A DNA stretch of 64,000 nucleotides from a virus. Below, piece by piece: positions 1 to 64,000 of this stretch. How positions within the stretch are numbered: position 1 is the stretch's first letter; each line of letters opens with the position of its first letter. The stretch covers positions 62,001 to 126,000 of IMG/VR virus record IMGVR_UViG_3300025133_000036. One strand, given 5' to 3'. The translations under genes were made by a program, and so were the position numbers. A model generated the notes under the pieces. The model was given only the letters and a program-made list of their open reading frames with translations, searched no databases and was not told the DNA's origin.

Positions 1-356
1 AGTGGTTCAATTTTCATATATCTACATTGCCAGCATTCCAATTTACAGAATATATAGGCAATACTGAAAATCCACAGTTTTATACAGAACATATAGACGT
101 GTTTTGGGTTACAGAAGCTCCTTTTCATAGAAAACTTTCAGCGGTAGTACAATTATCAGAAAATACTGAGTATACAGGTGGAACATTAGAGTTTACTTCT
201 TCTAATCAACCGCTGCATGATCAACAAATATATGAAATGGCTCAAAAAGGTACAGTTATTTTTTTCCCATCATTTCTGCAACATGCAGTCTCACCAGTGA
301 CAGAGGGGTTACGACATAGTTTAGTTGGATGGTTTGAAGGACCTAAATGGAGATAA
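1..356 (+). CDS. 2OG-Fe(II) oxygenase (prolyl-4-hydroxylase/PiuC-like), 5'-truncated by window edge
   Basis: The reading frame is open from base 3 with no stop upstream, so this is the C-terminal end of a gene that begins outside the window. The TTG at base 27 is only an internal codon. The visible protein holds the Fe(II)-binding facial triad of the 2-oxoglutarate dioxygenase fold: HxD in TEHIDVF, the distal His in FLQHAVSPV, and the 2OG-binding Arg in LRHSLVGW. The stretch VIFFPSFLQHAVSPVTEG is typical of the prolyl 4-hydroxylase/PiuC branch. The substrate is unknown; the neighbouring glycosyltransferases suggest a protein or glycan-linked target (inference). The stop lies just ahead of the ATG of the next gene, so the two are probably translated together. 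Confidence 0.85.
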   Translation, partial: WFNFHISTLPAFQFTEYIGNTENPQFYTEHIDVFWVTEAPFHRKLSAVVQLSENTEYTGGTLEFTSSNQPLHDQQIYEMAQKGTVIFFPSFLQHAVSPVTEGLRHSLVGWFEGPKWR

Positions 357-357
357 C

Positions 358-1422
358 ATGAAAAAGTTTTGTATTAATACATTAGTACATAATGCTAAAG
401 ATAGAAAAAGATTGCTTAAATCTACAATACAATATTTTATGACTAACACTGATTTAAATCAAGAATTAGATTGGTATGTACTTGTTAATGGATCTACAGA
501 TAATTGGAAAACTTTTGCCACACAAATAACGTCAGAATTTTCAAATATTAATTGGCATTTTGAACATTCAGAAGTCAATTTAGGTGTTGGGGCAGGAATT
601 AATAAATTAAATCAGATTTCAAGTGAATACGAGTATACATTATTTTTAGAGGGAGATTGGTTTTGTGTTCCTGAACATGTATCATTTATACCTAAAGATT
701 GGCTATCAACATCTTTAAAATATCTCGATACCAATGTAGATATTTCACAAATAGTTTTACGAAAATATATAGATGATACTGATGATAGACAGTATGGTTA
801 TGGGTATTGGATTCAGAATGAAAATGTGGACAAAGTAGATACTTTTAACGGTATTGAATTTATAAGACTTCTTAAACGTGAATATTCAAACAATCCACAT
901 ATTCGACGAAATAGTGAGTATTTCACCACCGGAATATTTCCGTTAAAGGAATTTTATGATGAGAAAGGAGTACCTTCAGAACATAAAGATCATGTCGATT
1001 GGGGTCAAGCCGAAATACATGCTGAATCTAAAGGCTATAACATAAAATCTGTATTTCCAAAATTTGGAAAATTTATACACGGCGACGGATACTCGTACGA
1101 TTTACAATTACTTCAACCAACAGGCTGTGGATCTTGTAAATACGGATTAATGACTCCTATAAAAATGTGGTGCTATTCTTGTACTGATGATAATGATTTT
1201 GGGCAATTTTCACAACATCAACAATTTTTTGAACGCAATATACATCCTGTATTAAATGAGTCAATTGACAAAGCTAAACAAATTTGTAGAACATATCATA
1301 CGGCCGATCATGATGAAGTTTTTGTTAAAAGAAAAAACTCTTATAAATTATCAGAAGAAGAATTAAACGATGAAGAACGCTTCAATCCAGTCAGTCGTAT
1401 AACAAAAGAAGGAACAACGTAA
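358..1422 (+). CDS. Family 2-like glycosyltransferase (GT-A fold)
   Basis: This 355-residue protein starts at the ATG at 358, which has GGAGA just upstream; an upstream TTG in the same frame would extend it into the previous gene and is unlikely. The N-terminal part has the GT-A layout: a beta strand with WYVLVNGSTDN (residues 39-49), then LGVGAGINKLN (75-85), then the acidic nucleotide-sugar/metal region LFLEGDW (95-101). A Cys-rich patch (CGSCKYG and CYSC, roughly residues 258-277) may bind metal. The donor and acceptor sugars cannot be read from the sequence. It overlaps the next start codon by one base (TAATG), showing a translationally coupled operon. Confidence 0.75.
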   Translation: MKKFCINTLVHNAKDRKRLLKSTIQYFMTNTDLNQELDWYVLVNGSTDNWKTFATQITSEFSNINWHFEHSEVNLGVGAGINKLNQISSEYEYTLFLEGDWFCVPEHVSFIPKDWLSTSLKYLDTNVDISQIVLRKYIDDTDDRQYGYGYWIQNENVDKVDTFNGIEFIRLLKREYSNNPHIRRNSEYFTTGIFPLKEFYDEKGVPSEHKDHVDWGQAEIHAESKGYNIKSVFPKFGKFIHGDGYSYDLQLLQPTGCGSCKYGLMTPIKMWCYSCTDDNDFGQFSQHQQFFERNIHPVLNESIDKAKQICRTYHTADHDEVFVKRKNSYKLSEEELNDEERFNPVSRITKEGTT

Positions 1423-2348
1423 TGTTAAGACCTGAAAATATATTTTGCCATGAAACTTTTGATGATGGCGTTTTTATATTCATAGAAGATAATTTATTTA
1501 ATGGATGGATTGCATCAAAATATAAAATAAATGAGCTTTTACTTGGAACACAAAAAGTTGTAATAAGCGACAACCTTCGCCAAGACGTTATTGATGAATA
1601 TGCAACACAAGGTATAATCATACAAGAAGCGTGGGAAGTTCAATTTCCTATTTCTGATTCGAGTCAAGCATTTGATCCTTTATATGTCAAATATAATTCG
1701 GGCACCAGTGAAGTAACTTCAAAATTAGGTACACTTGAAAAGTTTTACGTATATGGTTCTGGATTCCATAATACTGATGCTAAAGAGATTATAGTTGTCG
1801 ATAATTTTTATGAAGATCCCATGGCGATCAGAAACTTTGCTATCAATAATTTACAGTTTGAAGAGAAAGAGTATCACAGAGGCCTTTCTACCGCACCATG
1901 GACTTTATTTGGAACACAAGAGAAATTCGAAAAAATATTGGGTACGAATATACTCGATTGGAATAATCCAAATTTAAGAAATGGTCAATTTCAATATGTA
2001 ATAGGAAGCGATCCTATAGTTCATCATGTCGATGAAAATATCATGGCCGGCTTGGTATATTTAACACCAGATGCTCCGTTCGATTCCGGAACGAGTTTAT
2101 ATCAAAGCAAAATATCAGAAAAAAGGAAGTATGATCCCAATGGACCAGATACCACGGAATACGAGAAAGTATTCAATGACAATTTTTATAGTCGATATAA
2201 ATTTACAGAAACTGACAGAATTGGAAACGTTTTTAATAGATTAGTACTATTTAATTCGTTTAATATACATTCTGCAACACAACACTTTGGAGCAACCCTT
2301 ACAGATGCACGATTCTTTCATATATTCTTTTTTAACGTGGAATTCTAA
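1422..2348 (+). CDS. Putative 2OG-Fe(II) oxygenase (DUF6445-like)
   Basis: A 308-residue protein. The N-terminal 110 residues are not recognised. The C-terminal half starts with IIVVDNFYEDPMAIRNFA, an opening common in phage-borne dioxygenases of the DUF6445 type. HVD at residues 202-204 is a good HxD metal site, FNIHSATQHFG offers the distal His (283 or 288), and DARFFHIFFFN carries an Arg at 297 in the place of the 2OG-binding Arg. It therefore probably hydroxylates an unknown substrate. It is the second of four such oxygenases in the window and sits between two glycosyltransferases. The family name is from memory of motif style; the catalytic assignment is an inference from the triad. Confidence 0.65.
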   Translation: MLRPENIFCHETFDDGVFIFIEDNLFNGWIASKYKINELLLGTQKVVISDNLRQDVIDEYATQGIIIQEAWEVQFPISDSSQAFDPLYVKYNSGTSEVTSKLGTLEKFYVYGSGFHNTDAKEIIVVDNFYEDPMAIRNFAINNLQFEEKEYHRGLSTAPWTLFGTQEKFEKILGTNILDWNNPNLRNGQFQYVIGSDPIVHHVDENIMAGLVYLTPDAPFDSGTSLYQSKISEKRKYDPNGPDTTEYEKVFNDNFYSRYKFTETDRIGNVFNRLVLFNSFNIHSATQHFGATLTDARFFHIFFFNVEF

Positions 2349-4210
2349 TGAAGATTGACATTATAACACGCTGTACACGACTAGACAATCTAGCAAAAAT
2401 ACAGCAAAGCATATACGATAATAAATTCGGCCATAATATTTCCTGGCATATTTTATTTGATACTTCAGTGATACGAGACATACCGGCAGAACTTATTGAA
2501 AATTTATCATTAGACTCTCGAACGACTCTTCATTACATTAAAGGTCAGAAAGGTGATTTACTTTATCCTCAGTCAATGCCTGTTGTTAAACAATTCTCTA
2601 CTGGATGGGTCTATTATCTTGATGATGATAACATGTTACATCCTAATTATTATGAAGAAATGTACGCGCATGAACACACAAAAGTTAAACATCCAGATAA
2701 AATAATTATTGGAAATCAATTTGTCAATTTCAAAGACTTTACTGGTCAAGAGTATCGACAGGCATCCCCGGACAATACTAAATATCAACATGTTGATTTA
2801 GCACAAATAACATGGCATTCTTCAATATTTAAGGTTTATAATTTTATAGGTGACTATGCAGCGGATGGAAAATTAGTTGAAAAAATACATATCGATCATC
2901 CAGATTGGTTCACTTTTATTGATAGAGAATTATGTTATTATAACTACTTGGTTAATTCACCAAATAAGTTTGTTCCAAAAGTTATGTATATTGGCCCAGG
3001 TAAACCAATGTTAAAGTCAGATCAACCAGTAGACTGGGAAGATAGCGATTTAAATGTTTTACATTTAAAGAATGATAATAACATATCTGAACATCTCTAT
3101 TCATTTAACCCGGATGCTATAATAACTTTAACGGATGATCCTTTAAAAGTTCCTGAATTATATAATCAAGGACTTGAAGTTAGAAATAAATGGTTTACCG
3201 CATCTGATATCGACAGCAAAGAAAGTCTTAAAAAGGCCGGCGATGCTGCATATCGGGTTGCAATGTACAACATACTAGTAAATGATGTACAGAAAGACAT
3301 GGTTTCTTGGTTTACGCCAATATACAATACAGGCGAAAGACTTAGACACACCTATCAGTCTTTACAGAATCAGACAAATCCATATTGGGAATGGGTACTC
3401 GTAAATGATTCAACGGATGGTAATGTAACTATCTCTATTGCTGAAGAAATTGCAAAAATGGATCCACGAGTAAAGTTATATGATTTTGTTAATAAGAGCG
3501 GCGGAATAGTTGGAGAAGCGAAATACAGAGCAGCAGTACTATGCAAGGGAGAATTATTAGCGGAATTAGACCATGACGATTATTTAACACCAGAGGCTAC
3601 ACAAATGTTATATGATGCGATGGAAGCTTATCCTGACGCTGGATTTTATTATACTGACAGTGTTGAAGTTGATGAAGATTGGGTGTCATTAGAATACGGT
3701 GAAGGCTTTGCATGTGGATACGGTCAATATAGAGACGAAACTGTAATGGGAAGAAAGTTTAGTGTTCAAATTACACCAAACTTAAACCCAAAAACGATAA
3801 GACACATTGTAGGTGTGCCAAACCATATAAGATCTTGGAGAAGAGATTTATATTTTCAAATAGGTGGTCACAATAGAGGATTATCAATAGCGGACGATTA
3901 TGAACTTCTCGTTAGAACTTTTTTATCAACTAAAATGTGCTTAATACCTAGACTCGCTTACATTCAATTCATATATAATGATGGCTTGAATACAAATACA
4001 CATAGCACGTCAAGACGTGACATACAACGAAGAGTTAGAACTATACAAGAGCATTATAATGAAGATATTGCAAAAAGATTTGAAGATTTTGGATTAAAAG
4101 ACTGGGCGTATGAAGAAAACCCTAGTTATCCCGGGAACGTAGAATCTAAGTACGGCGATGAAGAAAATTATGTTAACTATATCCATGGAGAAGCAATATG
4201 GTCACAATAG
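2348..4210 (+). CDS. Two-domain glycosyltransferase (tandem GT-A domains)
   Basis: This 620-residue protein looks like two GT-A domains in one chain. The first (about residues 1-210) begins MKIDIITRCTRLDNL and has the acidic motif VYYLDDDNMLHPNYY. The second (about 315-560) begins SWFTPIYNTGERLRHTYQSL, continues WVLVNDSTDG, and has the DxD-like LLAELDHDDYLTPEA. The second domain is a standard GT2 family enzyme, and the first is more diverged. A two-domain enzyme can add two sugars in turn (known for some polysaccharide synthases; inferred here). It overlaps the gene before by one base and the gene after by 13 bases. Confidence 0.75.
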   Translation: MKIDIITRCTRLDNLAKIQQSIYDNKFGHNISWHILFDTSVIRDIPAELIENLSLDSRTTLHYIKGQKGDLLYPQSMPVVKQFSTGWVYYLDDDNMLHPNYYEEMYAHEHTKVKHPDKIIIGNQFVNFKDFTGQEYRQASPDNTKYQHVDLAQITWHSSIFKVYNFIGDYAADGKLVEKIHIDHPDWFTFIDRELCYYNYLVNSPNKFVPKVMYIGPGKPMLKSDQPVDWEDSDLNVLHLKNDNNISEHLYSFNPDAIITLTDDPLKVPELYNQGLEVRNKWFTASDIDSKESLKKAGDAAYRVAMYNILVNDVQKDMVSWFTPIYNTGERLRHTYQSLQNQTNPYWEWVLVNDSTDGNVTISIAEEIAKMDPRVKLYDFVNKSGGIVGEAKYRAAVLCKGELLAELDHDDYLTPEATQMLYDAMEAYPDAGFYYTDSVEVDEDWVSLEYGEGFACGYGQYRDETVMGRKFSVQITPNLNPKTIRHIVGVPNHIRSWRRDLYFQIGGHNRGLSIADDYELLVRTFLSTKMCLIPRLAYIQFIYNDGLNTNTHSTSRRDIQRRVRTIQEHYNEDIAKRFEDFGLKDWAYEENPSYPGNVESKYGDEENYVNYIHGEAIWSQ

Positions 4211-5016
4211 TTATACCTACACTTTGGAAAGCTCCGGACTCATTACGTCACACGTTAAAATCGTATGAAGATAATGCACATGACTATCCAGATACTGAAT
4301 TTATTTTAATAGATAATTCAAATTCCGATTATACATCTGATATTATAAACGTAATTAAGCCCCGTAAAAATCTAGGTGTTAATCCAGCATGGAATATTGG
4401 TGTTGATATAGCAGCCAATGAACATGTGATAATAATGAATGATGATGTTACTATTAATTTTAAACCATTATTTAAATGCCTTAGTGCACTTGATCTTAAC
4501 AACCTAAAGTATTCAACAATTACCGTGGATCCACGTCATATTTGTCAATCTGAAACGATTACGAATAATGATGATGATGAAATTAAAATAGTTAGAAACT
4601 TTCATGGTCGATATTTTGGTTTTGGTTGTTTTTTTATGATAAGAAAATCTACCCATCACTCTATCCCGCGAAAGTGGTCTATTTTCCATGGAGACGACTT
4701 TATTTACTATGTACAAGAACATCAACTCCAGCAAAAAGCTTACATGTTCAAAAATTTATTTCTCCCGGGTAGATTTTCAGTAACTTCTGATGAATGTCCA
4801 CCAGGTCAACTTGACGCAGAACACGCATCTTGGACTGAAACGATAGAAGCTATTGATGTGTATTATCGACGACTTGGATCACCATTTCATACAGGTGATT
4901 TGATAGACGATAAAGTTTGTGGATGTACTATTTGTAATTGCGACGCAAACCCAGGTAATGTTGCCCATTGTATAGAATCTAGGCACGAATGTTGTAATCA
5001 TGAAATCGAAATTTAA
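4198..5016 (+). CDS. Family 2 glycosyltransferase with Cys-rich C-terminus
   Basis: A 272-residue protein with the GT2 core: VTIVIPTLWKAPDSLRHTL at the N-terminus, FILIDNSNSDYT, RKNLGVNPAWNIGVD, and the acidic EHVIIMNDDVTINF. The last 40 residues are rich in Cys (CGCTICNCD, then CIESRHECC) and could bind zinc or iron; I do not recognise this tail. The start at 4198 lies inside the end of the preceding glycosyltransferase, and its stop overlaps the next gene by 17 bases, so it is part of one tightly packed glycan operon. Confidence 0.75.
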   Translation: MVTIVIPTLWKAPDSLRHTLKSYEDNAHDYPDTEFILIDNSNSDYTSDIINVIKPRKNLGVNPAWNIGVDIAANEHVIIMNDDVTINFKPLFKCLSALDLNNLKYSTITVDPRHICQSETITNNDDDEIKIVRNFHGRYFGFGCFFMIRKSTHHSIPRKWSIFHGDDFIYYVQEHQLQQKAYMFKNLFLPGRFSVTSDECPPGQLDAEHASWTETIEAIDVYYRRLGSPFHTGDLIDDKVCGCTICNCDANPGNVAHCIESRHECCNHEIEI

Positions 5017-5620
5017 AAATATTTTTTCCCCGTTCATATGGACTACTTCCATACAAGAACATAATAAATTAAAATCCTATATGCTGCCGCAAATTGAACA
5101 GGGCCGCGCGCAAGGCGATAACAGTCCTGATTGGTATGTTGATACTTCATATGATATGGATCATACAATTGACTGGTGGCCGTGTATAGAAGTTTATAAG
5201 AAATATGTTAATGAGTTCCATAATGAATATTTCGGTCAGTATCCAAATTGGCAAATTTCTGGTGAACCATGGTACACTGCGTATGGAAAAAATCAATCTG
5301 CTCAAGTACATGATCATATACCAGATCATTTTTCTGTTTTACATCTACTTAAATATGATAAAGAAGTACATAAACCAACAACCTTTATAAACCCTCTTCA
5401 GTCACTTGGAAGAGCTTTATATACGCAAGGACCAATTGCCGATCTTTTAAGAAGTAGTCAAGATTTCAGAGGCAATGGAACACTTTTTAATAATTGGTTT
5501 TTTTCTGAAGCAAAAGAAGGTGATATCGTTATTTGGCCGAGTGTATTAGAACACTTTGTTCAAAAAAATGAAGTTGACGATTTACGAGCAACTATAGCAT
5601 TTAATTATTTAATAGAATAA
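5000..5620 (+). CDS. Putative 2OG-Fe(II) oxygenase (Tad-like)
   Basis: A 206-residue protein with the double-stranded beta-helix signature of the small phage-type dioxygenases: QVHDHIPDHFSVLHLLKY (metal ligands probably H104 and H106, in the HxH/HxD position), then EGDIVIWPSVLEHFV with the distal His near residue 181, and RATIAFN with the 2OG-binding Arg. In related proteins the first motif is followed by a strand reading like SGVYYL, here SVLHLL. The substrate is unknown. It overlaps the end of the preceding glycosyltransferase and is followed closely by an epimerase gene. Confidence 0.6.
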   Translation: MKSKFKNIFSPFIWTTSIQEHNKLKSYMLPQIEQGRAQGDNSPDWYVDTSYDMDHTIDWWPCIEVYKKYVNEFHNEYFGQYPNWQISGEPWYTAYGKNQSAQVHDHIPDHFSVLHLLKYDKEVHKPTTFINPLQSLGRALYTQGPIADLLRSSQDFRGNGTLFNNWFFSEAKEGDIVIWPSVLEHFVQKNEVDDLRATIAFNYLIE

Positions 5621-5629
5621 AGGATAAGC

Positions 5630-6526
5630 ATGAAAAACATATTAGTTACAGGCGGTGCAGGATTTGTCGGTACAAATTTGATAAAAAAATTAGTAAACCA
5701 AGGACACAGAGTTTTATCAATTGATAATTATTCAACGGGTACTCGAGAAAATGAAATAGACGGGTGTAAGTATTGGGATTTCGATTTATCAGATGATACT
5801 CCTTTTGACGAAATTTTACTTACCATGCAAATTAAAAAAATAGATTGTATATACCACTTGGCAGCATTAGCGAGAATTCAACCGTCGTTAGTACATCCAG
5901 ATCGGACAATAAAGAACAATTTTATTTCAACTCTTAATATTCTTGAATATGCCCGATTAAACAATGTTCAAGTTATTTATTCAGGATCTAGCTCATACCA
6001 TCACGGATTATATGGTAGCCCATATTCATGGTCAAAATGGACTGGTGAAGAATTATGCAAGCTTTATTCACGAGTTTATGATATTAACACGAGCATATGT
6101 AGATTTTACAATGTATATGGACCCCACCAAATATTAACAGGTGATTATGCAGCAGTTGTTGGTATATTTCAACATCAATTTTTAAATAATCAACTTTTGA
6201 CTATTACTGGGAATGGTGAGCAACGAAGAGATTTTACACACGTATCTGATATAACAGATGCACTTATATTATTAATGACAAAAAATAACCGAGCGGATAT
6301 ATTCGAGTTAGGACGTGGAAAAAATCATTCCATCAATGAACTAGCAGATATGTTTGGTTTAGAGAAAACTTATCTTCCTCCACGAAAAGGAGAATATGAT
6401 AAAACACTATGCGACTATACAGTTGCACATGAAAGACTTGGATGGCAACCGTCTTTAGACTTAAATGACTATATAAATGAGTGGTTGCAAACAAACAACA
6501 TAAACAAGGAGAATAATCATGGCTGA
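5630..6526 (+). CDS. NAD-dependent sugar epimerase/dehydratase (GalE-like SDR)
   Basis: A 298-residue extended short-chain dehydrogenase/reductase acting on nucleotide sugars. The NAD-binding Rossmann motif is VTGGAGFVG (residues 6-14). The catalytic YxxxK is YSWSK (132-136), with the upstream Ser in YSGSSSYHHG. The following GRFYNVYGPHQ-like stretch (CRFYNVYGPHQ) is characteristic of UDP-glucose 4-epimerase-like proteins. It probably supplies an epimerised sugar nucleotide to the neighbouring transferases. It has a ribosome-binding AAGGATAAG before the ATG and overlaps the next gene by 8 bases. Confidence 0.85.
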   Translation: MKNILVTGGAGFVGTNLIKKLVNQGHRVLSIDNYSTGTRENEIDGCKYWDFDLSDDTPFDEILLTMQIKKIDCIYHLAALARIQPSLVHPDRTIKNNFISTLNILEYARLNNVQVIYSGSSSYHHGLYGSPYSWSKWTGEELCKLYSRVYDINTSICRFYNVYGPHQILTGDYAAVVGIFQHQFLNNQLLTITGNGEQRRDFTHVSDITDALILLMTKNNRADIFELGRGKNHSINELADMFGLEKTYLPPRKGEYDKTLCDYTVAHERLGWQPSLDLNDYINEWLQTNNINKENNHG

Positions 6527-6830
6527 AATAAAATTCACCGATGAGGAAATGAAGTCGCTTAATGAGATTCAAACGCAATATAGAAATTTGCAGATGTCTA
6601 TGGGCGCATTAAAGCTTCAACAAATAGCCCACGAAAAACAACACGAGACACTTGAACAAGCCGAAACGGATATGTTATTAAAACTGTCCGAAATGCAGAA
6701 TAGTGAGGCAGACTTAGCTAAAACGTTAAACGACAAGTATGGTCAAGGGTCTTTAGATCCGGCTACAGGAGTTTTTACGCCGAATGAAGTTCAACCAGTT
6801 GCTGCAGATGATAAACCTGCAGATGATTAA
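6519..6830 (+). CDS. Small coiled-coil protein upstream of tail sheath (unknown)
   Basis: A 103-residue protein that opens MAEIKFTDEEMKSLNEIQ and is almost entirely helical and charged up to residue 75, with heptad-like spacing (coiled coil). A short conserved-looking tail follows (YGQGSLDPATGVFTP), then an acidic end. I recall similar small proteins in other marine T4-like phages, but no function is known to me. It is preceded by AAGGAG and overlaps the epimerase gene, yet is followed by a promoter-like region in front of the sheath gene, so it closes the first operon. It could be a minor virion or assembly protein (inference). Confidence 0.7.
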   Translation: MAEIKFTDEEMKSLNEIQTQYRNLQMSMGALKLQQIAHEKQHETLEQAETDMLLKLSEMQNSEADLAKTLNDKYGQGSLDPATGVFTPNEVQPVAADDKPADD

Positions 6831-6863
6831 CTATCATAAACAGCATTTTGACGTTTAGGGAAT

Positions 6864-6913
6864 ATATTTATTAAAGAAATATATTGTCTGTAACGACAAT
6901 CATTAACGTTAAT
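6864..6913 (+). promoter_or_regulatory. Candidate late promoter and hairpins upstream of tail sheath gene
   Basis: The 99-base gap before the sheath gene contains ATATTTAT at 6864-6871, an octamer also found upstream of two other structural genes (9389, 11047). It is followed by a 6-bp hairpin, ATTGTC/GACAAT (6883-6900), and a perfect 12-base palindrome ATTAACGTTAAT (6902-6913). T4 late promoters are TATAAATA boxes, so a phage-specific variant is plausible. This is inferred from position and recurrence only. Confidence 0.4.
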
Positions 6914-6929
6914 TAACCGGAGAAATTCA

Positions 6930-9308
6930 ATGGCCGAGAGAATCGTCTCACCAGGCGTATTTACTCGAGAAAAAGACTTGTCATTTCTACCTCAAGGAAT
7001 TGCAGCTATCGGTGCAGCAATTATAGGACCAACCAAAAAAGGTCCTGCATTTGTACCGACAGTTATTCGTAATTTTACTGATTTTAAAGAAATGTTTGGA
7101 GGTCTATCTCAAGATTTATACGTTCCGTTTACCGTAAGAGAGTACTTGCGCAGTGCTGGTACGGTAACAATAGTACGTGTTCTTGGATTAGGTGGATATA
7201 GCGTAGGACAAATTGCAATTGGAGCTCATGCTTCAGGATCTTCAGGATCTGCCAATTATAAAACCTATGCCGTGTTAGCACCAAATGCAACGGACGCAAC
7301 TGCAACTTTTGCAGGAACAACTGTATCAGGTACAGTTGGGGGCTTTGAAGTAGTAAGTGGATCTTATGTCACTTCAGCCTCATTAACTACAACCAATGCA
7401 AAGTGGGTTGAAAATGTATTTAGTAAAAGTCCATTATCAACAAAAGCTGCTGGCGCTACGGCACCATGGTATCTTTATAAAGTATATAAGGCAGCCGCAT
7501 TAAGTAACTTAACTAGTGCTTCTGCAACCGTAGATACAGAAATAGGAACAATTTCACTAGCCCAAGATTATCAAAACGCATCAACACCAATGATTACTTC
7601 ACAAAAAATTGATGGTGCAACTGATGACCTTTTTAAAGTAAAATTAAGGTCACATGGTGAAACTGATACTCAAACAAGCTATAAAGTAGGTATCCTCAAT
7701 GTAAAAAAAGCCGGCACAGTAGCTGGTTCTGATTATGGTACCTTTTCTGTTCAAGTACGCTCAATTGATACGCAAACGTGGAAAGAATCTGATGATACAA
7801 TTGTTGAACAGTTTGACAATTTAAGTATGGATCCAACAGCCGCTAATTATTTTGCTCGTAAGATCGGTGATAGATATGTAACAATAGACACAAATGGTAA
7901 ACTCACCTACAATGGTGATTGGCCAAACATGTCTAAATATATTTACATTTCTGATGCTACTGATATACAAGCAGGTAATAAGCCTAAGTCGTATGTACCA
8001 TTTGGTCATGCTGCTGTAATTCAATCACATGTTTCGTCATCAAAAGCAAACTCAAGTTCAGAAGTAGCCGTATCGTTTACAACTGGACAGGTAAACTCTA
8101 CAACGTCCGCATTTGACACGACCGTTTTCCATGGCTTTAATTATTCAAGTCAAGATAACAGACAATTTCTTGGACCTGTAGACACTGCAGCTAAGGCATA
8201 TGCAAATGTGACATTCAGCTTGAATGACATGACTGGTCATACCGATGCTACAGCAGCAGATTTTGCTGGATCTTCAACGTTTGTAACAAGTGCTTCAAAT
8301 ATAGCACTTGGATCTTCAAATGTTGCGCAGCATAAGTTTGTTATCCCTTTCCAAGGTGGATTTGATGGAGCTAATCCAGCGAAAGAAAAGAAAACAGCGG
8401 GTAATATCACTGCAACCAATCAGCAAGGCTTTGACTGTTCAACTGCAACTGCAAGTGGATCAGTAGCTTATAAGCGTGCTATGGATGCAGTAAGTAATCA
8501 GGACGAGTTTGACATCAATATGCTTGTCACACCAGGCTTGATTTACACATTACATCCAAACCCAATCAATCATGGAATATCAGTTGTCGAAGCTAGAGGC
8601 GATAGCTTTTATGTATTCGATGCATCTACTTGGTCAGCGAACATATCAGCTACTACTAATGCTGTATCAACGCTAGATACCAATTATGCAGCAACATATT
8701 ATCCATGGGTGAAAGTACTTGATGATAGTATTAATTTGCCAACTTGGGTACCACCTTCAGTAGTATTACCAGGAGTATATTCTCAGAACGACAGAGTCGC
8801 TCATGAATGGTTTGCTCCTGCCGGTTTGAATAGAGGTGGATTGAGCAACGTAATTGAAGCAAAAACAAGATTAACTCACGCCGAGCGTGATCTTCTATAT
8901 GAAGATAGAATTAATCCTATTGCTTCATTTCCAGGTCAAGGTGTTGTAGTTTTCGGACAGAAAACCTTACAAGCTAAACCTTCTGCTCTTGATAGAATCA
9001 ATGTAAGAAGACTATTAATCAGATTGAAGAAATTTATTGCTTCTTCAAGCAGATATTTAGTATTTGAACAGAATACTGTTGCTACACGTAACAGGTTCTT
9101 AAACATTGTTAATCCTTACTTAGAATCAGTACAGTCCAATTCTGGTCTGTCTGCATTTAGAGTTGTTATGGATGATTCTAATAATACGCCTGACGTAATA
9201 GATCGAAACCAATTAGTTGGTCAGATCTTTGTTCAGCCGACACGTACTGCAGAGTTCATTGTATTAGACTTCGTTGTACAACCTACTGGAGCAAGCTTCC
9301 CAGCTTAA
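6930..9308 (+). CDS. Contractile tail sheath protein (gp18-like)
   Basis: A 792-residue protein, longer than T4 gp18 (659 residues). The N-terminus, SPGVFTREKDLSFLPQGIA followed by IGAAIIGPTKKGPA, is the hallmark of T4-type sheath proteins. The C-terminal sheath domain is clear: AHEWFAPAGLNRGGLSNV, LTHAERDLLYEDRINPIASF, a FGQKTL motif, and RLLIRLKKFIA. The middle (about residues 100-560) is rich in Ser, Thr and Ala and carries extra surface domains, which explains the length. Sheath subunits polymerise around the tail tube and contract on infection. The gene has its own promoter-like region and a strong terminator after it. Confidence 0.95.
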   Translation: MAERIVSPGVFTREKDLSFLPQGIAAIGAAIIGPTKKGPAFVPTVIRNFTDFKEMFGGLSQDLYVPFTVREYLRSAGTVTIVRVLGLGGYSVGQIAIGAHASGSSGSANYKTYAVLAPNATDATATFAGTTVSGTVGGFEVVSGSYVTSASLTTTNAKWVENVFSKSPLSTKAAGATAPWYLYKVYKAAALSNLTSASATVDTEIGTISLAQDYQNASTPMITSQKIDGATDDLFKVKLRSHGETDTQTSYKVGILNVKKAGTVAGSDYGTFSVQVRSIDTQTWKESDDTIVEQFDNLSMDPTAANYFARKIGDRYVTIDTNGKLTYNGDWPNMSKYIYISDATDIQAGNKPKSYVPFGHAAVIQSHVSSSKANSSSEVAVSFTTGQVNSTTSAFDTTVFHGFNYSSQDNRQFLGPVDTAAKAYANVTFSLNDMTGHTDATAADFAGSSTFVTSASNIALGSSNVAQHKFVIPFQGGFDGANPAKEKKTAGNITATNQQGFDCSTATASGSVAYKRAMDAVSNQDEFDINMLVTPGLIYTLHPNPINHGISVVEARGDSFYVFDASTWSANISATTNAVSTLDTNYAATYYPWVKVLDDSINLPTWVPPSVVLPGVYSQNDRVAHEWFAPAGLNRGGLSNVIEAKTRLTHAERDLLYEDRINPIASFPGQGVVVFGQKTLQAKPSALDRINVRRLLIRLKKFIASSSRYLVFEQNTVATRNRFLNIVNPYLESVQSNSGLSAFRVVMDDSNNTPDVIDRNQLVGQIFVQPTRTAEFIVLDFVVQPTGASFPA

Positions 9309-9327
9309 CCCAACTAGGTACACATAT

Positions 9328-9362
9328 AAAAAAGCCCGGACTTAATTGATCTGGGCTTTTTT
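9328..9362 (+). terminator. Rho-independent terminator after tail sheath
   Basis: An inverted repeat AAAAAGCCCGGA / TCTGGGCTTTTTT with an 8-base loop is followed directly by a run of T. The stem is GC-rich against a very AT-rich background. It ends transcription of the sheath gene 20 bases after its stop codon and lies just ahead of the next candidate late promoter. Confidence 0.9.
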
Positions 9363-9388
9363 ATGTCTCGTTTTTTCTCCGGTTCCTA

Positions 9389-9396
9389 ATATTTAT
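9389..9396 (+). promoter_or_regulatory. Candidate late promoter ATATTTAT upstream of tail tube gene
   Basis: The octamer ATATTTAT lies 32 bases before the tail tube ATG and just after the terminator of the sheath gene, so a new transcript must start here. The same octamer precedes the sheath gene and the small gene at 11091. No consensus -35 box is evident, as expected for phage late promoters. Confidence 0.4.
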
Positions 9397-9428
9397 AATC
9401 AAATAATATACTTTAATGGAGAATTAGA

Positions 9429-9917
9429 ATGCCACAATTAATTGATCCGAACGATATAATGTTCACACAATTTGAACCGAAAACTCAAAATCGGTTTATC
9501 ATGTATATAGAGGGAATTCCTGCTTATACAATTAAAGCTGCTGCACGACCAACAATCACATTTGAATCAGTTACACTGGACCATATCAATACAAAACGAT
9601 ATGTTAAAGGTAAAGGCGAATGGCAAACTTTAGATATTACACTTTATGACCCTGTTGTACCATCTGCTGCACAGGCATGTATGGAATGGGTAAGATTATC
9701 CCATGAATCTGTAACAGGTCGCGATGGCTACTCAGATTTTTATAAGAAAAATGTTACTTTCAACGTTCTCGGACCAGTCGGAGATATTGTTGAAGAATGG
9801 CAGTTAGTTGGAACTTATATAGAGTCTGCTAACTTTGGTGAAATGGATTGGAGCACAACTGATCCAGTTAATATTACATTAACACTTCGCTACGATTACG
9901 CTATATTACAATTCTAA
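9429..9917 (+). CDS. Tail tube protein (gp19-like)
   Basis: A 162-residue protein matching the T4 gp19 size (163) and layout. Typical features are NRFIMYIEGIPAYTIKAAARP, the strand pair VTLDHINTKRYVKGKGEWQ, ITLYDPVVPSAAQACMEWV, and the end of the fold, FGEMDWSTTDPVNITLTLRY. These hexamerise into the inner tube through which DNA passes. It directly follows the sheath gene, the classic order. The start at 9429 has GGAGA upstream. Confidence 0.93.
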   Translation: MPQLIDPNDIMFTQFEPKTQNRFIMYIEGIPAYTIKAAARPTITFESVTLDHINTKRYVKGKGEWQTLDITLYDPVVPSAAQACMEWVRLSHESVTGRDGYSDFYKKNVTFNVLGPVGDIVEEWQLVGTYIESANFGEMDWSTTDPVNITLTLRYDYAILQF

Positions 9918-9985
9918 TAATCGTATAATCACATATCAATTAAGAATGAAGTTGTGGCATTCTTTATTCGTTAATTGTACCAAAA

Positions 9986-10014
9986 TTGTTATTGTTAGAT
10001 GTATATATATTAAA
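9986..10014 (+). promoter_or_regulatory. Candidate promoter, TTG-box/ATATATAT class
   Basis: TTGTTA (9986-9991) is followed after 17 bases by ATTAAA, embedded in TATATATATTAAA. The same arrangement recurs at 21441, 26016, 26494, 32852, 45280 and 49826. A weak hairpin AAGAATG/CATTCTT (9942-9964) just upstream may end the tail tube transcript, but it lacks a T run. The ATG of the next gene is 22 bases downstream, with an AAGGAG ribosome site between. Confidence 0.4.
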
Positions 10015-10035
10015 GGTTAACATCAAGGAGTTATA

Positions 10036-10848
10036 ATGGCAAAACAACCTATAACAAAGGGCCCTGTGTCCTCACAGGCGTCTAAGGAAATTGAGAAATC
10101 GAAATTTCCATCGGAAATCGTGGATCTCCCTAGCAAAGGTCTTCTTTATCCAAAAGGTCACCCTCTAGAACAAGGGACAATCGAGATTAAATACATGACT
10201 GCTAGGGAGGAAGATATCCTTACATCAAGTAATCTCATACAAAAAGGCCTAGTGATAGATGAACTGTTAAAATCAGTAATAACAACAAAAGTTAATTTTG
10301 ATGACTTATTGATTGGAGATAAAAACGCTGTCATGTTAGCAACTCGGATATTTGGATATGGTAAAAACTATTCAACCGATGTAACTTGTCCTCAATGTGC
10401 AAATATTGAAACAGATTGCGAATTTGATCTTACAGCACTAGAGTATAAAGAGATCAACGAAGAAGATTATCAAAATGGTAATTCTTTTACGTTTGAACTT
10501 CCTAATTCAAAACGAACCCTAGAATACAAATATCTTACACAAAAAGATGAAACAGGTATTCAGAAAGAACTTGAAAGAGTTTCTAAACATGTTGGAAAAG
10601 TTCAACCCGAAGTAACAACTCGTCTTAGATACCAAATTATTAGCGTAGATGGTGAAAAAGATCCTACTTATATTAATAATTTTATTCAAAATGAGTTATT
10701 CGCAATGGATTCTAGAGAATTTAGAGAACATTATATCGAGTATCAGCCGGATGTTGAATTCGATACTGGTTATGCGTGTCCTTCATGTGGTGCAGAAGTT
10801 ACTGTTGATTTACCGATCTCAGTAAATTTCTTTTGGCCCTCCCGGTAA
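10036..10848 (+). CDS. Baseplate protein (T4 gp26-like)
   Basis: A 270-residue protein resembling the T4 baseplate hub family (PF12322, gp26). Characteristic parts are FPSEIVDLPSKGLLYPKGHP near the N-terminus, IEIKYMTAREEDILTS, and LVIDELLKSVI. Two CxxC pairs (CPQC near residue 118 and CPSC near 250) probably form a zinc site. The C-terminal FFWPSR ends at the next gene. In T4, gp26 acts in hub assembly. Its position between the tail tube and tape measure genes agrees with a baseplate role. Confidence 0.8.
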   Translation: MAKQPITKGPVSSQASKEIEKSKFPSEIVDLPSKGLLYPKGHPLEQGTIEIKYMTAREEDILTSSNLIQKGLVIDELLKSVITTKVNFDDLLIGDKNAVMLATRIFGYGKNYSTDVTCPQCANIETDCEFDLTALEYKEINEEDYQNGNSFTFELPNSKRTLEYKYLTQKDETGIQKELERVSKHVGKVQPEVTTRLRYQIISVDGEKDPTYINNFIQNELFAMDSREFREHYIEYQPDVEFDTGYACPSCGAEVTVDLPISVNFFWPSR

Positions 10849-11027
10849 CCCCGGAATATAGACCTAAAATACATGAAATGATTTTCCAGCTAAGTTATTT
10901 TAGCGAAGGATCAATTTCATTCAGCGAAGCATACGATATGCCGCTACATCTTAGAAGGTTCTATATGGATCAACTGGTTAAACAGAAGAAAACAGAAAAT
11001 GAACGTGTCAACAAGGCATCAAAGTAG
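10833..11027 (+). CDS. Small protein downstream of gp26-like gene (possible baseplate assembly factor)
   Basis: A protein of up to 64 residues, starting at a TTG at 10833 that overlaps the gp26-like gene by 16 bases, or alternatively at ATG 10878. The core IFQLSYFSEGSISFSEAYDM followed by PLHLRRFYMDQLVKQK resembles small proteins coded just after gp26 homologues in many T4-like phages, where they may be translated by slippage or coupling. I infer an assembly role from position. The start codon is uncertain. Confidence 0.6.
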   Translation: MALPVTPEYRPKIHEMIFQLSYFSEGSISFSEAYDMPLHLRRFYMDQLVKQKKTENERVNKASK

Positions 11028-11046
11028 GAAATATTAACATCTTTTC

Positions 11047-11054
11047 ATATTTAT
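11047..11054 (+). promoter_or_regulatory. Candidate late promoter ATATTTAT
   Basis: Third copy of the ATATTTAT octamer found ahead of structural genes, 36 bases before the ATG of the small gene at 11091 and ahead of the long tape measure/baseplate operon. It lies in the 63-base gap between the gp26-associated gene and that operon. Confidence 0.4.
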
Positions 11055-11090
11055 TCTTGTACTAATCCGTCTAACAAATGGGAGTTTACA

Positions 11091-11339
11091 ATGTCTAAGA
11101 AAGATAAAATTGACGAATCATTCATAAGCGATCTTGCAAAAAATGCAGCAGTGTATTTAACTGTATCCGCATTAAAGCGCAAAAAATCTAATTTAAACGA
11201 TGATCCTGTTATGAAACAAATGTTTAATGATCTATCTGATAAAATAGATAAGATCGAAAAACAAGCTTCAAAACGTATATCACAAATGAGCCCTGAGCAA
11301 CAAAAAGTAATTGCGAAGGTCTTAAAACAAGCGAAGTAA
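11091..11339 (+). CDS. Small helical protein before tape measure gene (unknown)
   Basis: An 82-residue, Lys-rich, helical protein (SKKDKIDESFISDLAKNAAV at the start, then a helix reading SDKIDKIEKQASKRISQM). I do not recognise it. It has GGGAG before the ATG and is separated from the tape measure gene by 8 bases, so it may be a tail assembly chaperone-like or minor tail protein. That is inferred from location alone. Confidence 0.6.
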   Translation: MSKKDKIDESFISDLAKNAAVYLTVSALKRKKSNLNDDPVMKQMFNDLSDKIDKIEKQASKRISQMSPEQQKVIAKVLKQAK

Positions 11340-11347
11340 CATAACCA

Positions 11348-14300
11348 ATGCCTGCTGCTAAAAAAGGTAAAGGTCCTAACAAACCGCCTAAACAACAAAG
11401 CACTAGTAAGGTGTGGCGGGAATCAATAAAGGCCGCTGGCGAATCTGAAAAAGCATGGAAAAAAGCTGAGAAAGCTGCTGAAAGTGGGGAAAAAGCTAAA
11501 ATAGCTGCTGCTAAAGCAGCAAAAGCTGCGTGGGATCAATCTATACAAACCTCTAAAGAGGCTAGAAAAGAATACTTCGTAGCTAGAAAATACGCAAATA
11601 CCTTTTATAATGAAGTTATGGCCGGAGCCAAAGCAATTGCCGATCAAGGCGGTGAGTTTGGTAAACTAACTGGAAAAGCCAAAAAAACCTGGGCATCTGC
11701 CGGTGCAGCCGCACAAAAATATTATCAGAATGGTGATAAAGCTAATTTAAAATCAATGCGAGTTCTGAAGGACGTTGAAGACAAATTGAATTCAGCTCAA
11801 AATGATAAATCACAACTTACCGCTGCAAATCTTGCACTATTAGAAGCAGAAATTTTAACTAAAGATCAAATACTCCAATTAGATAAGGAAGATCAAGCTA
11901 CTGCTGAAAAAATTGTAGAAGTTCAAAAAGATAAGCTTGCTATTTTAAAACGAGAAGCAAAGTTACAAGACAAAATAAACGATGCTAAAACAGAAGGCCT
12001 AAATATGGTTGAAAAAATGAAACAAGGCTTCCATAATTTAATGTCAGTTCAGGGCCTATTGTTGGCCGGTGTAACTGCACTTATTGCAGTATTAAAACAA
12101 GGCATTGTAAACACGAAGGCGATTAATACTCAATTAGGTGTAGGTGTTGCATCTTCTGCGGCAATGGCAAAAAATCTAGCATTTGCCGCTCCACTTGCAG
12201 CAGCAGCTGGTTTCAGTGAAGAAATGTCATCTGCGGCAGCAAACGCAGCTTTAGTCTCAGGTAATCTAGATTTAGCAAAGAATGCCGCTATCGCAGTTAG
12301 CGATGCAGCAATAGCTTTTCAGACTGGAATGGAGCCAGAACAAGTTGCTCAACTAGCAGAAAATTTAGCAATAACAACAGACCTATCAAGAGAAGGCGCT
12401 TCAGCAATGTTAGGATCAGTAGCATCTTTAGCTGAAATGAATAAAGTTGCACCTAAAAAGGTCTTAGAAGATTTAGCGAACAATGCAGAATCAATGGCAA
12501 AATTTACGGATGGAAGTGCAGAGAGCTTAGCTAAAGCAGCAGTTCAAGCCGCAAGACTTGGCATTGAACTTTCAAAATCTGCTGCTATCGGTGATAAGTT
12601 ACTCGATCTTGAAGAATCTATTGCATCAGAATTTGAAGCATCTGTATTAATCGGGAAAGAATTAAATTATGATAGAGCTAGACAATTAGCTCTAAATAAT
12701 GATATTGAAGGTGCCGTTGGCGAAATTGTGAATCAATTAGGTTCTGAAGCAGAATTTAATAAAATGAACGCAATACAGAGACAGGCACTTGCAGATTCAA
12801 TCGGTGTCGGCGTTGAGGATTTAGCGTCAATGGTTTCTAAACGTGGCAAAGCAGATTTAGATACAGGTAGCGATGTCCCGGCGAAACAATTAAAAACGCA
12901 AATGGATCTTGTCAAACAAGGTTATATTATGAGTGGTAAAGCAGAAGAGCATTTGGATTTATTAGGTAATATACTTTCTGCAATTATAGCTCTTGGTGCT
13001 GGCCAATTACTCGGTAAACTCACCGGTAGAATGGGAAAAGGAATAGGACGAGCAGTTACGAACATGTTAAGTAGAGGAAAAGCAGGAGCTAGACTCGCAA
13101 GAATGAGCGGCGGAGGAAAATTTGCGCGCGCTAGAGGTATGATTCGAGGTGCTGCAGGCTCTGGTTTAGGTAAAGCTGTAGGAATTGCAGGAGCAGCTAT
13201 TGAAGGATTTAAAGCGTTTGGTAATTTGAAAAAAGGTTTCTTTGACAAAGGTGTTCCTGAAGCTGAAAGAAATGAAGCCCGAGGTGCAGGTGTTGGTGGC
13301 GCTGCTGGACTTGCGATTGGTGCAGTATTAGGCGGTCCAATCGGTGCTGCAATAGGAGGTTTTGTCGGTAGAAAACTTGGCGGATATATGGGTAAGAATT
13401 GGAAGAGTATCAAAAAATTTGGTAAAAATTTAGGTGCTCTAACGAAAAAAGGATTCATAGCAGGTGTAAAAGGAATTAAAGCATACTACGGCGGAATATA
13501 TGATTTAGGTAAAAAAGGATTTGAAAAAGGTAAAGAAATATTAGGAGAGTTTGGACCTAAAGTAGTTGATATGGGTAAAAAGATTGGTGGATTTGGATTG
13601 AAAATTCTTAAAACTGCAACACCAATTGGATTAGCTCAAAAAGCAATTGCTGGACTTAAAGATAATATGCCAGCAATCAAAGAAGGTTTATCAAAAGCAC
13701 GAGATACTTTTGTTAACGTGGCAAATTCTATAGGTGAGAAAGTCGGTTCAGGTTTAAAGACTGCAAAGGACAAATTTGTTAGCGTGGCAAATTCTATAGG
13801 TGAGAAAGTCGGTTCAGGTTTAATGGCTGCAAAGAACAAAGCTAACGAATTCAAAGAAAACGTTAAACAAAAATTCTCATCGGCTATCAACACTGCAAAA
13901 AGTAAAATGGCTGAATTAAGTTCAGCTACACACGAAGCTTTAGTTACGAAATTTCAAAGCGTAAAAACAAAAGTTCAGGAAGTTGCAAATGCTTTACCTG
14001 GACTAATTTCTGGAGCATTAAGTAAAGCTGGAGCTCTTCATGCGGCATTTGTTGAAAATGGCGGTTTAGTGGGCGCAGCAACTGATGCATGGAAGTTCGG
14101 GAAGGAATTTGTCTTTGGAAAAGAAAAACAAAAAGAAAAAGGTGGCCCAATTACTAAGTCAGGTACGTATCTTGTAGGTGAAGCAGGTCCTGAATTGGTT
14201 AATCTCTCTGCTGGATCCCATGTTGTTCCAAATAATAAACTACAAGGAGGTTTAGAACAAGGACAATACGGTGAAGTAGACCTTGAACCTTTAGTTGCAG

Positions 14301-14398
14301 CAATAATGAGTTTAAAAACTGAATTACAGCAAATTAAAGGACATACTAAAAATACCTCAAAAGGCGTTTCTAATATTTCAATAGGGAGTACAACGTAA
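11348..14398 (+). CDS. Tail tape measure protein
   Basis: A 1016-residue protein with the standard tape-measure plan: a long charged, Ala/Lys-rich coiled-coil N-terminus (1-220), a hydrophobic helix (LLLAGVTALIAVL, about 238-250), Ala-rich helices, a Gly-rich membrane-active segment (about 545-690, including GVGGAAGLAIGAVLGGPIGA), and a C-terminal motif GGPITKSGTYLVGEAGPEL that is common at the end of tape measure proteins. A 22-residue tandem repeat lies near residues 790-832. The length sets the tail length and the protein is probably injected on infection. It overlaps the next gene by one base. Confidence 0.85.
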   Translation: MPAAKKGKGPNKPPKQQSTSKVWRESIKAAGESEKAWKKAEKAAESGEKAKIAAAKAAKAAWDQSIQTSKEARKEYFVARKYANTFYNEVMAGAKAIADQGGEFGKLTGKAKKTWASAGAAAQKYYQNGDKANLKSMRVLKDVEDKLNSAQNDKSQLTAANLALLEAEILTKDQILQLDKEDQATAEKIVEVQKDKLAILKREAKLQDKINDAKTEGLNMVEKMKQGFHNLMSVQGLLLAGVTALIAVLKQGIVNTKAINTQLGVGVASSAAMAKNLAFAAPLAAAAGFSEEMSSAAANAALVSGNLDLAKNAAIAVSDAAIAFQTGMEPEQVAQLAENLAITTDLSREGASAMLGSVASLAEMNKVAPKKVLEDLANNAESMAKFTDGSAESLAKAAVQAARLGIELSKSAAIGDKLLDLEESIASEFEASVLIGKELNYDRARQLALNNDIEGAVGEIVNQLGSEAEFNKMNAIQRQALADSIGVGVEDLASMVSKRGKADLDTGSDVPAKQLKTQMDLVKQGYIMSGKAEEHLDLLGNILSAIIALGAGQLLGKLTGRMGKGIGRAVTNMLSRGKAGARLARMSGGGKFARARGMIRGAAGSGLGKAVGIAGAAIEGFKAFGNLKKGFFDKGVPEAERNEARGAGVGGAAGLAIGAVLGGPIGAAIGGFVGRKLGGYMGKNWKSIKKFGKNLGALTKKGFIAGVKGIKAYYGGIYDLGKKGFEKGKEILGEFGPKVVDMGKKIGGFGLKILKTATPIGLAQKAIAGLKDNMPAIKEGLSKARDTFVNVANSIGEKVGSGLKTAKDKFVSVANSIGEKVGSGLMAAKNKANEFKENVKQKFSSAINTAKSKMAELSSATHEALVTKFQSVKTKVQEVANALPGLISGALSKAGALHAAFVENGGLVGAATDAWKFGKEFVFGKEKQKEKGGPITKSGTYLVGEAGPELVNLSAGSHVVPNNKLQGGLEQGQYGEVDLEPLVAAIMSLKTELQQIKGHTKNTSKGVSNISIGSTT
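13711..13842 (+). repeat. Tandem 66-bp duplication inside tape measure gene
   Basis: Two adjacent 66-bp copies encode two nearly identical 22-residue units, each containing FVxVANSIGEKVGSGL. The second copy starts 66 bases after the first (CGTGGCAAATTC at 13717 and 13783), and a stretch of about 40 bases is identical. The exact period keeps the frame. In tape measure genes such duplications lengthen the tail; the near identity suggests a recent event. Confidence 0.9.
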
Positions 14399-17300
14399 TG
14401 GCATTAAAGGATTTCAACGCAAGTAAAATTAAAAGTTGGACATACCATGATACGTCTGCGAAAGAGCCACAAACATTTGATGACATCCATTCAGGTACTA
14501 TCGTCACTGGACAAAGAGACAAAATTGAAGAGCAATATATGGAAGGTCTGAAAACAACTCAGGATGTATCCGCCTATGACATACAATCTGATCCTCCATC
14601 AGCCCAAACTTTTCAAGCAGGTACATATACGGTCACCGGTATTCGGGATTTAATTGAGGCGAAATTTTTAGAAGGTAATCCATTAACAAGTAAAAATAAC
14701 GCTACTACATTAGATGACGTAATCGGTTTTAAACCTGATACGGGACAAACATATAACGTTGGTCCCTACACTGTTACAGGTGATAAAACAAAAATAGAAA
14801 CACTATTAGATTCATTTGAAGCGGATCCGTTACAATATGTGGATTCATTGGCTGGATATAGTCAAGTTGTTGATCAAATTGATAGTGCGAACCCACAAAT
14901 CTTTACTATATCAAACAGTGCCGGAGAATATTCAATAACAGGTTTACATGGTTCTATTGTATTTGATGATTTAGATGATTTAAAAACAAAAAGTCTAGTT
15001 ATAAAAACACTTGGTGATAAAATAGAATCTGCAACAATGCGTTCATGGGCTGCACCAGATGTTAATAGTGCACAAAAAGGGTGGAGACAGGTTCCAATTG
15101 GACTTAGAGATTTTGGAACAGGTGAACTTGATTCAACTCCAATTAAACTTGGTGGAGATGCGACATTCCCAGGGTTTACAGTATATCCTAAAACACCGCA
15201 ATGGGCCCAATCTGTAACGGAAAACTATACAGATATTATAACAACAAATAGTTTTTATGGCAGATTCACTGGAAAATTATCTTCGCTCGCACTCGATAAT
15301 CCATCAGGTGGAGATTCCGTATTAGGTAACCCGTTTACGTCTGTTGATACACTATTTGGTTTATCAGCCGGCTTTTATTTAGGCATCCGCGGGATAACGT
15401 TAGGTAATATTTTAGGTAAACCTCAATATACTAAGCATACAACTATTTACGGGTATGATGAAAGTGGAGTTACAGGTGAAGCAGCTTTAGTAGAACCTGA
15501 TGAATGGGATGGTCAAAGTGACTTTGATCGCGATGAAATGCCAAAAATGATGTATCTGTATGATAAGTTCATTCTTGGACCCGATACAGTAGACGACCCA
15601 CATGTGGAAGCTTACCAGTTTAAAGCCGGTCATTTAGGTTTTTCAAAAGACGCATTGCAAGGTGCATCAAATTTCGCAGCTGCTGGTGCAAGTTTCGTTA
15701 TGAACTGGATTCTTAGTTCATTTGATGAAAAATATCCTATAATTCCTACAAGGAATCAAGTTAATATGAAGGGTGCCGGCAAAGATTACTTGTCTCAAAC
15801 TAGCACAAAATATTTTGATTCTTCAAATGATAAAGCTTCAAGTGATACAAGCAAATCCGTTCCATCTTTAGCAACCATTGTATTAAACAGAGATGATTCA
15901 CCGTTTATTTCACAGACTTTTCTTGATGCATCTGGAACTGATCCGTCAAAGCTTGAAGACGCAGACTTAAAAAATAAACCTTTATTAGTAACCTTATATA
16001 AAAAATTAATACTAGATGGCAGTCAAATACTTGGTGATGAATATAAAACATTATTTGATAAATCTGCACATAAAAGCATGTTTCCAAATTCATCGGTATT
16101 ACCACAACATCCTCAAGGTGGAACAGCACAAGGTAAAGCATATACAGATTCTCAAAAATATGTTTCACAAGCCGAAAAACCTAGAACATATCAAGGCGAT
16201 AAAGCAACAATAGCTGGAGGAGATAATCCATTTTTATTTTATTCAAAACACTCCACAACAAATTTACGATATGACGTAGACGGCGATACAGAATTATCAT
16301 CAAGATATGATACAAGTGAATTCGCAAAACATGAGGTTCTTAAAGGTTTTATTGCAACTGGAAGCTTAGACCATACGAAACCTATGAAAAGTAAACTTGT
16401 TGATAAAATTGAAAATGATATCACATCGCCACTTGGCTTTACAGATGATGATTCAGCAGGTAAAATTCCAATCGTTGGACGTAAAAAATTAACAGAAAAG
16501 GGTCATGCATTACCATATGACAAACTTGGAAAAGAAAAAAATAGAAAATATGGTGAAATATTAATGAGCCCAAGTGAATTCGCGGCGGTTGAAGAACTTC
16601 CAACTGAAGTAGCTGGACTAGTTAAATTAAACGAGAATAAACAACTAGATATGACCAGTACAGAACCTAAATTTGCTAGAAATGAAGGAGCTAAAAAAGT
16701 TTATAACATTGGAAAAAATGGTTTTGTTAAAATAGATCCGGCCAGTACACAGACAACCTCTGTATACGATGATGCACTTGGGTTAGTCAAATTAAGTGGT
16801 GATGGTGATAACAAGTATAAAACAGATCACATTGATAAAGTTAATATGGTTGCTTACCGGAATTCTGAGGATGATCATAGCGTTGGAACATATGAAGACT
16901 TAGATTTTGTGCCATTAGTATTTCAAGATGTTTACAATGAAAAGGATATAGTATTTAGGGCTATCCTTGGTGCTATAGAAGATAAACATACCCCAGATTG
17001 GGAAGAACAGAGTTTTATCGGCAGACCAGTAAAGAGTCATGTATATAAAGGAGTCGATAGAGAAATAAGTTTTGACTTTAAAGTTTATCCTAAAACAAAA
17101 CAAGAATTTCCTGTTTTGCTAGAAAAAGTAAATTATCTTTCAGGGTTAGCATATCCAAATTTAGATCAATATTATAGAATGTCTGGACCATTATGTAAAT
17201 TAACACTTGGAGATATCTGTAAACGTCAATTAGGCTTCTTAAGTGATATTAGTGTTACATTTCCTGAAGACAGTCCTTGGGAAATTCAAAAAGGATTAAG

Positions 17301-17505
17301 ATTTACGAAACTGATCAATGTTGCCGTTACTTTCAAATATATTGGCGGATACATCCCAGTTTCAACCGGAAAACACTATGAATTAAATTGGCTTGACGGT
17401 GAGCATTATAGTAAAACTGGTGTAGCATTTGGATCCGACGAAGTTGATAGAAGTAATGATTCAAATATGCAAAAGATATTCGCCTCAGCGACGAAGGTAA
17501 CATAG
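14398..17505 (+). CDS. Large baseplate/tail structural protein with N-terminal repeats
   Basis: A 1035-residue protein. The N-terminus has four degenerate repeats starting near residues 25, 70, 117 and 167, each with QTF (or QTY/QIF), a Gly/Tyr strand and VTG or ITG followed by a helix. The middle has Lys- and Asp-rich linkers. The C-terminal 200 residues (VYNEKDIVFRAILGAIEDK, then SHVYKGVDREISFDFKVYP) look like a tail-tube-like baseplate domain such as those of hub or junction proteins. It sits between the tape measure and a LysM baseplate gene, so it is almost surely part of the baseplate. No exact T4 equivalent is recognised. Confidence 0.65.
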   Translation: MALKDFNASKIKSWTYHDTSAKEPQTFDDIHSGTIVTGQRDKIEEQYMEGLKTTQDVSAYDIQSDPPSAQTFQAGTYTVTGIRDLIEAKFLEGNPLTSKNNATTLDDVIGFKPDTGQTYNVGPYTVTGDKTKIETLLDSFEADPLQYVDSLAGYSQVVDQIDSANPQIFTISNSAGEYSITGLHGSIVFDDLDDLKTKSLVIKTLGDKIESATMRSWAAPDVNSAQKGWRQVPIGLRDFGTGELDSTPIKLGGDATFPGFTVYPKTPQWAQSVTENYTDIITTNSFYGRFTGKLSSLALDNPSGGDSVLGNPFTSVDTLFGLSAGFYLGIRGITLGNILGKPQYTKHTTIYGYDESGVTGEAALVEPDEWDGQSDFDRDEMPKMMYLYDKFILGPDTVDDPHVEAYQFKAGHLGFSKDALQGASNFAAAGASFVMNWILSSFDEKYPIIPTRNQVNMKGAGKDYLSQTSTKYFDSSNDKASSDTSKSVPSLATIVLNRDDSPFISQTFLDASGTDPSKLEDADLKNKPLLVTLYKKLILDGSQILGDEYKTLFDKSAHKSMFPNSSVLPQHPQGGTAQGKAYTDSQKYVSQAEKPRTYQGDKATIAGGDNPFLFYSKHSTTNLRYDVDGDTELSSRYDTSEFAKHEVLKGFIATGSLDHTKPMKSKLVDKIENDITSPLGFTDDDSAGKIPIVGRKKLTEKGHALPYDKLGKEKNRKYGEILMSPSEFAAVEELPTEVAGLVKLNENKQLDMTSTEPKFARNEGAKKVYNIGKNGFVKIDPASTQTTSVYDDALGLVKLSGDGDNKYKTDHIDKVNMVAYRNSEDDHSVGTYEDLDFVPLVFQDVYNEKDIVFRAILGAIEDKHTPDWEEQSFIGRPVKSHVYKGVDREISFDFKVYPKTKQEFPVLLEKVNYLSGLAYPNLDQYYRMSGPLCKLTLGDICKRQLGFLSDISVTFPEDSPWEIQKGLRFTKLINVAVTFKYIGGYIPVSTGKHYELNWLDGEHYSKTGVAFGSDEVDRSNDSNMQKIFASATKVT

Positions 17506-17508
17506 ACA

Positions 17509-17814
17509 ATGTTTAATAGATATAATAATGCAAGAATAAAAAGAGATGAAAAAACCCAATCTAGGTATTTTAAGCCGTCTTTTTACCCGGACATACCTGA
17601 AAAAGATACAGATATTTTTCATACTGTTAGACCTGGTGAACGTTTAGATTTATTAGCACATAAATACTATAAAGATGTCGGACTGTGGTGGATCATAAGT
17701 AGAGCAAATAGATTAGATCCATCTGATATAGGGTTACGAGCTGCAACTCAACTTAGAATACCTACCGATATTGGAGAAGTAATCCGATCTTTTAAATCTA
17801 TAAACATGGAGTAA
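17509..17814 (+). CDS. LysM-type baseplate protein (gp53-like)
   Basis: A 101-residue protein. The core FHTVRPGERLDLLAHKYYKD followed by VGLWWIISRANRL is a LysM-like fold: in contractile tails such a small protein (T4 gp53, and the equivalents in R-type pyocins and Mu-like tails) clamps the baseplate wedge to the hub. The end LRIPTDIGEVIRSF fits the family. It starts four bases after the preceding stop. Confidence 0.8.
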   Translation: MFNRYNNARIKRDEKTQSRYFKPSFYPDIPEKDTDIFHTVRPGERLDLLAHKYYKDVGLWWIISRANRLDPSDIGLRAATQLRIPTDIGEVIRSFKSINME

Positions 17815-17818
17815 TTCA

Positions 17819-20764
17819 TTGGGAATATTCAGAAAAAATATAGATCGCAATATTCAGATCGGATTAAATGCACGAATAAACGCAATGAGTACTTATGGTG
17901 AGACGCCCATCATAAATGATCAATTATCTTCTGTTTCAGATCCAGAGTTACAAGCCGCTGAATTTACATTAAGTAAAGAGGCCCAAATTGCAAAATCACC
18001 ATTCGTACGCTTAATCGCTCCAGGTACACAAAATACTCATATCCTATATGGTATGTTTAATACGACTATTGAATCTTCTGGTGTAACTAAAGCTGAATTT
18101 GGATCTTCTGCGGTAGATGCATTTACTTCTTTACAAGATAATGTTAAAGGCTCTGAACAAGCGTTTTATAATCTAGATGATGCAACAAATTCTCAATCTG
18201 CGGGTTATGAGTTCGGAAGACCAACACCTGGAATAACACAAGTATCTGTTGATTTTATTAAGACAGGAGGAGCCGTAAGGAAAGCCACGATTAATTGGAC
18301 AGTATTTGGACTTAGCGATTTAGAAAAATATCATGAAACTTTTTTGTCTTTAGGCAGGTATGTGATATTAGATTGGGGTTGGGTTAGGAGCGTTAAAGGA
18401 TTAGACAATATTCCTTCATTAGTTAAAACTGAAGGTTCGCGAACACAAGTCGATCCTTCTCTATTTAAAAAGGAAGAAAAAGAGATTGACGGTAAAAAAG
18501 TTTCTAATGGCCCTTCAATGTGGCAAAAAATGTTTACTGATTATTATGGCGATTGGTCCGGACTAGTTGGAGTTATATCAAAATTCGATTGGGAACAAAG
18601 AGAAGATGGCGGCTTCAATTGTACTACAGAAGTAATGGCCCAAGGAACTAGCATATTTCAACAAGATTTACCTAAAGTAAAAGATAAAGCACTACGTCAA
18701 GAAGTTTCGATGGACGTAAAAAGTTTTGACGATTTTATGCTGGATTTTGCAAACGATTTATCCGGAGCCGTTAGAGATCATGAAGGAAATCCAATGCGAC
18801 TTGATCCATCTAAAGTACAAGAGACTATGTCCGGTCCCAAATTAAATATTGTAGAACGTATTGCAAGTCTTGACGTTGAAATAATGGATAAATATTTCGG
18901 ACACATTATTGCGGAAAGACTTGATCTATTATCTAGAGTTCAGTCTGGAGAATTAACTGCGGGTACAGAAGAGTATGAAGGAGACAGTACTTATGAATTA
19001 CCTGGAGCATTTCTTTCTAACGATAAAAATATTGCAGCAATAATACACCCAACTAATACTACCATTCCTGGAGGTTATGTTGAACTGTTCAGTAGTGAAA
19101 ACGAAGATTCGACTAAACGCGCAGCAGATTTTTCATCTAATATATGGGTCAAATGGGGTTGGTTTGAAGATAATGTCGTATCGTATTATTGTAGAACTAG
19201 ATCAAAAGATGGTCCACGTGACATTGAATTTAGATCTATAATGCCAGAAAAATTAAACGGTCCAACACACGCAATACCAATATACAATTCACCAGAACTT
19301 TGGACATATGATCCATCATTGTTCATACTCCCAGGCCAAACTAATGAAGAGTGGTTTCAGCAAACTATACCAAAAGATGAAAACGGAAAAAACGGACCGC
19401 CCATAGCGTCTTTATACGAAAAATTAGCAAAAAAAATTAATTCAAATTGTGAACCATTTGGTAATGATGCAAAAGATGTCGGATATCTTAGAAATATGTA
19501 TGTAAACTTAAAACTCATCCAAAATAATTTCACCGCCGGCGCTCAAAGTATTAATAGTGCAATGTTAAATGTTTGTAGAGCATTAAATTCCGGAATAAAA
19601 ATTTGGGATTGGGAAACATATTCACAAGACAATTTAACAAATACTTTAGTTACTCAATTCATATATGATAAAAATGACCCACCACGAATAACGAAACCGG
19701 CAACGGATTCTAGTAGCGATCCACTTCCATCATTTGATGACGACCCTAAAAAAGCTTACATTTTTGAAAATTACGGTTTTAATTCGATAATAAAAGACGT
19801 TACTGTTAAAACAGAAATATCGAGTAAAATGTCCGCAATGATGGGAATAAATAGAGGGAATCCGGATAGTGAAACTACTGACGCAATAAAAACAATAATT
19901 AGTAAACCGCCTGGAAGTAAAAGTGATGCAGAAGTAGAAGCTGAAGCTTATGCAAACTTTTTTTCATCATTTAACCAAACAGATAAAGATACGTTAGCTT
20001 CTGGCGTTATTTCTGAAGACGATTCTACTTATGGAAATTCTTCCGTTACCACTTCTTCTCCGGGAAATTTAAATATATCTGGATTAGATTCGGCAACTAC
20101 AAAGTGGAATCACAATATAAATCCATTATTGATACGCGCTAATCCAACGTCAAAAGCCAACTTTGCAGAAATGGCAGAAAAAAAGATGCATGAACAATTA
20201 GCTTCACAAGAATCAGAAATAACAACTGCCAGTGGAGATAAAGTAAAAGTAAGTGGCAATGCATTACCTACAGTAAAAGGTTCAAGTCAAGATCAAACCA
20301 TTTTACTCGAATACAGAAAACCCTATGGACTTGATGGAAAAATGAGAGCTCATTTTATACGAACATTACAATGGTACCATGAAGATAGTCCAATGACAAT
20401 GGTTAAAGCTTCTTCATCAGATATATTAATGCCGTTAAGCGTTGATATGACATTGGAGGGCTGCGGTGGAATTTATCCAGGAAATGTATTTAGACTTGCG
20501 TATTTACCGGAAAGATACGGTCAAGTACCCACACCAGGGCAACTTCCTAAAACAGGTTTTGTTATAATGGGTGTAAACCATGAAATAACTGATGGCGGTT
20601 GGGAGACAAAAATAGATGCTCAAATGTATATGATAAAAAATAATGATCCAAAATCTGGAGAATCATCAGGTGAAATAACAAAGCGCGAATTCTATGCAGA
20701 GAATAAAAACAAAATTGATGCTGCATTTAAAAAGAATTTCCAAAAGATGATTGATTTAGAATAA
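17819..20764 (+). CDS. Large baseplate structural protein
   Basis: A 981-residue protein starting at a TTG, chosen because GGAG lies 7 bases before it and no in-frame ATG is near. Segments such as GGAVRKATINWTVFGLSDLE, YVILDWGWVRSVKG and VKWGWFEDNVVSYYCRTR recur in long baseplate proteins of marine T4-like phages, with alternating strands and an acidic Ser-rich linker near residues 700-760. The C-terminal third (GCGGIYPGNVFRLAYLP, then GFVIMGVNHEI) resembles hub-type beta domains. It probably forms part of the baseplate hub or wedge. The exact equivalent in T4 is not clear. Confidence 0.65.
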   Translation: MGIFRKNIDRNIQIGLNARINAMSTYGETPIINDQLSSVSDPELQAAEFTLSKEAQIAKSPFVRLIAPGTQNTHILYGMFNTTIESSGVTKAEFGSSAVDAFTSLQDNVKGSEQAFYNLDDATNSQSAGYEFGRPTPGITQVSVDFIKTGGAVRKATINWTVFGLSDLEKYHETFLSLGRYVILDWGWVRSVKGLDNIPSLVKTEGSRTQVDPSLFKKEEKEIDGKKVSNGPSMWQKMFTDYYGDWSGLVGVISKFDWEQREDGGFNCTTEVMAQGTSIFQQDLPKVKDKALRQEVSMDVKSFDDFMLDFANDLSGAVRDHEGNPMRLDPSKVQETMSGPKLNIVERIASLDVEIMDKYFGHIIAERLDLLSRVQSGELTAGTEEYEGDSTYELPGAFLSNDKNIAAIIHPTNTTIPGGYVELFSSENEDSTKRAADFSSNIWVKWGWFEDNVVSYYCRTRSKDGPRDIEFRSIMPEKLNGPTHAIPIYNSPELWTYDPSLFILPGQTNEEWFQQTIPKDENGKNGPPIASLYEKLAKKINSNCEPFGNDAKDVGYLRNMYVNLKLIQNNFTAGAQSINSAMLNVCRALNSGIKIWDWETYSQDNLTNTLVTQFIYDKNDPPRITKPATDSSSDPLPSFDDDPKKAYIFENYGFNSIIKDVTVKTEISSKMSAMMGINRGNPDSETTDAIKTIISKPPGSKSDAEVEAEAYANFFSSFNQTDKDTLASGVISEDDSTYGNSSVTTSSPGNLNISGLDSATTKWNHNINPLLIRANPTSKANFAEMAEKKMHEQLASQESEITTASGDKVKVSGNALPTVKGSSQDQTILLEYRKPYGLDGKMRAHFIRTLQWYHEDSPMTMVKASSSDILMPLSVDMTLEGCGGIYPGNVFRLAYLPERYGQVPTPGQLPKTGFVIMGVNHEITDGGWETKIDAQMYMIKNNDPKSGESSGEITKREFYAENKNKIDAAFKKNFQKMIDLE

Positions 20765-21426
20765 TGGCAATAGAACGAACAGACGGGCCCTTTTTAACGG
20801 GTGATCATGAATTTCACTATATAGATAGTGATTTATGGGTATTACCCGAAACATCATATTTTGTCCATTATTCAACTAATAAAATAGTAACATATGAATT
20901 AGAACAAACAAAAGAACAGATTGTCGCTATGCGCAAAAAACCTTTTGAAGTATATCAAAGGATAACTAATCGATTAAGAGATATTTACCCAAAGAAAATT
21001 TATCCAACGGTGAAAAAATTACCGTTTGGACAGAAATTTATATCAAGGGTTTTTACACAAAGCAAGCTAATCCCTGGCGCGGAAATATATGAAACTATCT
21101 CTAAAACAAAGACAGCTAGTTATCGATTTGTAAAATTGGAATGGCAAATATCAGGGGCTGCAAGTCAAGCTGAATTACATAATTTTAATGAATTACAAAA
21201 AGCGGAAGCAATAATACCTGGTATATCTGAAGTAATTCCGGTTCTTCAATTGCATAAGACAAAAATCAGACGCGAAAAAGATCCTGCAAATTTGATTAAA
21301 AAGAACCATCTTTACGCTAATTCAGCTACTGATGAGGTTTTACAAAATTTAACATCCCCTACAAAAGAACAATCTAGAACGTTTAAAAAGAAACGCAAGA
21401 GAAGACGAAAATCTAAAAAGAAATAA
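20764..21426 (+). CDS. Unknown protein with highly basic tail, baseplate operon
   Basis: A 220-residue protein, coupled to the preceding baseplate gene by a one-base overlap. The first 190 residues are an ordinary mix (EVYQRITNRLRDIYPKK, AEIYETISKTKTASYRFVKL), while the last 20 residues are almost all Lys and Arg. Such a tail could bind DNA or the acidic interior of a virion. I do not recognise the family. As the last gene of the structural operon it may be a minor tail protein. Confidence 0.6.
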   Translation: MAIERTDGPFLTGDHEFHYIDSDLWVLPETSYFVHYSTNKIVTYELEQTKEQIVAMRKKPFEVYQRITNRLRDIYPKKIYPTVKKLPFGQKFISRVFTQSKLIPGAEIYETISKTKTASYRFVKLEWQISGAASQAELHNFNELQKAEAIIPGISEVIPVLQLHKTKIRREKDPANLIKKNHLYANSATDEVLQNLTSPTKEQSRTFKKKRKRRRKSKKK

Positions 21427-21440
21427 AATAAGTCAGATTT

Positions 21441-21466
21441 TTCTCGAAAAAATTCATATATATTAA
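21441..21466 (+). promoter_or_regulatory. Candidate promoter for PolA-like gene (leaderless transcript)
   Basis: TTCTCG is followed after 17 bases by TAAAAA within CATATATATTAAAA. The ATG of the next gene is only 2-3 bases beyond, and there is no Shine-Dalgarno sequence. If this is a promoter, the mRNA would begin at or near the start codon. The same geometry is seen at 49826-49855. Confidence 0.4.
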
Positions 21467-21468
21467 AA

Positions 21469-22764
21469 ATGGTTATAGAATCTCAATCAATGTATGATGA
21501 CATGTTACGACATATTGCTGGCAAAGAGGTGTATGCAGTTGCGATAAGAGATGATTTTAGAACACATCCGGCCGAATCTATTCCTATTATTTTTTCAATA
21601 TCTTGTGAAACTAAAATTTATGATATAGTATTTGACCATAGTGAATCAATGTCAAATAATTTAGATTTTACGCTATTATCATGTGCAAAACGTTTTTATG
21701 TTGAAGACATTAAACAGTTTTACCATCTCACAAAATTTAAAAACATATATGATGTCAAATTAAATTGCTGGATAAACGATAAACAATTTAAAGAAATAGA
21801 ATTACCAAAAGTATTCTCTCATATTTATTCTAATGCACCGGTAAATAGAGAGTCAAATAAAATAGTTCCACTATTTAAGGTTTTAGAGTATTCGCGTAAC
21901 AAGCTTGCAAACGTTTTATTTCACTGTAATTCATTAGGCGTTTCTAAGCCGTTTTTAAAATATAACGATGCATTAATTCAATTGGCGATCGTGGAATCAA
22001 ACGGTTTAAGAATTACTCCAGGATCCTATCATACTACTTTTAAAAACGGATATGCATTTAGTAATTACAATATACATACTGTAACCGGAAGACCTTCAAA
22101 TACATTTAATAATATTAATTTTGGTGCACTTAATAAATCTGATGGTACTAGGACCGCATTTATTTCTCGACATAAAAACGGCATGCTGATTGAAATGGAC
22201 TATGACGCATACCATTTAAGACTTTTAGCAGACATATTAGATTGGGATTTTCCCAAGCATAAGTCAGTACATCAATATTTTGCAGATGAAGTTTATCATT
22301 GTGAATATAAAGAAGCAAAGAAATTATCATTTCAAATGTTATACGGTCAAATACAAACAACAGCTGAAAGAAACCCCTTTTTTTACGGTGTAGATAGGCT
22401 GTCTCAAGTACTGCTCGATTCTTTTACATCTGATAAATGTCTAAAATCTCATATTTATGGAAAAGAATTTTGTTTAAAGAATGTTGAAGATCTTAATAGG
22501 AGCAAACTATTAAATTATTTTATTCAATCTTTTGAAACTGAAAGAAACTTAAATGTGATAAAATCTGTCAACAAATTTCTTAAGACTAAGAGAACTAAAA
22601 TGACATTATATACTTATGATAGTTTTTTGTTTGATTTTGATATTAATGAGGGACTAAATACATTGAAAGAATTAAAAGCACTATTAGAATCCGGCGGCTA
22701 CCCTATCAAAGCAAAAGCCGGTCAAACGTATCATGATATGAATGACATTACCGGGAGGTTATAA
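21469..22764 (+). CDS. Divergent stand-alone family-A DNA polymerase (PolA-like palm/fingers)
   Basis: A 431-residue protein. Residues 200-400 hold the family-A polymerase motifs in order: TGRPSN (206-211, as in TGRLSS), NINF and RTAF ahead of motif A MDYDAYHLRLLA (243-254, catalytic D244), the O-helix motif KKLSFQMLYG (284-293, with K284 and F288 in the places of K758 and F762 of E. coli Pol I), and motif C YTYDSFLFDF (381-390, catalytic D384). The usual Glu of motif A (DYSQIELR) is His here, and the Arg of the O-helix is lost. The N-terminal 170 residues show no clear exonuclease motif. It is encoded after the baseplate genes, far from the phage family-B polymerase. Confidence 0.8.
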   Translation: MVIESQSMYDDMLRHIAGKEVYAVAIRDDFRTHPAESIPIIFSISCETKIYDIVFDHSESMSNNLDFTLLSCAKRFYVEDIKQFYHLTKFKNIYDVKLNCWINDKQFKEIELPKVFSHIYSNAPVNRESNKIVPLFKVLEYSRNKLANVLFHCNSLGVSKPFLKYNDALIQLAIVESNGLRITPGSYHTTFKNGYAFSNYNIHTVTGRPSNTFNNINFGALNKSDGTRTAFISRHKNGMLIEMDYDAYHLRLLADILDWDFPKHKSVHQYFADEVYHCEYKEAKKLSFQMLYGQIQTTAERNPFFYGVDRLSQVLLDSFTSDKCLKSHIYGKEFCLKNVEDLNRSKLLNYFIQSFETERNLNVIKSVNKFLKTKRTKMTLYTYDSFLFDFDINEGLNTLKELKALLESGGYPIKAKAGQTYHDMNDITGRL

Positions 22765-24971
22765 TGATACCAAAAAAATATAAAACTATGATAGCTGATG
22801 CACTAACTAGAGCATCTTATCGTACAAAAAATGGAATGATAGATCTATCAAACGATTTAGATTTATTCATAGTTGTTGAAGAATTACGTAAAGAATTTTC
22901 GGAAGATATAATTCAAAAAGCGTTATTTATTGAAATTTCTCAAAATGATGATGATTATACAAATATTGGCGGTTCTGGTTATGTATTGACAAAAGCTCTC
23001 CCAGATGATTGGGACCAAGAAAAAGATGGTATCCCTTCTGATGCTCAACGGTTCACTAAAGGTAAAGATGGAAAATATAGTTCTTCAGGAAAGGAGAAGA
23101 AGGTGAAGGCTACATCACAAGCTTTAAGCCCACAGGATTTTCCAGAAATGGGAGACGAGGGTAAACCTGACGTTGATCCAAAACAAGTTGAAAAAGATAA
23201 GAAAAAAGCCGAAAAATTAGAAAGAGAAACAGAAGCTAAAAAAGAAGTTGTTAAAACTGAAACGAGTGGAACACTTGACCAGGTAGCATGGGAAAACGAT
23301 ACAGATCAAGAAGAGTTTCAAACTGCATTTGATAAACTCGTCAATGGTGAAGAGCTCACTGAAGAAGAACTAGCAATGATAAATAAATATGCAGCCGTAA
23401 AAGACAGCGATAGTGAAGCTGCCCTTTATTTGCCAAATCAAACGCCAGGTGATTTTAGACAAGGAGCAAGGGTTAAAGTAGAATTGGGAGGCAGTGCGGC
23501 AGCAAAAAGAGTATTGGCTCAAATGGTTGAAAATGGAATCCAAACTGCAGATCCTGTTACAACAGCTGAATCAGTACCAGCGAAATTGAAAACAAAAGAT
23601 GCTACATTAGGTAAAATATCGGGTGGAAAAACAAAATCACATACAATAACAACTGAAAAAGATAAAGACGGTAGGGTTATTTCTGTAACAGTTGCAGGTA
23701 AGGTTATGCGAAGGCAGCTTGAGCCTGATGCTGATGTACTCATTAAAGAAGTTGTTGAAATGATTGATCAAGGGAAATCTCCCGAAGACGCTGCACGTGA
23801 AGCGCAAAAAATCCTTGCTGGAATAAAACGATACAATAATTTAATTGATAAGTACGCATCTGCAGATCCTGCAGTAATGGAAACAGTTGAACTCGTCCCA
23901 GGCGCGGATGTATCTACACCAGAAGGAAGAAATAGAGTTGCTTCAGAAGGTCCAGGCATAGTAGCGGATGCATTAGAAAAAATGATAGATGACCCTACTG
24001 AAGCTGAACGGAAAGTACTTGATAGGATCAGAAAATTAGGTGATATTGAAGACGCAGAAGAATATGAACGTGAAGCCATGGCTATTTTAAAACGTATGGG
24101 TGAAATTTCATCTATTAAAAAAGGAGCTCCTGATGTTGCTGAAGCATTAGTATTATGCGCAATGAATAAAAAGGGTATACCAACTGTAGCGCCAGCAGGA
24201 GAAACTTTTAAGGTTGCAGATTTAATACAATTAGCTGAAGAAGATCTAGATCCTACAGATCCGGAATATTTACAAAAATTAGCAGCTGGTGGACCAGTTG
24301 TAGTATTTATGACAACTGCTGGTGGATTAAGTGTTAAAAAAGATGGCGGCGCTGCATCAGGGTTTGAAGCAAAATTAGGAATGACAACGTTTAAGCTTCC
24401 TGAAACAAAAAACATGCTAACAGCAATTTTAGACCACCACAATCATGGCATTGCAACTACAAAGAAGGGTGAAGAGTTATCTCCAACAAGAATAGCGACA
24501 GCAAAAAAGAAATTAGATGAAGTTGAAAAATGGGCCAGAGAAAATGATTTAGTTGATGATAACGATTTAAAATTTAAAGATGGTAGATCACCGGAAGAAT
24601 GGGCAACTGATAGCGTTGCGGATTGGCAAGCAAAAGGTACATTACCACCAGATTGTCCAACAAAAAACGCTAAAGGTGAGTGCCTATCGGACGATAATAA
24701 GAAGAATTTGATCGACGGTCTTCACCAATACGCTCGGGGCGGGTTACTAGCTCAAGCAATTCACAATAACGATTTAGATTTCCAAGATTATCATAACGCA
24801 AACGCAAATACTAGAACTGGTGAAATTGAACTTAGTGATGGAATTGAGTGTTTAAATGATATGCAATTTTCTGCTAATCCAGGCTTTAAAATGAAAAAAG
24901 ATAAAAACGGAAATTTTATAATGCGACCTAACGCTGTTTATGCCGGTAATTTACACAAGCGCTGCAGATGA
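22764..24971 (+). CDS. Large unknown protein between PolA-like and Nudix genes
   Basis: A 735-residue protein that I do not recognise. The first 80 residues form a small helical domain (KTMIADALTRASYRTKNGMI). A low-complexity Lys/Glu linker (about 110-170) follows, then a long acidic helical region, and a C-terminal domain with HHNHGIA (near 555), two or three Cys (PPDCP, GECLS, GIECL), and QYARGGLLAQAIHNNDLDF. The start is supported by GGGAGG 7 bases upstream. It could be a virion internal protein or an enzyme; the sequence does not decide. It overlaps both neighbours by a few bases. Confidence 0.6.
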   Translation: MIPKKYKTMIADALTRASYRTKNGMIDLSNDLDLFIVVEELRKEFSEDIIQKALFIEISQNDDDYTNIGGSGYVLTKALPDDWDQEKDGIPSDAQRFTKGKDGKYSSSGKEKKVKATSQALSPQDFPEMGDEGKPDVDPKQVEKDKKKAEKLERETEAKKEVVKTETSGTLDQVAWENDTDQEEFQTAFDKLVNGEELTEEELAMINKYAAVKDSDSEAALYLPNQTPGDFRQGARVKVELGGSAAAKRVLAQMVENGIQTADPVTTAESVPAKLKTKDATLGKISGGKTKSHTITTEKDKDGRVISVTVAGKVMRRQLEPDADVLIKEVVEMIDQGKSPEDAAREAQKILAGIKRYNNLIDKYASADPAVMETVELVPGADVSTPEGRNRVASEGPGIVADALEKMIDDPTEAERKVLDRIRKLGDIEDAEEYEREAMAILKRMGEISSIKKGAPDVAEALVLCAMNKKGIPTVAPAGETFKVADLIQLAEEDLDPTDPEYLQKLAAGGPVVVFMTTAGGLSVKKDGGAASGFEAKLGMTTFKLPETKNMLTAILDHHNHGIATTKKGEELSPTRIATAKKKLDEVEKWARENDLVDDNDLKFKDGRSPEEWATDSVADWQAKGTLPPDCPTKNAKGECLSDDNKKNLIDGLHQYARGGLLAQAIHNNDLDFQDYHNANANTRTGEIELSDGIECLNDMQFSANPGFKMKKDKNGNFIMRPNAVYAGNLHKRCR

Positions 24972-25369
24972 TTAAACTAAAAGGCATATTAATGGAAGAT
25001 AAGATTGTGGATACCGCCGGTATAATAGTACGTTCAGATGCCGGCATTATTTTATGTAAAGAAAGAAATAGTGATTATCAATGGGGAATTCCAAAGGGTA
25101 AAGTTGACCCAGGTGAAACACCGATACATGCGGCATGCCGTGAGACGCTTGAAGAAGCTTCAATATTAGTTAAAGTAAATGGAAGCCATTTAAACACACC
25201 GGTCGAGGAAGTTAAAATTGCAAAAAATTCTAGAGGAGGTAAGTTTTTTATCTATGAATGCACTTTAAAACTATCAATAATACCAAATAAAAGTTTAGAA
25301 CACGATGAAGTAAAATATTTTAGAAACCTTCCAGAAAATATTGACACACGATTAGAAGGATTATTATAA
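24968..25369 (+). CDS. Nudix hydrolase
   Basis: A 133-residue protein with a complete Nudix box: GKVDPGE, seven residues, then RETLEEAS, matching G-x5-E-x7-RE-U-x-EE-x with Ala in place of the final Gly. The preceding WGIPKGKVDPGE is typical. Nudix enzymes cleave nucleoside diphosphates linked to other groups (nucleotide sugars, dinucleotides, damaged NTPs, capped RNA); the substrate cannot be told. ATGA overlap with the upstream gene supports the start; a later ATG at 24992 is possible. Confidence 0.9.
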   Translation: MIKLKGILMEDKIVDTAGIIVRSDAGIILCKERNSDYQWGIPKGKVDPGETPIHAACRETLEEASILVKVNGSHLNTPVEEVKIAKNSRGGKFFIYECTLKLSIIPNKSLEHDEVKYFRNLPENIDTRLEGLL

Positions 25370-25758
25370 TGAAAACACAATTACTATGCACTTTTTGCGT
25401 AAAACACGAATTTGACACAACTGTTGACCTAATATCTTTAGCTGCAAACGTTGTATTTAATAAAATATATGCGTTTGAAAATCTAGACGATCCTCAGCAA
25501 ATAATTTGTACTTATAATGTAGAAAAATTGGATGACTTTGTTCAAAACAATAAAACAATGGCGATCCACCGGAAAAAAGAAACTAATACTTTATATACTA
25601 TAAATGCTTTAAATGAAGCAATTCGTGAGAATAATGATGGAGTATTAGATAAGTCTTTTTCTTTAGACTGGTCAATGTATCAAAACAGTTTACTTCTTAC
25701 GAACGATAAAGGTCTTAACGTTGTAAAAACAAAATTATATAAAATTGTAAACGTCTAG
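25369..25758 (+). CDS. Conserved-looking phage protein of unknown function
   Basis: A 129-residue protein beginning MKTQLLCTFCVKHEFDTTVD, containing IYAFENLDDPQQIICTYNVE and TMAIHRKKETNTLYTINALN. Proteins of this style are frequent in marine T4-like phages, often as a conserved hypothetical, but I know no function. It overlaps the Nudix stop and ends 8 bases before the selenoprotein ATG, so the two are probably cotranscribed. Confidence 0.7.
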   Translation: MKTQLLCTFCVKHEFDTTVDLISLAANVVFNKIYAFENLDDPQQIICTYNVEKLDDFVQNNKTMAIHRKKETNTLYTINALNEAIRENNDGVLDKSFSLDWSMYQNSLLLTNDKGLNVVKTKLYKIVNV

Positions 25759-25766
25759 GACCTCCC

Positions 25767-26000
25767 ATGGAAATTTCAATCGAATATTGTATGCAATGAA
25801 ATTACGAGCCACGAGCCTTCAGGTTGAGGGACGAACTTGGAATTAAATATCCGAATATTGATGATTTTGATATGATACAATCAAAGGGCGGAGTATTCGA
25901 AATTAAACAAATAAACTCATCTAGCGATGAAATATTGCTATTTAGTAAAATTGCCACAGGAAGATTTCCACATCAAGATGAAATAAAAATAAAGTTATAA
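25767..26000 (+). CDS. Rdx/SelW-like selenoprotein with in-frame UGA (Sec) at CxxU
   Basis: A 77-codon frame, ATG 25767 to TAA 25998-26000, is broken by a single TGA at codon 11 (25797-25799). The TGA is exactly the second redox position of the Rdx family motif: EYCMQ-U-NYEPRAFRL (C8xxU11). The rest matches the family: RDELGIKYPNIDDF, then GGVFEIKQ (41-48) and GRFPHQDEIK (65-74), ending at the usual length for bacterial SelW-like proteins. AGGA lies 6 bases before the ATG. A bacterial SECIS-like hairpin follows the TGA. Rdx proteins have a thioredoxin-like fold with a probable thiol/selenol redox role. UGA is a normal stop elsewhere here (for example the gene ending at 33759). Decoding would need host SelA, SelB and tRNA-Sec, none of which I found in the window. 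Confidence 0.85.
25816..25830 (+). promoter_or_regulatory. Bacterial SECIS-like hairpin
   Basis: CCTTC (25816-25820) pairs with GAGGG (25826-25830) as five base pairs including one G-U, closing the loop AGGTT. The loop begins AGGU as in the E. coli fdhF SECIS (loop AGGUCU), where the loop G and U contact SelB. The loop G at 25822 is 23 bases after the UGA, inside the spacing accepted for bacterial SECIS elements (about 16-37). The hairpin lies within the coding sequence, as bacterial SECIS elements do. Confidence 0.7.
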
Positions 26001-26015
26001 AAAACCTGCTTTTCG

Positions 26016-26038
26016 CCTTTTAATATTATATATATTTT
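26016..26038 (+). promoter_or_regulatory. Candidate promoter ahead of structured RNA region
   Basis: TTCGCC-like sequence followed by TTAATATTATATATATTTTAT fits the phage's recurrent ATATATAT promoter class. It lies 13-40 bases after the selenoprotein stop and 50-60 bases before the GC-richer stretch starting near 26090, so it could drive a separate short transcript. Confidence 0.35.
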
Positions 26039-26089
26039 ATTACACTTACAAATGTAATAGTTTTTTGAAAATTTGAATTTTTTGGAAAG

Positions 26090-26485
26090 TACAGAGGAGT
26101 AATTAACTCTGTATGGGATTGGCCGAACAATGAGTGGATGAAGAAGCTCATAAGGCAATCTACCTTCAGATCTATAGTGGATCGGTATTCGGGCAAAATG
26201 CACAATATCTTACGACAGTATTGAGGGCTAATGTACTTCTAGAAAAACTTAAAGAACAGCGATTCTTTGACCTTGTTGTGGGTAAGGGTAATACCGAAAT
26301 CCCACCAAGCTGGCTGAATAATCCAAACTTAGAGGGATAAGGCTCCTAACAGAGGTTGTGCTCGCTCAAATGTAAGGTAACACTTATGAGGAGAATCGAC
26401 TTAACCGTCGGGGAAAGGGAACAAGGTAGAAAAATCTAAGCTAGAAGTTGTAGTGTAATCGCAAATCCTACATCCTACCAAATAA
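26090..26485 (+). ncRNA. Candidate structured non-coding RNA (unknown class)
   Basis: Between the selenoprotein and the gp32-like gene lie about 560 bases without a normal gene. From about 26090 to 26485 the sequence is clearly richer in G and C than its neighbours and full of short helices: ACAGAG/CTCTGT (26091-26112), GTGGG/CCCAC around a GGT/ACC hairpin (26277-26304), TAAG/CTTA (near 26371-26386), CGAC/GTCG (near 26397-26411). Bases 26110-26121 can also pair with 26462-26472 to close the whole element (10 pairs, one bulge, one mismatch). It is bracketed by candidate promoters. No tmRNA, RNase P, SRP or group I/II intron signatures were found. An alternative reading is a short coding frame (26113-26340) with an in-frame TGA at codon 7. 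Confidence 0.35.
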
Positions 26486-26493
26486 TTCAGATT

Positions 26494-26522
26494 TTGACAA
26501 TGTAACTGTATATATATTAATG
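26494..26522 (+). promoter_or_regulatory. Candidate promoter for gp32-like SSB gene
   Basis: A perfect TTGACA (26494-26499) is followed by TGTATATATATTAATG, the best example of the TTG-box/ATATATAT class in the window. The gp32-like ATG is 38 bases further on, with AATAGGAG before it. This is a sigma70-like layout, so it may be read by host polymerase early or mid infection. Confidence 0.55.
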
Positions 26523-26560
26523 TAAATAAACAATGACAAATAAAAATAGGAGTAAATGTT

Positions 26561-27316
26561 ATGGATATTACCGCCATTAAGGCTCGCCTTAATCAACTTC
26601 AACAAGTTAATACAAGAACCTCTTCACTGTGGAAACCTTCACCAGGAAAATCTCAAGTGCGTATAGTACCTTATAAGCACAATCCGGATTCGCCATTTAT
26701 TGAATTATATTTCCATTATGATATCGGTGAAAGATCATACTTGTCACCTGCATCATTTGGCCGTCCAGATCCAATTGAAGAATTTGCAGTTAAGTTGAAA
26801 ACATCTGGAAATAAAGACGATTACAAATTAGGAAGAAAAATCGAGGCTAAAATGCGTACTTTCGCACCTGTTATAGTCCGCGGTGAAGAATCCGAAGGTG
26901 TAAAGTTTTGGGGTTTTGGTAAAACAGTTTATCAAGAGCTTCTTTCTATCATTGCAGATCCAGATTATGGTGATATTACTGATCCAGTAAGTGGTCGCGA
27001 TATTGTAGTTGAGTTTAAAACTAAAGAAGAAACTGGTAAGTCATTTCCAATGACGGCTGTTCGTGCAAAACCAAATCAAACTCCGGTAACGGAAGATCCT
27101 GAGGTTATGAAGACAATCAAAGACACTCAAAAACAAATTACTGAGATTTACCAAGAGCAATCTTATGATGATTTAAAAGAAGTCCTAAGTGGATTTCTAA
27201 ATCAAGAATCAGAGCTCAGTGATAGTGACTTAAATACTGATGCAGTAAAGACTCCAGTTAAAGCTGGTAAAACTGAAGATGTATCGAGTGCTTTTGACGA
27301 TCTATTCAACAACTAG
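26561..27316 (+). CDS. Single-stranded DNA-binding protein (gp32-like)
   Basis: A 251-residue protein with the gp32 plan. The N-terminal basic segment is short (MDITAIKARLNQLQQVN), followed by the OB-fold core with SLWKPSPGKSQVRIVPYKHN, FIELYFHYDIG, and FWGFGKTVYQELLSIIADPDY, which is very typical of phage gp32 proteins. The acidic C-terminal tail SSAFDDLFNN is the partner-binding tail. The protein has no Cys at all, so the zinc site of T4 gp32 is absent. It coats ssDNA during replication and recombination and works with UvsX and the helicase encoded next. Confidence 0.9.
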   Translation: MDITAIKARLNQLQQVNTRTSSLWKPSPGKSQVRIVPYKHNPDSPFIELYFHYDIGERSYLSPASFGRPDPIEEFAVKLKTSGNKDDYKLGRKIEAKMRTFAPVIVRGEESEGVKFWGFGKTVYQELLSIIADPDYGDITDPVSGRDIVVEFKTKEETGKSFPMTAVRAKPNQTPVTEDPEVMKTIKDTQKQITEIYQEQSYDDLKEVLSGFLNQESELSDSDLNTDAVKTPVKAGKTEDVSSAFDDLFNN

Positions 27317-27330
27317 AAACAAATAAACGA

Positions 27331-27356
27331 TTCGGAGCCCTAATTAGGGCTCCGAA
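27331..27356 (+). promoter_or_regulatory. Perfect 26-bp palindrome between SSB and UvsX genes
   Basis: The half-site TTCGGAGCCCTAA is followed immediately by its exact reverse complement. The RNA would form a very stable hairpin with GGAGCCC stems. There is no T run after it, so it is not a standard intrinsic terminator; it could still act as an attenuator, an mRNA-stabilising or processing hairpin, or a protein-binding site. It starts 14 bases after the SSB stop and ends 17 bases before the uvsX start. Confidence 0.75.
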
Positions 27357-27373
27357 CTACAAAGGGGAATAAT

Positions 27374-28480
27374 ATGCCTAAAAAGAACAAAGATTCATTG
27401 GCGGTTGATTTAGCGGCTTCATTGAATAGTAAATTTAAAGGTCAAAAAGTTGCGTATTTCTTAGATGGAAAACACCAAACACCTACAGATGTAACAGACT
27501 TTATCTCAACCGGTTCATCAATGCTAGATTTAGCAATATCTAATCAAGCGGATGGTGGAATAGCCGTAGGAAGAATTACAGAAATTAACGGTTTATCTTC
27601 AACAGGTAAATCTTTATTAGGTGCACACATACTTGCTGAAACACAAAAGAACGATGGTGTTGCCGTTTATATTGATACTGAAACATCTGTAAGTCGACAA
27701 TTTTTAGAAGCCATTGGATGTGATATTCCAAATTTACTTTATCTTCATATTGAAACAGTAGAACAAATTTTTCAAGCAATAGAAGATATTATTTTAAAAG
27801 TTAGAGAGTCTGATAAAGACAAACAGGTTACAATTCTTGTAGATAGTTTAGCTGCAGCATCAACTGATGTCGAAATGGAATCAGATTACGGTAAAGACGG
27901 TTGGGCAACAACCAAAGCTCTTATTGTTTCAAAAGCTCTACGAAAACTTACACAGCTAATTGGACGACACAAAATTACTTTAGTTTTTACAAATCAATTA
28001 AGACAAAAATTAGGTGTTATGTTCGGTGATCCATATACTACAAGTGGTGGACTTGCTTTACCATTTCATTCGTCAACGCGTATCAGACTTAAAAATATGG
28101 GCCAGATAAAAGATAAAGAAAAAAATGTTATCGGTGTTAAATGTAGAGCTCAAATTATTAAAAATAGAATTGGACCTCCAATGAGAACTGCGGATTATGA
28201 CATGTATTTCGATCGTGGCATTGATGATGAAGGTGGATGGTTACAAGTTTTAAAAGGATTAGGCTACGCTAAAAGTAGTGGAGCATGGTGGACAATTGAC
28301 TATAAAGGTGAACTTAAAAAATTCATGTCTAAAGATTTTGTCGAAATGCTAAATGATGATTCTGAATTTAAACAATATCTTTACGAGCTAATATGCAGTG
28401 AATCTATCCTCGAATATCAAGAACAACGAGGAATAGATGACGTTGAATTCACAGATGAAGTGATCAACGAAGATGCGTAA
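27374..28480 (+). CDS. uvsX: UvsX-like recombinase (RecA family)
   Basis: A 368-residue RecA-family ATPase. Walker A is GLSSTGKS (residues 73-80), Walker B is VTILVDSLAAAS, and VFTNQLRQKLGVMFGDPYT followed by TSGGLALPFHSSTRIRL is the DNA-binding loop region seen in phage UvsX proteins. The length is close to T4 UvsX (391). It performs strand invasion for recombination-dependent replication, on ssDNA coated by the gp32-like protein encoded just upstream. GGGGAA precedes the ATG, and its end overlaps the exonuclease gene by 8 bases. Confidence 0.92.
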   Translation: MPKKNKDSLAVDLAASLNSKFKGQKVAYFLDGKHQTPTDVTDFISTGSSMLDLAISNQADGGIAVGRITEINGLSSTGKSLLGAHILAETQKNDGVAVYIDTETSVSRQFLEAIGCDIPNLLYLHIETVEQIFQAIEDIILKVRESDKDKQVTILVDSLAAASTDVEMESDYGKDGWATTKALIVSKALRKLTQLIGRHKITLVFTNQLRQKLGVMFGDPYTTSGGLALPFHSSTRIRLKNMGQIKDKEKNVIGVKCRAQIIKNRIGPPMRTADYDMYFDRGIDDEGGWLQVLKGLGYAKSSGAWWTIDYKGELKKFMSKDFVEMLNDDSEFKQYLYELICSESILEYQEQRGIDDVEFTDEVINEDA

Positions 28481-29486
28481 GCGATATGCCGACATTTTAA
28501 AACAAATCAATTCGACAGTTAACGTCACATCTACATTAGATGATCATGTTTTACTTGTTGATGGTTTGAATAACTTCATCCGGGCTTGGTCTGCTTCCCC
28601 TGCGACCAACTCGGATGGAGATCATATTGGTGGAATGCTTGGCTTCTTACAAAGTGTTGGATTAGCAATTCGGACTATCCGACCAACAAGAGTCATCATT
28701 GCTTTTGATGGTCCTGGTGGAAGTCAACGAAGACGTAAAATCTATCCAGGTTATAAAGATAAACGAAAACCGCCAAAACGTCCTCATAGATTTAGGGAAA
28801 TGGATAATGAAGATGATCAAGAAAGTCTAAGTAGACAGATAAAACGATTAGGCGAATACCTCCAAAATCTTCCACTAACTTCAGTAACAATACCAAATAT
28901 CGAAGCAGACGATACTATTGGCTACATAGCAAAGTCTCTTCTCAGTAATTCTAAGATAACTATAATGTCTTCGGATAAAGATTTTTTACAATTAGTCGAT
29001 GACAGAATAACCGTATGGTCTCCGACTAAAAAAATCTTATTTGATAGAGCAAAAACAGAATCTGAGTATGAAATGCTTTCAGAGAATTTAGTATATTATA
29101 GAATTATCGATGGAGACAAGTCTGATAATATTCCAGGTATAAAGGGTTACGGATTAAAAACAATACTAAAAAAAGTGCCATTTTTGAAAGATACGAAAAT
29201 AACTAATATTAGTGACTTTATTGTAAATTCCGGACTAACATTGCATAAAGAGCTATTAGAAAGAAATTATACACTAATGCAGTTACATGACGTAAATATA
29301 TCAGGAAATGCAAAATCAAACATAATGGAAATAGTCTCTGCACAGCCAAGCAGATTAGTGAAATATAAGTTGCATACAATGTTTTTAGAAGATAAAATTA
29401 ATCAATCAATTCGAAATCCGGATGTATGGCTTCAAGATACTTTTAACGCGTTAGACTTAGTGATCGCAAATGCCTCCAGTAATTGA
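28473..29486 (+). CDS. 5'-3' exonuclease / RNase H (FEN-like, T4 Rnh type)
   Basis: A 337-residue protein of the PIN/FEN nuclease superfamily. Acidic metal ligands are seen in LLVDGLNNFIRAW, VIIAFDGPGGSQRRRKIYPG, IEADDTIGYIA and MSSDKDFLQLVDD, followed by the helix-hairpin-helix region GDKSDNIPGIKGYG. This is the order found in T4 RNase H and bacterial 5'-nucleases. It removes RNA primers and flaps from lagging strands. It overlaps uvsX and the helicase gene by a few bases, giving a replication operon. Confidence 0.9.
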   Translation: MRKRYADILKQINSTVNVTSTLDDHVLLVDGLNNFIRAWSASPATNSDGDHIGGMLGFLQSVGLAIRTIRPTRVIIAFDGPGGSQRRRKIYPGYKDKRKPPKRPHRFREMDNEDDQESLSRQIKRLGEYLQNLPLTSVTIPNIEADDTIGYIAKSLLSNSKITIMSSDKDFLQLVDDRITVWSPTKKILFDRAKTESEYEMLSENLVYYRIIDGDKSDNIPGIKGYGLKTILKKVPFLKDTKITNISDFIVNSGLTLHKELLERNYTLMQLHDVNISGNAKSNIMEIVSAQPSRLVKYKLHTMFLEDKINQSIRNPDVWLQDTFNALDLVIANASSN

Positions 29487-30849
29487 TTCATTACAAAAAT
29501 TTGGAACAGGATTCCAAACAAAGGTTATAACGTGTATTCTTGTAGACGAAGAGTTTATACAAACAATTTATGATATGATTCAACCTGAACAACTTGATAC
29601 TGAAGCTAAGCAGTGGATTGTTCGAGAAATCAAATCATATTTTTATGAGTATAAACACGTCCCAACACTTGATAGTTTAAAAGTAAAATTAAATTCTGTT
29701 AAAAGTGAGATATTAAAAGAGGCAATAATAGACGAACTTCGTCAAGTTATGAAGTACGTTGAAGCAACCGATTTAGCATTTGTAAAGGATCAGACATTAG
29801 AATTTTGTAAAAATCAAGCACTTAAAGCCGCAATAATGCAATCAGTTGACCTGTTACATCAGCAACGATATGATGAAATAAAACGTGTAGTTGATAATGC
29901 ATTACGAGCTGGAACACGAAGAGATATAGGTTTAAATTATGTAAAAGATTTTGATACTATATTAGAAGATGTTTCAAGATTGACGGTAAGTACTGGCTGG
30001 GACGCTGTAGATGGTATTACAGATGGCGGTTTAGCAGGAGGTGAATTAGGAATCGTTGTTGCACCTTCTGGTGTTGGTAAAAGCTGGTTATTGCAAGCGC
30101 TAGGTGCGAATGCGTTAAGAGCCGGAAAAAATGTTATGCATTATACACTTGAATTAAATCAAGCGTATGTTGGTTTGAGATATGCGGCGATATTTTCTAA
30201 GCTTGAAACTTCACAAATTAAAGAGCAAAAAGATAAAGTCAAAAAAATGATTACAGATCAAGTTAAAGGTGAATTGCTCATTAAATATTGGCCTTCAAAA
30301 TCCGCAACTGTACAGACCGTGTTTACACATCTAAAGACCGCGGAATTATTAGGCCATTCTCCAGATATAATACTATTAGATTATGCGGATTTACTAAATG
30401 ATACTTCAGGTCAAGGGGAAATCCGTCATCAGCTTGGAACAATTTATGAAGATTTACGAGGTTTAAGTGGAGAATTTAATGTTCCAATTTGGACCGCATC
30501 GCAATCAAATCGTTCAAGTATTGATTCAGAAACAATTGGAGCTGAAAAAATCGCAGAATCTTATAATAAAATAATGACCGCGGATTTCGTAATGAGTTTA
30601 TCTCGAAAAGTTGAAGATAAAATCGCAAATACCGGTAGAGTACATATAATTAAGAATAGATTCGGTCCCGATGGTTTAACATTTCCAACAACAATGAATA
30701 CCTCTAATGGCCAAATAGACGTTTATGAAGCCGGCAGCGGTAGCGGTGTTCAAGTGCAAAATAAAATGAAAAATGGGAATGAATATGTTAGGAAATTACT
30801 TAAAAAACGTTATGATGAATTTGAAACTGTTATTAATGAACCCGATTAA
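29470..30849 (+). CDS. Replicative DNA helicase (DnaB/gp41-like)
   Basis: A 459-residue protein similar in length to T4 gp41 (475). The C-terminal RecA-like motor has Walker A APSGVGKS (residues 198-205), TLELNQAYVGLRYAA (the H1a region), Walker B IILLDYADLL (about 298-307), and WTASQSNR (H3). The N-terminal helical domain (1-160) is the primase-binding part in this family. It unwinds the fork 5' to 3'. The start overlaps the exonuclease by 17 bases. Confidence 0.92.
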   Translation: MPPVIDSLQKFGTGFQTKVITCILVDEEFIQTIYDMIQPEQLDTEAKQWIVREIKSYFYEYKHVPTLDSLKVKLNSVKSEILKEAIIDELRQVMKYVEATDLAFVKDQTLEFCKNQALKAAIMQSVDLLHQQRYDEIKRVVDNALRAGTRRDIGLNYVKDFDTILEDVSRLTVSTGWDAVDGITDGGLAGGELGIVVAPSGVGKSWLLQALGANALRAGKNVMHYTLELNQAYVGLRYAAIFSKLETSQIKEQKDKVKKMITDQVKGELLIKYWPSKSATVQTVFTHLKTAELLGHSPDIILLDYADLLNDTSGQGEIRHQLGTIYEDLRGLSGEFNVPIWTASQSNRSSIDSETIGAEKIAESYNKIMTADFVMSLSRKVEDKIANTGRVHIIKNRFGPDGLTFPTTMNTSNGQIDVYEAGSGSGVQVQNKMKNGNEYVRKLLKKRYDEFETVINEPD

Positions 30850-30867
30850 AAGTTAAGGAGAGTTATT

Positions 30868-32841
30868 ATGAATGAAAAATTTACGTTGTCACTTGGGTTT
30901 ATAGATAAGTACAAAAGAAAAAAACCACCATTCGGATTTAATGGATTAGGAGAGTTAGTTTATATGCGGACCTATTCTCGCATAAAAGATGACGGTAAAA
31001 ATGAAATGTGGTGGGAAACTATTCAACGAGTTGTAGAAGGCACATATTCTATGCAAAAAAGTTGGATTGACCAACATCAACTTGGTTGGAATCCTTGGCA
31101 AGCACAAGCGTCTGCTCAAGAAATGTATGACAGAATGTTTAACATGAAGTTTTTACCTCCTGGTCGGGGGTTATGGGCGATGGGAACCGCGATAACAGAA
31201 GAAAAGAATCTTTACGCAGCGCTTAATAATTGTGCATTTGTATCTACAAAAACACTAAAAGAAGATCACGCAAAACCGTTTTGTTTTTTGATGGATGCGT
31301 CAATGTTAGGTGTAGGGGTCGGTTTTGATACAAAAGGTGCCGGCGAGATAATGATAAAAGGTATCGCGACTAACAGAGATGTACAACAGTATGAAATACC
31401 AGATACTCGTGAGGGGTGGGTAGATTCTGTTAGAATTCTATTAGAAAGTTATTTCCATGGAACTGCTCCAATTGAATTTGATTATACAAAAATAAGACCT
31501 GCAGGAATTCCAATTAAAGGTTTTGGAGGACAGTCAAGTGGACCGGATCCGTTAAAAGAAGTTCATGAAAAAATCCGGATAACTTTAGAAACCAATACTG
31601 GAGATCCAATTACAATAACTACAATCGTCAACATAATGAACCTTATTGGCAAGTGTGTAGTAGCAGGAAACGTAAGAAGAACTGCTGAGATCGTGTTTGG
31701 AGATCCAGATTCTGAAGAATATCTAGATCTTAAAAATTATAAAGTTAATCCTGAGAGAGAAGAATTTGGATGGACGTCAAATAATTCTATATTTGCAGAA
31801 CTTGGTATGGATTATACCGAATCAGCAAAAAGAATTATAGATAATGGTGAACCAGGATTCGCATGGTTAGAAAACATGAGAAAATATTCTCGCATGAAAA
31901 ATGGTGGAGACAATAAAGATCATCGTGCTATGGGTGGTAATCCTTGTTTAGAGCAAACATTAGAGTCTTATGAATTATGTTGTCTTGTTGAAACTTTTCC
32001 AAATAATCATGAGTCTTTGGATGATTATGCTAGAACATTAAAATACGCATATTTGTATGCAAAAACCGTCACTCTTGGTAAAACACAGTGGTCTGAAACA
32101 AATCGTGTAATGTTAAGAAATCGAAGAATAGGATGTTCAGTGAGTGGCGTTGCTCAATTTATCACCAATCACGGTTTAGGAGAATTAAAGACTTGGTTAA
32201 ATTCTGGATATGACGTTATACAAGAATGGGACAAAATGTATTCTGATTGGTTTGCAGTACCACGTTCAATCAAAACTACATCTGTTAAACCTAGCGGTAC
32301 AGTTTCACTCCTCGCGGGAGCAACACCTGGATTACATTACCCAGAAAGTCGATTCTATATACGAAGGATCCGATTAGGAATCAATTCAGAATTAATTATG
32401 CCACTAGAAAAAGCCGGATATAAAATAGAACCCGCATTCGGTTCAGAATCTACTACAGTTGTTGTTGAAGTTCCAGTCGATGCCGGTCAAGGTATCAGAA
32501 CAGTTAATGACTTATCTATTTGGGAACAATTCAGTTTAGCTGCATTTATGCAAAGACATTGGGCCGATAATCAGGTGAGCTGCACAGTCACATTTGATCC
32601 TAAAACAGAAGGCGTAGAATTACCTCAAGCATTAACTTACTTTCAATATCATTTAAAAGGAATCAGTTGTTTACCGAAACATGATTCTGGTGCTTATCGT
32701 CAAATGCCGTATGAAGAAATAGATAAAAAAACTTATAAAGGTATGCTTTTAAAATTAAAAAAATTAAGCTTTAGAAAAGTCAAAGGTAATGAGGCTATTG
32801 TTGAAAAATTTTGCGATGGAGATACGTGTGAACTTGAATAA
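30868..32841 (+). CDS. Ribonucleoside-triphosphate reductase, class II (adenosylcobalamin-dependent)
   Basis: A 657-residue monomeric RTPR-type enzyme that reduces ribonucleotides to deoxyribonucleotides. Seen residues match the family: redox Cys in NNCAFVS (C122), radical Cys and neighbouring Glu in GGNPCLEQ (C360, E362), the second redox Cys in YELCCLVE (C371), and a C-terminal shuttle Cys pair in KFCDGDTCELE. LPPGRGLWAMG near residue 96 is typical. Class II enzymes need coenzyme B12 but no oxygen and no small subunit, so one gene suffices. T4 itself uses class I and III enzymes. AAGGAGAG lies before the ATG. Confidence 0.92.
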   Translation: MNEKFTLSLGFIDKYKRKKPPFGFNGLGELVYMRTYSRIKDDGKNEMWWETIQRVVEGTYSMQKSWIDQHQLGWNPWQAQASAQEMYDRMFNMKFLPPGRGLWAMGTAITEEKNLYAALNNCAFVSTKTLKEDHAKPFCFLMDASMLGVGVGFDTKGAGEIMIKGIATNRDVQQYEIPDTREGWVDSVRILLESYFHGTAPIEFDYTKIRPAGIPIKGFGGQSSGPDPLKEVHEKIRITLETNTGDPITITTIVNIMNLIGKCVVAGNVRRTAEIVFGDPDSEEYLDLKNYKVNPEREEFGWTSNNSIFAELGMDYTESAKRIIDNGEPGFAWLENMRKYSRMKNGGDNKDHRAMGGNPCLEQTLESYELCCLVETFPNNHESLDDYARTLKYAYLYAKTVTLGKTQWSETNRVMLRNRRIGCSVSGVAQFITNHGLGELKTWLNSGYDVIQEWDKMYSDWFAVPRSIKTTSVKPSGTVSLLAGATPGLHYPESRFYIRRIRLGINSELIMPLEKAGYKIEPAFGSESTTVVVEVPVDAGQGIRTVNDLSIWEQFSLAAFMQRHWADNQVSCTVTFDPKTEGVELPQALTYFQYHLKGISCLPKHDSGAYRQMPYEEIDKKTYKGMLLKLKKLSFRKVKGNEAIVEKFCDGDTCELE

Positions 32842-32851
32842 AAATTCGATT

Positions 32852-32876
32852 TTGACGAAAATAAAATATATATAAA
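32852..32876 (+). promoter_or_regulatory. Candidate promoter ahead of TS-family gene
   Basis: TTGACG (32852-32857) is followed by ATATATATAAAAT with the same spacing as other members of the ATATATAT class. AAAGAGG and the ATG at 32890 follow. It would restart transcription for the nucleotide-metabolism genes after the ribonucleotide reductase. Confidence 0.45.
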
Positions 32877-32889
32877 ATAAAGAGGTTAT

Positions 32890-33759
32890 ATGCAAGGTTT
32901 TAAAAATCTTAATGAAATGTATTGGTATCTTTTAGCGGATCTTGATAGTGAAGGGCTAGAAGTTAGCAGTAGAGGTTCAAATCAAAAAGAAAAAATATAT
33001 GTTCAATGTGGATTTAATGATCCAACTGATTTACAAGTACTATATCCAAGTAGAAAATTTAATCAGGAATATGCAATGACTGAATGGTTGTGGTATTGTT
33101 CACTTGATTCAAACGTAAAAAACATAGGAAAATTGGCTCAACTATGGAAACGCATATCAGATGACAATAATCACGTTGAATCTAATTATGGTCCTTATTT
33201 CTTTAATCCCATTAATCAACCACATTTTCAAGGTAGTCAATGGGAATGGGTTAAAGAAGAACTAATTAATGATCCAGATAGTAGAAGAGCCTCGATTGTT
33301 ATTAATCAACCATATCATAAAGGAAAAAATCCATTAGACGTTCCATGTACACAATATGTTCAATTTTTCATTCGCCAAAATAAATTACACTTAGGCGTTT
33401 CAATGAGATCAAATGATATTGTTTATGGTTTAACCAATGATGCGTTTACATTCAGTTTATTTCAGCAGATGATGTATAATGAGTTAAAACTTAAAATGCC
33501 AGATTTAGAGCTTGGAACGTATAATCATTTTGCTGGATCGATGCATGTGTATGAAATGCATTATGAAATGGCAAGCAAAATCTTATCAGAATCCGAATAT
33601 ATCAATGAGAAAACTGATAGGAAATTTAAGCTTAAAGAAGATATCACATGGAATGTTATGATGAAAGATATAAATCCAAAATCAAAACTTATTGCGGATT
33701 CTCCTAAAGACGAAATTTTAGAGTATGTTAAAGAAAAAGAAAAGGAATTATTTGAATGA
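32890..33759 (+). CDS. Thymidylate synthase-family enzyme, probably dCMP-type (hydroxymethylase-like)
   Basis: A 289-residue protein of the ThyA fold. The catalytic Cys is C153 in DVPCTQYVQFFIR; the dNMP-phosphate Arg and Ser are in MRSNDIVYG (R173, S174). E. coli ThyA has N177 eleven residues after R166, and this Asn selects dUMP; here the matching residue is Asp184 (in GLTND). In T4 dCMP hydroxymethylase that position is also Asp and selects dCMP. I therefore infer cytidylate chemistry, though plain thymidylate synthase remains possible as the alignment is by eye. It overlaps the dNMP kinase-like gene by four bases. Confidence 0.75.
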   Translation: MQGFKNLNEMYWYLLADLDSEGLEVSSRGSNQKEKIYVQCGFNDPTDLQVLYPSRKFNQEYAMTEWLWYCSLDSNVKNIGKLAQLWKRISDDNNHVESNYGPYFFNPINQPHFQGSQWEWVKEELINDPDSRRASIVINQPYHKGKNPLDVPCTQYVQFFIRQNKLHLGVSMRSNDIVYGLTNDAFTFSLFQQMMYNELKLKMPDLELGTYNHFAGSMHVYEMHYEMASKILSESEYINEKTDRKFKLKEDITWNVMMKDINPKSKLIADSPKDEILEYVKEKEKELFE

Positions 33760-34250
33760 TAGTATTTGTTGAAGGTTTATCAAAATCCGGAAAAACTCTT
33801 TTAATAAATAAATATTGTAAAAAATATCCTGATGCTGTAAGGTTCAAGGGAGCCGGACAAATTGTCATAGGATATGGCAATCGTTGGGATGAATACAATT
33901 ATTGGATGCATAATATTGTTGAGCGAATGGACGAATTAAATGATTACAAAAAAGTAATACTTTGGGACAGAGGACTTACTGAATCTGTATATGGTAATTC
34001 TCAAGTTGAGCGTTATGCAAAATGCCACATACATAAAATGGCCGCTTTTATTGATATTCCATTTAAAATTCTTGCAGAAAGGGGAACAAAGGAAGGTGTC
34101 GAAACAGAACGTCACTTTCAAAAATATGAAAAAACGCTTTCAAAATTTGACACCGTACATCTTTTTTCAGATCAGCCAACTCATCATATAACGAACCGTA
34201 TGATTGAAACTTTACATGAGGAAATAAAATGCAGATTAGCGATTATTTAG
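33756..34250 (+). CDS. Deoxynucleotide kinase-like P-loop protein
   Basis: A 164-residue P-loop kinase. Walker A is EGLSKSGKT (residues 6-14). The DR motif VILWDRGLTESVYG resembles the DRxxxS region of thymidylate and deoxynucleoside kinases, and FKILAERGTKEG could be the lid. The ATGA overlap with the thymidylate-synthase-fold gene suggests that it phosphorylates the product of that enzyme (dNMP to dNDP), as T4 gp1 does for modified dCMP. The specific substrate is an inference. Confidence 0.7.
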   Translation: MIVFVEGLSKSGKTLLINKYCKKYPDAVRFKGAGQIVIGYGNRWDEYNYWMHNIVERMDELNDYKKVILWDRGLTESVYGNSQVERYAKCHIHKMAAFIDIPFKILAERGTKEGVETERHFQKYEKTLSKFDTVHLFSDQPTHHITNRMIETLHEEIKCRLAII

Positions 34251-35494
34251 ACCGAATTAATTCCATATCATCTGCAAGAAATGTAGAAGATAAAGCACAT
34301 CTTGCTCGACATGTCAAAAACATAACTGTTATAATTACAGGTTCTCGTGGGGGTTCTTCGCTATTCAAAGAGGCACTTACCAGGTCTCCAGAATTATTGT
34401 TCACTTCCGGAGAAGAATCACCATTTTTAGCTCTTACGCAAAATGAATTCCCGTTTGTTCCTTCGGATTTTCTTCAATCCAACAACATACAGTATAAAGA
34501 TGAATTAATAAGTAATATATTAGATGATCTTGGTTTAAGAATTGAAGATGGTGATTTATCAATGAATGCGTTTATTGAGCAAATGAGAAAACGCTTACTC
34601 CTTCAACTTCCAATTGAAGATTTTGATTTTAGTAAAGAACATTTAGAATCCATATTTTTTAAAATTTTTGAAGACCATAGATTTTGGGCTGGAAATTATG
34701 ACGAATTAATCAGGAAATTTTTAATTGAATTCACAGCCGGCAAAAATAAGCCATGGTTATACTATTATGATACTTTTTTAAACGGACCCGAAGAACATTA
34801 TCCACTTGATTGGAAAGTTGAAGATACGCCATTTGTTGTACCAAAATTAAAACAGCCATTAACAAAAAGCGATCTCGAGAAACATTCTTTAGTTTTTAAA
34901 ACTCCTCAAAACGTTTATAGAGCCGGCATGTTTGAAACCTTATTTCCACGTGCCAAAGTAAAATATCTTCACATGACAAGGGGTTTTGCTCAATCTGTCA
35001 ACGGATTAATGGATGGATGGTTACATGATAAAGGGTTTTTCGCTAAAAATCTTGCTATGGATGGACATACGTTAAATATAAAAGGATATTCCGACATAAA
35101 AGAATACGGCGATAAGTGGTGGAAATTTGATTTACCTCCTAATTGGGAAAATTTTAAAAATAATGCGTTATATGAAGTATGTGCTAATCAATGGGCTTCC
35201 GCACATGAACACGCACTAAACATTAAAATACTCAATAGCCCAGAGAACTATATGCAATTAAAATTTGAAGACTTTTTAGATTATCCACAGAAAATGATGA
35301 ATGAGGTAACTGAATTTATAAACATAAAACCAATCAGTGTTGCAAATTTACCATTAGTTATGATAACAAACAAGCCTAGAAAATATAGATGGCATAAAAG
35401 AAAAAAGTTAATACGAGAATTAGCAGATCAACCAAGAATTAAATCATTAATGAAAGCATTAAAATATAGCATGGAGGAAAATACATGGATATAG
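34229..35494 (+). CDS. Sulfotransferase-family protein
   Basis: A 421-residue protein with the PAPS-binding motifs of sulfotransferases: a P-loop-like 5'-phosphosulfate loop TGSRGGSSLFKEAL near residue 33 and the 3'-phosphate motif YLHMTRGFAQSVNGLMDGW in the middle, followed by a conserved-looking C-terminal half (LKFEDFLDYPQKMMNEV). It should transfer sulfate from PAPS to a glycan, protein or small molecule. It overlaps both neighbours and so belongs to the operon with the pentein-like and TS-like genes. GAGG precedes the ATG. Confidence 0.75.
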   Translation: MQISDYLDRINSISSARNVEDKAHLARHVKNITVIITGSRGGSSLFKEALTRSPELLFTSGEESPFLALTQNEFPFVPSDFLQSNNIQYKDELISNILDDLGLRIEDGDLSMNAFIEQMRKRLLLQLPIEDFDFSKEHLESIFFKIFEDHRFWAGNYDELIRKFLIEFTAGKNKPWLYYYDTFLNGPEEHYPLDWKVEDTPFVVPKLKQPLTKSDLEKHSLVFKTPQNVYRAGMFETLFPRAKVKYLHMTRGFAQSVNGLMDGWLHDKGFFAKNLAMDGHTLNIKGYSDIKEYGDKWWKFDLPPNWENFKNNALYEVCANQWASAHEHALNIKILNSPENYMQLKFEDFLDYPQKMMNEVTEFINIKPISVANLPLVMITNKPRKYRWHKRKKLIRELADQPRIKSLMKALKYSMEENTWI

Positions 35495-36396
35495 GAGTCA
35501 ATAGCGAATTTGGAAAATTAAAATCGGTATTATTACATGTCCCAACACGAGAAGAATTTGCATTTAATTCTGCAGAAGACATGATGTTTTTAGAAGAACC
35601 AAATTATGATAAAGTTTTATATGAAATAAATGCATACATTGAATTATTGGAATCTTTAGATATTACGGTTTATACGGATATAGGATTTCCTCTTAGAACA
35701 TCAATGGCTGTTGAATTTCCAAATCTTATTTACATGAAAGATTTAGCAATAGCAACTCCTGATCAGTTGATTCTTTGTCGTCCACATCACGATGTACGTA
35801 AAGGTGAAGAAGTATATTTACACAAGCTATTAAAACACATTGGCGTAACGGATGATCAGATCAATTTTATTCCAGTAGGGGATCATGAAGGAGCAGATAT
35901 TGTATGGTTAAATCCAAAAAAGATCATGATAAATGAAGGTTATCGTACAACTTTTAAAGCATCCGAAGAAATATCTAGATTTTTTAATTCACGATATGAT
36001 ATTGATTCTCATAAAATTGAAGGTAATAAACATCACCAAATACCTCAACATATTCAAGGATCAAAGCATATTTTTTCATTGACCAATGCTGCATACAGAA
36101 AAGAACTCGAGCCGTGGGACATGGATTTTGAAAATACATACGCGTTTAGTGAAACAGAAGAAATTGTAAAAGGCTTTTCATTAAACGTTATTACAGTGAA
36201 TGAAAATGAAATTATAATGCCATCTGAATGTCCTGAAACTAAGGCAGCTTATGAATCTTTAGGTGTTAAATGTCACGAGTCTCCAATGAGCGAAATAACA
36301 AAGGGCGCTGGTGGATTTGCATGCATGACACTATTTTTAAATAGAGAAAAAGTATGGATGGGATTACTTCCGGAAGGATTACCAAATGAATATTAA
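35485..36396 (+). CDS. Pentein-fold amidinotransferase/arginine deiminase-like protein
   Basis: A 303-residue protein of the guanidino-group-modifying superfamily. The N-terminus NSEFGKLKSVLLHVPTREE is typical of arginine deiminase and dimethylarginine dimethylaminohydrolase. PNLIYMKDLAIATPD, GDHEGADIVWLN (the acidic site normally EGGD), and the C-terminal GAGGFACMTLF with the catalytic Cys complete the set. Such enzymes hydrolyse or transfer amidino groups of arginine derivatives. The substitution of the usual GGGxHC motif by GGFAC and of EGGD by EGAD suggests an altered substrate. GGAGG lies before the ATG. Confidence 0.7.
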   Translation: MDIGVNSEFGKLKSVLLHVPTREEFAFNSAEDMMFLEEPNYDKVLYEINAYIELLESLDITVYTDIGFPLRTSMAVEFPNLIYMKDLAIATPDQLILCRPHHDVRKGEEVYLHKLLKHIGVTDDQINFIPVGDHEGADIVWLNPKKIMINEGYRTTFKASEEISRFFNSRYDIDSHKIEGNKHHQIPQHIQGSKHIFSLTNAAYRKELEPWDMDFENTYAFSETEEIVKGFSLNVITVNENEIIMPSECPETKAAYESLGVKCHESPMSEITKGAGGFACMTLFLNREKVWMGLLPEGLPNEY

Positions 36397-37144
36397 AACT
36401 TGTAATACTGCAGGTGAAGCATTTGAATGGATGAGAGACGCCGTTAAGACTCGCGGATATGTCCATGAATCCCGTGGTAAACGCACTAAAGAATTAATGC
36501 ATGTAATGGTTGAAATAAAACGTCCTGACATGTCAGTTGTATGTATACCAAGTTTCAAGTGGGATTTTATTTCACAGGAAGTTAGAGATATAATGACTGA
36601 AAATGATGTTAGTGCAATTCATTCAAAAGAAATGTTGGAATATACCATGGGCAGCCCTGATGCAAAATTCTTCTTCGGTGCTGAAGTCCGCGAAGCATTA
36701 TCACCATGGTCTCTTGATGCAATATTTGAGTTGTTTAAACAAGATAAAGATACTCGAAAAGCCGTATTAGATTTAGGAAATCGTAAACCTGAAGAGCATA
36801 TTCCCTGTCTTTCGTTCGCCCACTTAGTAATTAGAGATAACAAGTTACATTGCACCCTTGAAACACGCAGTACAGATTTAGCATTTGGGTATCCATACGA
36901 TACAGTTTTATTTACAGTTATGCAAAGATATATGTTACACAGATTGCAAGAAATATATCCTGAGTTAAAATTAGGTTCATTCTTTTATAAAAGTATTTGC
37001 ATGCATTATTACTTAAAGAATAATGATACACCACTAAAAGATTTAAACTTAACAACTAATGATCCAGAGGATTGCTGGTTACCTCCAGATACTCAAGGCT
37101 GGTTTGAAGATTGCATCATATCAGGAGATCCAAATCATGCCTAG
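36386..37144 (+). CDS. Second thymidylate synthase-fold protein (dCMP-hydroxymethylase-like)
   Basis: A 252-residue, divergent member of the ThyA/dCMP-hydroxymethylase fold. The catalytic Cys is C141 in HIPCLSFAHLVIR, and TRSTDLAFGYPYD supplies the phosphate-binding R161 and S162. Asp172, eleven residues after that Arg, sits where thymidylate synthase has Asn177, as in dCMP hydroxymethylases. The N-terminal region is shorter and less like ThyA. It is in the sulfotransferase/pentein operon, not next to the first TS-fold gene. It could make a modified pyrimidine or act on another nucleotide. GGA-rich sequence precedes the ATG. Confidence 0.65.
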   Translation: MNIKTCNTAGEAFEWMRDAVKTRGYVHESRGKRTKELMHVMVEIKRPDMSVVCIPSFKWDFISQEVRDIMTENDVSAIHSKEMLEYTMGSPDAKFFFGAEVREALSPWSLDAIFELFKQDKDTRKAVLDLGNRKPEEHIPCLSFAHLVIRDNKLHCTLETRSTDLAFGYPYDTVLFTVMQRYMLHRLQEIYPELKLGSFFYKSICMHYYLKNNDTPLKDLNLTTNDPEDCWLPPDTQGWFEDCIISGDPNHA

Positions 37145-38000
37145 AAATTCAACTAAAATAGAAATAATAGACGATAAAAAAGTTATGGTCAAAACAATGT
37201 CTACAAAACTTTATAATCCGGCAATTTATGATTGGCAAAATGAAGTACATGACCATTTTTTAGATAATACTGGTTTTTACATCAATAAAGTTTTAGGTCA
37301 CAGTAATGGAGTTTTGCATTTAGACTATATTGATTATAAGTCAAAACCTACTACAAATAAAGATTTACAGTTATTTGGTAAGTCAATGGCTAAATTACAC
37401 AATTCTGGAAGAGACTGGAATTTTTCATGGACAATGGCGCGAAATGGTGATGCTGGATGGATAAAAACCAGTCTTCCATATAAAGATGAAACATATAGCA
37501 CCATGGCGTCGTGGAATAATATACGTAGAAATGATTGGCTATTTTTAAAATCAAAAGGTATACGCAAAGAAATATTCGAAACATTAAAAACATTAGATAA
37601 ATTACCTGATCAGCCGAAATCTAAACTCCATAGAGATTTTAGATTACATAATATTTTGTATGACGAACGCGGTTACCATTTAATAGATTTTGATTTTGCT
37701 TCAATTGATTTTATATCATTAGAAGTAATGGGGTTATTTACGGACTTATATGAGCTTGTTCCTGAAATGGCACGACAATTTTTGATTGGTTATCATAGTG
37801 AGTCAAAAGATTGGGAATGGTCAAGTGGAATGGTTGATTTATTTTTGTGCTATCTTTGTACAAATACATTTCCATTTTCAATGTCAAGTCATATGGATAA
37901 AAATGAAGTAGAAGCTTTAGCCGATGAACGAAATGCAAGACTAAGAATTATTTATGAAAATAAAGAAAACATATTAAAAATGATTGAGGAAATAAAATGA
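37137..38000 (+). CDS. Aminoglycoside/choline kinase-like phosphotransferase (APH family)
   Basis: A 287-residue protein starting at ATG 37137 (GGAG upstream; an earlier in-frame ATG lies deep in the previous gene). The kinase catalytic loop is LHRDFRLHNIL (HxDxxxxN) and the metal-binding motif is LIDFDFASIDF. The N-lobe is poorly marked. Such enzymes phosphorylate small molecules or sugars. The neighbours (TS-like protein upstream, dUTPase downstream) place it in a nucleotide or metabolite operon, but the substrate is unknown. Confidence 0.75.
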   Translation: MPRNSTKIEIIDDKKVMVKTMSTKLYNPAIYDWQNEVHDHFLDNTGFYINKVLGHSNGVLHLDYIDYKSKPTTNKDLQLFGKSMAKLHNSGRDWNFSWTMARNGDAGWIKTSLPYKDETYSTMASWNNIRRNDWLFLKSKGIRKEIFETLKTLDKLPDQPKSKLHRDFRLHNILYDERGYHLIDFDFASIDFISLEVMGLFTDLYELVPEMARQFLIGYHSESKDWEWSSGMVDLFLCYLCTNTFPFSMSSHMDKNEVEALADERNARLRIIYENKENILKMIEEIK

Positions 38001-38440
38001 AAATAAGTAAAATACGAGACGTTAAAACGCCAGTACGAGCAAATGGTAATGATGCCGGCATAGATTTTTTTATACCAAACAAATGGAATATCGGCAATGA
38101 ATATCATCTATCACCAGGCCAACAAGCACTAATACCTTCAGGTGTCAAAGTAAATGTTCCAGAAGGTTATGCATTAATTGCGTTTAATAAATCAGGCATT
38201 GCCACTAAAAAACAATTGATTGCTGGCGCTGCAGTAGTAGATGAAGGTTATCAAGGGGAGCTTCATATACACGTAATCAATGCTGGTTCAACTGTTCAGA
38301 CATTGATCGCCGGCGACAAAATAATGCAATTTATTTTAGTACCTATGTTTTATGATTCAATTGAAGAAGTAGATGCATCAGTATTATTTGAAGATAATTC
38401 AACTAGGGGTGCTGGCGGATTTGGTTCAACCGGTGAATAA
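37997..38440 (+). CDS. dut: dUTPase
   Basis: A 147-residue trimeric-type dUTP pyrophosphatase. All five motifs are present: DAGIDFF (I), FNKSGIATK (II, with Asn in place of the usual Arg-flanked Pro), GAAVVDEGYQGE (III), GDKIMQFIL (IV) and RGAGGFGSTG (V). It hydrolyses dUTP to dUMP and diphosphate, keeping uracil out of DNA and feeding pyrimidine synthesis. ATGA overlap with the kinase gene. Confidence 0.93.
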   Translation: MKISKIRDVKTPVRANGNDAGIDFFIPNKWNIGNEYHLSPGQQALIPSGVKVNVPEGYALIAFNKSGIATKKQLIAGAAVVDEGYQGELHIHVINAGSTVQTLIAGDKIMQFILVPMFYDSIEEVDASVLFEDNSTRGAGGFGSTGE

Positions 38441-38455
38441 TTGACCTATTTCAAT

Positions 38456-38528
38456 GGGGCTGTAGCTCAGTTGGGAGAGCGCCGCACTTGCACTGCGGAG
38501 GTCGCAGGTTCGATCCCTGTCAGCTCCA
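38456..38528 (+). tRNA. tRNA-Ala(TGC)
   Basis: The 73-base sequence folds as a full cloverleaf. The acceptor stem GGGGCTG pairs with CAGCTCC and contains the G3-U70 wobble that identifies alanine tRNAs. The D loop has AGTTGGGA, the anticodon stem CCGCA/TGCGG encloses CTTGCAC with anticodon TGC, and the T arm is CGCAGGTTCGATCCCTGTC-like. The discriminator is A, and the 3' CCA is not encoded. Confidence 0.93.
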
Positions 38529-38533
38529 CAAAT

Positions 38534-38604
38534 GTAGAGGTGTCCGAATGGCTAGGTAACGGATTGCAACCCCGTGTATGTGAGTTCGAATCTCATCCTC
38601 TACT
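38534..38604 (+). tRNA. tRNA-Cys(GCA)
   Basis: A 71-base cloverleaf starts 5 bases after the first tRNA. The acceptor stem is GTAGAGG/CCTCTAC. The anticodon loop TTGCAAC reads GCA, with stem ACGG/CCGT and an A-C mismatch next to the loop. The T arm is GTGAG-TTCGAAT-CTCAT. The discriminator is T (U73), the identity base for cysteinyl-tRNA synthetase. CCA is not encoded. The D arm pairs weakly. Confidence 0.85.
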
Positions 38605-38679
38605 CAAAATAAAACAAAAAAGTACTTTGGTTTTACGTAAAAAAGTATTAGGTTATACCAACAATAATAAAGGATTTAT

Positions 38680-41130
38680 ATGTCATTTGAACTAACCCGC
38701 ATTGCTTCTAAGTTCAATAAAGGTCAATTTAAAATGTTTTTAACAGGCTATGAAGATGGAAAGCGTGTAACAAAGTATGATATGTTTCAAGATTATTTCT
38801 ATTATGATACTGAACATATTTCTGACGTTGAAAGCAAGCCCGGGTTTACAGTTGATAAGACTTCTGAAATAAAAACCATTGACGATAAAAAGGGCTATAA
38901 AGTAAATTATACATCAATCGTCAATAAGAAAAGATTTATCAGAAAACATACGGACAGATCATATATTGCCGATGTATCACCTGAATTCAAATATATTCAA
39001 GATAAGAATCTGAAATGGTCACATAAACGTAACATATGTTTTTTTGATATTGAAACGTGGTATGATCCTGATAATCCAAGAGCAAACAAACCTGATAATG
39101 CCCAAATGCCTATTACATCAATGGTTGCATATGCAGTTGATACTGAAAAATATTTTGTATTTTCTTGGCATCCTGAACATACTAAAAATGATGAAAAACC
39201 TAGACGTGAAGATAAAGATAATGTTGCATTCATCTATCTAAAAGACGAAGAAACCATGATCGAAGCGTTTCTTTATTATGTTAAGAAAAACAATGTAGAT
39301 GTTCTCACAGGATGGTATTCATCGCAATTTGATTTACCATACATTATAAACCGGTGCAAAAACTTAGATATTGATTATTCCAAGCTTTCTCCAGTTGGTT
39401 ACATTAAAATGTATAAAAAACAAGATTATTTTAAATTAACAGTCAATGGTCTTGACTGTATTGATCTTATGGATTCTATGCAAGACCTTGGATTTAAACT
39501 CACAAATTGGAAACTTGATACAGCTGCGAAAGAAGTTGTTGGAACAGTAGAAAAAATGACAGAGTTTACATGGAAAGACTGGCTTGAAAATTATGAAGGG
39601 TTTTTAGAATATAATATACAAGACGTAAAAATACTTCTTGAAATAGAAAAGAAATTAAATATTTTTTCTTTGTATTGTATTATTCAAGAGATTGCGGGTC
39701 TTGAAGCTTTTAAGTTTATATTCTTTAAATCGATGCTAGTTGACTATTACATTCTTAAAGCCTTTAACGGCAAAATGCTTTTTCCAACACAACAAGTAAA
39801 ACAGCGACAATCATTTGCAGGCGCCATTGTATTAGATCCACAAGAGCCGGGAGGCCATGAAGATGTTGCAACATTAGATTATACATCTCTATATCCAACA
39901 AGCATAATGGCATTTAATATTAGCCCTGAAACTTTTATTTGCAGTGAAGAAAATGCCATAGAAGAAACCGGAATGACAATCGATCAAATCGCCAGCGAGT
40001 TAAAAACTAGGAAGATTGATTTCATAGATACTGGTCATGATGCAACCTTATTCGGCAAACGCTATCTGTTTTTTGGTCACTCTCACAGACTGGGTATTAT
40101 GCCCTTTCTGTTGAAAACGTTATTCTTAATGCGTAAAGATATTAATGCAAAGTTAGACGCTGGTGAAATACCTGAAAAAGATAGAGTTGCAAACGAACGC
40201 AAACAGCGAGCTATTAAATTAATTCTTAATTCCGCATATGGGGCTATGGGTTTTAATTATTTTAGAATGTATAAGCCTGAATGCGCTGATGCAACAACGT
40301 ATTTCGGTAGACAAGCGTTATTGTACGCTGTTGATACAATGAAAAATGAGTATGACATGCCAGTTTTATATGGCGATACTGATTCAACTTTTGTAAAACA
40401 AAATGGCAAATCTATTAATCAAATTGTAGATTTACTTGAAGGTGATTTTACAGATAAACTTAGAAATGTATTTGTTCCAAAGTACTCAACAACAGTTAAT
40501 GACGATTACTTTTATCTTGATCTTAAATTTGAAAAAGATCTTGAACATGTATATTTTGGTAATGCTAAAAAACGTTATTATGGTATTGAACGAACCTCCG
40601 GTAAGCGGTACATCCGTGGCCTAAACATTATTCGTAAAGACGCTCCAACATATTGTAAAAAGATACTCGACACCCTTGCAGAAAAAGCTGTAAGAGGCAA
40701 GTTAACAGCGGATGATCTTATACGTATACGTAAAGAGATTGCTCAAGTACCGTTAAGTCAAATTGGTATTGTCAAAAGTTTTAGTAAACGATTTGAAGAG
40801 TATATTAAAAGTAAACCTCAACATCTTACAGCGTGCCAATGGGCTAATGAAATATTTGACATCAGCATCAATAATATGGACAAGCCATTACTGTTTTATG
40901 CTACAGCGCTACAAGAAGATCACTTAAAACCTAAAAAACGTCATCGTGCAATATGTGTACTTGACGATCAATTAGATCTTTTAAAGAAAGAAAATGAATT
41001 TTTCAAACTCGATTATGATACATTTTTTAAAAAGCAAATTTACGAACAACTAGAAGAATTTAGTCAAATACCCTATATTGAAACTATTTTAAAGGAATAT
41101 GATGAAACGGCGAAGACTATTAACTTTTAA
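38680..41130 (+). CDS. Family-B DNA polymerase (T4 gp43-like)
   Basis: An 816-residue protein (T4 gp43 is 898). The 3'-5' exonuclease motifs are present: FFDIETW (Exo I), LTGWYSSQFDLPYII (Exo II) and EYNIQDVKILLEIE (Exo III). Polymerase motifs are DYTSLYPTSI (A), KLILNSAYGAMGF (B) and YGDTDST (C). It is the main replicative polymerase, so the PolA-like gene at 21469 is an extra. It follows the tRNA pair. The ATG at 38680 has AAAGGA upstream. Confidence 0.95.
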   Translation: MSFELTRIASKFNKGQFKMFLTGYEDGKRVTKYDMFQDYFYYDTEHISDVESKPGFTVDKTSEIKTIDDKKGYKVNYTSIVNKKRFIRKHTDRSYIADVSPEFKYIQDKNLKWSHKRNICFFDIETWYDPDNPRANKPDNAQMPITSMVAYAVDTEKYFVFSWHPEHTKNDEKPRREDKDNVAFIYLKDEETMIEAFLYYVKKNNVDVLTGWYSSQFDLPYIINRCKNLDIDYSKLSPVGYIKMYKKQDYFKLTVNGLDCIDLMDSMQDLGFKLTNWKLDTAAKEVVGTVEKMTEFTWKDWLENYEGFLEYNIQDVKILLEIEKKLNIFSLYCIIQEIAGLEAFKFIFFKSMLVDYYILKAFNGKMLFPTQQVKQRQSFAGAIVLDPQEPGGHEDVATLDYTSLYPTSIMAFNISPETFICSEENAIEETGMTIDQIASELKTRKIDFIDTGHDATLFGKRYLFFGHSHRLGIMPFLLKTLFLMRKDINAKLDAGEIPEKDRVANERKQRAIKLILNSAYGAMGFNYFRMYKPECADATTYFGRQALLYAVDTMKNEYDMPVLYGDTDSTFVKQNGKSINQIVDLLEGDFTDKLRNVFVPKYSTTVNDDYFYLDLKFEKDLEHVYFGNAKKRYYGIERTSGKRYIRGLNIIRKDAPTYCKKILDTLAEKAVRGKLTADDLIRIRKEIAQVPLSQIGIVKSFSKRFEEYIKSKPQHLTACQWANEIFDISINNMDKPLLFYATALQEDHLKPKKRHRAICVLDDQLDLLKKENEFFKLDYDTFFKKQIYEQLEEFSQIPYIETILKEYDETAKTINF

Positions 41131-41575
41131 ACGAATATTAAAAGCCCTTGAGTACTCATCGACATGTGCAAAAATAAAAGTTGCGGCAATTGTTGTTAAA
41201 GAAGGAAGAGTTATATCGACCGGCTGGAACGGTTCTCCATCTGCAATGCCACATTGTGAAGATGTTTTTAAAGGTAAAGATCTCGGTCGGCCAGGCGATA
41301 AAACGAAATTATCAAACGAACACCATGATTTCGCAGTACACAATGAAATACACGCCGAAATGAATGCAATATCGTTTGCTGCAAGATATGGAACATCAAC
41401 TGATGGTGCAACATTGATTTGTTCATGGTCACCATGCCTTGAATGTGCAAAGATAGTTGTAGGTTCTGGAATTAAAGAAGTATATTATACTAATTTGTAT
41501 GGGCGTCAACCTGAAGGAATAGACTTTTTAGAAAAATGCGGAATTAAGACGCAATATATAGGAAAGAAACAATAA
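41099..41575 (+). CDS. dCMP deaminase
   Basis: A 158-residue zinc deaminase. The active site is HAEMNAI (H85, E87) and SPCLECAK (C113, C116). A second His/Cys cluster (MPHCED at residues 50-55, and EHHDFAVHNE near 74-83) corresponds to the extra zinc site of phage dCMP deaminases. It makes dUMP from dCMP. The gene overlaps the end of the polymerase by 32 bases. Confidence 0.92.
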   Translation: MMKRRRLLTFKRILKALEYSSTCAKIKVAAIVVKEGRVISTGWNGSPSAMPHCEDVFKGKDLGRPGDKTKLSNEHHDFAVHNEIHAEMNAISFAARYGTSTDGATLICSWSPCLECAKIVVGSGIKEVYYTNLYGRQPEGIDFLEKCGIKTQYIGKKQ

Positions 41576-41595
41576 ATTTAATTAAGGAGAATAAG

Positions 41596-41973
41596 ATGAA
41601 AACTATAAAAGATACATCACATTCATTACCAAAATCGCCCGCTGAATCTATTTTAGATAATGCTTATCCACAAATGATAGCAGAATTTAAAAAGGTTCAA
41701 CAAGAACAATTTGATCTCTTCTGTAAAAAACAACACGATTACGGTCCAGGAAACATTTCTGTAGGCACTCAACTTCAAACCGAAGATGAAATAAAGCTTT
41801 CACTAACCGGACTTTGGTTCAGGATTAATGACAAATGCCAGAGATTAAAGAATCTTTTAATGAGCGGTAGACAACCTGCTGTAACTGACGAACCAATGGA
41901 AGACGCGTATCTTGATATATCGAATTATGGTATCATGGCGACAATTGTTGCTAGAGGAAAATGGGGTAAATAA
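41596..41973 (+). CDS. Nmad1/DUF1599-like protein
   Basis: A 125-residue protein with KKQHDYGPGNIS, LTGLWFRINDKCQRLKNLL and EDAYLDISNYGIMA, which resembles the DUF1599 family, also named nucleotide modification associated domain 1 (Nmad1). That family is found beside nucleotide-modifying enzymes in phages, with unproven biochemistry. The His, Asp and Arg-rich core suggests a nucleotide-binding or MazG/HD-like role. It stands between dCMP deaminase and a small membrane peptide gene. Ribosome site AAGGAG lies before the ATG. Confidence 0.65.
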   Translation: MKTIKDTSHSLPKSPAESILDNAYPQMIAEFKKVQQEQFDLFCKKQHDYGPGNISVGTQLQTEDEIKLSLTGLWFRINDKCQRLKNLLMSGRQPAVTDEPMEDAYLDISNYGIMATIVARGKWGK

Positions 41974-42056
41974 TGGTAATGTTTACTATGGTATTTATTG
42001 GTAGTTTAATAATGTGGTTTTTAATAGAACAAGAATCAAAGAGGCGAAGAAAATGA
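41973..42056 (+). CDS. 27-residue membrane micro-protein
   Basis: ATG 41973 overlaps the stop of the preceding gene (TAATG), and the stop TGA overlaps the glutamine synthetase start (ATGA). The peptide is a single hydrophobic helix (MVMFTMVFIGSLIMWFLIE) followed by a basic tail (SKRRRK), the form of a small inner-membrane protein with the tail inside the cell. Overlap at both ends with real genes supports translation. Its function is unknown. Confidence 0.55.
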   Translation: MVMFTMVFIGSLIMWFLIEQESKRRRK

Positions 42057-43096
42057 AAACATATTTAGAATATATTTGGATTGACGGTACTATTCCAACA
42101 AGTAAATTAAGAGCTAAAACAAAAATTTTGAGTGAGCCTATTAAAGATATTCAAGATATTCCTATTTGGGGTTTTGATGGTAGCTCAACAAATCAAGCGT
42201 CCGGTGATAGTTCCGATTGTGTTCTTAAACCTGTAAAAATGGTTAAAGATCCATTTAGAATTTGTGGTGAAGATGAACAAGCTTTACTAGTATTGTGTGA
42301 AGTATACGATGTACCAAAGACGGCTTTTGGAATCGACGAAGTTGCACACACAACAAATACCAGAATGGAGTTATTAATGACGATGATGCAATATAATACG
42401 ACTTCAGCGTGGGTAGGGTTCGAACAAGAATATACATTGTTTAAAGATGGACGCCCATTAGGCTGGCCTGAAAAAGGCTATCCACCTCCACAGGGTCCAT
42501 TTTATTGTGGAATAGGTGCAGATGAGGTTTACGGTCGTGATATTGTTGAGGAACATTTATTTGCATGTCACTACGCAGATTTAGCAGTTTGCGGTGTTAA
42601 TGCAGAAGTAATGCCTGGTCAATGGGAATATCAAGTTGGTGCTGGAGATTTATTGGTAATGTGTGATGATTTATGGTTGTCTCGTTATATCCTGTATCGT
42701 ATAGCGGAAAAACATGACGTTGTAGTTACACTTCATCCAAAGCCCGTAGCAGGAGATTGGAATGGTGCGGGAATGCATACAAATTTTTCAACTGCTCAAA
42801 TGAGAGAACCTGGCGGTTATACCAAAGAAATTATACCAGCAATGGATAAGTTGAAAAATAACGTGGATCATTGTATTGCTGCGTATGGACAAGACAACGA
42901 CTTAAGACTTACAGGCCTTCATGAAACGTGTGACATTAATACTTTCAAGTGGGGAGTATCAGACAGAGGAGCATCAATTAGAATTCCTTGGCAAGTTGTT
43001 AAAGACGGTAGAGGATATTTCGAAGATAGAAGACCATCCGCTAATGCAGATCCTTATTTAGTTGCATCTGTAATATTAGATACAGTATCTGAATAA
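42053..43096 (+). CDS. Glutamine synthetase, type II (GSII)
   Basis: A 347-residue enzyme, the size of type II (eukaryote/GlnII-like) synthetases rather than the ~470-residue type I. The start is ATG 42053 (ATGA overlap); an upstream in-frame start is less likely. Motifs are IWGFDGSST (38-46), WVGFEQEYTLF (120-130, metal-binding Glu), CGVNAEVMPGQWEYQVG (180-196), LHPKPVAGDWNGAGMHTN (227-244), and the late WGVSDRGASIRIP with the ATP/glutamate-binding Arg residues. It makes glutamine from glutamate, ammonia and ATP. No adenylylation motif is expected in type II. An auxiliary nitrogen role or a role as amide donor for phage biosynthesis is inferred. Confidence 0.9.
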   Translation: MKTYLEYIWIDGTIPTSKLRAKTKILSEPIKDIQDIPIWGFDGSSTNQASGDSSDCVLKPVKMVKDPFRICGEDEQALLVLCEVYDVPKTAFGIDEVAHTTNTRMELLMTMMQYNTTSAWVGFEQEYTLFKDGRPLGWPEKGYPPPQGPFYCGIGADEVYGRDIVEEHLFACHYADLAVCGVNAEVMPGQWEYQVGAGDLLVMCDDLWLSRYILYRIAEKHDVVVTLHPKPVAGDWNGAGMHTNFSTAQMREPGGYTKEIIPAMDKLKNNVDHCIAAYGQDNDLRLTGLHETCDINTFKWGVSDRGASIRIPWQVVKDGRGYFEDRRPSANADPYLVASVILDTVSE

Positions 43097-43464
43097 TGTA
43101 CGGTTACAATGGATTTGAAAAAGCTGCAATGAGAATAATGGTCTTGATTGTTCTTGGATGTGTACTGTTGCTTTATTTGCAATTGATATCATGTACAAAT
43201 TCACCTAACGGTGCAATTAATTTAAGTCCAAAGAATCCTAAAGGTCCGCAGGGTTATGAGCTTAAGGGTTTCCATGGTCAAATGCATAGATATAAAGAAG
43301 ACATCAGTGCTATTCCATTATCTGATTTTCCAAGTGTTAACAGATATTTAACGCAGTTTTGTTTAAACCATCATAGTACAGAATGTATATCATTAAGAAT
43401 TACAAATATTAATAATGAAAAGAAAACAAATTACATAATGAATGATTGTAGAGGTCGTAAGTAA
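43096..43464 (+). CDS. Putative lipoprotein of unknown function
   Basis: A 122-residue protein with an N-terminal hydrophobic segment (RIMVLIVLGCVLLLYLQL) ending in LISC, a plausible lipobox. The remainder is soluble-looking with few aromatic clusters (YELKGFHGQMHRYKED) and several Cys (QFCLNHH, TECISL, NDCRG). It overlaps the glutamine synthetase stop by one base, so it is cotranscribed. It could act in the envelope, for example in superinfection exclusion; no family is recognised. Confidence 0.55.
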   Translation: MYGYNGFEKAAMRIMVLIVLGCVLLLYLQLISCTNSPNGAINLSPKNPKGPQGYELKGFHGQMHRYKEDISAIPLSDFPSVNRYLTQFCLNHHSTECISLRITNINNEKKTNYIMNDCRGRK

Positions 43465-43465
43465 T

Positions 43466-44329
43466 ATGCAAAAAATAAGTTGGTCACAATATTCGGCATG
43501 GAAATCATGTCCTCAAAAATGGAAGCTTCGCTACATCGATAAACAGAAAATCTATACGGATTCTATATACACTGTTTATGGTAAAGCTTTCCATGAAGTA
43601 TTACAAACGTACCTTACTGTAATGTATTCAGAGTCAATAAAGGCTGCAGACGAATTAGATTTGGGTAATATGCTCGTTGAATCGCTTAGAAAGATTTACT
43701 CAGAAGCTGTAGCATCAATGGGAGGCTCTCATTTTTCAAAAAAATCTGAACTTATAGAGTTTTGCATCCAGGGCGCAAAGGCTTTAGATTGGTTTAAAAA
43801 GAAACGGGCTCATTATTTTACAAAAAATGGTTGGGAACTTTTAGGTATTGAAGTACCATTGGAAGACGAATACAACGGTGTAAAAGTTTTAGGGTATATT
43901 GATATTCTTATGAAAAATATAGATACCGGCCGAATAAGGGTTATAGACATTAAGACTTCAACCCGAGGATGGAAAAAAGAAAAAAAAGATCCAATGAAAC
44001 GCGGCCAATTATTATTTTATAAAAAATTTATTGCGGACAAATATGAGTGTGATCTTAGCATGGTAGATGTTGAATTTCTTATCTTTAAACGTTTACTTTG
44101 GGAAAATTCGGATTTTCCACAAAAATGGGTACAATCATTTGAACCACCGTCTGCAAATGTGTCTATTAACAGAACTTTTAAAGAGATTGACATATTTATT
44201 AGTGAATGTTTCAATCCAGATGGAAGTTATAATACTGAAGCACAATATGAACAATTAGGCATAGAGAGTGGATGCAAATGGTGTGAATTTAAAGACAAAC
44301 CACTTTTGTGTGATAGGAGCGGCAGATGA
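43466..44329 (+). CDS. Cas4/RecB-like PD-(D/E)XK nuclease with probable Fe-S cluster
   Basis: A 287-residue protein; the start at ATG 43466 replaces an earlier one inside the preceding gene. It begins SWSQYSAWKSCPQKWKLRY (C15), the N-terminal Cys of the RecB/Cas4 class, then FHEVLQTYL, then the nuclease core YIDILMKN and VIDIKTSTRG (Asp...Asp-Ile-Lys, the D-x-K site), QLLFYKKF, and a C-terminal GCKWCEFKDKPLLC with C270, C273 and C282. Four Cys in this arrangement hold a 4Fe-4S cluster in Cas4 and AddB-like proteins. It probably trims DNA ends in replication or repair. No CRISPR genes are near. Confidence 0.8.
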   Translation: MQKISWSQYSAWKSCPQKWKLRYIDKQKIYTDSIYTVYGKAFHEVLQTYLTVMYSESIKAADELDLGNMLVESLRKIYSEAVASMGGSHFSKKSELIEFCIQGAKALDWFKKKRAHYFTKNGWELLGIEVPLEDEYNGVKVLGYIDILMKNIDTGRIRVIDIKTSTRGWKKEKKDPMKRGQLLFYKKFIADKYECDLSMVDVEFLIFKRLLWENSDFPQKWVQSFEPPSANVSINRTFKEIDIFISECFNPDGSYNTEAQYEQLGIESGCKWCEFKDKPLLCDRSGR

Positions 44330-44760
44330 TACCAGAAGTAAAGATTAGAGGATTAGATTTTATTAGTACTGAATATGAGGAAGCTGTATGGTCTTATATT
44401 TCTAATATTCAACATGATATAAGAGGCGAGTTTATTATCACATTTCACGGCGAATCAAGTGATGAAATAAAGATTATTTCTGCTTCAGCTATCAAGCATG
44501 CAAATTCATTAAGAATACGAACAAACATAGTATTGTCTAGATTATGTCGTAAATTTGTATTTTTAGATATAACGTCAAACGATACTATAGACAATAGTTC
44601 TGAGTTTAGATTTCAAATACGAAAGGAAGCTCCAGTAAATATTATACACGGCTTGCGCTTTATAAAAGATCACATGAACCATATTGCAACTCCAATACAT
44701 CATTCTAATGAAAAGCGGCAAAAAAGAAATGACTCATCCGAATTTAATTACAATAAATAA
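44326..44760 (+). CDS. Unknown protein
   Basis: A 144-residue protein starting MIPEVKIRGLDFISTEYEEA, mainly beta/alpha in look, with FIITFHGESSDEIKIISA. I recognise no family. It follows the nuclease by a four-base overlap. Its C-terminus overlaps the next gene in another frame by about 30 bases (or more, if an earlier start is used). It may have an accessory role to the nuclease, by neighbourhood only. Confidence 0.5.
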   Translation: MIPEVKIRGLDFISTEYEEAVWSYISNIQHDIRGEFIITFHGESSDEIKIISASAIKHANSLRIRTNIVLSRLCRKFVFLDITSNDTIDNSSEFRFQIRKEAPVNIIHGLRFIKDHMNHIATPIHHSNEKRQKRNDSSEFNYNK

Positions 44761-45253
44761 CAGTATACAAAAAGTCATATCTTTCATTGTAGAGGATTTA
44801 GAGATGGGAAATGAAGGATTGTACGATATACAATTATGCGGTAGTTATGTGAATGGCTTTGTAGATGATAAGAGCGATATAGATATTGTATTTATAGTAG
44901 AAGACGTGGATAAATGGAGGCAGAAAATATCCTCTAGACTCAAAAGAAAGATTAAATCTGAGGATAATGTGGACATTTTAATGGTCTCAAAAAACCGTTA
45001 TTTAAAAGTTAAACATCTGTTACGGAATTATTCATTAACTAAAAATAAGTTTTTATACAATGAAGAACATGAATATATGCCGACTATTTTTCCTGGACCT
45101 AGAATACGGTCAAGTACAGCTGACTATACGCTAAAAATAAAACGTAGCAAAATAAAAAGATTAAAACAAGCATACAAGGATGACAAAATATTTTTTCCGA
45201 CAAAACAACTTGAACAAGAGTGGCTAGAATTGTTAGATAAAACAACCAAGTAA
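44729..45253 (+). CDS. Nucleotidyltransferase-fold protein (MNT type)
   Basis: A protein of about 174 residues. The nucleotidyltransferase signature is LCGSYVNGFVDDKSDIDIVF: a GS motif, then a DxD pair that binds the metal. The following NVDILMVSKN gives the third Asp. The C-terminal half is basic (LKIKRSKIKRLKQ). Members of this fold transfer nucleotides to proteins, RNA or antibiotics; the target cannot be told. The start could be 44708 or 44729; both overlap the previous gene, and no strong ribosome site decides. Confidence 0.65.
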   Translation: MTHPNLITINNSIQKVISFIVEDLEMGNEGLYDIQLCGSYVNGFVDDKSDIDIVFIVEDVDKWRQKISSRLKRKIKSEDNVDILMVSKNRYLKVKHLLRNYSLTKNKFLYNEEHEYMPTIFPGPRIRSSTADYTLKIKRSKIKRLKQAYKDDKIFFPTKQLEQEWLELLDKTTK

Positions 45254-45279
45254 CATTGAATTTCAGAAAAAGTAGTTTT

Positions 45280-45308
45280 TTGCTAAAGTTTTTCATATAT
45301 ATTAATAA
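45280..45308 (+). promoter_or_regulatory. Candidate promoter for glycan cluster 2
   Basis: TTGCTA (45280-45285) and, 17 bases on, TAATAA within CATATATATTAATAA match the ATATATAT promoter class. It lies in the gap before the small RHH-like gene, at the head of the long glycosyltransferase operon. Confidence 0.45.
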
Positions 45309-45323
45309 TAAATATGAGACGTT

Positions 45324-45521
45324 ATGATGATAAAATCACTATGGAAACTTACATCAATCAAATTATTATCTGAGCTTTATGCCGAATTTAAAACTAATTC
45401 GGACATAACACTACAAAAACTTGTTAACAGAGCAATGTTTTTATATTTGAATGATGAATCCTTTGCAGAAAAAATCAGAAACACAAAAGATTTAAAAGAA
45501 AACTTTAAAACTGGTTATTAA
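45324..45521 (+). CDS. Small ribbon-helix-helix-like protein
   Basis: A 65-residue protein: a strand-like start (MIKSLWKLTSIKLLSELYAEF) and two helices (TLQKLVNRAMFLYLNDESF) with the NRA and YL pattern that recalls short phage and plasmid RHH-type DNA-binding proteins. It is the first gene after a promoter, ahead of the glycosyltransferase genes, so it might regulate this operon. The fold is an inference. Confidence 0.5.
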   Translation: MMIKSLWKLTSIKLLSELYAEFKTNSDITLQKLVNRAMFLYLNDESFAEKIRNTKDLKENFKTGY

Positions 45522-45541
45522 TAATAATTTAAGGAGGTTAT

Positions 45542-47026
45542 ATGTTTAAAATTGGAGATATTCGAAATGGATATCCGGTCCTTCCTCGGGAAGAACGTAA
45601 AACAATGCTTCTATTATCAGATGATTTTAGAATGACATCTGGTGTAGGTAATGTATCCCGGGAGTTTGTATTGGGAACTTGTCATAGATTCAATTGGGTG
45701 CAAATTGGTGGGGCCATAAAGCATCCTGAAGCAGGGAATGCAATTGACATGAATGATGATCTGATAGAACGTACAGGTGTTCCGGAAGTAGAATGTAAAA
45801 TTCATCCAGTAGATGGTTATGGAAATCCTGATATTGTACGTGGAGCAATGGCGCACTACAATTTGTCTGGCATAATGATTTATACGGATCCACGATTTTG
45901 GGAATGGTTATTTCAAATGGAACGAGAAGTCCGTCAATTTTTACCTATAATGTATTATAACATATGGGATGATCTTCCGTATCCAATGTGGAATCAAAAG
46001 TATTATGATTCTGTAGATGCATTGTTTAATATTTCAAAACAAACATGCAATATTGTGCGAAATGTTAGATCATCATATGAGGATTGGCAAGTAACGTATA
46101 TTCCTCATGGAATAAATAAAAAAGATTATTTTCCGCTTCCAGTTAACTATGAAAAAGCCGATCAGTTTAATAAATTTAAAAATGAAGGATTTGACGGAAA
46201 AGATAAAGATTTTGTTATACTATTTAATGCTCGTAATATTAGAAGAAAATTACCAGCAGATATTATTTACGCGTATAGAACATTTTGTGATTCTATTTCA
46301 AAAGAGGATGCGTCAAAATGCTTACTAGTAATGCACTGCAATCCGCAAGACGAAAACGGCACAAATTTACCAGAAGTTGCAACTCAACTTGCAGGTGAGT
46401 ATGATGTTGCATTTTCACCGAATAAGTTTGAACGCGAACAAATAAATTGGTTATACAATACAGCAGATGTAACCATATTAATAAGCTCCAACGAGGGATT
46501 TGGCTTATCAGGCGCAGAATCATTGATGTGTGGAACTCCAATAATTGTTAACGTATCTGGTGGAATGCAAGATTATTGTGGATTCAAAAAAGAAGATGGA
46601 ACTTATTTAACACATGAAGATTATACCCCTGAATGGGGATCTAATCATGATGGTCGATATAAAGATCATGGTGAATGGGTATTTCCAGTGTGGGCAACAA
46701 GTAGATCCTTACAGGGCTCTATGCCAACACCATATATTTCAGATGACAGACCGGATTTTCAAGATATAGCAATACAAATGAAAAAAGCATGGTCTGAAAG
46801 AGGTGAAAAGTTAAACGCTAGGGGAATGGCTGGGAGAAAGTACGTTACAAATCCAGAATTTGGATTTGAATCGGATGAAATGAATAAGCGGTTTACTCAT
46901 GACATTGAAAATACACTTAAAATGTGGAAACCTAGATCGAGAATCGATATTCATGATGCTAGTAAATGGGAAATTCCAAAAAACAAATACAATGGGCTAA
47001 CATTGACAAAGGAAATTGAAGTATGA
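45542..47026 (+). CDS. Glycosyltransferase, GT-B fold (family 4-like)
   Basis: A 494-residue protein. The N-terminal half has a partner-sensing style (MLLLSDDFRMTSGVGNVSRE), and the C-terminal half has the GT4 nucleotide-sugar site LISSNEGFGLSGAESLMCG followed by TPIIVNVSGGMQDY, with the conserved Glu. AAGGAGG lies before the ATG. It transfers a sugar to an unknown acceptor. It overlaps the next GT-B gene by four bases, suggesting two consecutive transfers. Confidence 0.8.
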   Translation: MFKIGDIRNGYPVLPREERKTMLLLSDDFRMTSGVGNVSREFVLGTCHRFNWVQIGGAIKHPEAGNAIDMNDDLIERTGVPEVECKIHPVDGYGNPDIVRGAMAHYNLSGIMIYTDPRFWEWLFQMEREVRQFLPIMYYNIWDDLPYPMWNQKYYDSVDALFNISKQTCNIVRNVRSSYEDWQVTYIPHGINKKDYFPLPVNYEKADQFNKFKNEGFDGKDKDFVILFNARNIRRKLPADIIYAYRTFCDSISKEDASKCLLVMHCNPQDENGTNLPEVATQLAGEYDVAFSPNKFEREQINWLYNTADVTILISSNEGFGLSGAESLMCGTPIIVNVSGGMQDYCGFKKEDGTYLTHEDYTPEWGSNHDGRYKDHGEWVFPVWATSRSLQGSMPTPYISDDRPDFQDIAIQMKKAWSERGEKLNARGMAGRKYVTNPEFGFESDEMNKRFTHDIENTLKMWKPRSRIDIHDASKWEIPKNKYNGLTLTKEIEV

Positions 47027-48318
47027 TAAAAAGTGCAGTTAAATCAAAACCAAAAGTACTAGTGACGGCACCAGTCGGTACAAGATCGGGTTATGGTTCT
47101 AGATCAAGAGATATTGTTAGAGCATTAGTTTCACTTGATAAATATGATGTTGCTGTCAATCCTGTCCCATGGGGAAATACGCCTCAAAATGCACTTGACA
47201 AAACAGACGAAAAAGATCTTATAATTATTAATAGAATACGACAAGTTACAGAAAAACCCGACGTACATATTCACATTGTAGTACCCAATGAATTTGCTTC
47301 AATAGGAACATATAATATTGGCATTACAGCGGGATTAGAAACTACTCTTATACCGCAGCCATGGATTGAAGGCTGCAATAGAATGGATCTTGTCTTAACA
47401 AGTTCAGCGTTTGCAAAAGATAGTATGGTTGGCACTGAATATACGAATTCAGAAACACAAGAATCTTTGAAGGTTGAAACCCCTGTCGAAGTATTATTTG
47501 AAGGTGCAGACCTTGAAACATATTTTCCGACGTCTTCATGTTCAAAGATTTTGGCAGATGAAATGGAGAAAATTGAGACTGATTGGAATTATTTATTTGT
47601 TGGCCATTGGCTCCAAGGGGCTCTCGGTCATGATCGTAAAGATGTTGGAATGTTAGTTAAAGTGTTTATGGAAACATTTTCTGATAAAAGTAATGTTGGA
47701 CTAATATTAAAGACTAGTGGTGCAACTCCTTCAATAATGGACATTGAAGATATTAGTAGAAAAATTTTCGAAATCAAATCAACCGTCAAAAACCCAAACC
47801 CACCATCAGTTTATTTTATGTCAGCAGATCTACATGATAGTGAAATGAATGATTTATATAATCATCCGAAAGTAAAAGCTCATATTTCATTTACTCATGG
47901 AGAAGGATTTGGAAGACCATTGTTGGAAGCTTCTTTATCAGAAAAACCAGTTCTGGTACCAAAATTTAGTGGACATGTTGATTTTTTACGCGGTAAACAA
48001 CAAAAATGGCTACCCGGTGGACTAATTAATGTTGAACAAGATGCATTTCCAGATGGTATGTGGATTGAAGGTCAACAGTGGTTCGGTGTTAATTATGGCG
48101 CTGCAGCTGATATGATGAAACATCTTAAATTCAACTATAGAAAAGCTAAACTTTGGGCTAAAAAGCTAGCAGCAAACAATAGATCCAAATTTTCAATGCG
48201 TGCCATGGAAATTAAATTGAATTCTATTTTAGATTCAAAATTACCCGAATTTACACAAACTGTTGGATTAAATTTGCCAAAATTAAATTTGCCAAAACTA
48301 GAAAAGGTTAAGGAATAA
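47023..48318 (+). CDS. Glycosyltransferase, GT-B fold (family 4-like)
   Basis: A 431-residue protein with the opening SKPKVLVTAPVGTRSGYGSR of GT4 enzymes and the C-terminal ISFTHGEGFGRPLLEASLSE then PVLVPKFSGHVDFL, holding the ExxxE-like donor site. Its C-terminus has a short repeated motif (NLPKLNLPKLEKV), probably disordered. ATGA overlap with the preceding GT suggests that both act in one pathway. Confidence 0.8.
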   Translation: MIKSAVKSKPKVLVTAPVGTRSGYGSRSRDIVRALVSLDKYDVAVNPVPWGNTPQNALDKTDEKDLIIINRIRQVTEKPDVHIHIVVPNEFASIGTYNIGITAGLETTLIPQPWIEGCNRMDLVLTSSAFAKDSMVGTEYTNSETQESLKVETPVEVLFEGADLETYFPTSSCSKILADEMEKIETDWNYLFVGHWLQGALGHDRKDVGMLVKVFMETFSDKSNVGLILKTSGATPSIMDIEDISRKIFEIKSTVKNPNPPSVYFMSADLHDSEMNDLYNHPKVKAHISFTHGEGFGRPLLEASLSEKPVLVPKFSGHVDFLRGKQQKWLPGGLINVEQDAFPDGMWIEGQQWFGVNYGAAADMMKHLKFNYRKAKLWAKKLAANNRSKFSMRAMEIKLNSILDSKLPEFTQTVGLNLPKLNLPKLEKVKE

Positions 48319-48319
48319 C

Positions 48320-48769
48320 ATGGAAAGAGTAGTACAATGCGCCCATTGCGCAACAGAAGACCATTGCTTTGAAGAAATGCAAGAAACCTATAGTTCGTTT
48401 ATGTGTTTCAATTGTGGATTTATGAGTGATACTAGATTCACTAAAAAAAATGAAGAAAAACTCACTCCGGATTCTACAATATTAGTGAATAAATTAAAAA
48501 TATTTGATAAAGAAAGAAAGATATGGTGGTTCCCAGCCGTAGTCAATATGGGTAAACTAGGAATCATATTTCCTGAAGGTACAGAAGAAGCGTGGAACTG
48601 GAAATATGCAAAGGCTATTAAAGTTTCAGAAGAAAAGAAAGAAGAAATCGGCGATTTTGAGATGATGTTAGATACAGAAAATGCAGAGAGTTATGAAAAA
48701 TTTGATTTTTTAAGTGCGTGTCAAGACATGGGTATTGCTAAAGATCTTACCCTAGCATCAGATGGCTAA
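48320..48769 (+). CDS. Zinc-ribbon protein of unknown function
   Basis: A 149-residue protein with an N-terminal zinc ribbon (CAHC near residue 7 and CFNC near residue 29), then a mixed domain containing KIWWFPAVVNMGKLGIIFP and EAWNWKYAKAI. Similar small zinc-ribbon proteins occur in marine T4-like phages; their role is unknown to me. Its end overlaps the next gene by 8 bases. Confidence 0.65.
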   Translation: MERVVQCAHCATEDHCFEEMQETYSSFMCFNCGFMSDTRFTKKNEEKLTPDSTILVNKLKIFDKERKIWWFPAVVNMGKLGIIFPEGTEEAWNWKYAKAIKVSEEKKEEIGDFEMMLDTENAESYEKFDFLSACQDMGIAKDLTLASDG

Positions 48770-49244
48770 AGTAAGAATTACGTGGTCAAATGTTACAGCT
48801 GGCGATGTAGTACAATTTCGATACAAGGGGAAATCAGGTAAGAGTCGTCTTAGAACTTGCCTTATACTTAACGAAAAATTTATGTATAAACGAGTTAAAG
48901 ATGGTAAAAGAGTTAGACTTGTTCATGCACTACAACTCAATGCACAACCGAAGCCTCCTAAGTCTAAACGAATTACAGAGAGTCAATATAAGAAAATGTT
49001 TCAAAAAGTAGGTGGTCTTGAACTTCGAGATCAACGGTATGGAGTTGATACTGAAAGAGCCCAAGCAAAACAAACATATTCTAAATTGGCTAGTCTTATA
49101 AAGGGCAGAGGAATTTATAGAACATTTAGCTGGCATGTATTACGGACAAGAGCCGCGTTTGTTCCAGACGATTTTAAATGGCCTAATCAGTTATTAAAAG
49201 AATTACAGGATAGTATCCCAGAAGTTGATGAAGAAATGTTATAG
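48762..49244 (+). CDS. Basic conserved-looking protein (unknown)
   Basis: A 160-residue basic protein: TWSNVTAGDVVQFRYKGKSG and RLRTCLILNEKFMYKRVKDG suggest a small beta-barrel (SH3-like or MazF-like) domain, then a helical Lys/Arg-rich tail. I do not recognise its family with confidence. It overlaps the zinc-ribbon gene, and the pair may act together, possibly with nucleic acids. Confidence 0.55.
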   Translation: MAKVRITWSNVTAGDVVQFRYKGKSGKSRLRTCLILNEKFMYKRVKDGKRVRLVHALQLNAQPKPPKSKRITESQYKKMFQKVGGLELRDQRYGVDTERAQAKQTYSKLASLIKGRGIYRTFSWHVLRTRAAFVPDDFKWPNQLLKELQDSIPEVDEEML

Positions 49245-49252
49245 GAGGTAAA

Positions 49253-49822
49253 ATGGCCCATATAGAGCAATGGGATTTTTGTAAAGAAGTTAAACGTAAC
49301 TTCCCACAGTTTTTTAAAAATGTTAAGGTTTTAGATATTGGATCTTTTGATGTAAACGGAAACGAAGAATTTTTATTTGACGATTCGGATTTTTCTGGAT
49401 TAGATTTAATGGAAGGTCCAGGAGTTGATATCGTTTGTACTGCACAAGAATACGACGCTCCTGATGAAACATACGATACAATTATTTCATGTGAGTGTTG
49501 GGAACATAATCCTTACTATGCAGAAAGTATGCAAAATGCTGTAAGAATGTTAAAGTCAAAAGGCTTTTTTATTTTTACATGTGCAACGACTGGCCGACCT
49601 GTTCATGGAACGCTATCTCTTGAAGAGACAAGTAAAGAAGAACATGAAAATTGGAAAACTATGCCTAATGTTAGAAGACCAAATTGGGATAACGAATACT
49701 ATAGAAACGTCACAGAAGAAATGGTAAGAGAGGCAATTGATATTGAAAATACCTTTTCAGAGTTTGAATTTTCTATCCACGAAGAACATTCTGATTTGTA
49801 CTTTTGGGGAATAAAAAAATAA
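49253..49822 (+). CDS. Class I SAM-dependent methyltransferase
   Basis: A 189-residue protein with the Rossmann SAM-binding motifs: VKVLDIGSFDVNGNEEF (motif I), SGLDLMEGPGVDIV (motif II, acidic), and YDTIISCECWEHNPYY (motif IV), then MLKSKGFFIFTCA. The small size and the surrounding glycosyltransferases suggest methylation of a sugar. AGGAGG lies before the ATG. Confidence 0.85.
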   Translation: MAHIEQWDFCKEVKRNFPQFFKNVKVLDIGSFDVNGNEEFLFDDSDFSGLDLMEGPGVDIVCTAQEYDAPDETYDTIISCECWEHNPYYAESMQNAVRMLKSKGFFIFTCATTGRPVHGTLSLEETSKEEHENWKTMPNVRRPNWDNEYYRNVTEEMVREAIDIENTFSEFEFSIHEEHSDLYFWGIKK

Positions 49823-49825
49823 TTT

Positions 49826-49854
49826 TTGAACAACCAAACTTATATATATTATAA
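49826..49854 (+). promoter_or_regulatory. Candidate promoter, ATATATAT class, abutting the next start codon
   Basis: TTGAAC (49826-49831) and TATATATATTATAA run directly into the ATG at 49855, with no room for a ribosome site. It matches the 21441-21466 arrangement, suggesting a leaderless mRNA, or alternatively a motif with another role. Confidence 0.4.
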
Positions 49855-50484
49855 ATGAAAATAAGTTACGCCGTTACAACACATAATGAGCACAAAGAAA
49901 TAGAACAGCTCATACCTTTTATATTAGAATTTAAAGACGATGAAGATGAATTAGTTATAATTGATGATGGTTCTGACCATAAAACCTGGGCGGTTTTTGA
50001 CAAATATATTCACGATAAAAGCAATAACATAAACTTTGTTGAGCGTGGATTTAACGGGGATTTTTCTGTTCACAAAAATTTTATGATGTCACAATGTAGT
50101 GGTGATTGGATTTTCAATTTAGATGCTGATGAAATACCTCACGAAATATTAATGTTAAACGCAAAAAACTTTATAAAAGCAAATCCAATAATAGAATTAT
50201 TTTGGGTTCCAAGATGGAATACGGTTGAGGGAATTACAGAGGAGCACGCAAAGAGATGGGGCTGGAATGTTGACGGCTTAGGTAGGATCAATTGGCCAGA
50301 TCCTCAACAAAGGTTATGGAAGAATGAATCGCACATCAAGTGGCAGAGGCGGGTTCATGAGAGATTAACCGGCCCCACTCATGATACTACATTACCTTTT
50401 GAAGAAGACTATTGCATCTACCATCACAAAACAATAAACAAACAGGAAGAACAAAATGCACATTACGAGAGGTTAATGAGATGA
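49855..50484 (+). CDS. Family 2 glycosyltransferase
   Basis: A 209-residue GT2 enzyme: ISYAVTTHNEHKEIEQLI, VIIDDGSDHKTW, then GDWIFNLDADEIPHE with the DxD. RRVHERLTGPTH and the His-rich YCIYHHKTINK at the end are typical of the LPS/KDO-transferase-like branch. Its ATG abuts a promoter-like element with no ribosome site. It overlaps the next gene slightly. Confidence 0.8.
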   Translation: MKISYAVTTHNEHKEIEQLIPFILEFKDDEDELVIIDDGSDHKTWAVFDKYIHDKSNNINFVERGFNGDFSVHKNFMMSQCSGDWIFNLDADEIPHEILMLNAKNFIKANPIIELFWVPRWNTVEGITEEHAKRWGWNVDGLGRINWPDPQQRLWKNESHIKWQRRVHERLTGPTHDTTLPFEEDYCIYHHKTINKQEEQNAHYERLMR

Positions 50485-51530
50485 TAGACGTTAAGGTAAG
50501 AATTTTAACAAACGATTACCACACTTTTAGACCATACATAAAATCTTTTAATCAATTAGCAACGTATGGAATTGAATTAGTTGATTCAGATGCTAAAGAT
50601 TATGATATTACAATGGTTGGACATTCATTATTCCAGGATAAAAAATTAGGATCGTTTGAAGCGAGTGTCCAAAAAGGGCTAGATTTTTTAGATAAAATTG
50701 AAGGACCTTATATTTTACTTGACAGTCAAGATTCTTCATCAGTAATTGGAGCGTGGGAAACTTTCATTGAATCACGAGCTATATGTTTACTTAAAGACAC
50801 GTTACTAAAGGATAGATCGCTATATAAAGAAGGATGGGTTGGTGGAAGATGGTATTGGGGTAAATCTGAAGACTGGGGTATACCTGATCAAAACTATATT
50901 CCAAAAGATTGGGATATTCATGAAGATAAACTTTTTTTATCTGGAAAAAACTGGCTTGGTGTAGAAGATTATAATTTCAATATAGACTGGAAATCAATCG
51001 ATAAATTATTTGATCTTTCTTTAATGTTTCAATATCCACATCCTGAATGTCATGAATTTGATTTAAAACCTTCTCAAGATTTTTATTATAATGCATACAG
51101 AAAAAGAATATTTGATAAGACTAAAGATTCTCAATACATGATTGCAAAATTAAACAACGGTAAACGATTAGACGGGCAAGAATGGTCAAAGTATCAAGCA
51201 TCGTCAAAAGTTATTTTATCACCGTTTGGTTATGGAGCATACGGAGCTCCACGAGATATTGCTGCAGTTACGTTAGGATCAATATTGCTTAAAGAAGACT
51301 TAAGTTATTTAGACACTTATCCAAATGTTTATCGTCCTGATGAAACATACATTGCATGTAAAAACGATTTTAGCGATCTTGAAGAAAAGATCGAATACTG
51401 TGTCGAAAACTTTACAGCTCTCAGATCAGAATTAGTAAACAATATGATAACCGCTTATAATCAAGCATATCATCCTGAATATTTAGCCCAATACACTCAT
51501 AAACTGTTTAAAAATATAGGAGTGATGTAA
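50481..51530 (+). CDS. Putative GT-B glycosyltransferase-like protein
   Basis: A 349-residue protein, start ATG 50481 (ATGA overlap). The N-terminal half starts DVKVRILTNDYHTFRPYIKS. The C-terminal half has SPFGYGAYGAPRDIAAVTLG and a final helix pair after YVENFTALR-like sequence (CVENFTALRSELVNNMI), the pattern of single-domain GT-B enzymes that place the donor near a PRD motif. The family is uncertain. Confidence 0.5.
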   Translation: MIDVKVRILTNDYHTFRPYIKSFNQLATYGIELVDSDAKDYDITMVGHSLFQDKKLGSFEASVQKGLDFLDKIEGPYILLDSQDSSSVIGAWETFIESRAICLLKDTLLKDRSLYKEGWVGGRWYWGKSEDWGIPDQNYIPKDWDIHEDKLFLSGKNWLGVEDYNFNIDWKSIDKLFDLSLMFQYPHPECHEFDLKPSQDFYYNAYRKRIFDKTKDSQYMIAKLNNGKRLDGQEWSKYQASSKVILSPFGYGAYGAPRDIAAVTLGSILLKEDLSYLDTYPNVYRPDETYIACKNDFSDLEEKIEYCVENFTALRSELVNNMITAYNQAYHPEYLAQYTHKLFKNIGVM

Positions 51531-52558
51531 TGGATACGGATAAAGTAATAATCTTTGGTCCATGGGTTGGAGAATTTAGTTATGAACTTAGTTGGTGGAA
51601 TCCGGAGTGTAGAAAAATTAGAGAAGATTATCCAGATCATTGGGCAGTATGTTTAGGATTTAATGGACGAAATGTCGCGTATGGAGATTTTATTGATGAA
51701 TATATTCCACACCCATCGGAATTAGAAGCTTCACTCACATATCCTGCTACATTCGGCGAACACCAAGATAAAACTCTTTCAGGTGATATACCTGTCGTAA
51801 CGGGCGGAGTTGGAGACGATGTAATTCCTAAACGATTTGTAGATCATCTTGAAAAAATCATTAAAGAATTTCAATTTAGAGGGTTTAAAGATATAGTTGT
51901 TCATAAACCTGGTGATGTTCCTATAACAAGAGAACGATGTTTATCTGATTATCCTTTTGGTCGATATGTACACTATGAAGTAAATAACACTTTATTGTAC
52001 GATGTAAAAAGCAAAATAAATTCTTATTTTGATAATGATGATCCTACAATATTTTTAATGGCAAGACTTAGAAGCCGGGATGACGAACCATGTTATTTAG
52101 ATTGGCATCCAGATAACTGGCCACTTTTTACTAAAAAAGTTATTGAAGAATTAGGCGTTAATGTTATTAGTTTATCGATCAAAACACAAGGTAGCCGCGG
52201 TGGAGCACAGGGACTTGCGGGTCATGAATTATTTAAAGATTTACAACATAAGATAATGAATTATGAAATGGAAAAAGATAATCCTAATTCATTAGAAGAA
52301 CAGTTAGCTATTTTGAAAAGTACAAAGTGTAGTATTTATGGTGCAAGTGGAGCTGCAGTGGTACCATTTTTTGTTAATACACCATCATTTACTCAACAAA
52401 CAAAGGAAGAAGGTTTTCGTTTAGAATTGGGTTGGGAAAAGGATTTAATGGACTTCAAACACTTTAAAAACTTTGATAAGTATCATAATAATGATATCTA
52501 CAATTCACCTGTTGAAGAACTATTTAAAGAGTTTGTAGATTTCTACAAGGAGTTATAA
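51530..52558 (+). CDS. Unknown glycan-cluster protein (possible GT-B glycosyltransferase)
   Basis: A 342-residue protein that begins VIIFGPWVGEFSYELSWWNP and later has TIFLMARLRSRDDEPCYLDW, VISLSIKTQGSRGG, and CSIYGASGAAVVPFFVNTP. The last motif looks like the nucleotide-sugar loop of some GT-B enzymes. I do not recognise the family. One-base overlap with its upstream neighbour and position before an aminotransferase support a role in the same pathway. Confidence 0.45.
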   Translation: MDTDKVIIFGPWVGEFSYELSWWNPECRKIREDYPDHWAVCLGFNGRNVAYGDFIDEYIPHPSELEASLTYPATFGEHQDKTLSGDIPVVTGGVGDDVIPKRFVDHLEKIIKEFQFRGFKDIVVHKPGDVPITRERCLSDYPFGRYVHYEVNNTLLYDVKSKINSYFDNDDPTIFLMARLRSRDDEPCYLDWHPDNWPLFTKKVIEELGVNVISLSIKTQGSRGGAQGLAGHELFKDLQHKIMNYEMEKDNPNSLEEQLAILKSTKCSIYGASGAAVVPFFVNTPSFTQQTKEEGFRLELGWEKDLMDFKHFKNFDKYHNNDIYNSPVEELFKEFVDFYKEL

Positions 52559-52559
52559 C

Positions 52560-53663
52560 ATGGAAATAAGAGAAAAAATGCTACCAGTCTTAGGACCTAA
52601 GGGTGGAGTTGAAGAAGTTGACGCTCTTAGAGAAGTAATAGAAAGTGGTTGGTGGGGTAAAGGACCCAAGGTTGCAGAGTTTGAAGAAAAGTTTGCAGAA
52701 ATGGTAGGACATAAATATGCATGTGCCGTTACAAGTGCTTCCCATGGTCAAGATTTAGTTATGAAAGCTATGGGTTGGAAAGGTATTGATGTTATTAATC
52801 CTGCAATGTCGTTTATCGCTACTGCAATGATTCCATTATGGAACGGTTATACATCTAATATTGTTGATGTGACAAGAGATACATTATGTATAGACCCAGT
52901 TGAGGTTGAGAAATGGAAAAAACCTAATAGTGAGTTACTGATTGCTGTAAATGAAGCAGGTGTTCCAGCAGATTATGAAGCTTTAAGAAAAGCATTCGGT
53001 GGATTTATACTTGAAGATACAGCACACAGTTGTTATACTCCAGGTGCAGGACAAGGAGGAGACTGTGCAGTATGGAGTTTTCAAGCAGTGAAAACAATGC
53101 CTTGTGGTGATGGAGGAATGATAACAAGTAATGATAAAGAATTAATTGAAAAATGTAGAGAAATGACATGGTTTGGAGTTTCATCAACATGGAGTAGAGC
53201 ACAGGGTGCAAGTGGAAAACCTGGATATTCATGGGATTATCAGGTAGATTTAATAGGTTACAAATACTATATGATAGATATTATGGCCGCAATATGCCTT
53301 GAACAAATGAAAAAACTTCCAGCTCATTTGGAATTTCGTAGACATGTTCAATCCCGATATAATGCTGAATTACCAGAAATTATGGAAAGACCACCACATT
53401 CAGAGACAGTACAATATTACGTGTCAAGAGTTCCCGAAGAACATAGAGATAAATTGATTGATTATTTAGGCGATAAAAAAATACACACATCTGTACACTT
53501 TAAACCGTTATATCTTTATGGACCATTACTTCAAGATAGAAGTTATCCAGTTTGTGATTCAGAATGGACAAAACTAATAACTCTTCCTTGTCATAACAGA
53601 ATGACTGAAGAAGATATTGACTATGTAATTTATTGGGTCAAAAAGTATTTCGGAGAGAGTTAG
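52560..53663 (+). CDS. DegT/DnrJ/EryC1-type sugar aminotransferase
   Basis: A 367-residue PLP enzyme of the DegT family. It has the ESGWWGKGPKVAEFEEKFA start, the VTSASHGQDLVMKAM cofactor site, FILEDTAHSC, and the PLP-binding Lys in SFQAVKTMPCGDGGMI. It aminates keto sugars (as in perosamine or similar pathways). The upstream gene ends 2 bases before, and a remnant of a radical SAM gene follows. Confidence 0.88.
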   Translation: MEIREKMLPVLGPKGGVEEVDALREVIESGWWGKGPKVAEFEEKFAEMVGHKYACAVTSASHGQDLVMKAMGWKGIDVINPAMSFIATAMIPLWNGYTSNIVDVTRDTLCIDPVEVEKWKKPNSELLIAVNEAGVPADYEALRKAFGGFILEDTAHSCYTPGAGQGGDCAVWSFQAVKTMPCGDGGMITSNDKELIEKCREMTWFGVSSTWSRAQGASGKPGYSWDYQVDLIGYKYYMIDIMAAICLEQMKKLPAHLEFRRHVQSRYNAELPEIMERPPHSETVQYYVSRVPEEHRDKLIDYLGDKKIHTSVHFKPLYLYGPLLQDRSYPVCDSEWTKLITLPCHNRMTEEDIDYVIYWVKKYFGES

Positions 53664-53728
53664 TGCAATTAGATAGATACTGTTTAGAAATAACCACAAA
53701 GATAGGTTGTTCTAATGTTTGTGAGTAA
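53663..53728 (+). pseudogene. Radical SAM N-terminal remnant (truncated)
   Basis: A GTG at 53663, overlapping the aminotransferase stop, opens a 21-codon frame ending QLDRYCLEITTKIGCSNVCE then TAA. The text LEITTKIGCSNVCE is the usual start of a radical SAM domain (CxxxC, with the third Cys of CxxxCxxC expected two residues on), but the frame stops there. I read it as the remnant of a deleted gene. The following TAATG starts the next gene, so the deletion may have joined these two. Confidence 0.5.
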
Positions 53729-54606
53729 TGAATGGCGAACTAAAAAGGGTTATAGAAATGAATGACTTGTATAAAATTGAAGGTACATTGAACCATGATA
53801 ATCATCAATGCTATAATAATCCGAATACGTTTCCACAATTTCAGGAAGGTCTTGAACATTTTAAAACCCACATAAAACAACTCGTTGATACTAATTCAAG
53901 TGCAACGTTTTATAAATTCGGCGATGGAGATTATAGGTTTCTAAATCAAATACCTGAAGGGAGTGCTAAACCCGGACAGCGAGCATTAAGTTTACCTTAT
54001 GATAAAATTGATATTGAAGCACATAGAAAAGGTGCACAGTTATGTGACTTTTATACATGTGAATTGTATCCTGAGAATCAAAAATGGTTTTCTGAAGTTA
54101 TCAATAAAGATATAAATTATCCAGCAGAATACGGATATGGACTTGTTGCAAATAGATGGTTTACAAAAACGTTTGATAGTATAGGATTAATCGGTGCAGG
54201 ACCTAAAATGGTAATTACCGAGACGTTAATGCACTATCGGGAATACAAAGAGTATTTGGGCTTGGATCACTTCACAGATTATATTTATTTTCCTCAAAAA
54301 TTTGCTGCGGATGATCTTGATAAGTTAGAACGTTTAATGAAACCTAGAATTGAACAGTCAAAATCTAAATTGTTTTTAGTTGGTATAGGTCATGCAAAAA
54401 GTGGAATATTACACAAATTCAAAGAATGGACTGATGCAGTATTTTTAGATGTAGGTGGAGGTATTGATATGTTAGCTGGCTGTATTAACACAAGACGACC
54501 ATTTGCCGGCGAATGGAAAAATTTCAGACATCCACAATTTAATTATGATACGATTGATTATATGAATTATAATCATGGTAATGAAAAAATGGTAAAAGGA
54601 TTATGA
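53728..54606 (+). CDS. GT-D-fold-like glycosyltransferase (DUF1792-like)
   Basis: A protein of 282-292 residues (start ATG 53728 or 53758). ATFYKFGDGDYRFLN resembles the RFGDGE motif that binds the nucleotide-sugar metal in GT-D enzymes, and AVFLDVGGGIDMLAG near the end resembles the conserved IDIGAAID-like loop. KLFLVGIGHAKSGILH is the Rossmann-like middle. It likely transfers glucose or a related sugar. ATGA overlap with the next gene. Confidence 0.65.
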   Translation: MNGELKRVIEMNDLYKIEGTLNHDNHQCYNNPNTFPQFQEGLEHFKTHIKQLVDTNSSATFYKFGDGDYRFLNQIPEGSAKPGQRALSLPYDKIDIEAHRKGAQLCDFYTCELYPENQKWFSEVINKDINYPAEYGYGLVANRWFTKTFDSIGLIGAGPKMVITETLMHYREYKEYLGLDHFTDYIYFPQKFAADDLDKLERLMKPRIEQSKSKLFLVGIGHAKSGILHKFKEWTDAVFLDVGGGIDMLAGCINTRRPFAGEWKNFRHPQFNYDTIDYMNYNHGNEKMVKGL

Positions 54607-55319
54607 AGAATTTAGTTTACATTGTAGCAATCGGAATGGAAGTAAAAGAACATACTGAAAAGGCATGGAAATTTTATTGTGAAAAGTATAATTGCGATTT
54701 TAAAGTTATAACTAAAGCATCAAGAAAAAATATGGCTCCACATTGGGAACGGTATACTATATTTGAAAAGTATCCTGGCTATGACAAATACTTATATGTA
54801 GATGCAGATGCTATGGTAAAATGGGATGCGCCAAACTTTTTTGAAACGGTGCATTATACACCATCCGCGATTCACGCCGTTAAAGACATTGGATCACTCG
54901 AGTGGGTTTATAACAGTATTTTAGGTTATCAGGACTTATTCCCAAATCAAGACTTGAAATGGTGGGAATATGTCACAACCGGATGGTTACTGTTCGATAA
55001 TACACTAAAAGATTTTTTTACTAAAGTAATGAAATTCCATGCGGAGAATAATGAAGAACTTAATTTGCGACAATACAATACATTAAAGAAAGGCTTCGAT
55101 CAAACACCAGTAAATTATCTTATTAGACAAGAGAATATTCAGTTAAAAGTATTACCTGAGGTTTTTTCTCTTGCACACTTACATAAAAAAGATATTTTTC
55201 AAAATGGAATGTTTGTAAATCTTCCGGCATATATTTGGCAGTTCAATGGCATACCAAAAGAACAGCTTCCATATATTATGGAACAATTATGGAATCATGT
55301 AAAGGATCAATACAAATGA
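54603..55319 (+). CDS. GT-A glycosyltransferase (GT8-like)
   Basis: A 238-residue protein with NLVYIVAIGMEVKEHTEKAW, YDKYLYVDADAMV (DxD, metal and donor site), and VTTGWLLFDNTLKDFF. This is the order of GT8-type enzymes, which retain anomeric configuration. It overlaps the following gene by four bases if the latter starts at 55316. Confidence 0.75.
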   Translation: MKNLVYIVAIGMEVKEHTEKAWKFYCEKYNCDFKVITKASRKNMAPHWERYTIFEKYPGYDKYLYVDADAMVKWDAPNFFETVHYTPSAIHAVKDIGSLEWVYNSILGYQDLFPNQDLKWWEYVTTGWLLFDNTLKDFFTKVMKFHAENNEELNLRQYNTLKKGFDQTPVNYLIRQENIQLKVLPEVFSLAHLHKKDIFQNGMFVNLPAYIWQFNGIPKEQLPYIMEQLWNHVKDQYK

Positions 55320-56152
55320 TGACTTTTTGTATATCTACGTATAACAATTTAGACTATTTGAAGCTAGCTGTTAAATCTGTTAGAAAAAACTCATATTATA
55401 AAGATGCTCCTTTTATTGTTCACGCTGAAAACTGTAATGATGGAACTGATAATTGGTTAGATTCAAATTTCAAAAAATACAATTTAGAGTACTACATAGA
55501 TAAAAATGACCCTCCTTTAGGAATTGGCGGCGGAATGAATTTTTGTGCCGATAAGGTACAAACTGAATTCATAAACTTTTTACATTCAGATTTCTATGTA
55601 ACAAAAAATTGGGATAAAGCCTTAATGGATATATTTGAAAAGTATCCAGAAGAAAAATTATGGGTAAATTCACATAGAATAGAGCCTCAAATGTTTTCCG
55701 ATTCAGAATCTAGACCTGGAACACTTGTCGTATCACAGAATACGTTTGGAGCATATTATAACGATTTTGATACTGACTTGTTTGATGAATGGTCAAGTGA
55801 ATTTGTAAAAATTAATAATTTTGAAATAGCAAAAGGTGAAGGAGTTAGTGGGTTAATAAGAAAAAAAGATTGGGACGAAATAGGTGGAAATGATCCGCTG
55901 TTCGCCCCGGCTAGTTGGGAAGACATGGATTTATTTTTAAGAATGTTAAACAAAGGCTTTAAGTTTGTTTTACCTTCAACGTCATTAATATGGCATTTTG
56001 GCGCTCGAGGAAGTCACAGACTTGAAGAAAACGAAGGTCAAAGTTCTGAGAGACAAATAAAGGCAGAACAAGACAACGAAACTAAATGGTTAAAAAAATG
56101 GGGTAGAATGCCTCAATACGATGAAATAGGATTTATATGCGGACTTCAATGA
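55316..56152 (+). CDS. Family 2 glycosyltransferase
   Basis: A 278-residue GT2 enzyme (start ATG 55316 or 55319; the upstream in-frame ATG is within the preceding gene). Motifs are TFCISTYNNLDYLKLAVKS, PFIVHAENCNDGTDNWL, PPLGIGGGMNFCADK, EFINFLHSDFYVTKNWD (acidic site) and the late WEDMDLFLRMLNKGF. It overlaps the next gene by 16 bases. Confidence 0.8.
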   Translation: MMTFCISTYNNLDYLKLAVKSVRKNSYYKDAPFIVHAENCNDGTDNWLDSNFKKYNLEYYIDKNDPPLGIGGGMNFCADKVQTEFINFLHSDFYVTKNWDKALMDIFEKYPEEKLWVNSHRIEPQMFSDSESRPGTLVVSQNTFGAYYNDFDTDLFDEWSSEFVKINNFEIAKGEGVSGLIRKKDWDEIGGNDPLFAPASWEDMDLFLRMLNKGFKFVLPSTSLIWHFGARGSHRLEENEGQSSERQIKAEQDNETKWLKKWGRMPQYDEIGFICGLQ

Positions 56153-56595
56153 TATGGCCCGTCAAAAGACATAATACTTTTGAGGATAATAGAGGATCGT
56201 TTACTCCAATGACTGCAGATTTGGATGGAGTAAAATGGGATCAGTTTAATGTTGTAACAAATAATAACGCATGGGTTTTTAGGGGAATGCACTATCAAAC
56301 TGATCCTCCACAAACGAAATCTATTCATGTTATCAAAGGTGAAATTTTAGATTTTGTTTATGATCTTGAAACAAAAGAAATACAACACTTTCATTTGACA
56401 CCGAATGAATATTTGCACGTTCCAGATTGTAAGGCTCATGGATATTGTACAATAGTTCCAAATACTATAGTTGCATATTTTGTTAAAGGAGCTTATTCTC
56501 CCGATTCAGAACATACAATACCATGGCATACACTTCCTGAGATAAAAGAACACCTTCCAATTAGCAGAATAACAACATCAGATAAGGATAGTTAA
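56137..56595 (+). CDS. dTDP-4-dehydrorhamnose 3,5-epimerase-like (RmlC/cupin)
   Basis: A 152-residue cupin with the RmlC features: EDNRGSFTPM, NNAWVFRGMHYQTDPPQTKS (catalytic His in FRGMHYQ), VIKGEILDFVYDLET, and CKAHGYCTI. It epimerises or isomerises a dTDP-keto sugar, feeding the glycosyltransferases. The Tyr of the catalytic dyad is plausibly within VAYFVKGAYSP. The gene overlaps the previous one by 16 bases. Confidence 0.8.
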   Translation: MRTSMIWPVKRHNTFEDNRGSFTPMTADLDGVKWDQFNVVTNNNAWVFRGMHYQTDPPQTKSIHVIKGEILDFVYDLETKEIQHFHLTPNEYLHVPDCKAHGYCTIVPNTIVAYFVKGAYSPDSEHTIPWHTLPEIKEHLPISRITTSDKDS

Positions 56596-56596
56596 A

Positions 56597-57772
56597 ATGG
56601 TAAGTTTAATAGCACCTTCTTATAATAATTTAAGACATTTAAAAAATTTGGTTGAATCATATAATAAATGGGGCCCTGATGATTCGGAATTAATTATTGT
56701 TGATGATTATAGTGACGACGGAACAGAAGAATGGGTTACGTCAATAGTAACGGACAAGATTAGATTTTATAGGAATAATGATAGGAGAGTTGGACATACA
56801 GTATTATACGATTGGGGTATTGAAAAAGCAAAAGGCGATGTTGTAGGTATTCTTCACGCTGATATGATTTTAGGTAAAAATTGTATTGAGAATATGCTTA
56901 AGCATTTACGCCCGGGAAGTGTAGTGTGCGCTACAAGAGTTGAACCACCATTACATCCTCCATCTCCTGAAAAAATAATTAAACCTTTTGGAATAGATTT
57001 TGATACTTTAGATATACCAATGTTTGATAAGTTTGTAGATCATGCATTAGTTGAATATAAAGATTTAGTTTCTCAGGGAATGTTTGCTCCATGGATATTA
57101 TACAAAAAAGATTGGGATGAAGTTGGAGGTCATGATCACGTCCTTGCGCCTTTTCCGTTTGAAGATTCCGATATATTTCAAAGATGGCTTATCCATCAAT
57201 TTCAATTGCTTCAAAGTAAAGATGCCATTGTTTATCATCTTACGTGTAGAGGCCATAAATGGAACAAAAAACTTAATGTTGAAGATGACGGATTTGAAGT
57301 ATTTCAAAGAAACGCTAGTAGAAATTTTACTCGAAAATGGGGAACATGGATTGAAAATGATGAACACTATCATCCTATAGTACATAATAAATATGACATT
57401 GGATTTGTAATAAAAAACTGTACAAAGGCAATCCTTACAGGGCTAGAGATATGGGCTTCTGATATCTATGTGGATTGTACTAGCGATGACATACAATCAT
57501 ATGTCAAAGAAGAACAACAGACTACAATGTACGATTTAGAATCGAGAGTTCATTCTATAGACGTGGAAAAGTTAAATGATGTTATTATACATTTTGACGC
57601 GGATAAGCTGACTAATGAAAACATTTTATACCCAAACATGTTTAACAAAATACTTGACGATTCAGGTACAATTGGATCCTTCAAACTTGATATTTTCGAT
57701 ATTAAGATCAAAGAATTAAATCCATTAGTAGAAGATCAATTGCACGTATTTAAAAAGAATGTCGATATTTAA
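56597..57772 (+). CDS. Family 2 glycosyltransferase with long C-terminal extension
   Basis: A 391-residue protein. The GT2 domain (1-240) has SLIAPSYNNLRHLKNLVESY, LIIVDDYSDDGTEEW, VVGILHADMILGKN and FEDSDIFQRWL. The last 130 residues (TGLEIWASDIYVDCTSDDIQ, VIIHFDADKLTNEN) form a separate acidic domain with no recognised family. It closes the glycan cluster, 24 bases before the SNase gene. Confidence 0.75.
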   Translation: MVSLIAPSYNNLRHLKNLVESYNKWGPDDSELIIVDDYSDDGTEEWVTSIVTDKIRFYRNNDRRVGHTVLYDWGIEKAKGDVVGILHADMILGKNCIENMLKHLRPGSVVCATRVEPPLHPPSPEKIIKPFGIDFDTLDIPMFDKFVDHALVEYKDLVSQGMFAPWILYKKDWDEVGGHDHVLAPFPFEDSDIFQRWLIHQFQLLQSKDAIVYHLTCRGHKWNKKLNVEDDGFEVFQRNASRNFTRKWGTWIENDEHYHPIVHNKYDIGFVIKNCTKAILTGLEIWASDIYVDCTSDDIQSYVKEEQQTTMYDLESRVHSIDVEKLNDVIIHFDADKLTNENILYPNMFNKILDDSGTIGSFKLDIFDIKIKELNPLVEDQLHVFKKNVDI

Positions 57773-57796
57773 TACTATACACATAGGAGAGTTGCA

Positions 57797-58288
57797 ATGG
57801 CTAAAAAACCAGCGCCGTTTGAATATAACGGTACATTGATAAAAGTTTTAGATGGAGATACAATTGATTGTTTCATTGATTTAGGTTTCGATTTAAAAAT
57901 CAAGAAAAGAATTAGATACATGGGCATCGATACTTGGGAAAGTAGAACTCGTGATAAAGAAGAGAAAGTAAAAGGTCTTGCAGCTAAAGCTCGTAATAAA
58001 GAGTTATTAGAAGCTGGAGTTTTTAAAATTGTATCTTTTGGAACGGGTAAATTCGGAAGAGTTTTAGGTGAAATATTTGTTTCTCCTGATGCTGTAGGAC
58101 ATGAGATATCAGAAGGTGTTGATACCATTGCCGGCGGATTAGTAAGTATAAATGACATACTAATTGCAGAAGGTCATGCCTATGAATATCATGGCGGAAA
58201 GAAAAAAGATTTTGAAAAAGAAATTGCAAAAGAAAAAGCCGCTAAAAAAGAAGACTTAATCGATAAACCTGCAGAGGAATCTGCATAG
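57797..58288 (+). CDS. Micrococcal nuclease-like (SNase) protein
   Basis: A 163-residue protein with the SNase fold: FEYNGTLIKVLDGDTIDCFI, IRYMGIDTWESRTRDKEEKV (catalytic Arg and Asp), GLAAKARNKELL, and GKFGRVLGEIF with the second Arg. There is no signal peptide, so it acts in the cell or is packaged. It may degrade DNA or RNA. GGAGAG lies before the ATG. Confidence 0.88.
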   Translation: MAKKPAPFEYNGTLIKVLDGDTIDCFIDLGFDLKIKKRIRYMGIDTWESRTRDKEEKVKGLAAKARNKELLEAGVFKIVSFGTGKFGRVLGEIFVSPDAVGHEISEGVDTIAGGLVSINDILIAEGHAYEYHGGKKKDFEKEIAKEKAAKKEDLIDKPAEESA

Positions 58289-58300
58289 CAAAGGAAAGTG

Positions 58301-58438
58301 ATGAGAAGTATTTCTCAACGCGAGGAAGCTATCTTACGACAACAGTTATTTCTATTATATGGTAGGAATCCAGGAAAACCGTATATCTGGACACGAGTTA
58401 TAACGCGCTTCATGAAATGTTTAAACATTCGTAAATGA
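58301..58438 (+). CDS. Small 45-residue basic protein (unknown)
   Basis: A short frame starting ATG 58301, 13 bases after the SNase stop, with AAGGAAAG just before it. The peptide (start MRSISQREEAILRQQLFLLY, then GRNPGKPYIWTRVI) is basic and helical. The ribosome site and tight spacing support a real gene. No function is known. The 35 bases after it hold nothing that I recognise. Confidence 0.5.
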   Translation: MRSISQREEAILRQQLFLLYGRNPGKPYIWTRVITRFMKCLNIRK

Positions 58439-58473
58439 CTTTGGGGTCTGAAAGATCTTTGTTAGGTTAGTGT

Positions 58474-58722
58474 ATGCCGACTACATATTATATTATGCTA
58501 CCAGAAGACGGACAAAATGAATTGCTTTATGAGTCAAATACTTTAGGCGATGAAAGCTTTGGAACATTTTACGCAAATAGTGGAATGAATTCATTATATG
58601 AAATCGTAAACAACCATCCCGAGTTATTACCACATACACAAATCGTAGACCAAACCGGTGTAAAATTCACAATTACAGAATTCATGGATAAATTAAATGA
58701 ATGGAAATTAAGGTTCAACTGA
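58474..58722 (+). CDS. Small conserved-looking phage protein (unknown)
   Basis: An 82-residue protein beginning TTYYIMLPEDGQNELLYESN, with SLYEIVNNHPELLPHTQIVD and FTITEFMDKLNEWKLRF. It has an even acidic composition, with no Cys and no membrane segment. Proteins with this style occur in marine T4-like phages as hypotheticals; the function is unknown. Confidence 0.6.
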   Translation: MPTTYYIMLPEDGQNELLYESNTLGDESFGTFYANSGMNSLYEIVNNHPELLPHTQIVDQTGVKFTITEFMDKLNEWKLRFN

Positions 58723-58733
58723 GGAGAAAGATT

Positions 58734-58901
58734 ATGAGCCAACATTGGACACACTACGTAGAAGAGTACGAAGAATTAGAACAAAAAGAGCATGTTGATG
58801 CGATAAAACATAAAAAACCAAAACTTGGTCATAAAAAAGCCAAACAAATAAAGGAAACAAAAAAAAATGGGGTCAAATATCCTAAAAAACCTAAGCGTTA
58901 G
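58734..58901 (+). CDS. Small Lys-rich protein (unknown)
   Basis: A 55-residue protein starting ATG 58734 (GAGGAGA before it). After an acidic helix (HYVEEYEELEQKEHVDAIK) comes a tail of Lys and His (KKPKLGHKKAKQIK). It may bind nucleic acid, but no family is recognised. It overlaps the lipoprotein gene in another frame. Confidence 0.5.
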   Translation: MSQHWTHYVEEYEELEQKEHVDAIKHKKPKLGHKKAKQIKETKKNGVKYPKKPKR

Positions 58902-59388
58902 TTTCTTATTTTTATTTACTATCGGGTGTGAAGATACTCGTATGGAAGATCCGGGAAATTTTGACGATTCCTACGGCACAGTATATGTTTCAGTTGACTC
59001 TATACCTGAAATTGTAATAAATGAATCTTCATGGCAAACTCTAAAAACAATATGGGGAGAGTTGACATCTGATATTGATGTAACTTATACAAGAGTTGAA
59101 TGGGATTCTGATATGTTTTGGGTAATAAATGATACGACCGGATATTTTAAAGCTAATTGTAAAAAATGTACGGTTGGATTATGGTACGATAATGACGGTA
59201 CAACTCAGGCAATGGAATATGATTTTCATACTATGGCTCCTGTAACTAATCAAGTCTCGATTGTAAACGATGAAAGTAAATTTGGTAATGTTCTTGCGCC
59301 TGTAAAAGCAATGCGCGGTGATAAAATGTGGCTGTGGTGGTCTATAGCAGGCGTTTATACGGACTCAATGCAAATTGAATTAAATTAA
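58867..59388 (+). CDS. Putative lipoprotein
   Basis: A 173-residue protein with a signal peptide MGSNILKNLSVSFLFLFTIG ending at a lipobox with Cys (IGC, residue 21), so it should be lipid-anchored in the envelope. The mature part is a beta-rich domain (GTVYVSVDSIPEIVINESSW) with one CKKC. Such cargo is uncommon in phages; it resembles bacterial envelope proteins. It might alter host surface binding or block superinfection (inference). Confidence 0.6.
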   Translation: MGSNILKNLSVSFLFLFTIGCEDTRMEDPGNFDDSYGTVYVSVDSIPEIVINESSWQTLKTIWGELTSDIDVTYTRVEWDSDMFWVINDTTGYFKANCKKCTVGLWYDNDGTTQAMEYDFHTMAPVTNQVSIVNDESKFGNVLAPVKAMRGDKMWLWWSIAGVYTDSMQIELN

Positions 59389-59401
59389 TGGGAGAAATAT
59401 A

Positions 59402-59668
59402 GTGAAATGGATTTTAGTCAATCGACGAGATGAGATAGTAGATTCATGTGAAATTGCTAGCCAAGTTGGAGTATCTGGGGCTAGAACATATTTTAAAGGT
59501 ATAAAACAAATGCAAGACGATAAAGCCTTTGATTCATTGTGGAAAGTAATGTCAAGGGCTGAGTATGATAGAATACTGGAGATGGGGTTAAGGAAGCCAT
59601 CATCACATGGACAAGTAGAATGGTGGAAAGAAGATAAAGAAATAATAGATGAGGAATTAGGTTCGTGA
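59402..59668 (+). CDS. Small protein of unknown function
   Basis: An 88-residue protein starting at a GTG at 59402, with GGGAGA upstream. It has a HTH-like middle (EIASQVGVSGARTYFKGIKQ) and a Trp-rich end (QVEWWKEDKEIIDEE). It could be a small DNA-binding protein. It overlaps the oxygenase gene by four bases. Confidence 0.5.
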   Translation: MKWILVNRRDEIVDSCEIASQVGVSGARTYFKGIKQMQDDKAFDSLWKVMSRAEYDRILEMGLRKPSSHGQVEWWKEDKEIIDEELGS

Positions 59669-60441
59669 TCAATAATACATTTGAATGGTGGAAAGAAAAT
59701 CATCAAAAATATATGTCAGAAGAGCCGTTTAAACATTGGGAAATAAACGGATTCTTTAAAGATGAAATATTAAGTCCTATTGCAACCGAACAACGCTTTC
59801 AGGACGCGTGGGAAATGGCCCTGGAAACAGGTCAGGGTGTTGCGCACTTTCTCGGTGAATACGAAAGAAAAATGGGCTTTAATAATGTATTAGACCCAGA
59901 AATGTTAAGCATATTAAAGTATTTAAATAGTGAAGAGATGCTTGATTTTTTAAGACACATCACAGGCATTCCAGATCTCATTGGGGATGATACTTTTTCA
60001 GGTGGTGGCGGTCATCTTATTCCTGTTAATGGTAAATTAGGTGTACACATAGATTTTTCAATACATGATGACATAAAATTTAAAGGTTATTGGCGAAGAG
60101 CAAATGTATTATTATATCTAAATAAAGAATGGAAACAAGAATGGAATGGACAATTAGAACTATGGGATAAACTCAGTAAAAAAGGAGGTAAATGTGTAAA
60201 AAAAATAAATCCGGATTTTAACAAGATGATAATTTTTGGTACTTTACGGAATTCATGGCATGGACACCCTATCGCGTTAAAATGTCCTGAAGATAGGAAC
60301 AGAATATCACTGGCTACGTATTATTACTCAAAACAACCAAGCAATGACAAATCACATCACTCTACCTTGTTTGCTGAGAATGATCAACAAATAGAATGGT
60401 ACGAAAACGAACTTGACCGTATACAAGGTGAAGAGGTATGA
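59665..60441 (+). CDS. 2OG-Fe(II) oxygenase
   Basis: A 258-residue protein with the dioxygenase triad: GKLGVHIDFSIHDD (HxD), NSWHGHPIAL (distal His) and RNRISLATYYYSK (2OG-binding Arg). VLLYLNKEWKQEWNGQLELW is the typical strand region of prolyl hydroxylase-like proteins. Phage oxygenases of this type are often associated with glycan or DNA modification; the substrate is unknown. It is the fourth such gene in the window and lies next to phoH. Confidence 0.8.
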   Translation: MINNTFEWWKENHQKYMSEEPFKHWEINGFFKDEILSPIATEQRFQDAWEMALETGQGVAHFLGEYERKMGFNNVLDPEMLSILKYLNSEEMLDFLRHITGIPDLIGDDTFSGGGGHLIPVNGKLGVHIDFSIHDDIKFKGYWRRANVLLYLNKEWKQEWNGQLELWDKLSKKGGKCVKKINPDFNKMIIFGTLRNSWHGHPIALKCPEDRNRISLATYYYSKQPSNDKSHHSTLFAENDQQIEWYENELDRIQGEEV

Positions 60442-60459
60442 TTTATATGGAGATAACAT

Positions 60460-61194
60460 ATGAACCGCAAGTACAAGTCAACAATAGGAGCTATCCCTAA
60501 GATAGTTAACAATTTTGAACCCAAAACAGAAAATCAACAATTGTTTCATTCGAAACTCGGATACGAGGAGAATCAACTCGTATTGTGTCACGGAATTGCC
60601 GGTACCGGAAAAACATATGTCTCAATTTATAAAGCATTGCAAGACGTTTTAAGACGCGGTACCGTTTACGATAAATTAATTATAATAAATCCTACTGTTG
60701 ATGTTGGCAATGAAGATAAATTAGGCTTTTTACCCGGAGAGCTTGACAAAAAGATCCAGCAATATAACGAATCAACATTTACCATCCTTGATAAAATCGT
60801 AGGTAAAGATAAAGCTCTAAAATTAGTAGAAAGAAATAAAGTACAAATTGGTGTACTTAATTTTCTTAGAGGCGTTAACCTTGAAAACTGTTACGTAATA
60901 CTCGATGAAGCACAAAATGTTTCGCCAATGCAAATCAAAACACTTGTTACCAGAATTTCAGAAAATTGCAAAATGATAATTCAAGGAGACATGTCACAGT
61001 GTGATAAATACAAGAATAATGGGGAACCTGCGTTTGAAAAGAGCGGATTTTGGGACATGTGGTTTCGTACAAACGGTGTAAAAGGTGTAGATCACATGGC
61101 ATTCAATCGCGAAGATTGTATTAGGCACCCAATTGTCAAAAGAATACTGTTAACATATGAAGAATCTCAACCAATCAATTTAACATTATCGTAA
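60460..61194 (+). CDS. phoH: PhoH-like ATPase
   Basis: A 244-residue P-loop ATPase. Walker A is CHGIAGTGKTYVS (about residues 43-55), Walker B is YVILDEAQNVSPMQIK, and the Arg/Gln motif is MIIQGDMSQCD. These are the diagnostic PhoH pieces. PhoH is a marker of marine phages. It is a predicted RNA-related ATPase of unknown exact role, often linked to phosphate starvation in the host. Confidence 0.9.
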   Translation: MNRKYKSTIGAIPKIVNNFEPKTENQQLFHSKLGYEENQLVLCHGIAGTGKTYVSIYKALQDVLRRGTVYDKLIIINPTVDVGNEDKLGFLPGELDKKIQQYNESTFTILDKIVGKDKALKLVERNKVQIGVLNFLRGVNLENCYVILDEAQNVSPMQIKTLVTRISENCKMIIQGDMSQCDKYKNNGEPAFEKSGFWDMWFRTNGVKGVDHMAFNREDCIRHPIVKRILLTYEESQPINLTLS

Positions 61195-61208
61195 CATGCA
61201 ACATATTG

Positions 61209-61230
61209 GTACACATGTTCAAAAGTGTAC
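61209..61230 (+). promoter_or_regulatory. Inverted repeat after phoH
   Basis: GTACAC (61209-61214) and GTGTAC (61225-61230) flank a 10-base spacer, just downstream of phoH. The arms are flanked by further AT-rich symmetry (ACATATT before, ATATATAATGT after). It has no T run, so a regulatory or attenuator site is possible. The rest of the 233-base gap up to 61427 holds an ATATATAT-like element near 61360-61378 (TTGGCA then TATAATATATAAG), a possible promoter for the pilin genes. Confidence 0.35.
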
Positions 61231-61427
61231 ATATATAATGTAACATTTTGATAATATGACCGTTCAGTAAATCCCATTAGAATAAACTCGGTAAAACACA
61301 TGCAACAATATCAGCATTTATAGTTTTACTGTTTAAATCCCTGATTTTTGGCATACTTTTTTCACTATAATATATAAGAAAGGCATTTGGCTGATCTTGA
61401 ACTGAAAAAAGTAAAAGGAGAACTGAA

Positions 61428-62087
61428 ATGTTCGAAACAATAAAAAAACTCGTAAAATCTTTTATGAGAAACATTAAAAGTACTAAAGGTAATTCACTTG
61501 CTGAATTTGCTGTTACCACCGCTATGATGGCAACTCTCGCGACAACTGCTGCACCCAAATTTGGTAATATTGGCGCAGGAGCTAAAGAAAAGAAATCAAT
61601 GGCAAATATTGATAAAATCTTAACAGTCGCTAACAACTATTACAATCAAACTGTATCTGAAGAAGGTAAGGGCAGATTTCCTGGCCAATCCAAATATGAT
61701 GTTGCGGTAGGTGGTATTGAGCTAGGTGAAGGTGAAACAACAGATCAAGTATTAGAAGTATACATTGAAACGATATTAGAAAGCAAAGTTGGTTATACAG
61801 CCGGACTGTCTGAATTCGTTTATACATTTTCACCGGCAGTTGACGATGATGATGCATTGCAAGGTGAATGGATGAACCTTGAAACAGATGTTGGTTTTTC
61901 TGAGACAGGTGCAAACGATTTCAAAAAAGACTTTGGTAATAAGGGAATCAAATCACCTTTTCAGGACGGTTCATATTGCTACCTAGTAATACCCGGAAGC
62001 GGTAGCGGTACAGATGCACAAGCGCCGGCATGTGTCGTAATTGATACAGAAAACCCAGCAAAACTATTTAAAACATTAGTACCGTAA
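61428..62087 (+). CDS. Prepilin-like protein (type IV pilin-like)
   Basis: A 219-residue protein. The N-terminus has a basic leader and then KGNSLAEFAVTTAMMATLAT, with Gly before Asn and Glu five residues on, the prepilin cleavage and assembly signature, followed by a hydrophobic helix. The mature part is low in Cys (SYCYLV and PACVV could form a disulfide). It has GGAGAA before the ATG. Pilin proteins are normally host genes, so this is either a transferred gene or a flank of the phage. It is followed by a second, more typical pseudopilin. Confidence 0.65.
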   Translation: MFETIKKLVKSFMRNIKSTKGNSLAEFAVTTAMMATLATTAAPKFGNIGAGAKEKKSMANIDKILTVANNYYNQTVSEEGKGRFPGQSKYDVAVGGIELGEGETTDQVLEVYIETILESKVGYTAGLSEFVYTFSPAVDDDDALQGEWMNLETDVGFSETGANDFKKDFGNKGIKSPFQDGSYCYLVIPGSGSGTDAQAPACVVIDTENPAKLFKTLVP

Positions 62088-62106
62088 ATTATAAGGAAAA
62101 AATACA

Positions 62107-62553
62107 ATGAAGAATATATTAAAAAATACGAATAAAGGTTTCACTTTGATTGAACTGGTAATGGTTACAATCATATTAGGAATCTTAGCTGCAGTTGCAA
62201 TACCGCGTTATACACAAACAGTTGATAATGCTGAAGCTGCAACCGAAAAAGCATTCGTTGATATGATATGGGCTGGATTAGAAGAAGAGGCTAGTCAAAG
62301 AAGGTTAGAATCAGGACTTGAATCTTGGCCGTATAATCCGCTATCAGTAATTGGTAGAACTCGGAACATTGTATTGACCATGTATGACGGTGTACCTGAT
62401 GAAGATGGTGAATGGCAGTTTAGTATAGATGCAGTTGGAGATCCAGCAGTATTCCATCATAGAAGAAATGATGAAATTTACTACTTTTCTTACGATTCAA
62501 CCGCATTTGAACTAGACGAAATACCTACTTTATATACACAAGACTCAGAGTAA
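62107..62553 (+). CDS. Type IV pilin / type II pseudopilin-like protein
   Basis: A 148-residue protein with a textbook prepilin N-terminus: KGFTLIELVMVTIILGILAA, where cleavage falls between Gly and Phe and Glu5 is conserved. The hydrophobic N-helix is followed by an acidic, Trp-containing globular domain. It needs a host prepilin peptidase. It could join host pili or alter them to affect phage adsorption, or serve natural transformation in the host. Ribosome site AAGGAAAA lies ahead of the ATG. Confidence 0.8.
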   Translation: MKNILKNTNKGFTLIELVMVTIILGILAAVAIPRYTQTVDNAEAATEKAFVDMIWAGLEEEASQRRLESGLESWPYNPLSVIGRTRNIVLTMYDGVPDEDGEWQFSIDAVGDPAVFHHRRNDEIYYFSYDSTAFELDEIPTLYTQDSE

Positions 62554-62982
62554 GTGACGTTTAATCAGTTATTAGAATACGGACTCATCACGGCTATCGG
62601 AGTCGTGTTGAGTTTCGTGTTTTTAATAGGAGATGATCCTGGTTTTGTAGATCTAAAAATCGAGCCTACAATGGAAGAGTTTTATGAATACCCTTTACAG
62701 GTTTGGATGGGTAATGACGGTGATGGTGACGTAGTTTTAGTTCGTTATCTTGTAACTAGAGAAAAAACAAAACTTTATATGTATAATAGACATGGCAAAG
62801 TGGTTCACAAGCAACATATAGCATTAAGTCCGCATAAGGATGGTAGAGAACGAATCGAGATATATACTTGGAAATTATATCGAACCGAATGGACGGATAG
62901 AATCGGTCCTGGTCAGTATTTAATAATTGTTGGAACAACTCACGATAAAAACGGAGATTCAATTGAAATTACTATACCTTAG
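62554..62982 (+). CDS. Membrane-anchored protein of the pilin cassette (unknown)
   Basis: A 142-residue protein starting at a GTG directly after the pilin stop. One N-terminal membrane segment (GLITAIGVVLSFVFLIG) is followed by an outside domain with beta character (VVLVRYLVTREKTKLYMYN and PGQYLIIVGTTHDKNGD), which looks like a fibronectin-like or FlgD-like fold. It may assist the pilin genes. No family is recognised with certainty. Confidence 0.5.
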   Translation: MTFNQLLEYGLITAIGVVLSFVFLIGDDPGFVDLKIEPTMEEFYEYPLQVWMGNDGDGDVVLVRYLVTREKTKLYMYNRHGKVVHKQHIALSPHKDGRERIEIYTWKLYRTEWTDRIGPGQYLIIVGTTHDKNGDSIEITIP

Positions 62983-63601
62983 TTTTTTACTAAGCGTCAT
63001 ATATTCTCAAGATACATTGGTCACTATTCAATGGCCTCACATTAACCGTACATCTAATTTTAAGACGTCCGTATTCCAAGGAAAACCCTGCGATGATACA
63101 GAATATCGCGATGAAAACGGATCACCGGCGTGGAAGAATTATGGCGGATGGTTGAGTGAGTGTGATTCTATACGGACTGTCGAATTTGATAGAGAGTTCG
63201 CGCTGCGAGATAAACTTAGAAAAAAACAGCAAGCAAAAAAAGATAGTCTTGATAATGTAGAGTTTGCGAACTTAGACCTTGACGTAGAATTAGATTTGGA
63301 TGCTATGTGGGAAAATACAGTTTGGAATGAGATAACAGATATTGGTGAAGAATATGTTGGTGAGGTAGAACAGATAACAGCGGTTGCAGGTGTTCGTGGA
63401 GCAGAAGCAGAAGATGAAGCATTGCAACATTTATATTATAGAAGGTCAATGAAACAATTAGCGTTGATAGATTTACAAAAAGCATATGGAAAATTAACAA
63501 TTAAAAAAGACAAATTAATCCGACTTAAACGGCCTACCAAAAAAATTGATGAATATTTATCTATGATAGATCGCAAAATAAAATCTAGAACTAGAAGCTA
63601 A
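62963..63601 (+). CDS. Secreted/periplasmic helical protein
   Basis: A 212-residue protein; the start is taken as TTG 62963 because GGAG lies 6 bases upstream and it opens a signal peptide (LKLLYLSFLLSVIYSQ, cleavage after SQ). The mature part has SVFQGKPCDDTEYRDENGSP and a long helical, charged C-terminus (KKQQAKKDSLDNVEF, MKQLALIDLQKAYG). Cys near 40 and 62 could pair. It overlaps the previous gene by 20 bases. No family is recognised. Confidence 0.5.
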   Translation: MKLLYLSFLLSVIYSQDTLVTIQWPHINRTSNFKTSVFQGKPCDDTEYRDENGSPAWKNYGGWLSECDSIRTVEFDREFALRDKLRKKQQAKKDSLDNVEFANLDLDVELDLDAMWENTVWNEITDIGEEYVGEVEQITAVAGVRGAEAEDEALQHLYYRRSMKQLALIDLQKAYGKLTIKKDKLIRLKRPTKKIDEYLSMIDRKIKSRTRS

Positions 63602-63638
63602 TATTACCAAAATAAAATAAAACAAAAGAGAAACATAC

Positions 63639-63980
63639 ATGGAACAGATTCTACAAAAGGTTGTAGGAGAATATTCATGGTTACTTATATCAGGGATTGC
63701 ATTATTATTGTTTAATGCAACTATACAGGAAGCTGTTGAGGGGATTATGATATTCCTCGGCAATGATTATAACGAAGATGATGTTGTTGAAGTTGATGGC
63801 TCACCAGGCCGCATAGTAAGAGTCGGTGTATGGAAAACTGTATTCTTTATTTATCACATAGTAAATGGAAAAATAGTAGGTGGTTCTAAATTAGTTGTTG
63901 TAAATTCAAAATTAAAAGATTTAAAAATAGAAAAACCGTTACCGACATTAGATTTGTCTAAATATCAAGACAACGATTAA
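63639..63980 (+). CDS. Small MscS-like channel domain protein
   Basis: A 113-residue protein. It has one or two N-terminal membrane segments (WLLISGIALLLFNATIQEA, IMIFLGN), then the beta domain typical of MscS channels: EDDVVEVDGSPGRIVRVGVW, followed by SKLVVVNSKLKDL. Full MscS proteins are near 280 residues, so this is a minimal or truncated form. It may sense membrane tension or serve in lysis timing or osmotic adaptation (inference). It lies at the end of the window, and any downstream partner is unseen. Confidence 0.6.
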   Translation: MEQILQKVVGEYSWLLISGIALLLFNATIQEAVEGIMIFLGNDYNEDDVVEVDGSPGRIVRVGVWKTVFFIYHIVNGKIVGGSKLVVVNSKLKDLKIEKPLPTLDLSKYQDND

Positions 63981-64000
63981 GTTTCATTCCACCAAATTTT

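Follow-up and report, generated by a model that had tools for sequence, protein, structure and literature searches.

A SelW-like gene with a predicted UGA-encoded selenocysteine in tailed phages

The gene and its phage setting

The stretch of DNA analysed here (the window) comprises 64,000 nucleotides of an IMG/VR virus record, IMGVR_UViG_3300025133_000036, with a total length of 132,165 bases. The record encodes a tail sheath, a gp32-like protein, RecA, a 5'-3' exonuclease, a DnaB-like helicase and a class II ribonucleotide reductase (RNR), as well as thymidylate synthase, DNA polymerase B and PhoH, and T4-type baseplate and tail-tube matches have been found among its smaller ORFs. This gene content is that of a myovirus-type tailed phage. 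Among the matches listed for its RecA in the phage collection, that of Microcystis phage Mel-JY01 comes first (51.5% identity), and at least 520 RecA relatives are present in IMG/VR.

The gene under study is located among these phage genes, 3' of the tail sheath and 5' of gp32, recA, the exonuclease, the helicase and the class II RNR (Table 1). It is preceded by the NUDIX gene and a small ORF (together 24968-25758), and its AGGA site overlaps the stop of this ORF (25369-25758), which lies directly 5' of it. The gap of ∼560 nt towards gp32 is partly filled by a manA-like RNA and partly conserved in five relatives.

Table 1. Features of the SelW locus and its neighbours (window positions)
Feature	Position	Strand	Basis
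NUDIX hydrolase gene, same gene row, upstream of SelW	24968..25369	+	PF00293, 51.3 bits
AGGA Shine-Dalgarno-like site	25757..25760	+	read from sequence, 6 nt 5' of ATG
SelW/Rdx-family selenoprotein gene (predicted Sec at residue 11, CxxU)	25767..26000	+	77 codons, ATG 25767, TAA 25998-26000; Pfam match
Predicted Sec codon UGA, codon 11	25797..25799	+	column UGA in 12/12 phage genes compared
Predicted bacterial-type SECIS hairpin	stem 25816-25821 / 25825-25830, loop GGU 25822-25824	+	covariation, bSECIS model
manA-like structured RNA	26277..26481	+	RF01745, 40.5 bits, E 4.9e-9, gathering score 55.2 not reached
gp32-like single-strand DNA-binding protein	26561..27316	+	PF08804, 50.1 bits
Phage RecA, marker of phage group	27374..28480	+	PF00154, 186.8 bits
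Class II (B12-dependent) ribonucleotide reductase	30868..32841	+	PF17975 146.2 bits, PF21995 53.1 bits

Further observations concern other parts of the record. Two polymerase-like genes are present, one a weak match to DNA polymerase A (window positions 21469-22764, 29.6 bits, cut-off 34.3) and the other clearly a polymerase B (38680-41130), as are two thymidylate-synthase-like genes (32890-33759 and 36386-37144; 73.5 and 29.2 bits), a glutamine-synthetase-like gene (42014-43096) and a gene of the arginine-deiminase family (35485-36396, PF02274). In pieces of the record, ARAGORN has found tRNA-Ala and tRNA-Cys only, and both are covered by a TTG-started, probably spurious ORF of 84 amino acids on the plus strand (38441-38695). 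A single ORF of 5310 codons lies 5' of the window (G000:C1, ∼10075-26006).

Family membership, the UGA codon and its conservation

The initial annotation had described a 77-codon frame complete except for one TGA, placed at the selenocysteine (Sec) position of the Rdx (SelW) motif, with both flanks in register. This description has been borne out. The frame is interrupted by the TGA at codon 11 only and translates into MEISIEYCMQ-U-NYEPRAF...KIKL, and the proposed search with the Pfam Rdx/SelW profile PF10262 matches residues 2-74 of the 77-residue protein, thus spanning the U of C8-M-Q-U11, at 62.5 bits (E 4.2e-17, C for U; curated cut-off 22.6 bits). A six-frame search of the whole record with the same profile has yielded 54.7 bits, with one TGA within the match. 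The C8 and U11 columns are invariant in 10 phage sequences and also in 30 phage and bacterial sequences. UGA is an ordinary stop in other genes, as had been claimed: 18 of the record's 123 ORFs, a greedily chosen set in which some minus-strand ORFs are doubtful, end in TGA, and UGA is consequently not generally reassigned. A rough gap scan for UGA read-through genes, covering the window and the pieces L003, L004, L005 and L007 but not L006, has given six candidates including SelW, the other five being located in the window (two) and in L007 (three).

The AlphaFold2 model of the phage protein (mean pLDDT 95.3) adopts a predicted SelW-type fold, so that C8 and U11 should form a redox centre. Searched against known structures, it has matched 21 PDB chains at E ≤ 0.001, all from six bacterial entries (2OKA, 2OBK, 2FA8, 3DEX, 2OJL and 2P0G), with TM-scores of 0.73-0.83 normalised by the query; 2FA8, 2P0G and 2OBK are titled as SelW-related or Se-binding, and we take the remaining three for members of the same family. 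Mouse SelW (2NPB) is a more distant match (E 0.017, TM-score 0.56). Family, motif and predicted fold suggest a role as thiol/selenol oxidoreductase.

Relatives have been sought in IMG/VR viral contigs with the degenerate pattern E-Y-C-x-x-UGA-x-Y-x-P-R-A, in which UGA is part of the query by design. In all 18 matches, a SelW frame runs without interruption before and after the UGA, which is more than chance; they fall under 17 metagenome ids and represent 11 distinct proteins, the window's own included, and the identity of the latter to the other nine proteins in a ten-row alignment is 43-60%. A protein-only search has returned a single contig, which does not differ from the window over 10 kb, and one of the 18 loci lies on a contig of this kind. 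L002/L017 have been rejected as independent support, L002 being identical to the window across its 10,231 bases. The Cys-codon version of the pattern has retrieved no SelW from the IMG/VR viral contigs; its only match (L143) has been rejected as a SelW gene. Two patterns drawn from the SelW alignment without UGA in the query, one with Cys at this place and one from the stretch downstream, have given 15 loci, 15/15 with UGA and every contig already among the 18.

A search independent of the motif has been based on the RecA neighbour. Among the best 80 of at least 520 RecA loci, SelW occurs in eight, all with UGA, of which five were known and three (L178, L181 and L182) are new, represent one protein type and are not covered by the first motif. 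When the same 80 loci were searched with a permissive profile, no additional SelW scored better than E 2.7. Restricted to those of the 80 with at least 2.5 kb upstream, SelW is present in 7/43 and absent in 36/43, so that the gene seems to have been gained or lost often in this phage group. Taken over all phage genes compared, TGA occupies the motif column in 12 of 12, 11 of which derive from the UGA pattern and one (L178) does not. As to the check that the initial annotation had proposed on relatives, the diverged phage genes thus all carry UGA, with neither a Cys form nor a random stop among them. Two SelW groups (L009, 1343-1402, and L015, minus strand) have an apparent N-terminal extension of 13-15 residues (ASTTxNIxVT...), with TTG/GTG starts and no ATG at the usual start position. 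No relative has been found in PHROGs or by searching the phage collection in six frames; the absence of the family from PHROGs and other phage annotation may result from gene callers that stop at UGA.

Selection is seen to persist past the UGA, as far as sequence comparison can tell. Downstream of this codon, dN/dS amounts to 0.11-0.42 in 28 of the 29 pairs with finite dS, the ratios being rough since dS is mostly >1 and unreliable. The exception is the near-identical pair L022-L025, with 0.74 on four changes. These values refer to 38 listed pairs of 66, nine of them with saturated dS, and the listed set lacks the 28 most diverged pairs.

Eleven of the 19 SelW records contain the RecA marker (100% identity in the window's record and the identical contig, 63-82% in nine others). 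In some records without RecA, phage genes adjoin SelW, such as a baseplate wedge (L013) or thymidylate synthase (L022). Of two neighbours tested in L011, one has weak PHROG matches only and one has none, and the one neighbour tested in L012 has no PHROG match; the viral status of these two records rests on their IMG/VR label.

A covarying hairpin and the decoding machinery

Downstream of the UGA, the phage genes share a hairpin that is predicted to be a covarying SECIS element of bacterial type. Counting the U of UGA as 1, its stem pairs positions 20-25 with 29-34 around a loop at 26-28 (GUN, or GGU, in the set), so that the stem starts 16 nt and the loop 22 nt past the UGA. In the part of a recent review considered here, bacterial SECIS elements are described by a loop of 3-9 nt, a stem of 4-16 bp, a G in the first two loop positions and a distance of 16-37 nt from the UGA (PMC13188914). 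The phage hairpin falls within these ranges with its 3-nt GGU loop, 6 bp and 22 nt.

Across 11 phage genes, the stem is paired in 63 of 66 cells (95.5%). When synonymous codons are resampled by the codon usage of this phage, the mean is 37.4 (sd 3.1, maximum 48) and 0 of 2000 samples reach 63. The hairpin had been picked by eye on these sequences before this null was run; when stems of 5 or 6 bp with loops of 3-8 nt are tried in every placement, this helix comes out best in the phage set, and slid versions are 18-58% paired. Pairing extends to 637 of 690 cells in 115 bacterial UGA genes, as compared with 42 of 102 cells in 17 Cys homologues, where five of the six pairs are formed by none; these are the alphaproteobacterial sequences without a stop among the matches listed and belong to another branch (WLLRA type), which makes them an imperfectly matched control. 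The covariation score is 0.370 versus 0.202 in shuffled alignments, with 0 of 500 as high, and three of the six pairs have changed on both sides (9/500 shuffles as high). The measure of further pair types shows no increase (4 versus 4.2). For these counts, eight duplicate phage rows and two bacterial rows (L032, masked, and L119, cut off) have been dropped from 135, and L178 has been added.

None of the 19 phage SelW records, which may be fragments, contains SelA, SelB or tRNA-Sec over cut-off, which makes a Sec-decoding host necessary. Six sub-threshold RF01852 matches in four of the records (best 38.6 bits) have been rejected as tRNA-Sec, as they coincide with tRNA-Tyr, -Cys, -Ala, -Gly and -Glu genes identified by ARAGORN. 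The same UGA-SelW motif is present in at least 117 bacterial genome stretches, and 18 of 20 bacteria examined with UGA-SelW have tRNA-Sec over cut-off. In three bacteria examined for selA and selB, both genes are over cut-off in a SAR324 (G019) and a Marinimicrobia genome (G022); the third, G020, the bin with the best-scoring SelW, has tRNA-Sec and neither selA nor selB over cut-off, perhaps owing to incompleteness of the bin.

SelW-family relatives are found in 145/245 Marinimicrobia and 41/52 SAR324-phylum genomes, in both cases mostly with one in-frame TGA among the matches listed, and in 46/385 Alphaproteobacteria genomes, 28 of them with TGA. The best scores among the matches listed are 103.4 bits (MarineAlpha3), 101.6 (Marinimicrobia) and 96.3 (SAR324 phylum). 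Two trees, which rest on few columns and on bacterial sampling limited by the motif, place the phage genes together: 12 phage rows lie on one side of a branch in the larger (125 rows, support 86/74) and 11 in the smaller (72 rows, 97/88). In the smaller tree, for which 37 bacterial rows of the first set were picked by hand and 24 new ones used, two of them repeat genomes, the phage clade adjoins five Alphaproteobacteria (91/84). In the larger tree, drawn with a midpoint root, the clade is flanked by 16 Alphaproteobacteria on one side and by the remaining 97 rows on the other, and a branch of 86/84 separates these 97 from phages plus Alphaproteobacteria. The profile and the larger tree have been built without L032, L119, L038 and L137 (masked, cut or frame-disturbed). 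In either tree, the nearest bacterial branch may be that of the Alphaproteobacteria, which hints at an alphaproteobacterial source without naming a host.

Reading of the UGA and biological meaning

The internal UGA of the phage gene almost certainly encodes selenocysteine, to judge from homology, its conservation, the selection that follows it and the covarying hairpin. This supports the selenoprotein proposed in the initial annotation, given a PF10262 match across the U, a UGA kept in diverged relatives and a SECIS hairpin of bacterial type. A rival reading takes the UGA for a nonsense mutation that has disabled a Cys-type Rdx gene of host origin. A recent pseudogene would likewise have one in-frame stop and be open elsewhere, and the patchy distribution of SelW among related phages would fit such decay. 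The UGA in 12/12 phage genes, together with selection past it in diverged phages, is however decisive against decay, and the conserved, covarying hairpin and the lack of a Cys relative in the viral contigs searched add to a case that leaves it a next to negligible probability. Insertion of a standard residue such as tryptophan at the UGA, through recoding or ordinary near-cognate read-through, is also very improbable. Some phages do reassign stop codons, but UGA terminates 18 of 123 ORFs in this record, falls exactly at the Sec/Cys position of CxxU/CxxC and is accompanied by a hairpin that the 17 Cys homologues tested lack, and the two tRNAs found in pieces of the record are those for Ala and Cys.

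The UGA might finally serve as a regulatory switch that senses host selenium, giving a short peptide or no protein where selenium or Sec is lacking. The phage records are without Sec machinery, yet no phage Cys form has been found, even though Cys would release the phages from the need for this machinery. We have observed nothing positive for a sensor, and since the same UGA gene occurs in many bacteria, Sec chemistry is a sufficient reason for its retention, which leaves the switch a slim chance.

A phage selenoprotein of the SelW-like Rdx branch, with Sec inserted at codon 11 by host SelB, Sec-tRNA and the hairpin, is very probably what the locus specifies. Upon infection, host ribosomes would translate the SelW mRNA, the hairpin would be bound by host SelB with Sec-tRNA, and selenocysteine would enter at codon 11. 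The predicted product of 77 residues would combine the C8-M-Q-U11 redox centre with a SelW-type fold and, as suggested by its family, most likely act as a small thiol/selenol oxidoreductase during infection; the actual insertion of Sec, the host and the enzymatic role are what we infer from the above. As a guess, the protein may maintain reduced thiols, either for nucleotide synthesis or in defence against oxidants. A contribution to nucleotide synthesis is suggested only by the position of the gene and by the search for glutaredoxin as a possible partner, which has given no match in this record (G000) and one match below cut-off in G002. The positional argument is weakened by the records of L008 and L020, in which SelW lies tens of kilobases from recA. 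That the tailed-phage clade is partly selenium-dependent, with a UGA SelW lineage of its own that supports DNA/nucleotide synthesis and ties productive infection to Sec-decoding hosts and to selenium supply, is a speculative extension which we regard as rather unlikely.

The protein family itself is known, and it is the phage-borne SelW branch that seems to be new. Marine SelW-like selenoproteins have been described in the Sargasso Sea and GOS selenoproteomes (PMC1088965, PMC2398784), which in the portions consulted are alike in CxxU, UGA-encoded Sec, a bacterial SECIS and the kind of protein; unlike those, the gene reported here resides in the genomes of tailed phages, and the phage copies fall together in trees that also include bacterial ones. 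The words phage and virus do not occur in these portions, nor in that of the 2026 review (PMC13188914). The Cys proteins of the Rdx (PF10262) or SelT-SelW-SelH type share the fold (TM-score 0.73-0.83), with CxxC aligned at the place of CxxU in 2FA8, 3DEX and 2OJL, but have Cys for Sec, and the hairpin is absent from the 17 genomic homologues tested; the solved Rdx structures are 24-31% identical to the phage protein in the structural matches. A link of phages to selenocysteine decoding is also provided by the tRNA-Sec genes of Basilisk-like phages (PMC6145125) and wastewater huge phages (PMC10747093), where the excerpts considered report a tRNA and name no selenoprotein, whereas here a selenoprotein gene with SECIS comes without tRNA-Sec. 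A search of open-licence papers on selenoproteins, SelW or SECIS with phage or virus has given no recognisable phage selenoprotein. Among eukaryotic viruses, poxviruses encode glutathione peroxidase selenoproteins, which likewise are virus-encoded redox proteins relying on host Sec machinery, but belong to another family and use a eukaryotic SECIS in the 3' UTR.

With the phage SelW, bacterial viruses would join the carriers of selenoproteins and would provide a testable example of a phage gene that is fully expressible only in a Sec-decoding host. For uncultured phages, the gene would thereby serve as a clue to host range, and, as a conjecture, some of the metagenomic SelW-like selenoprotein reads credited to bacteria may be viral.
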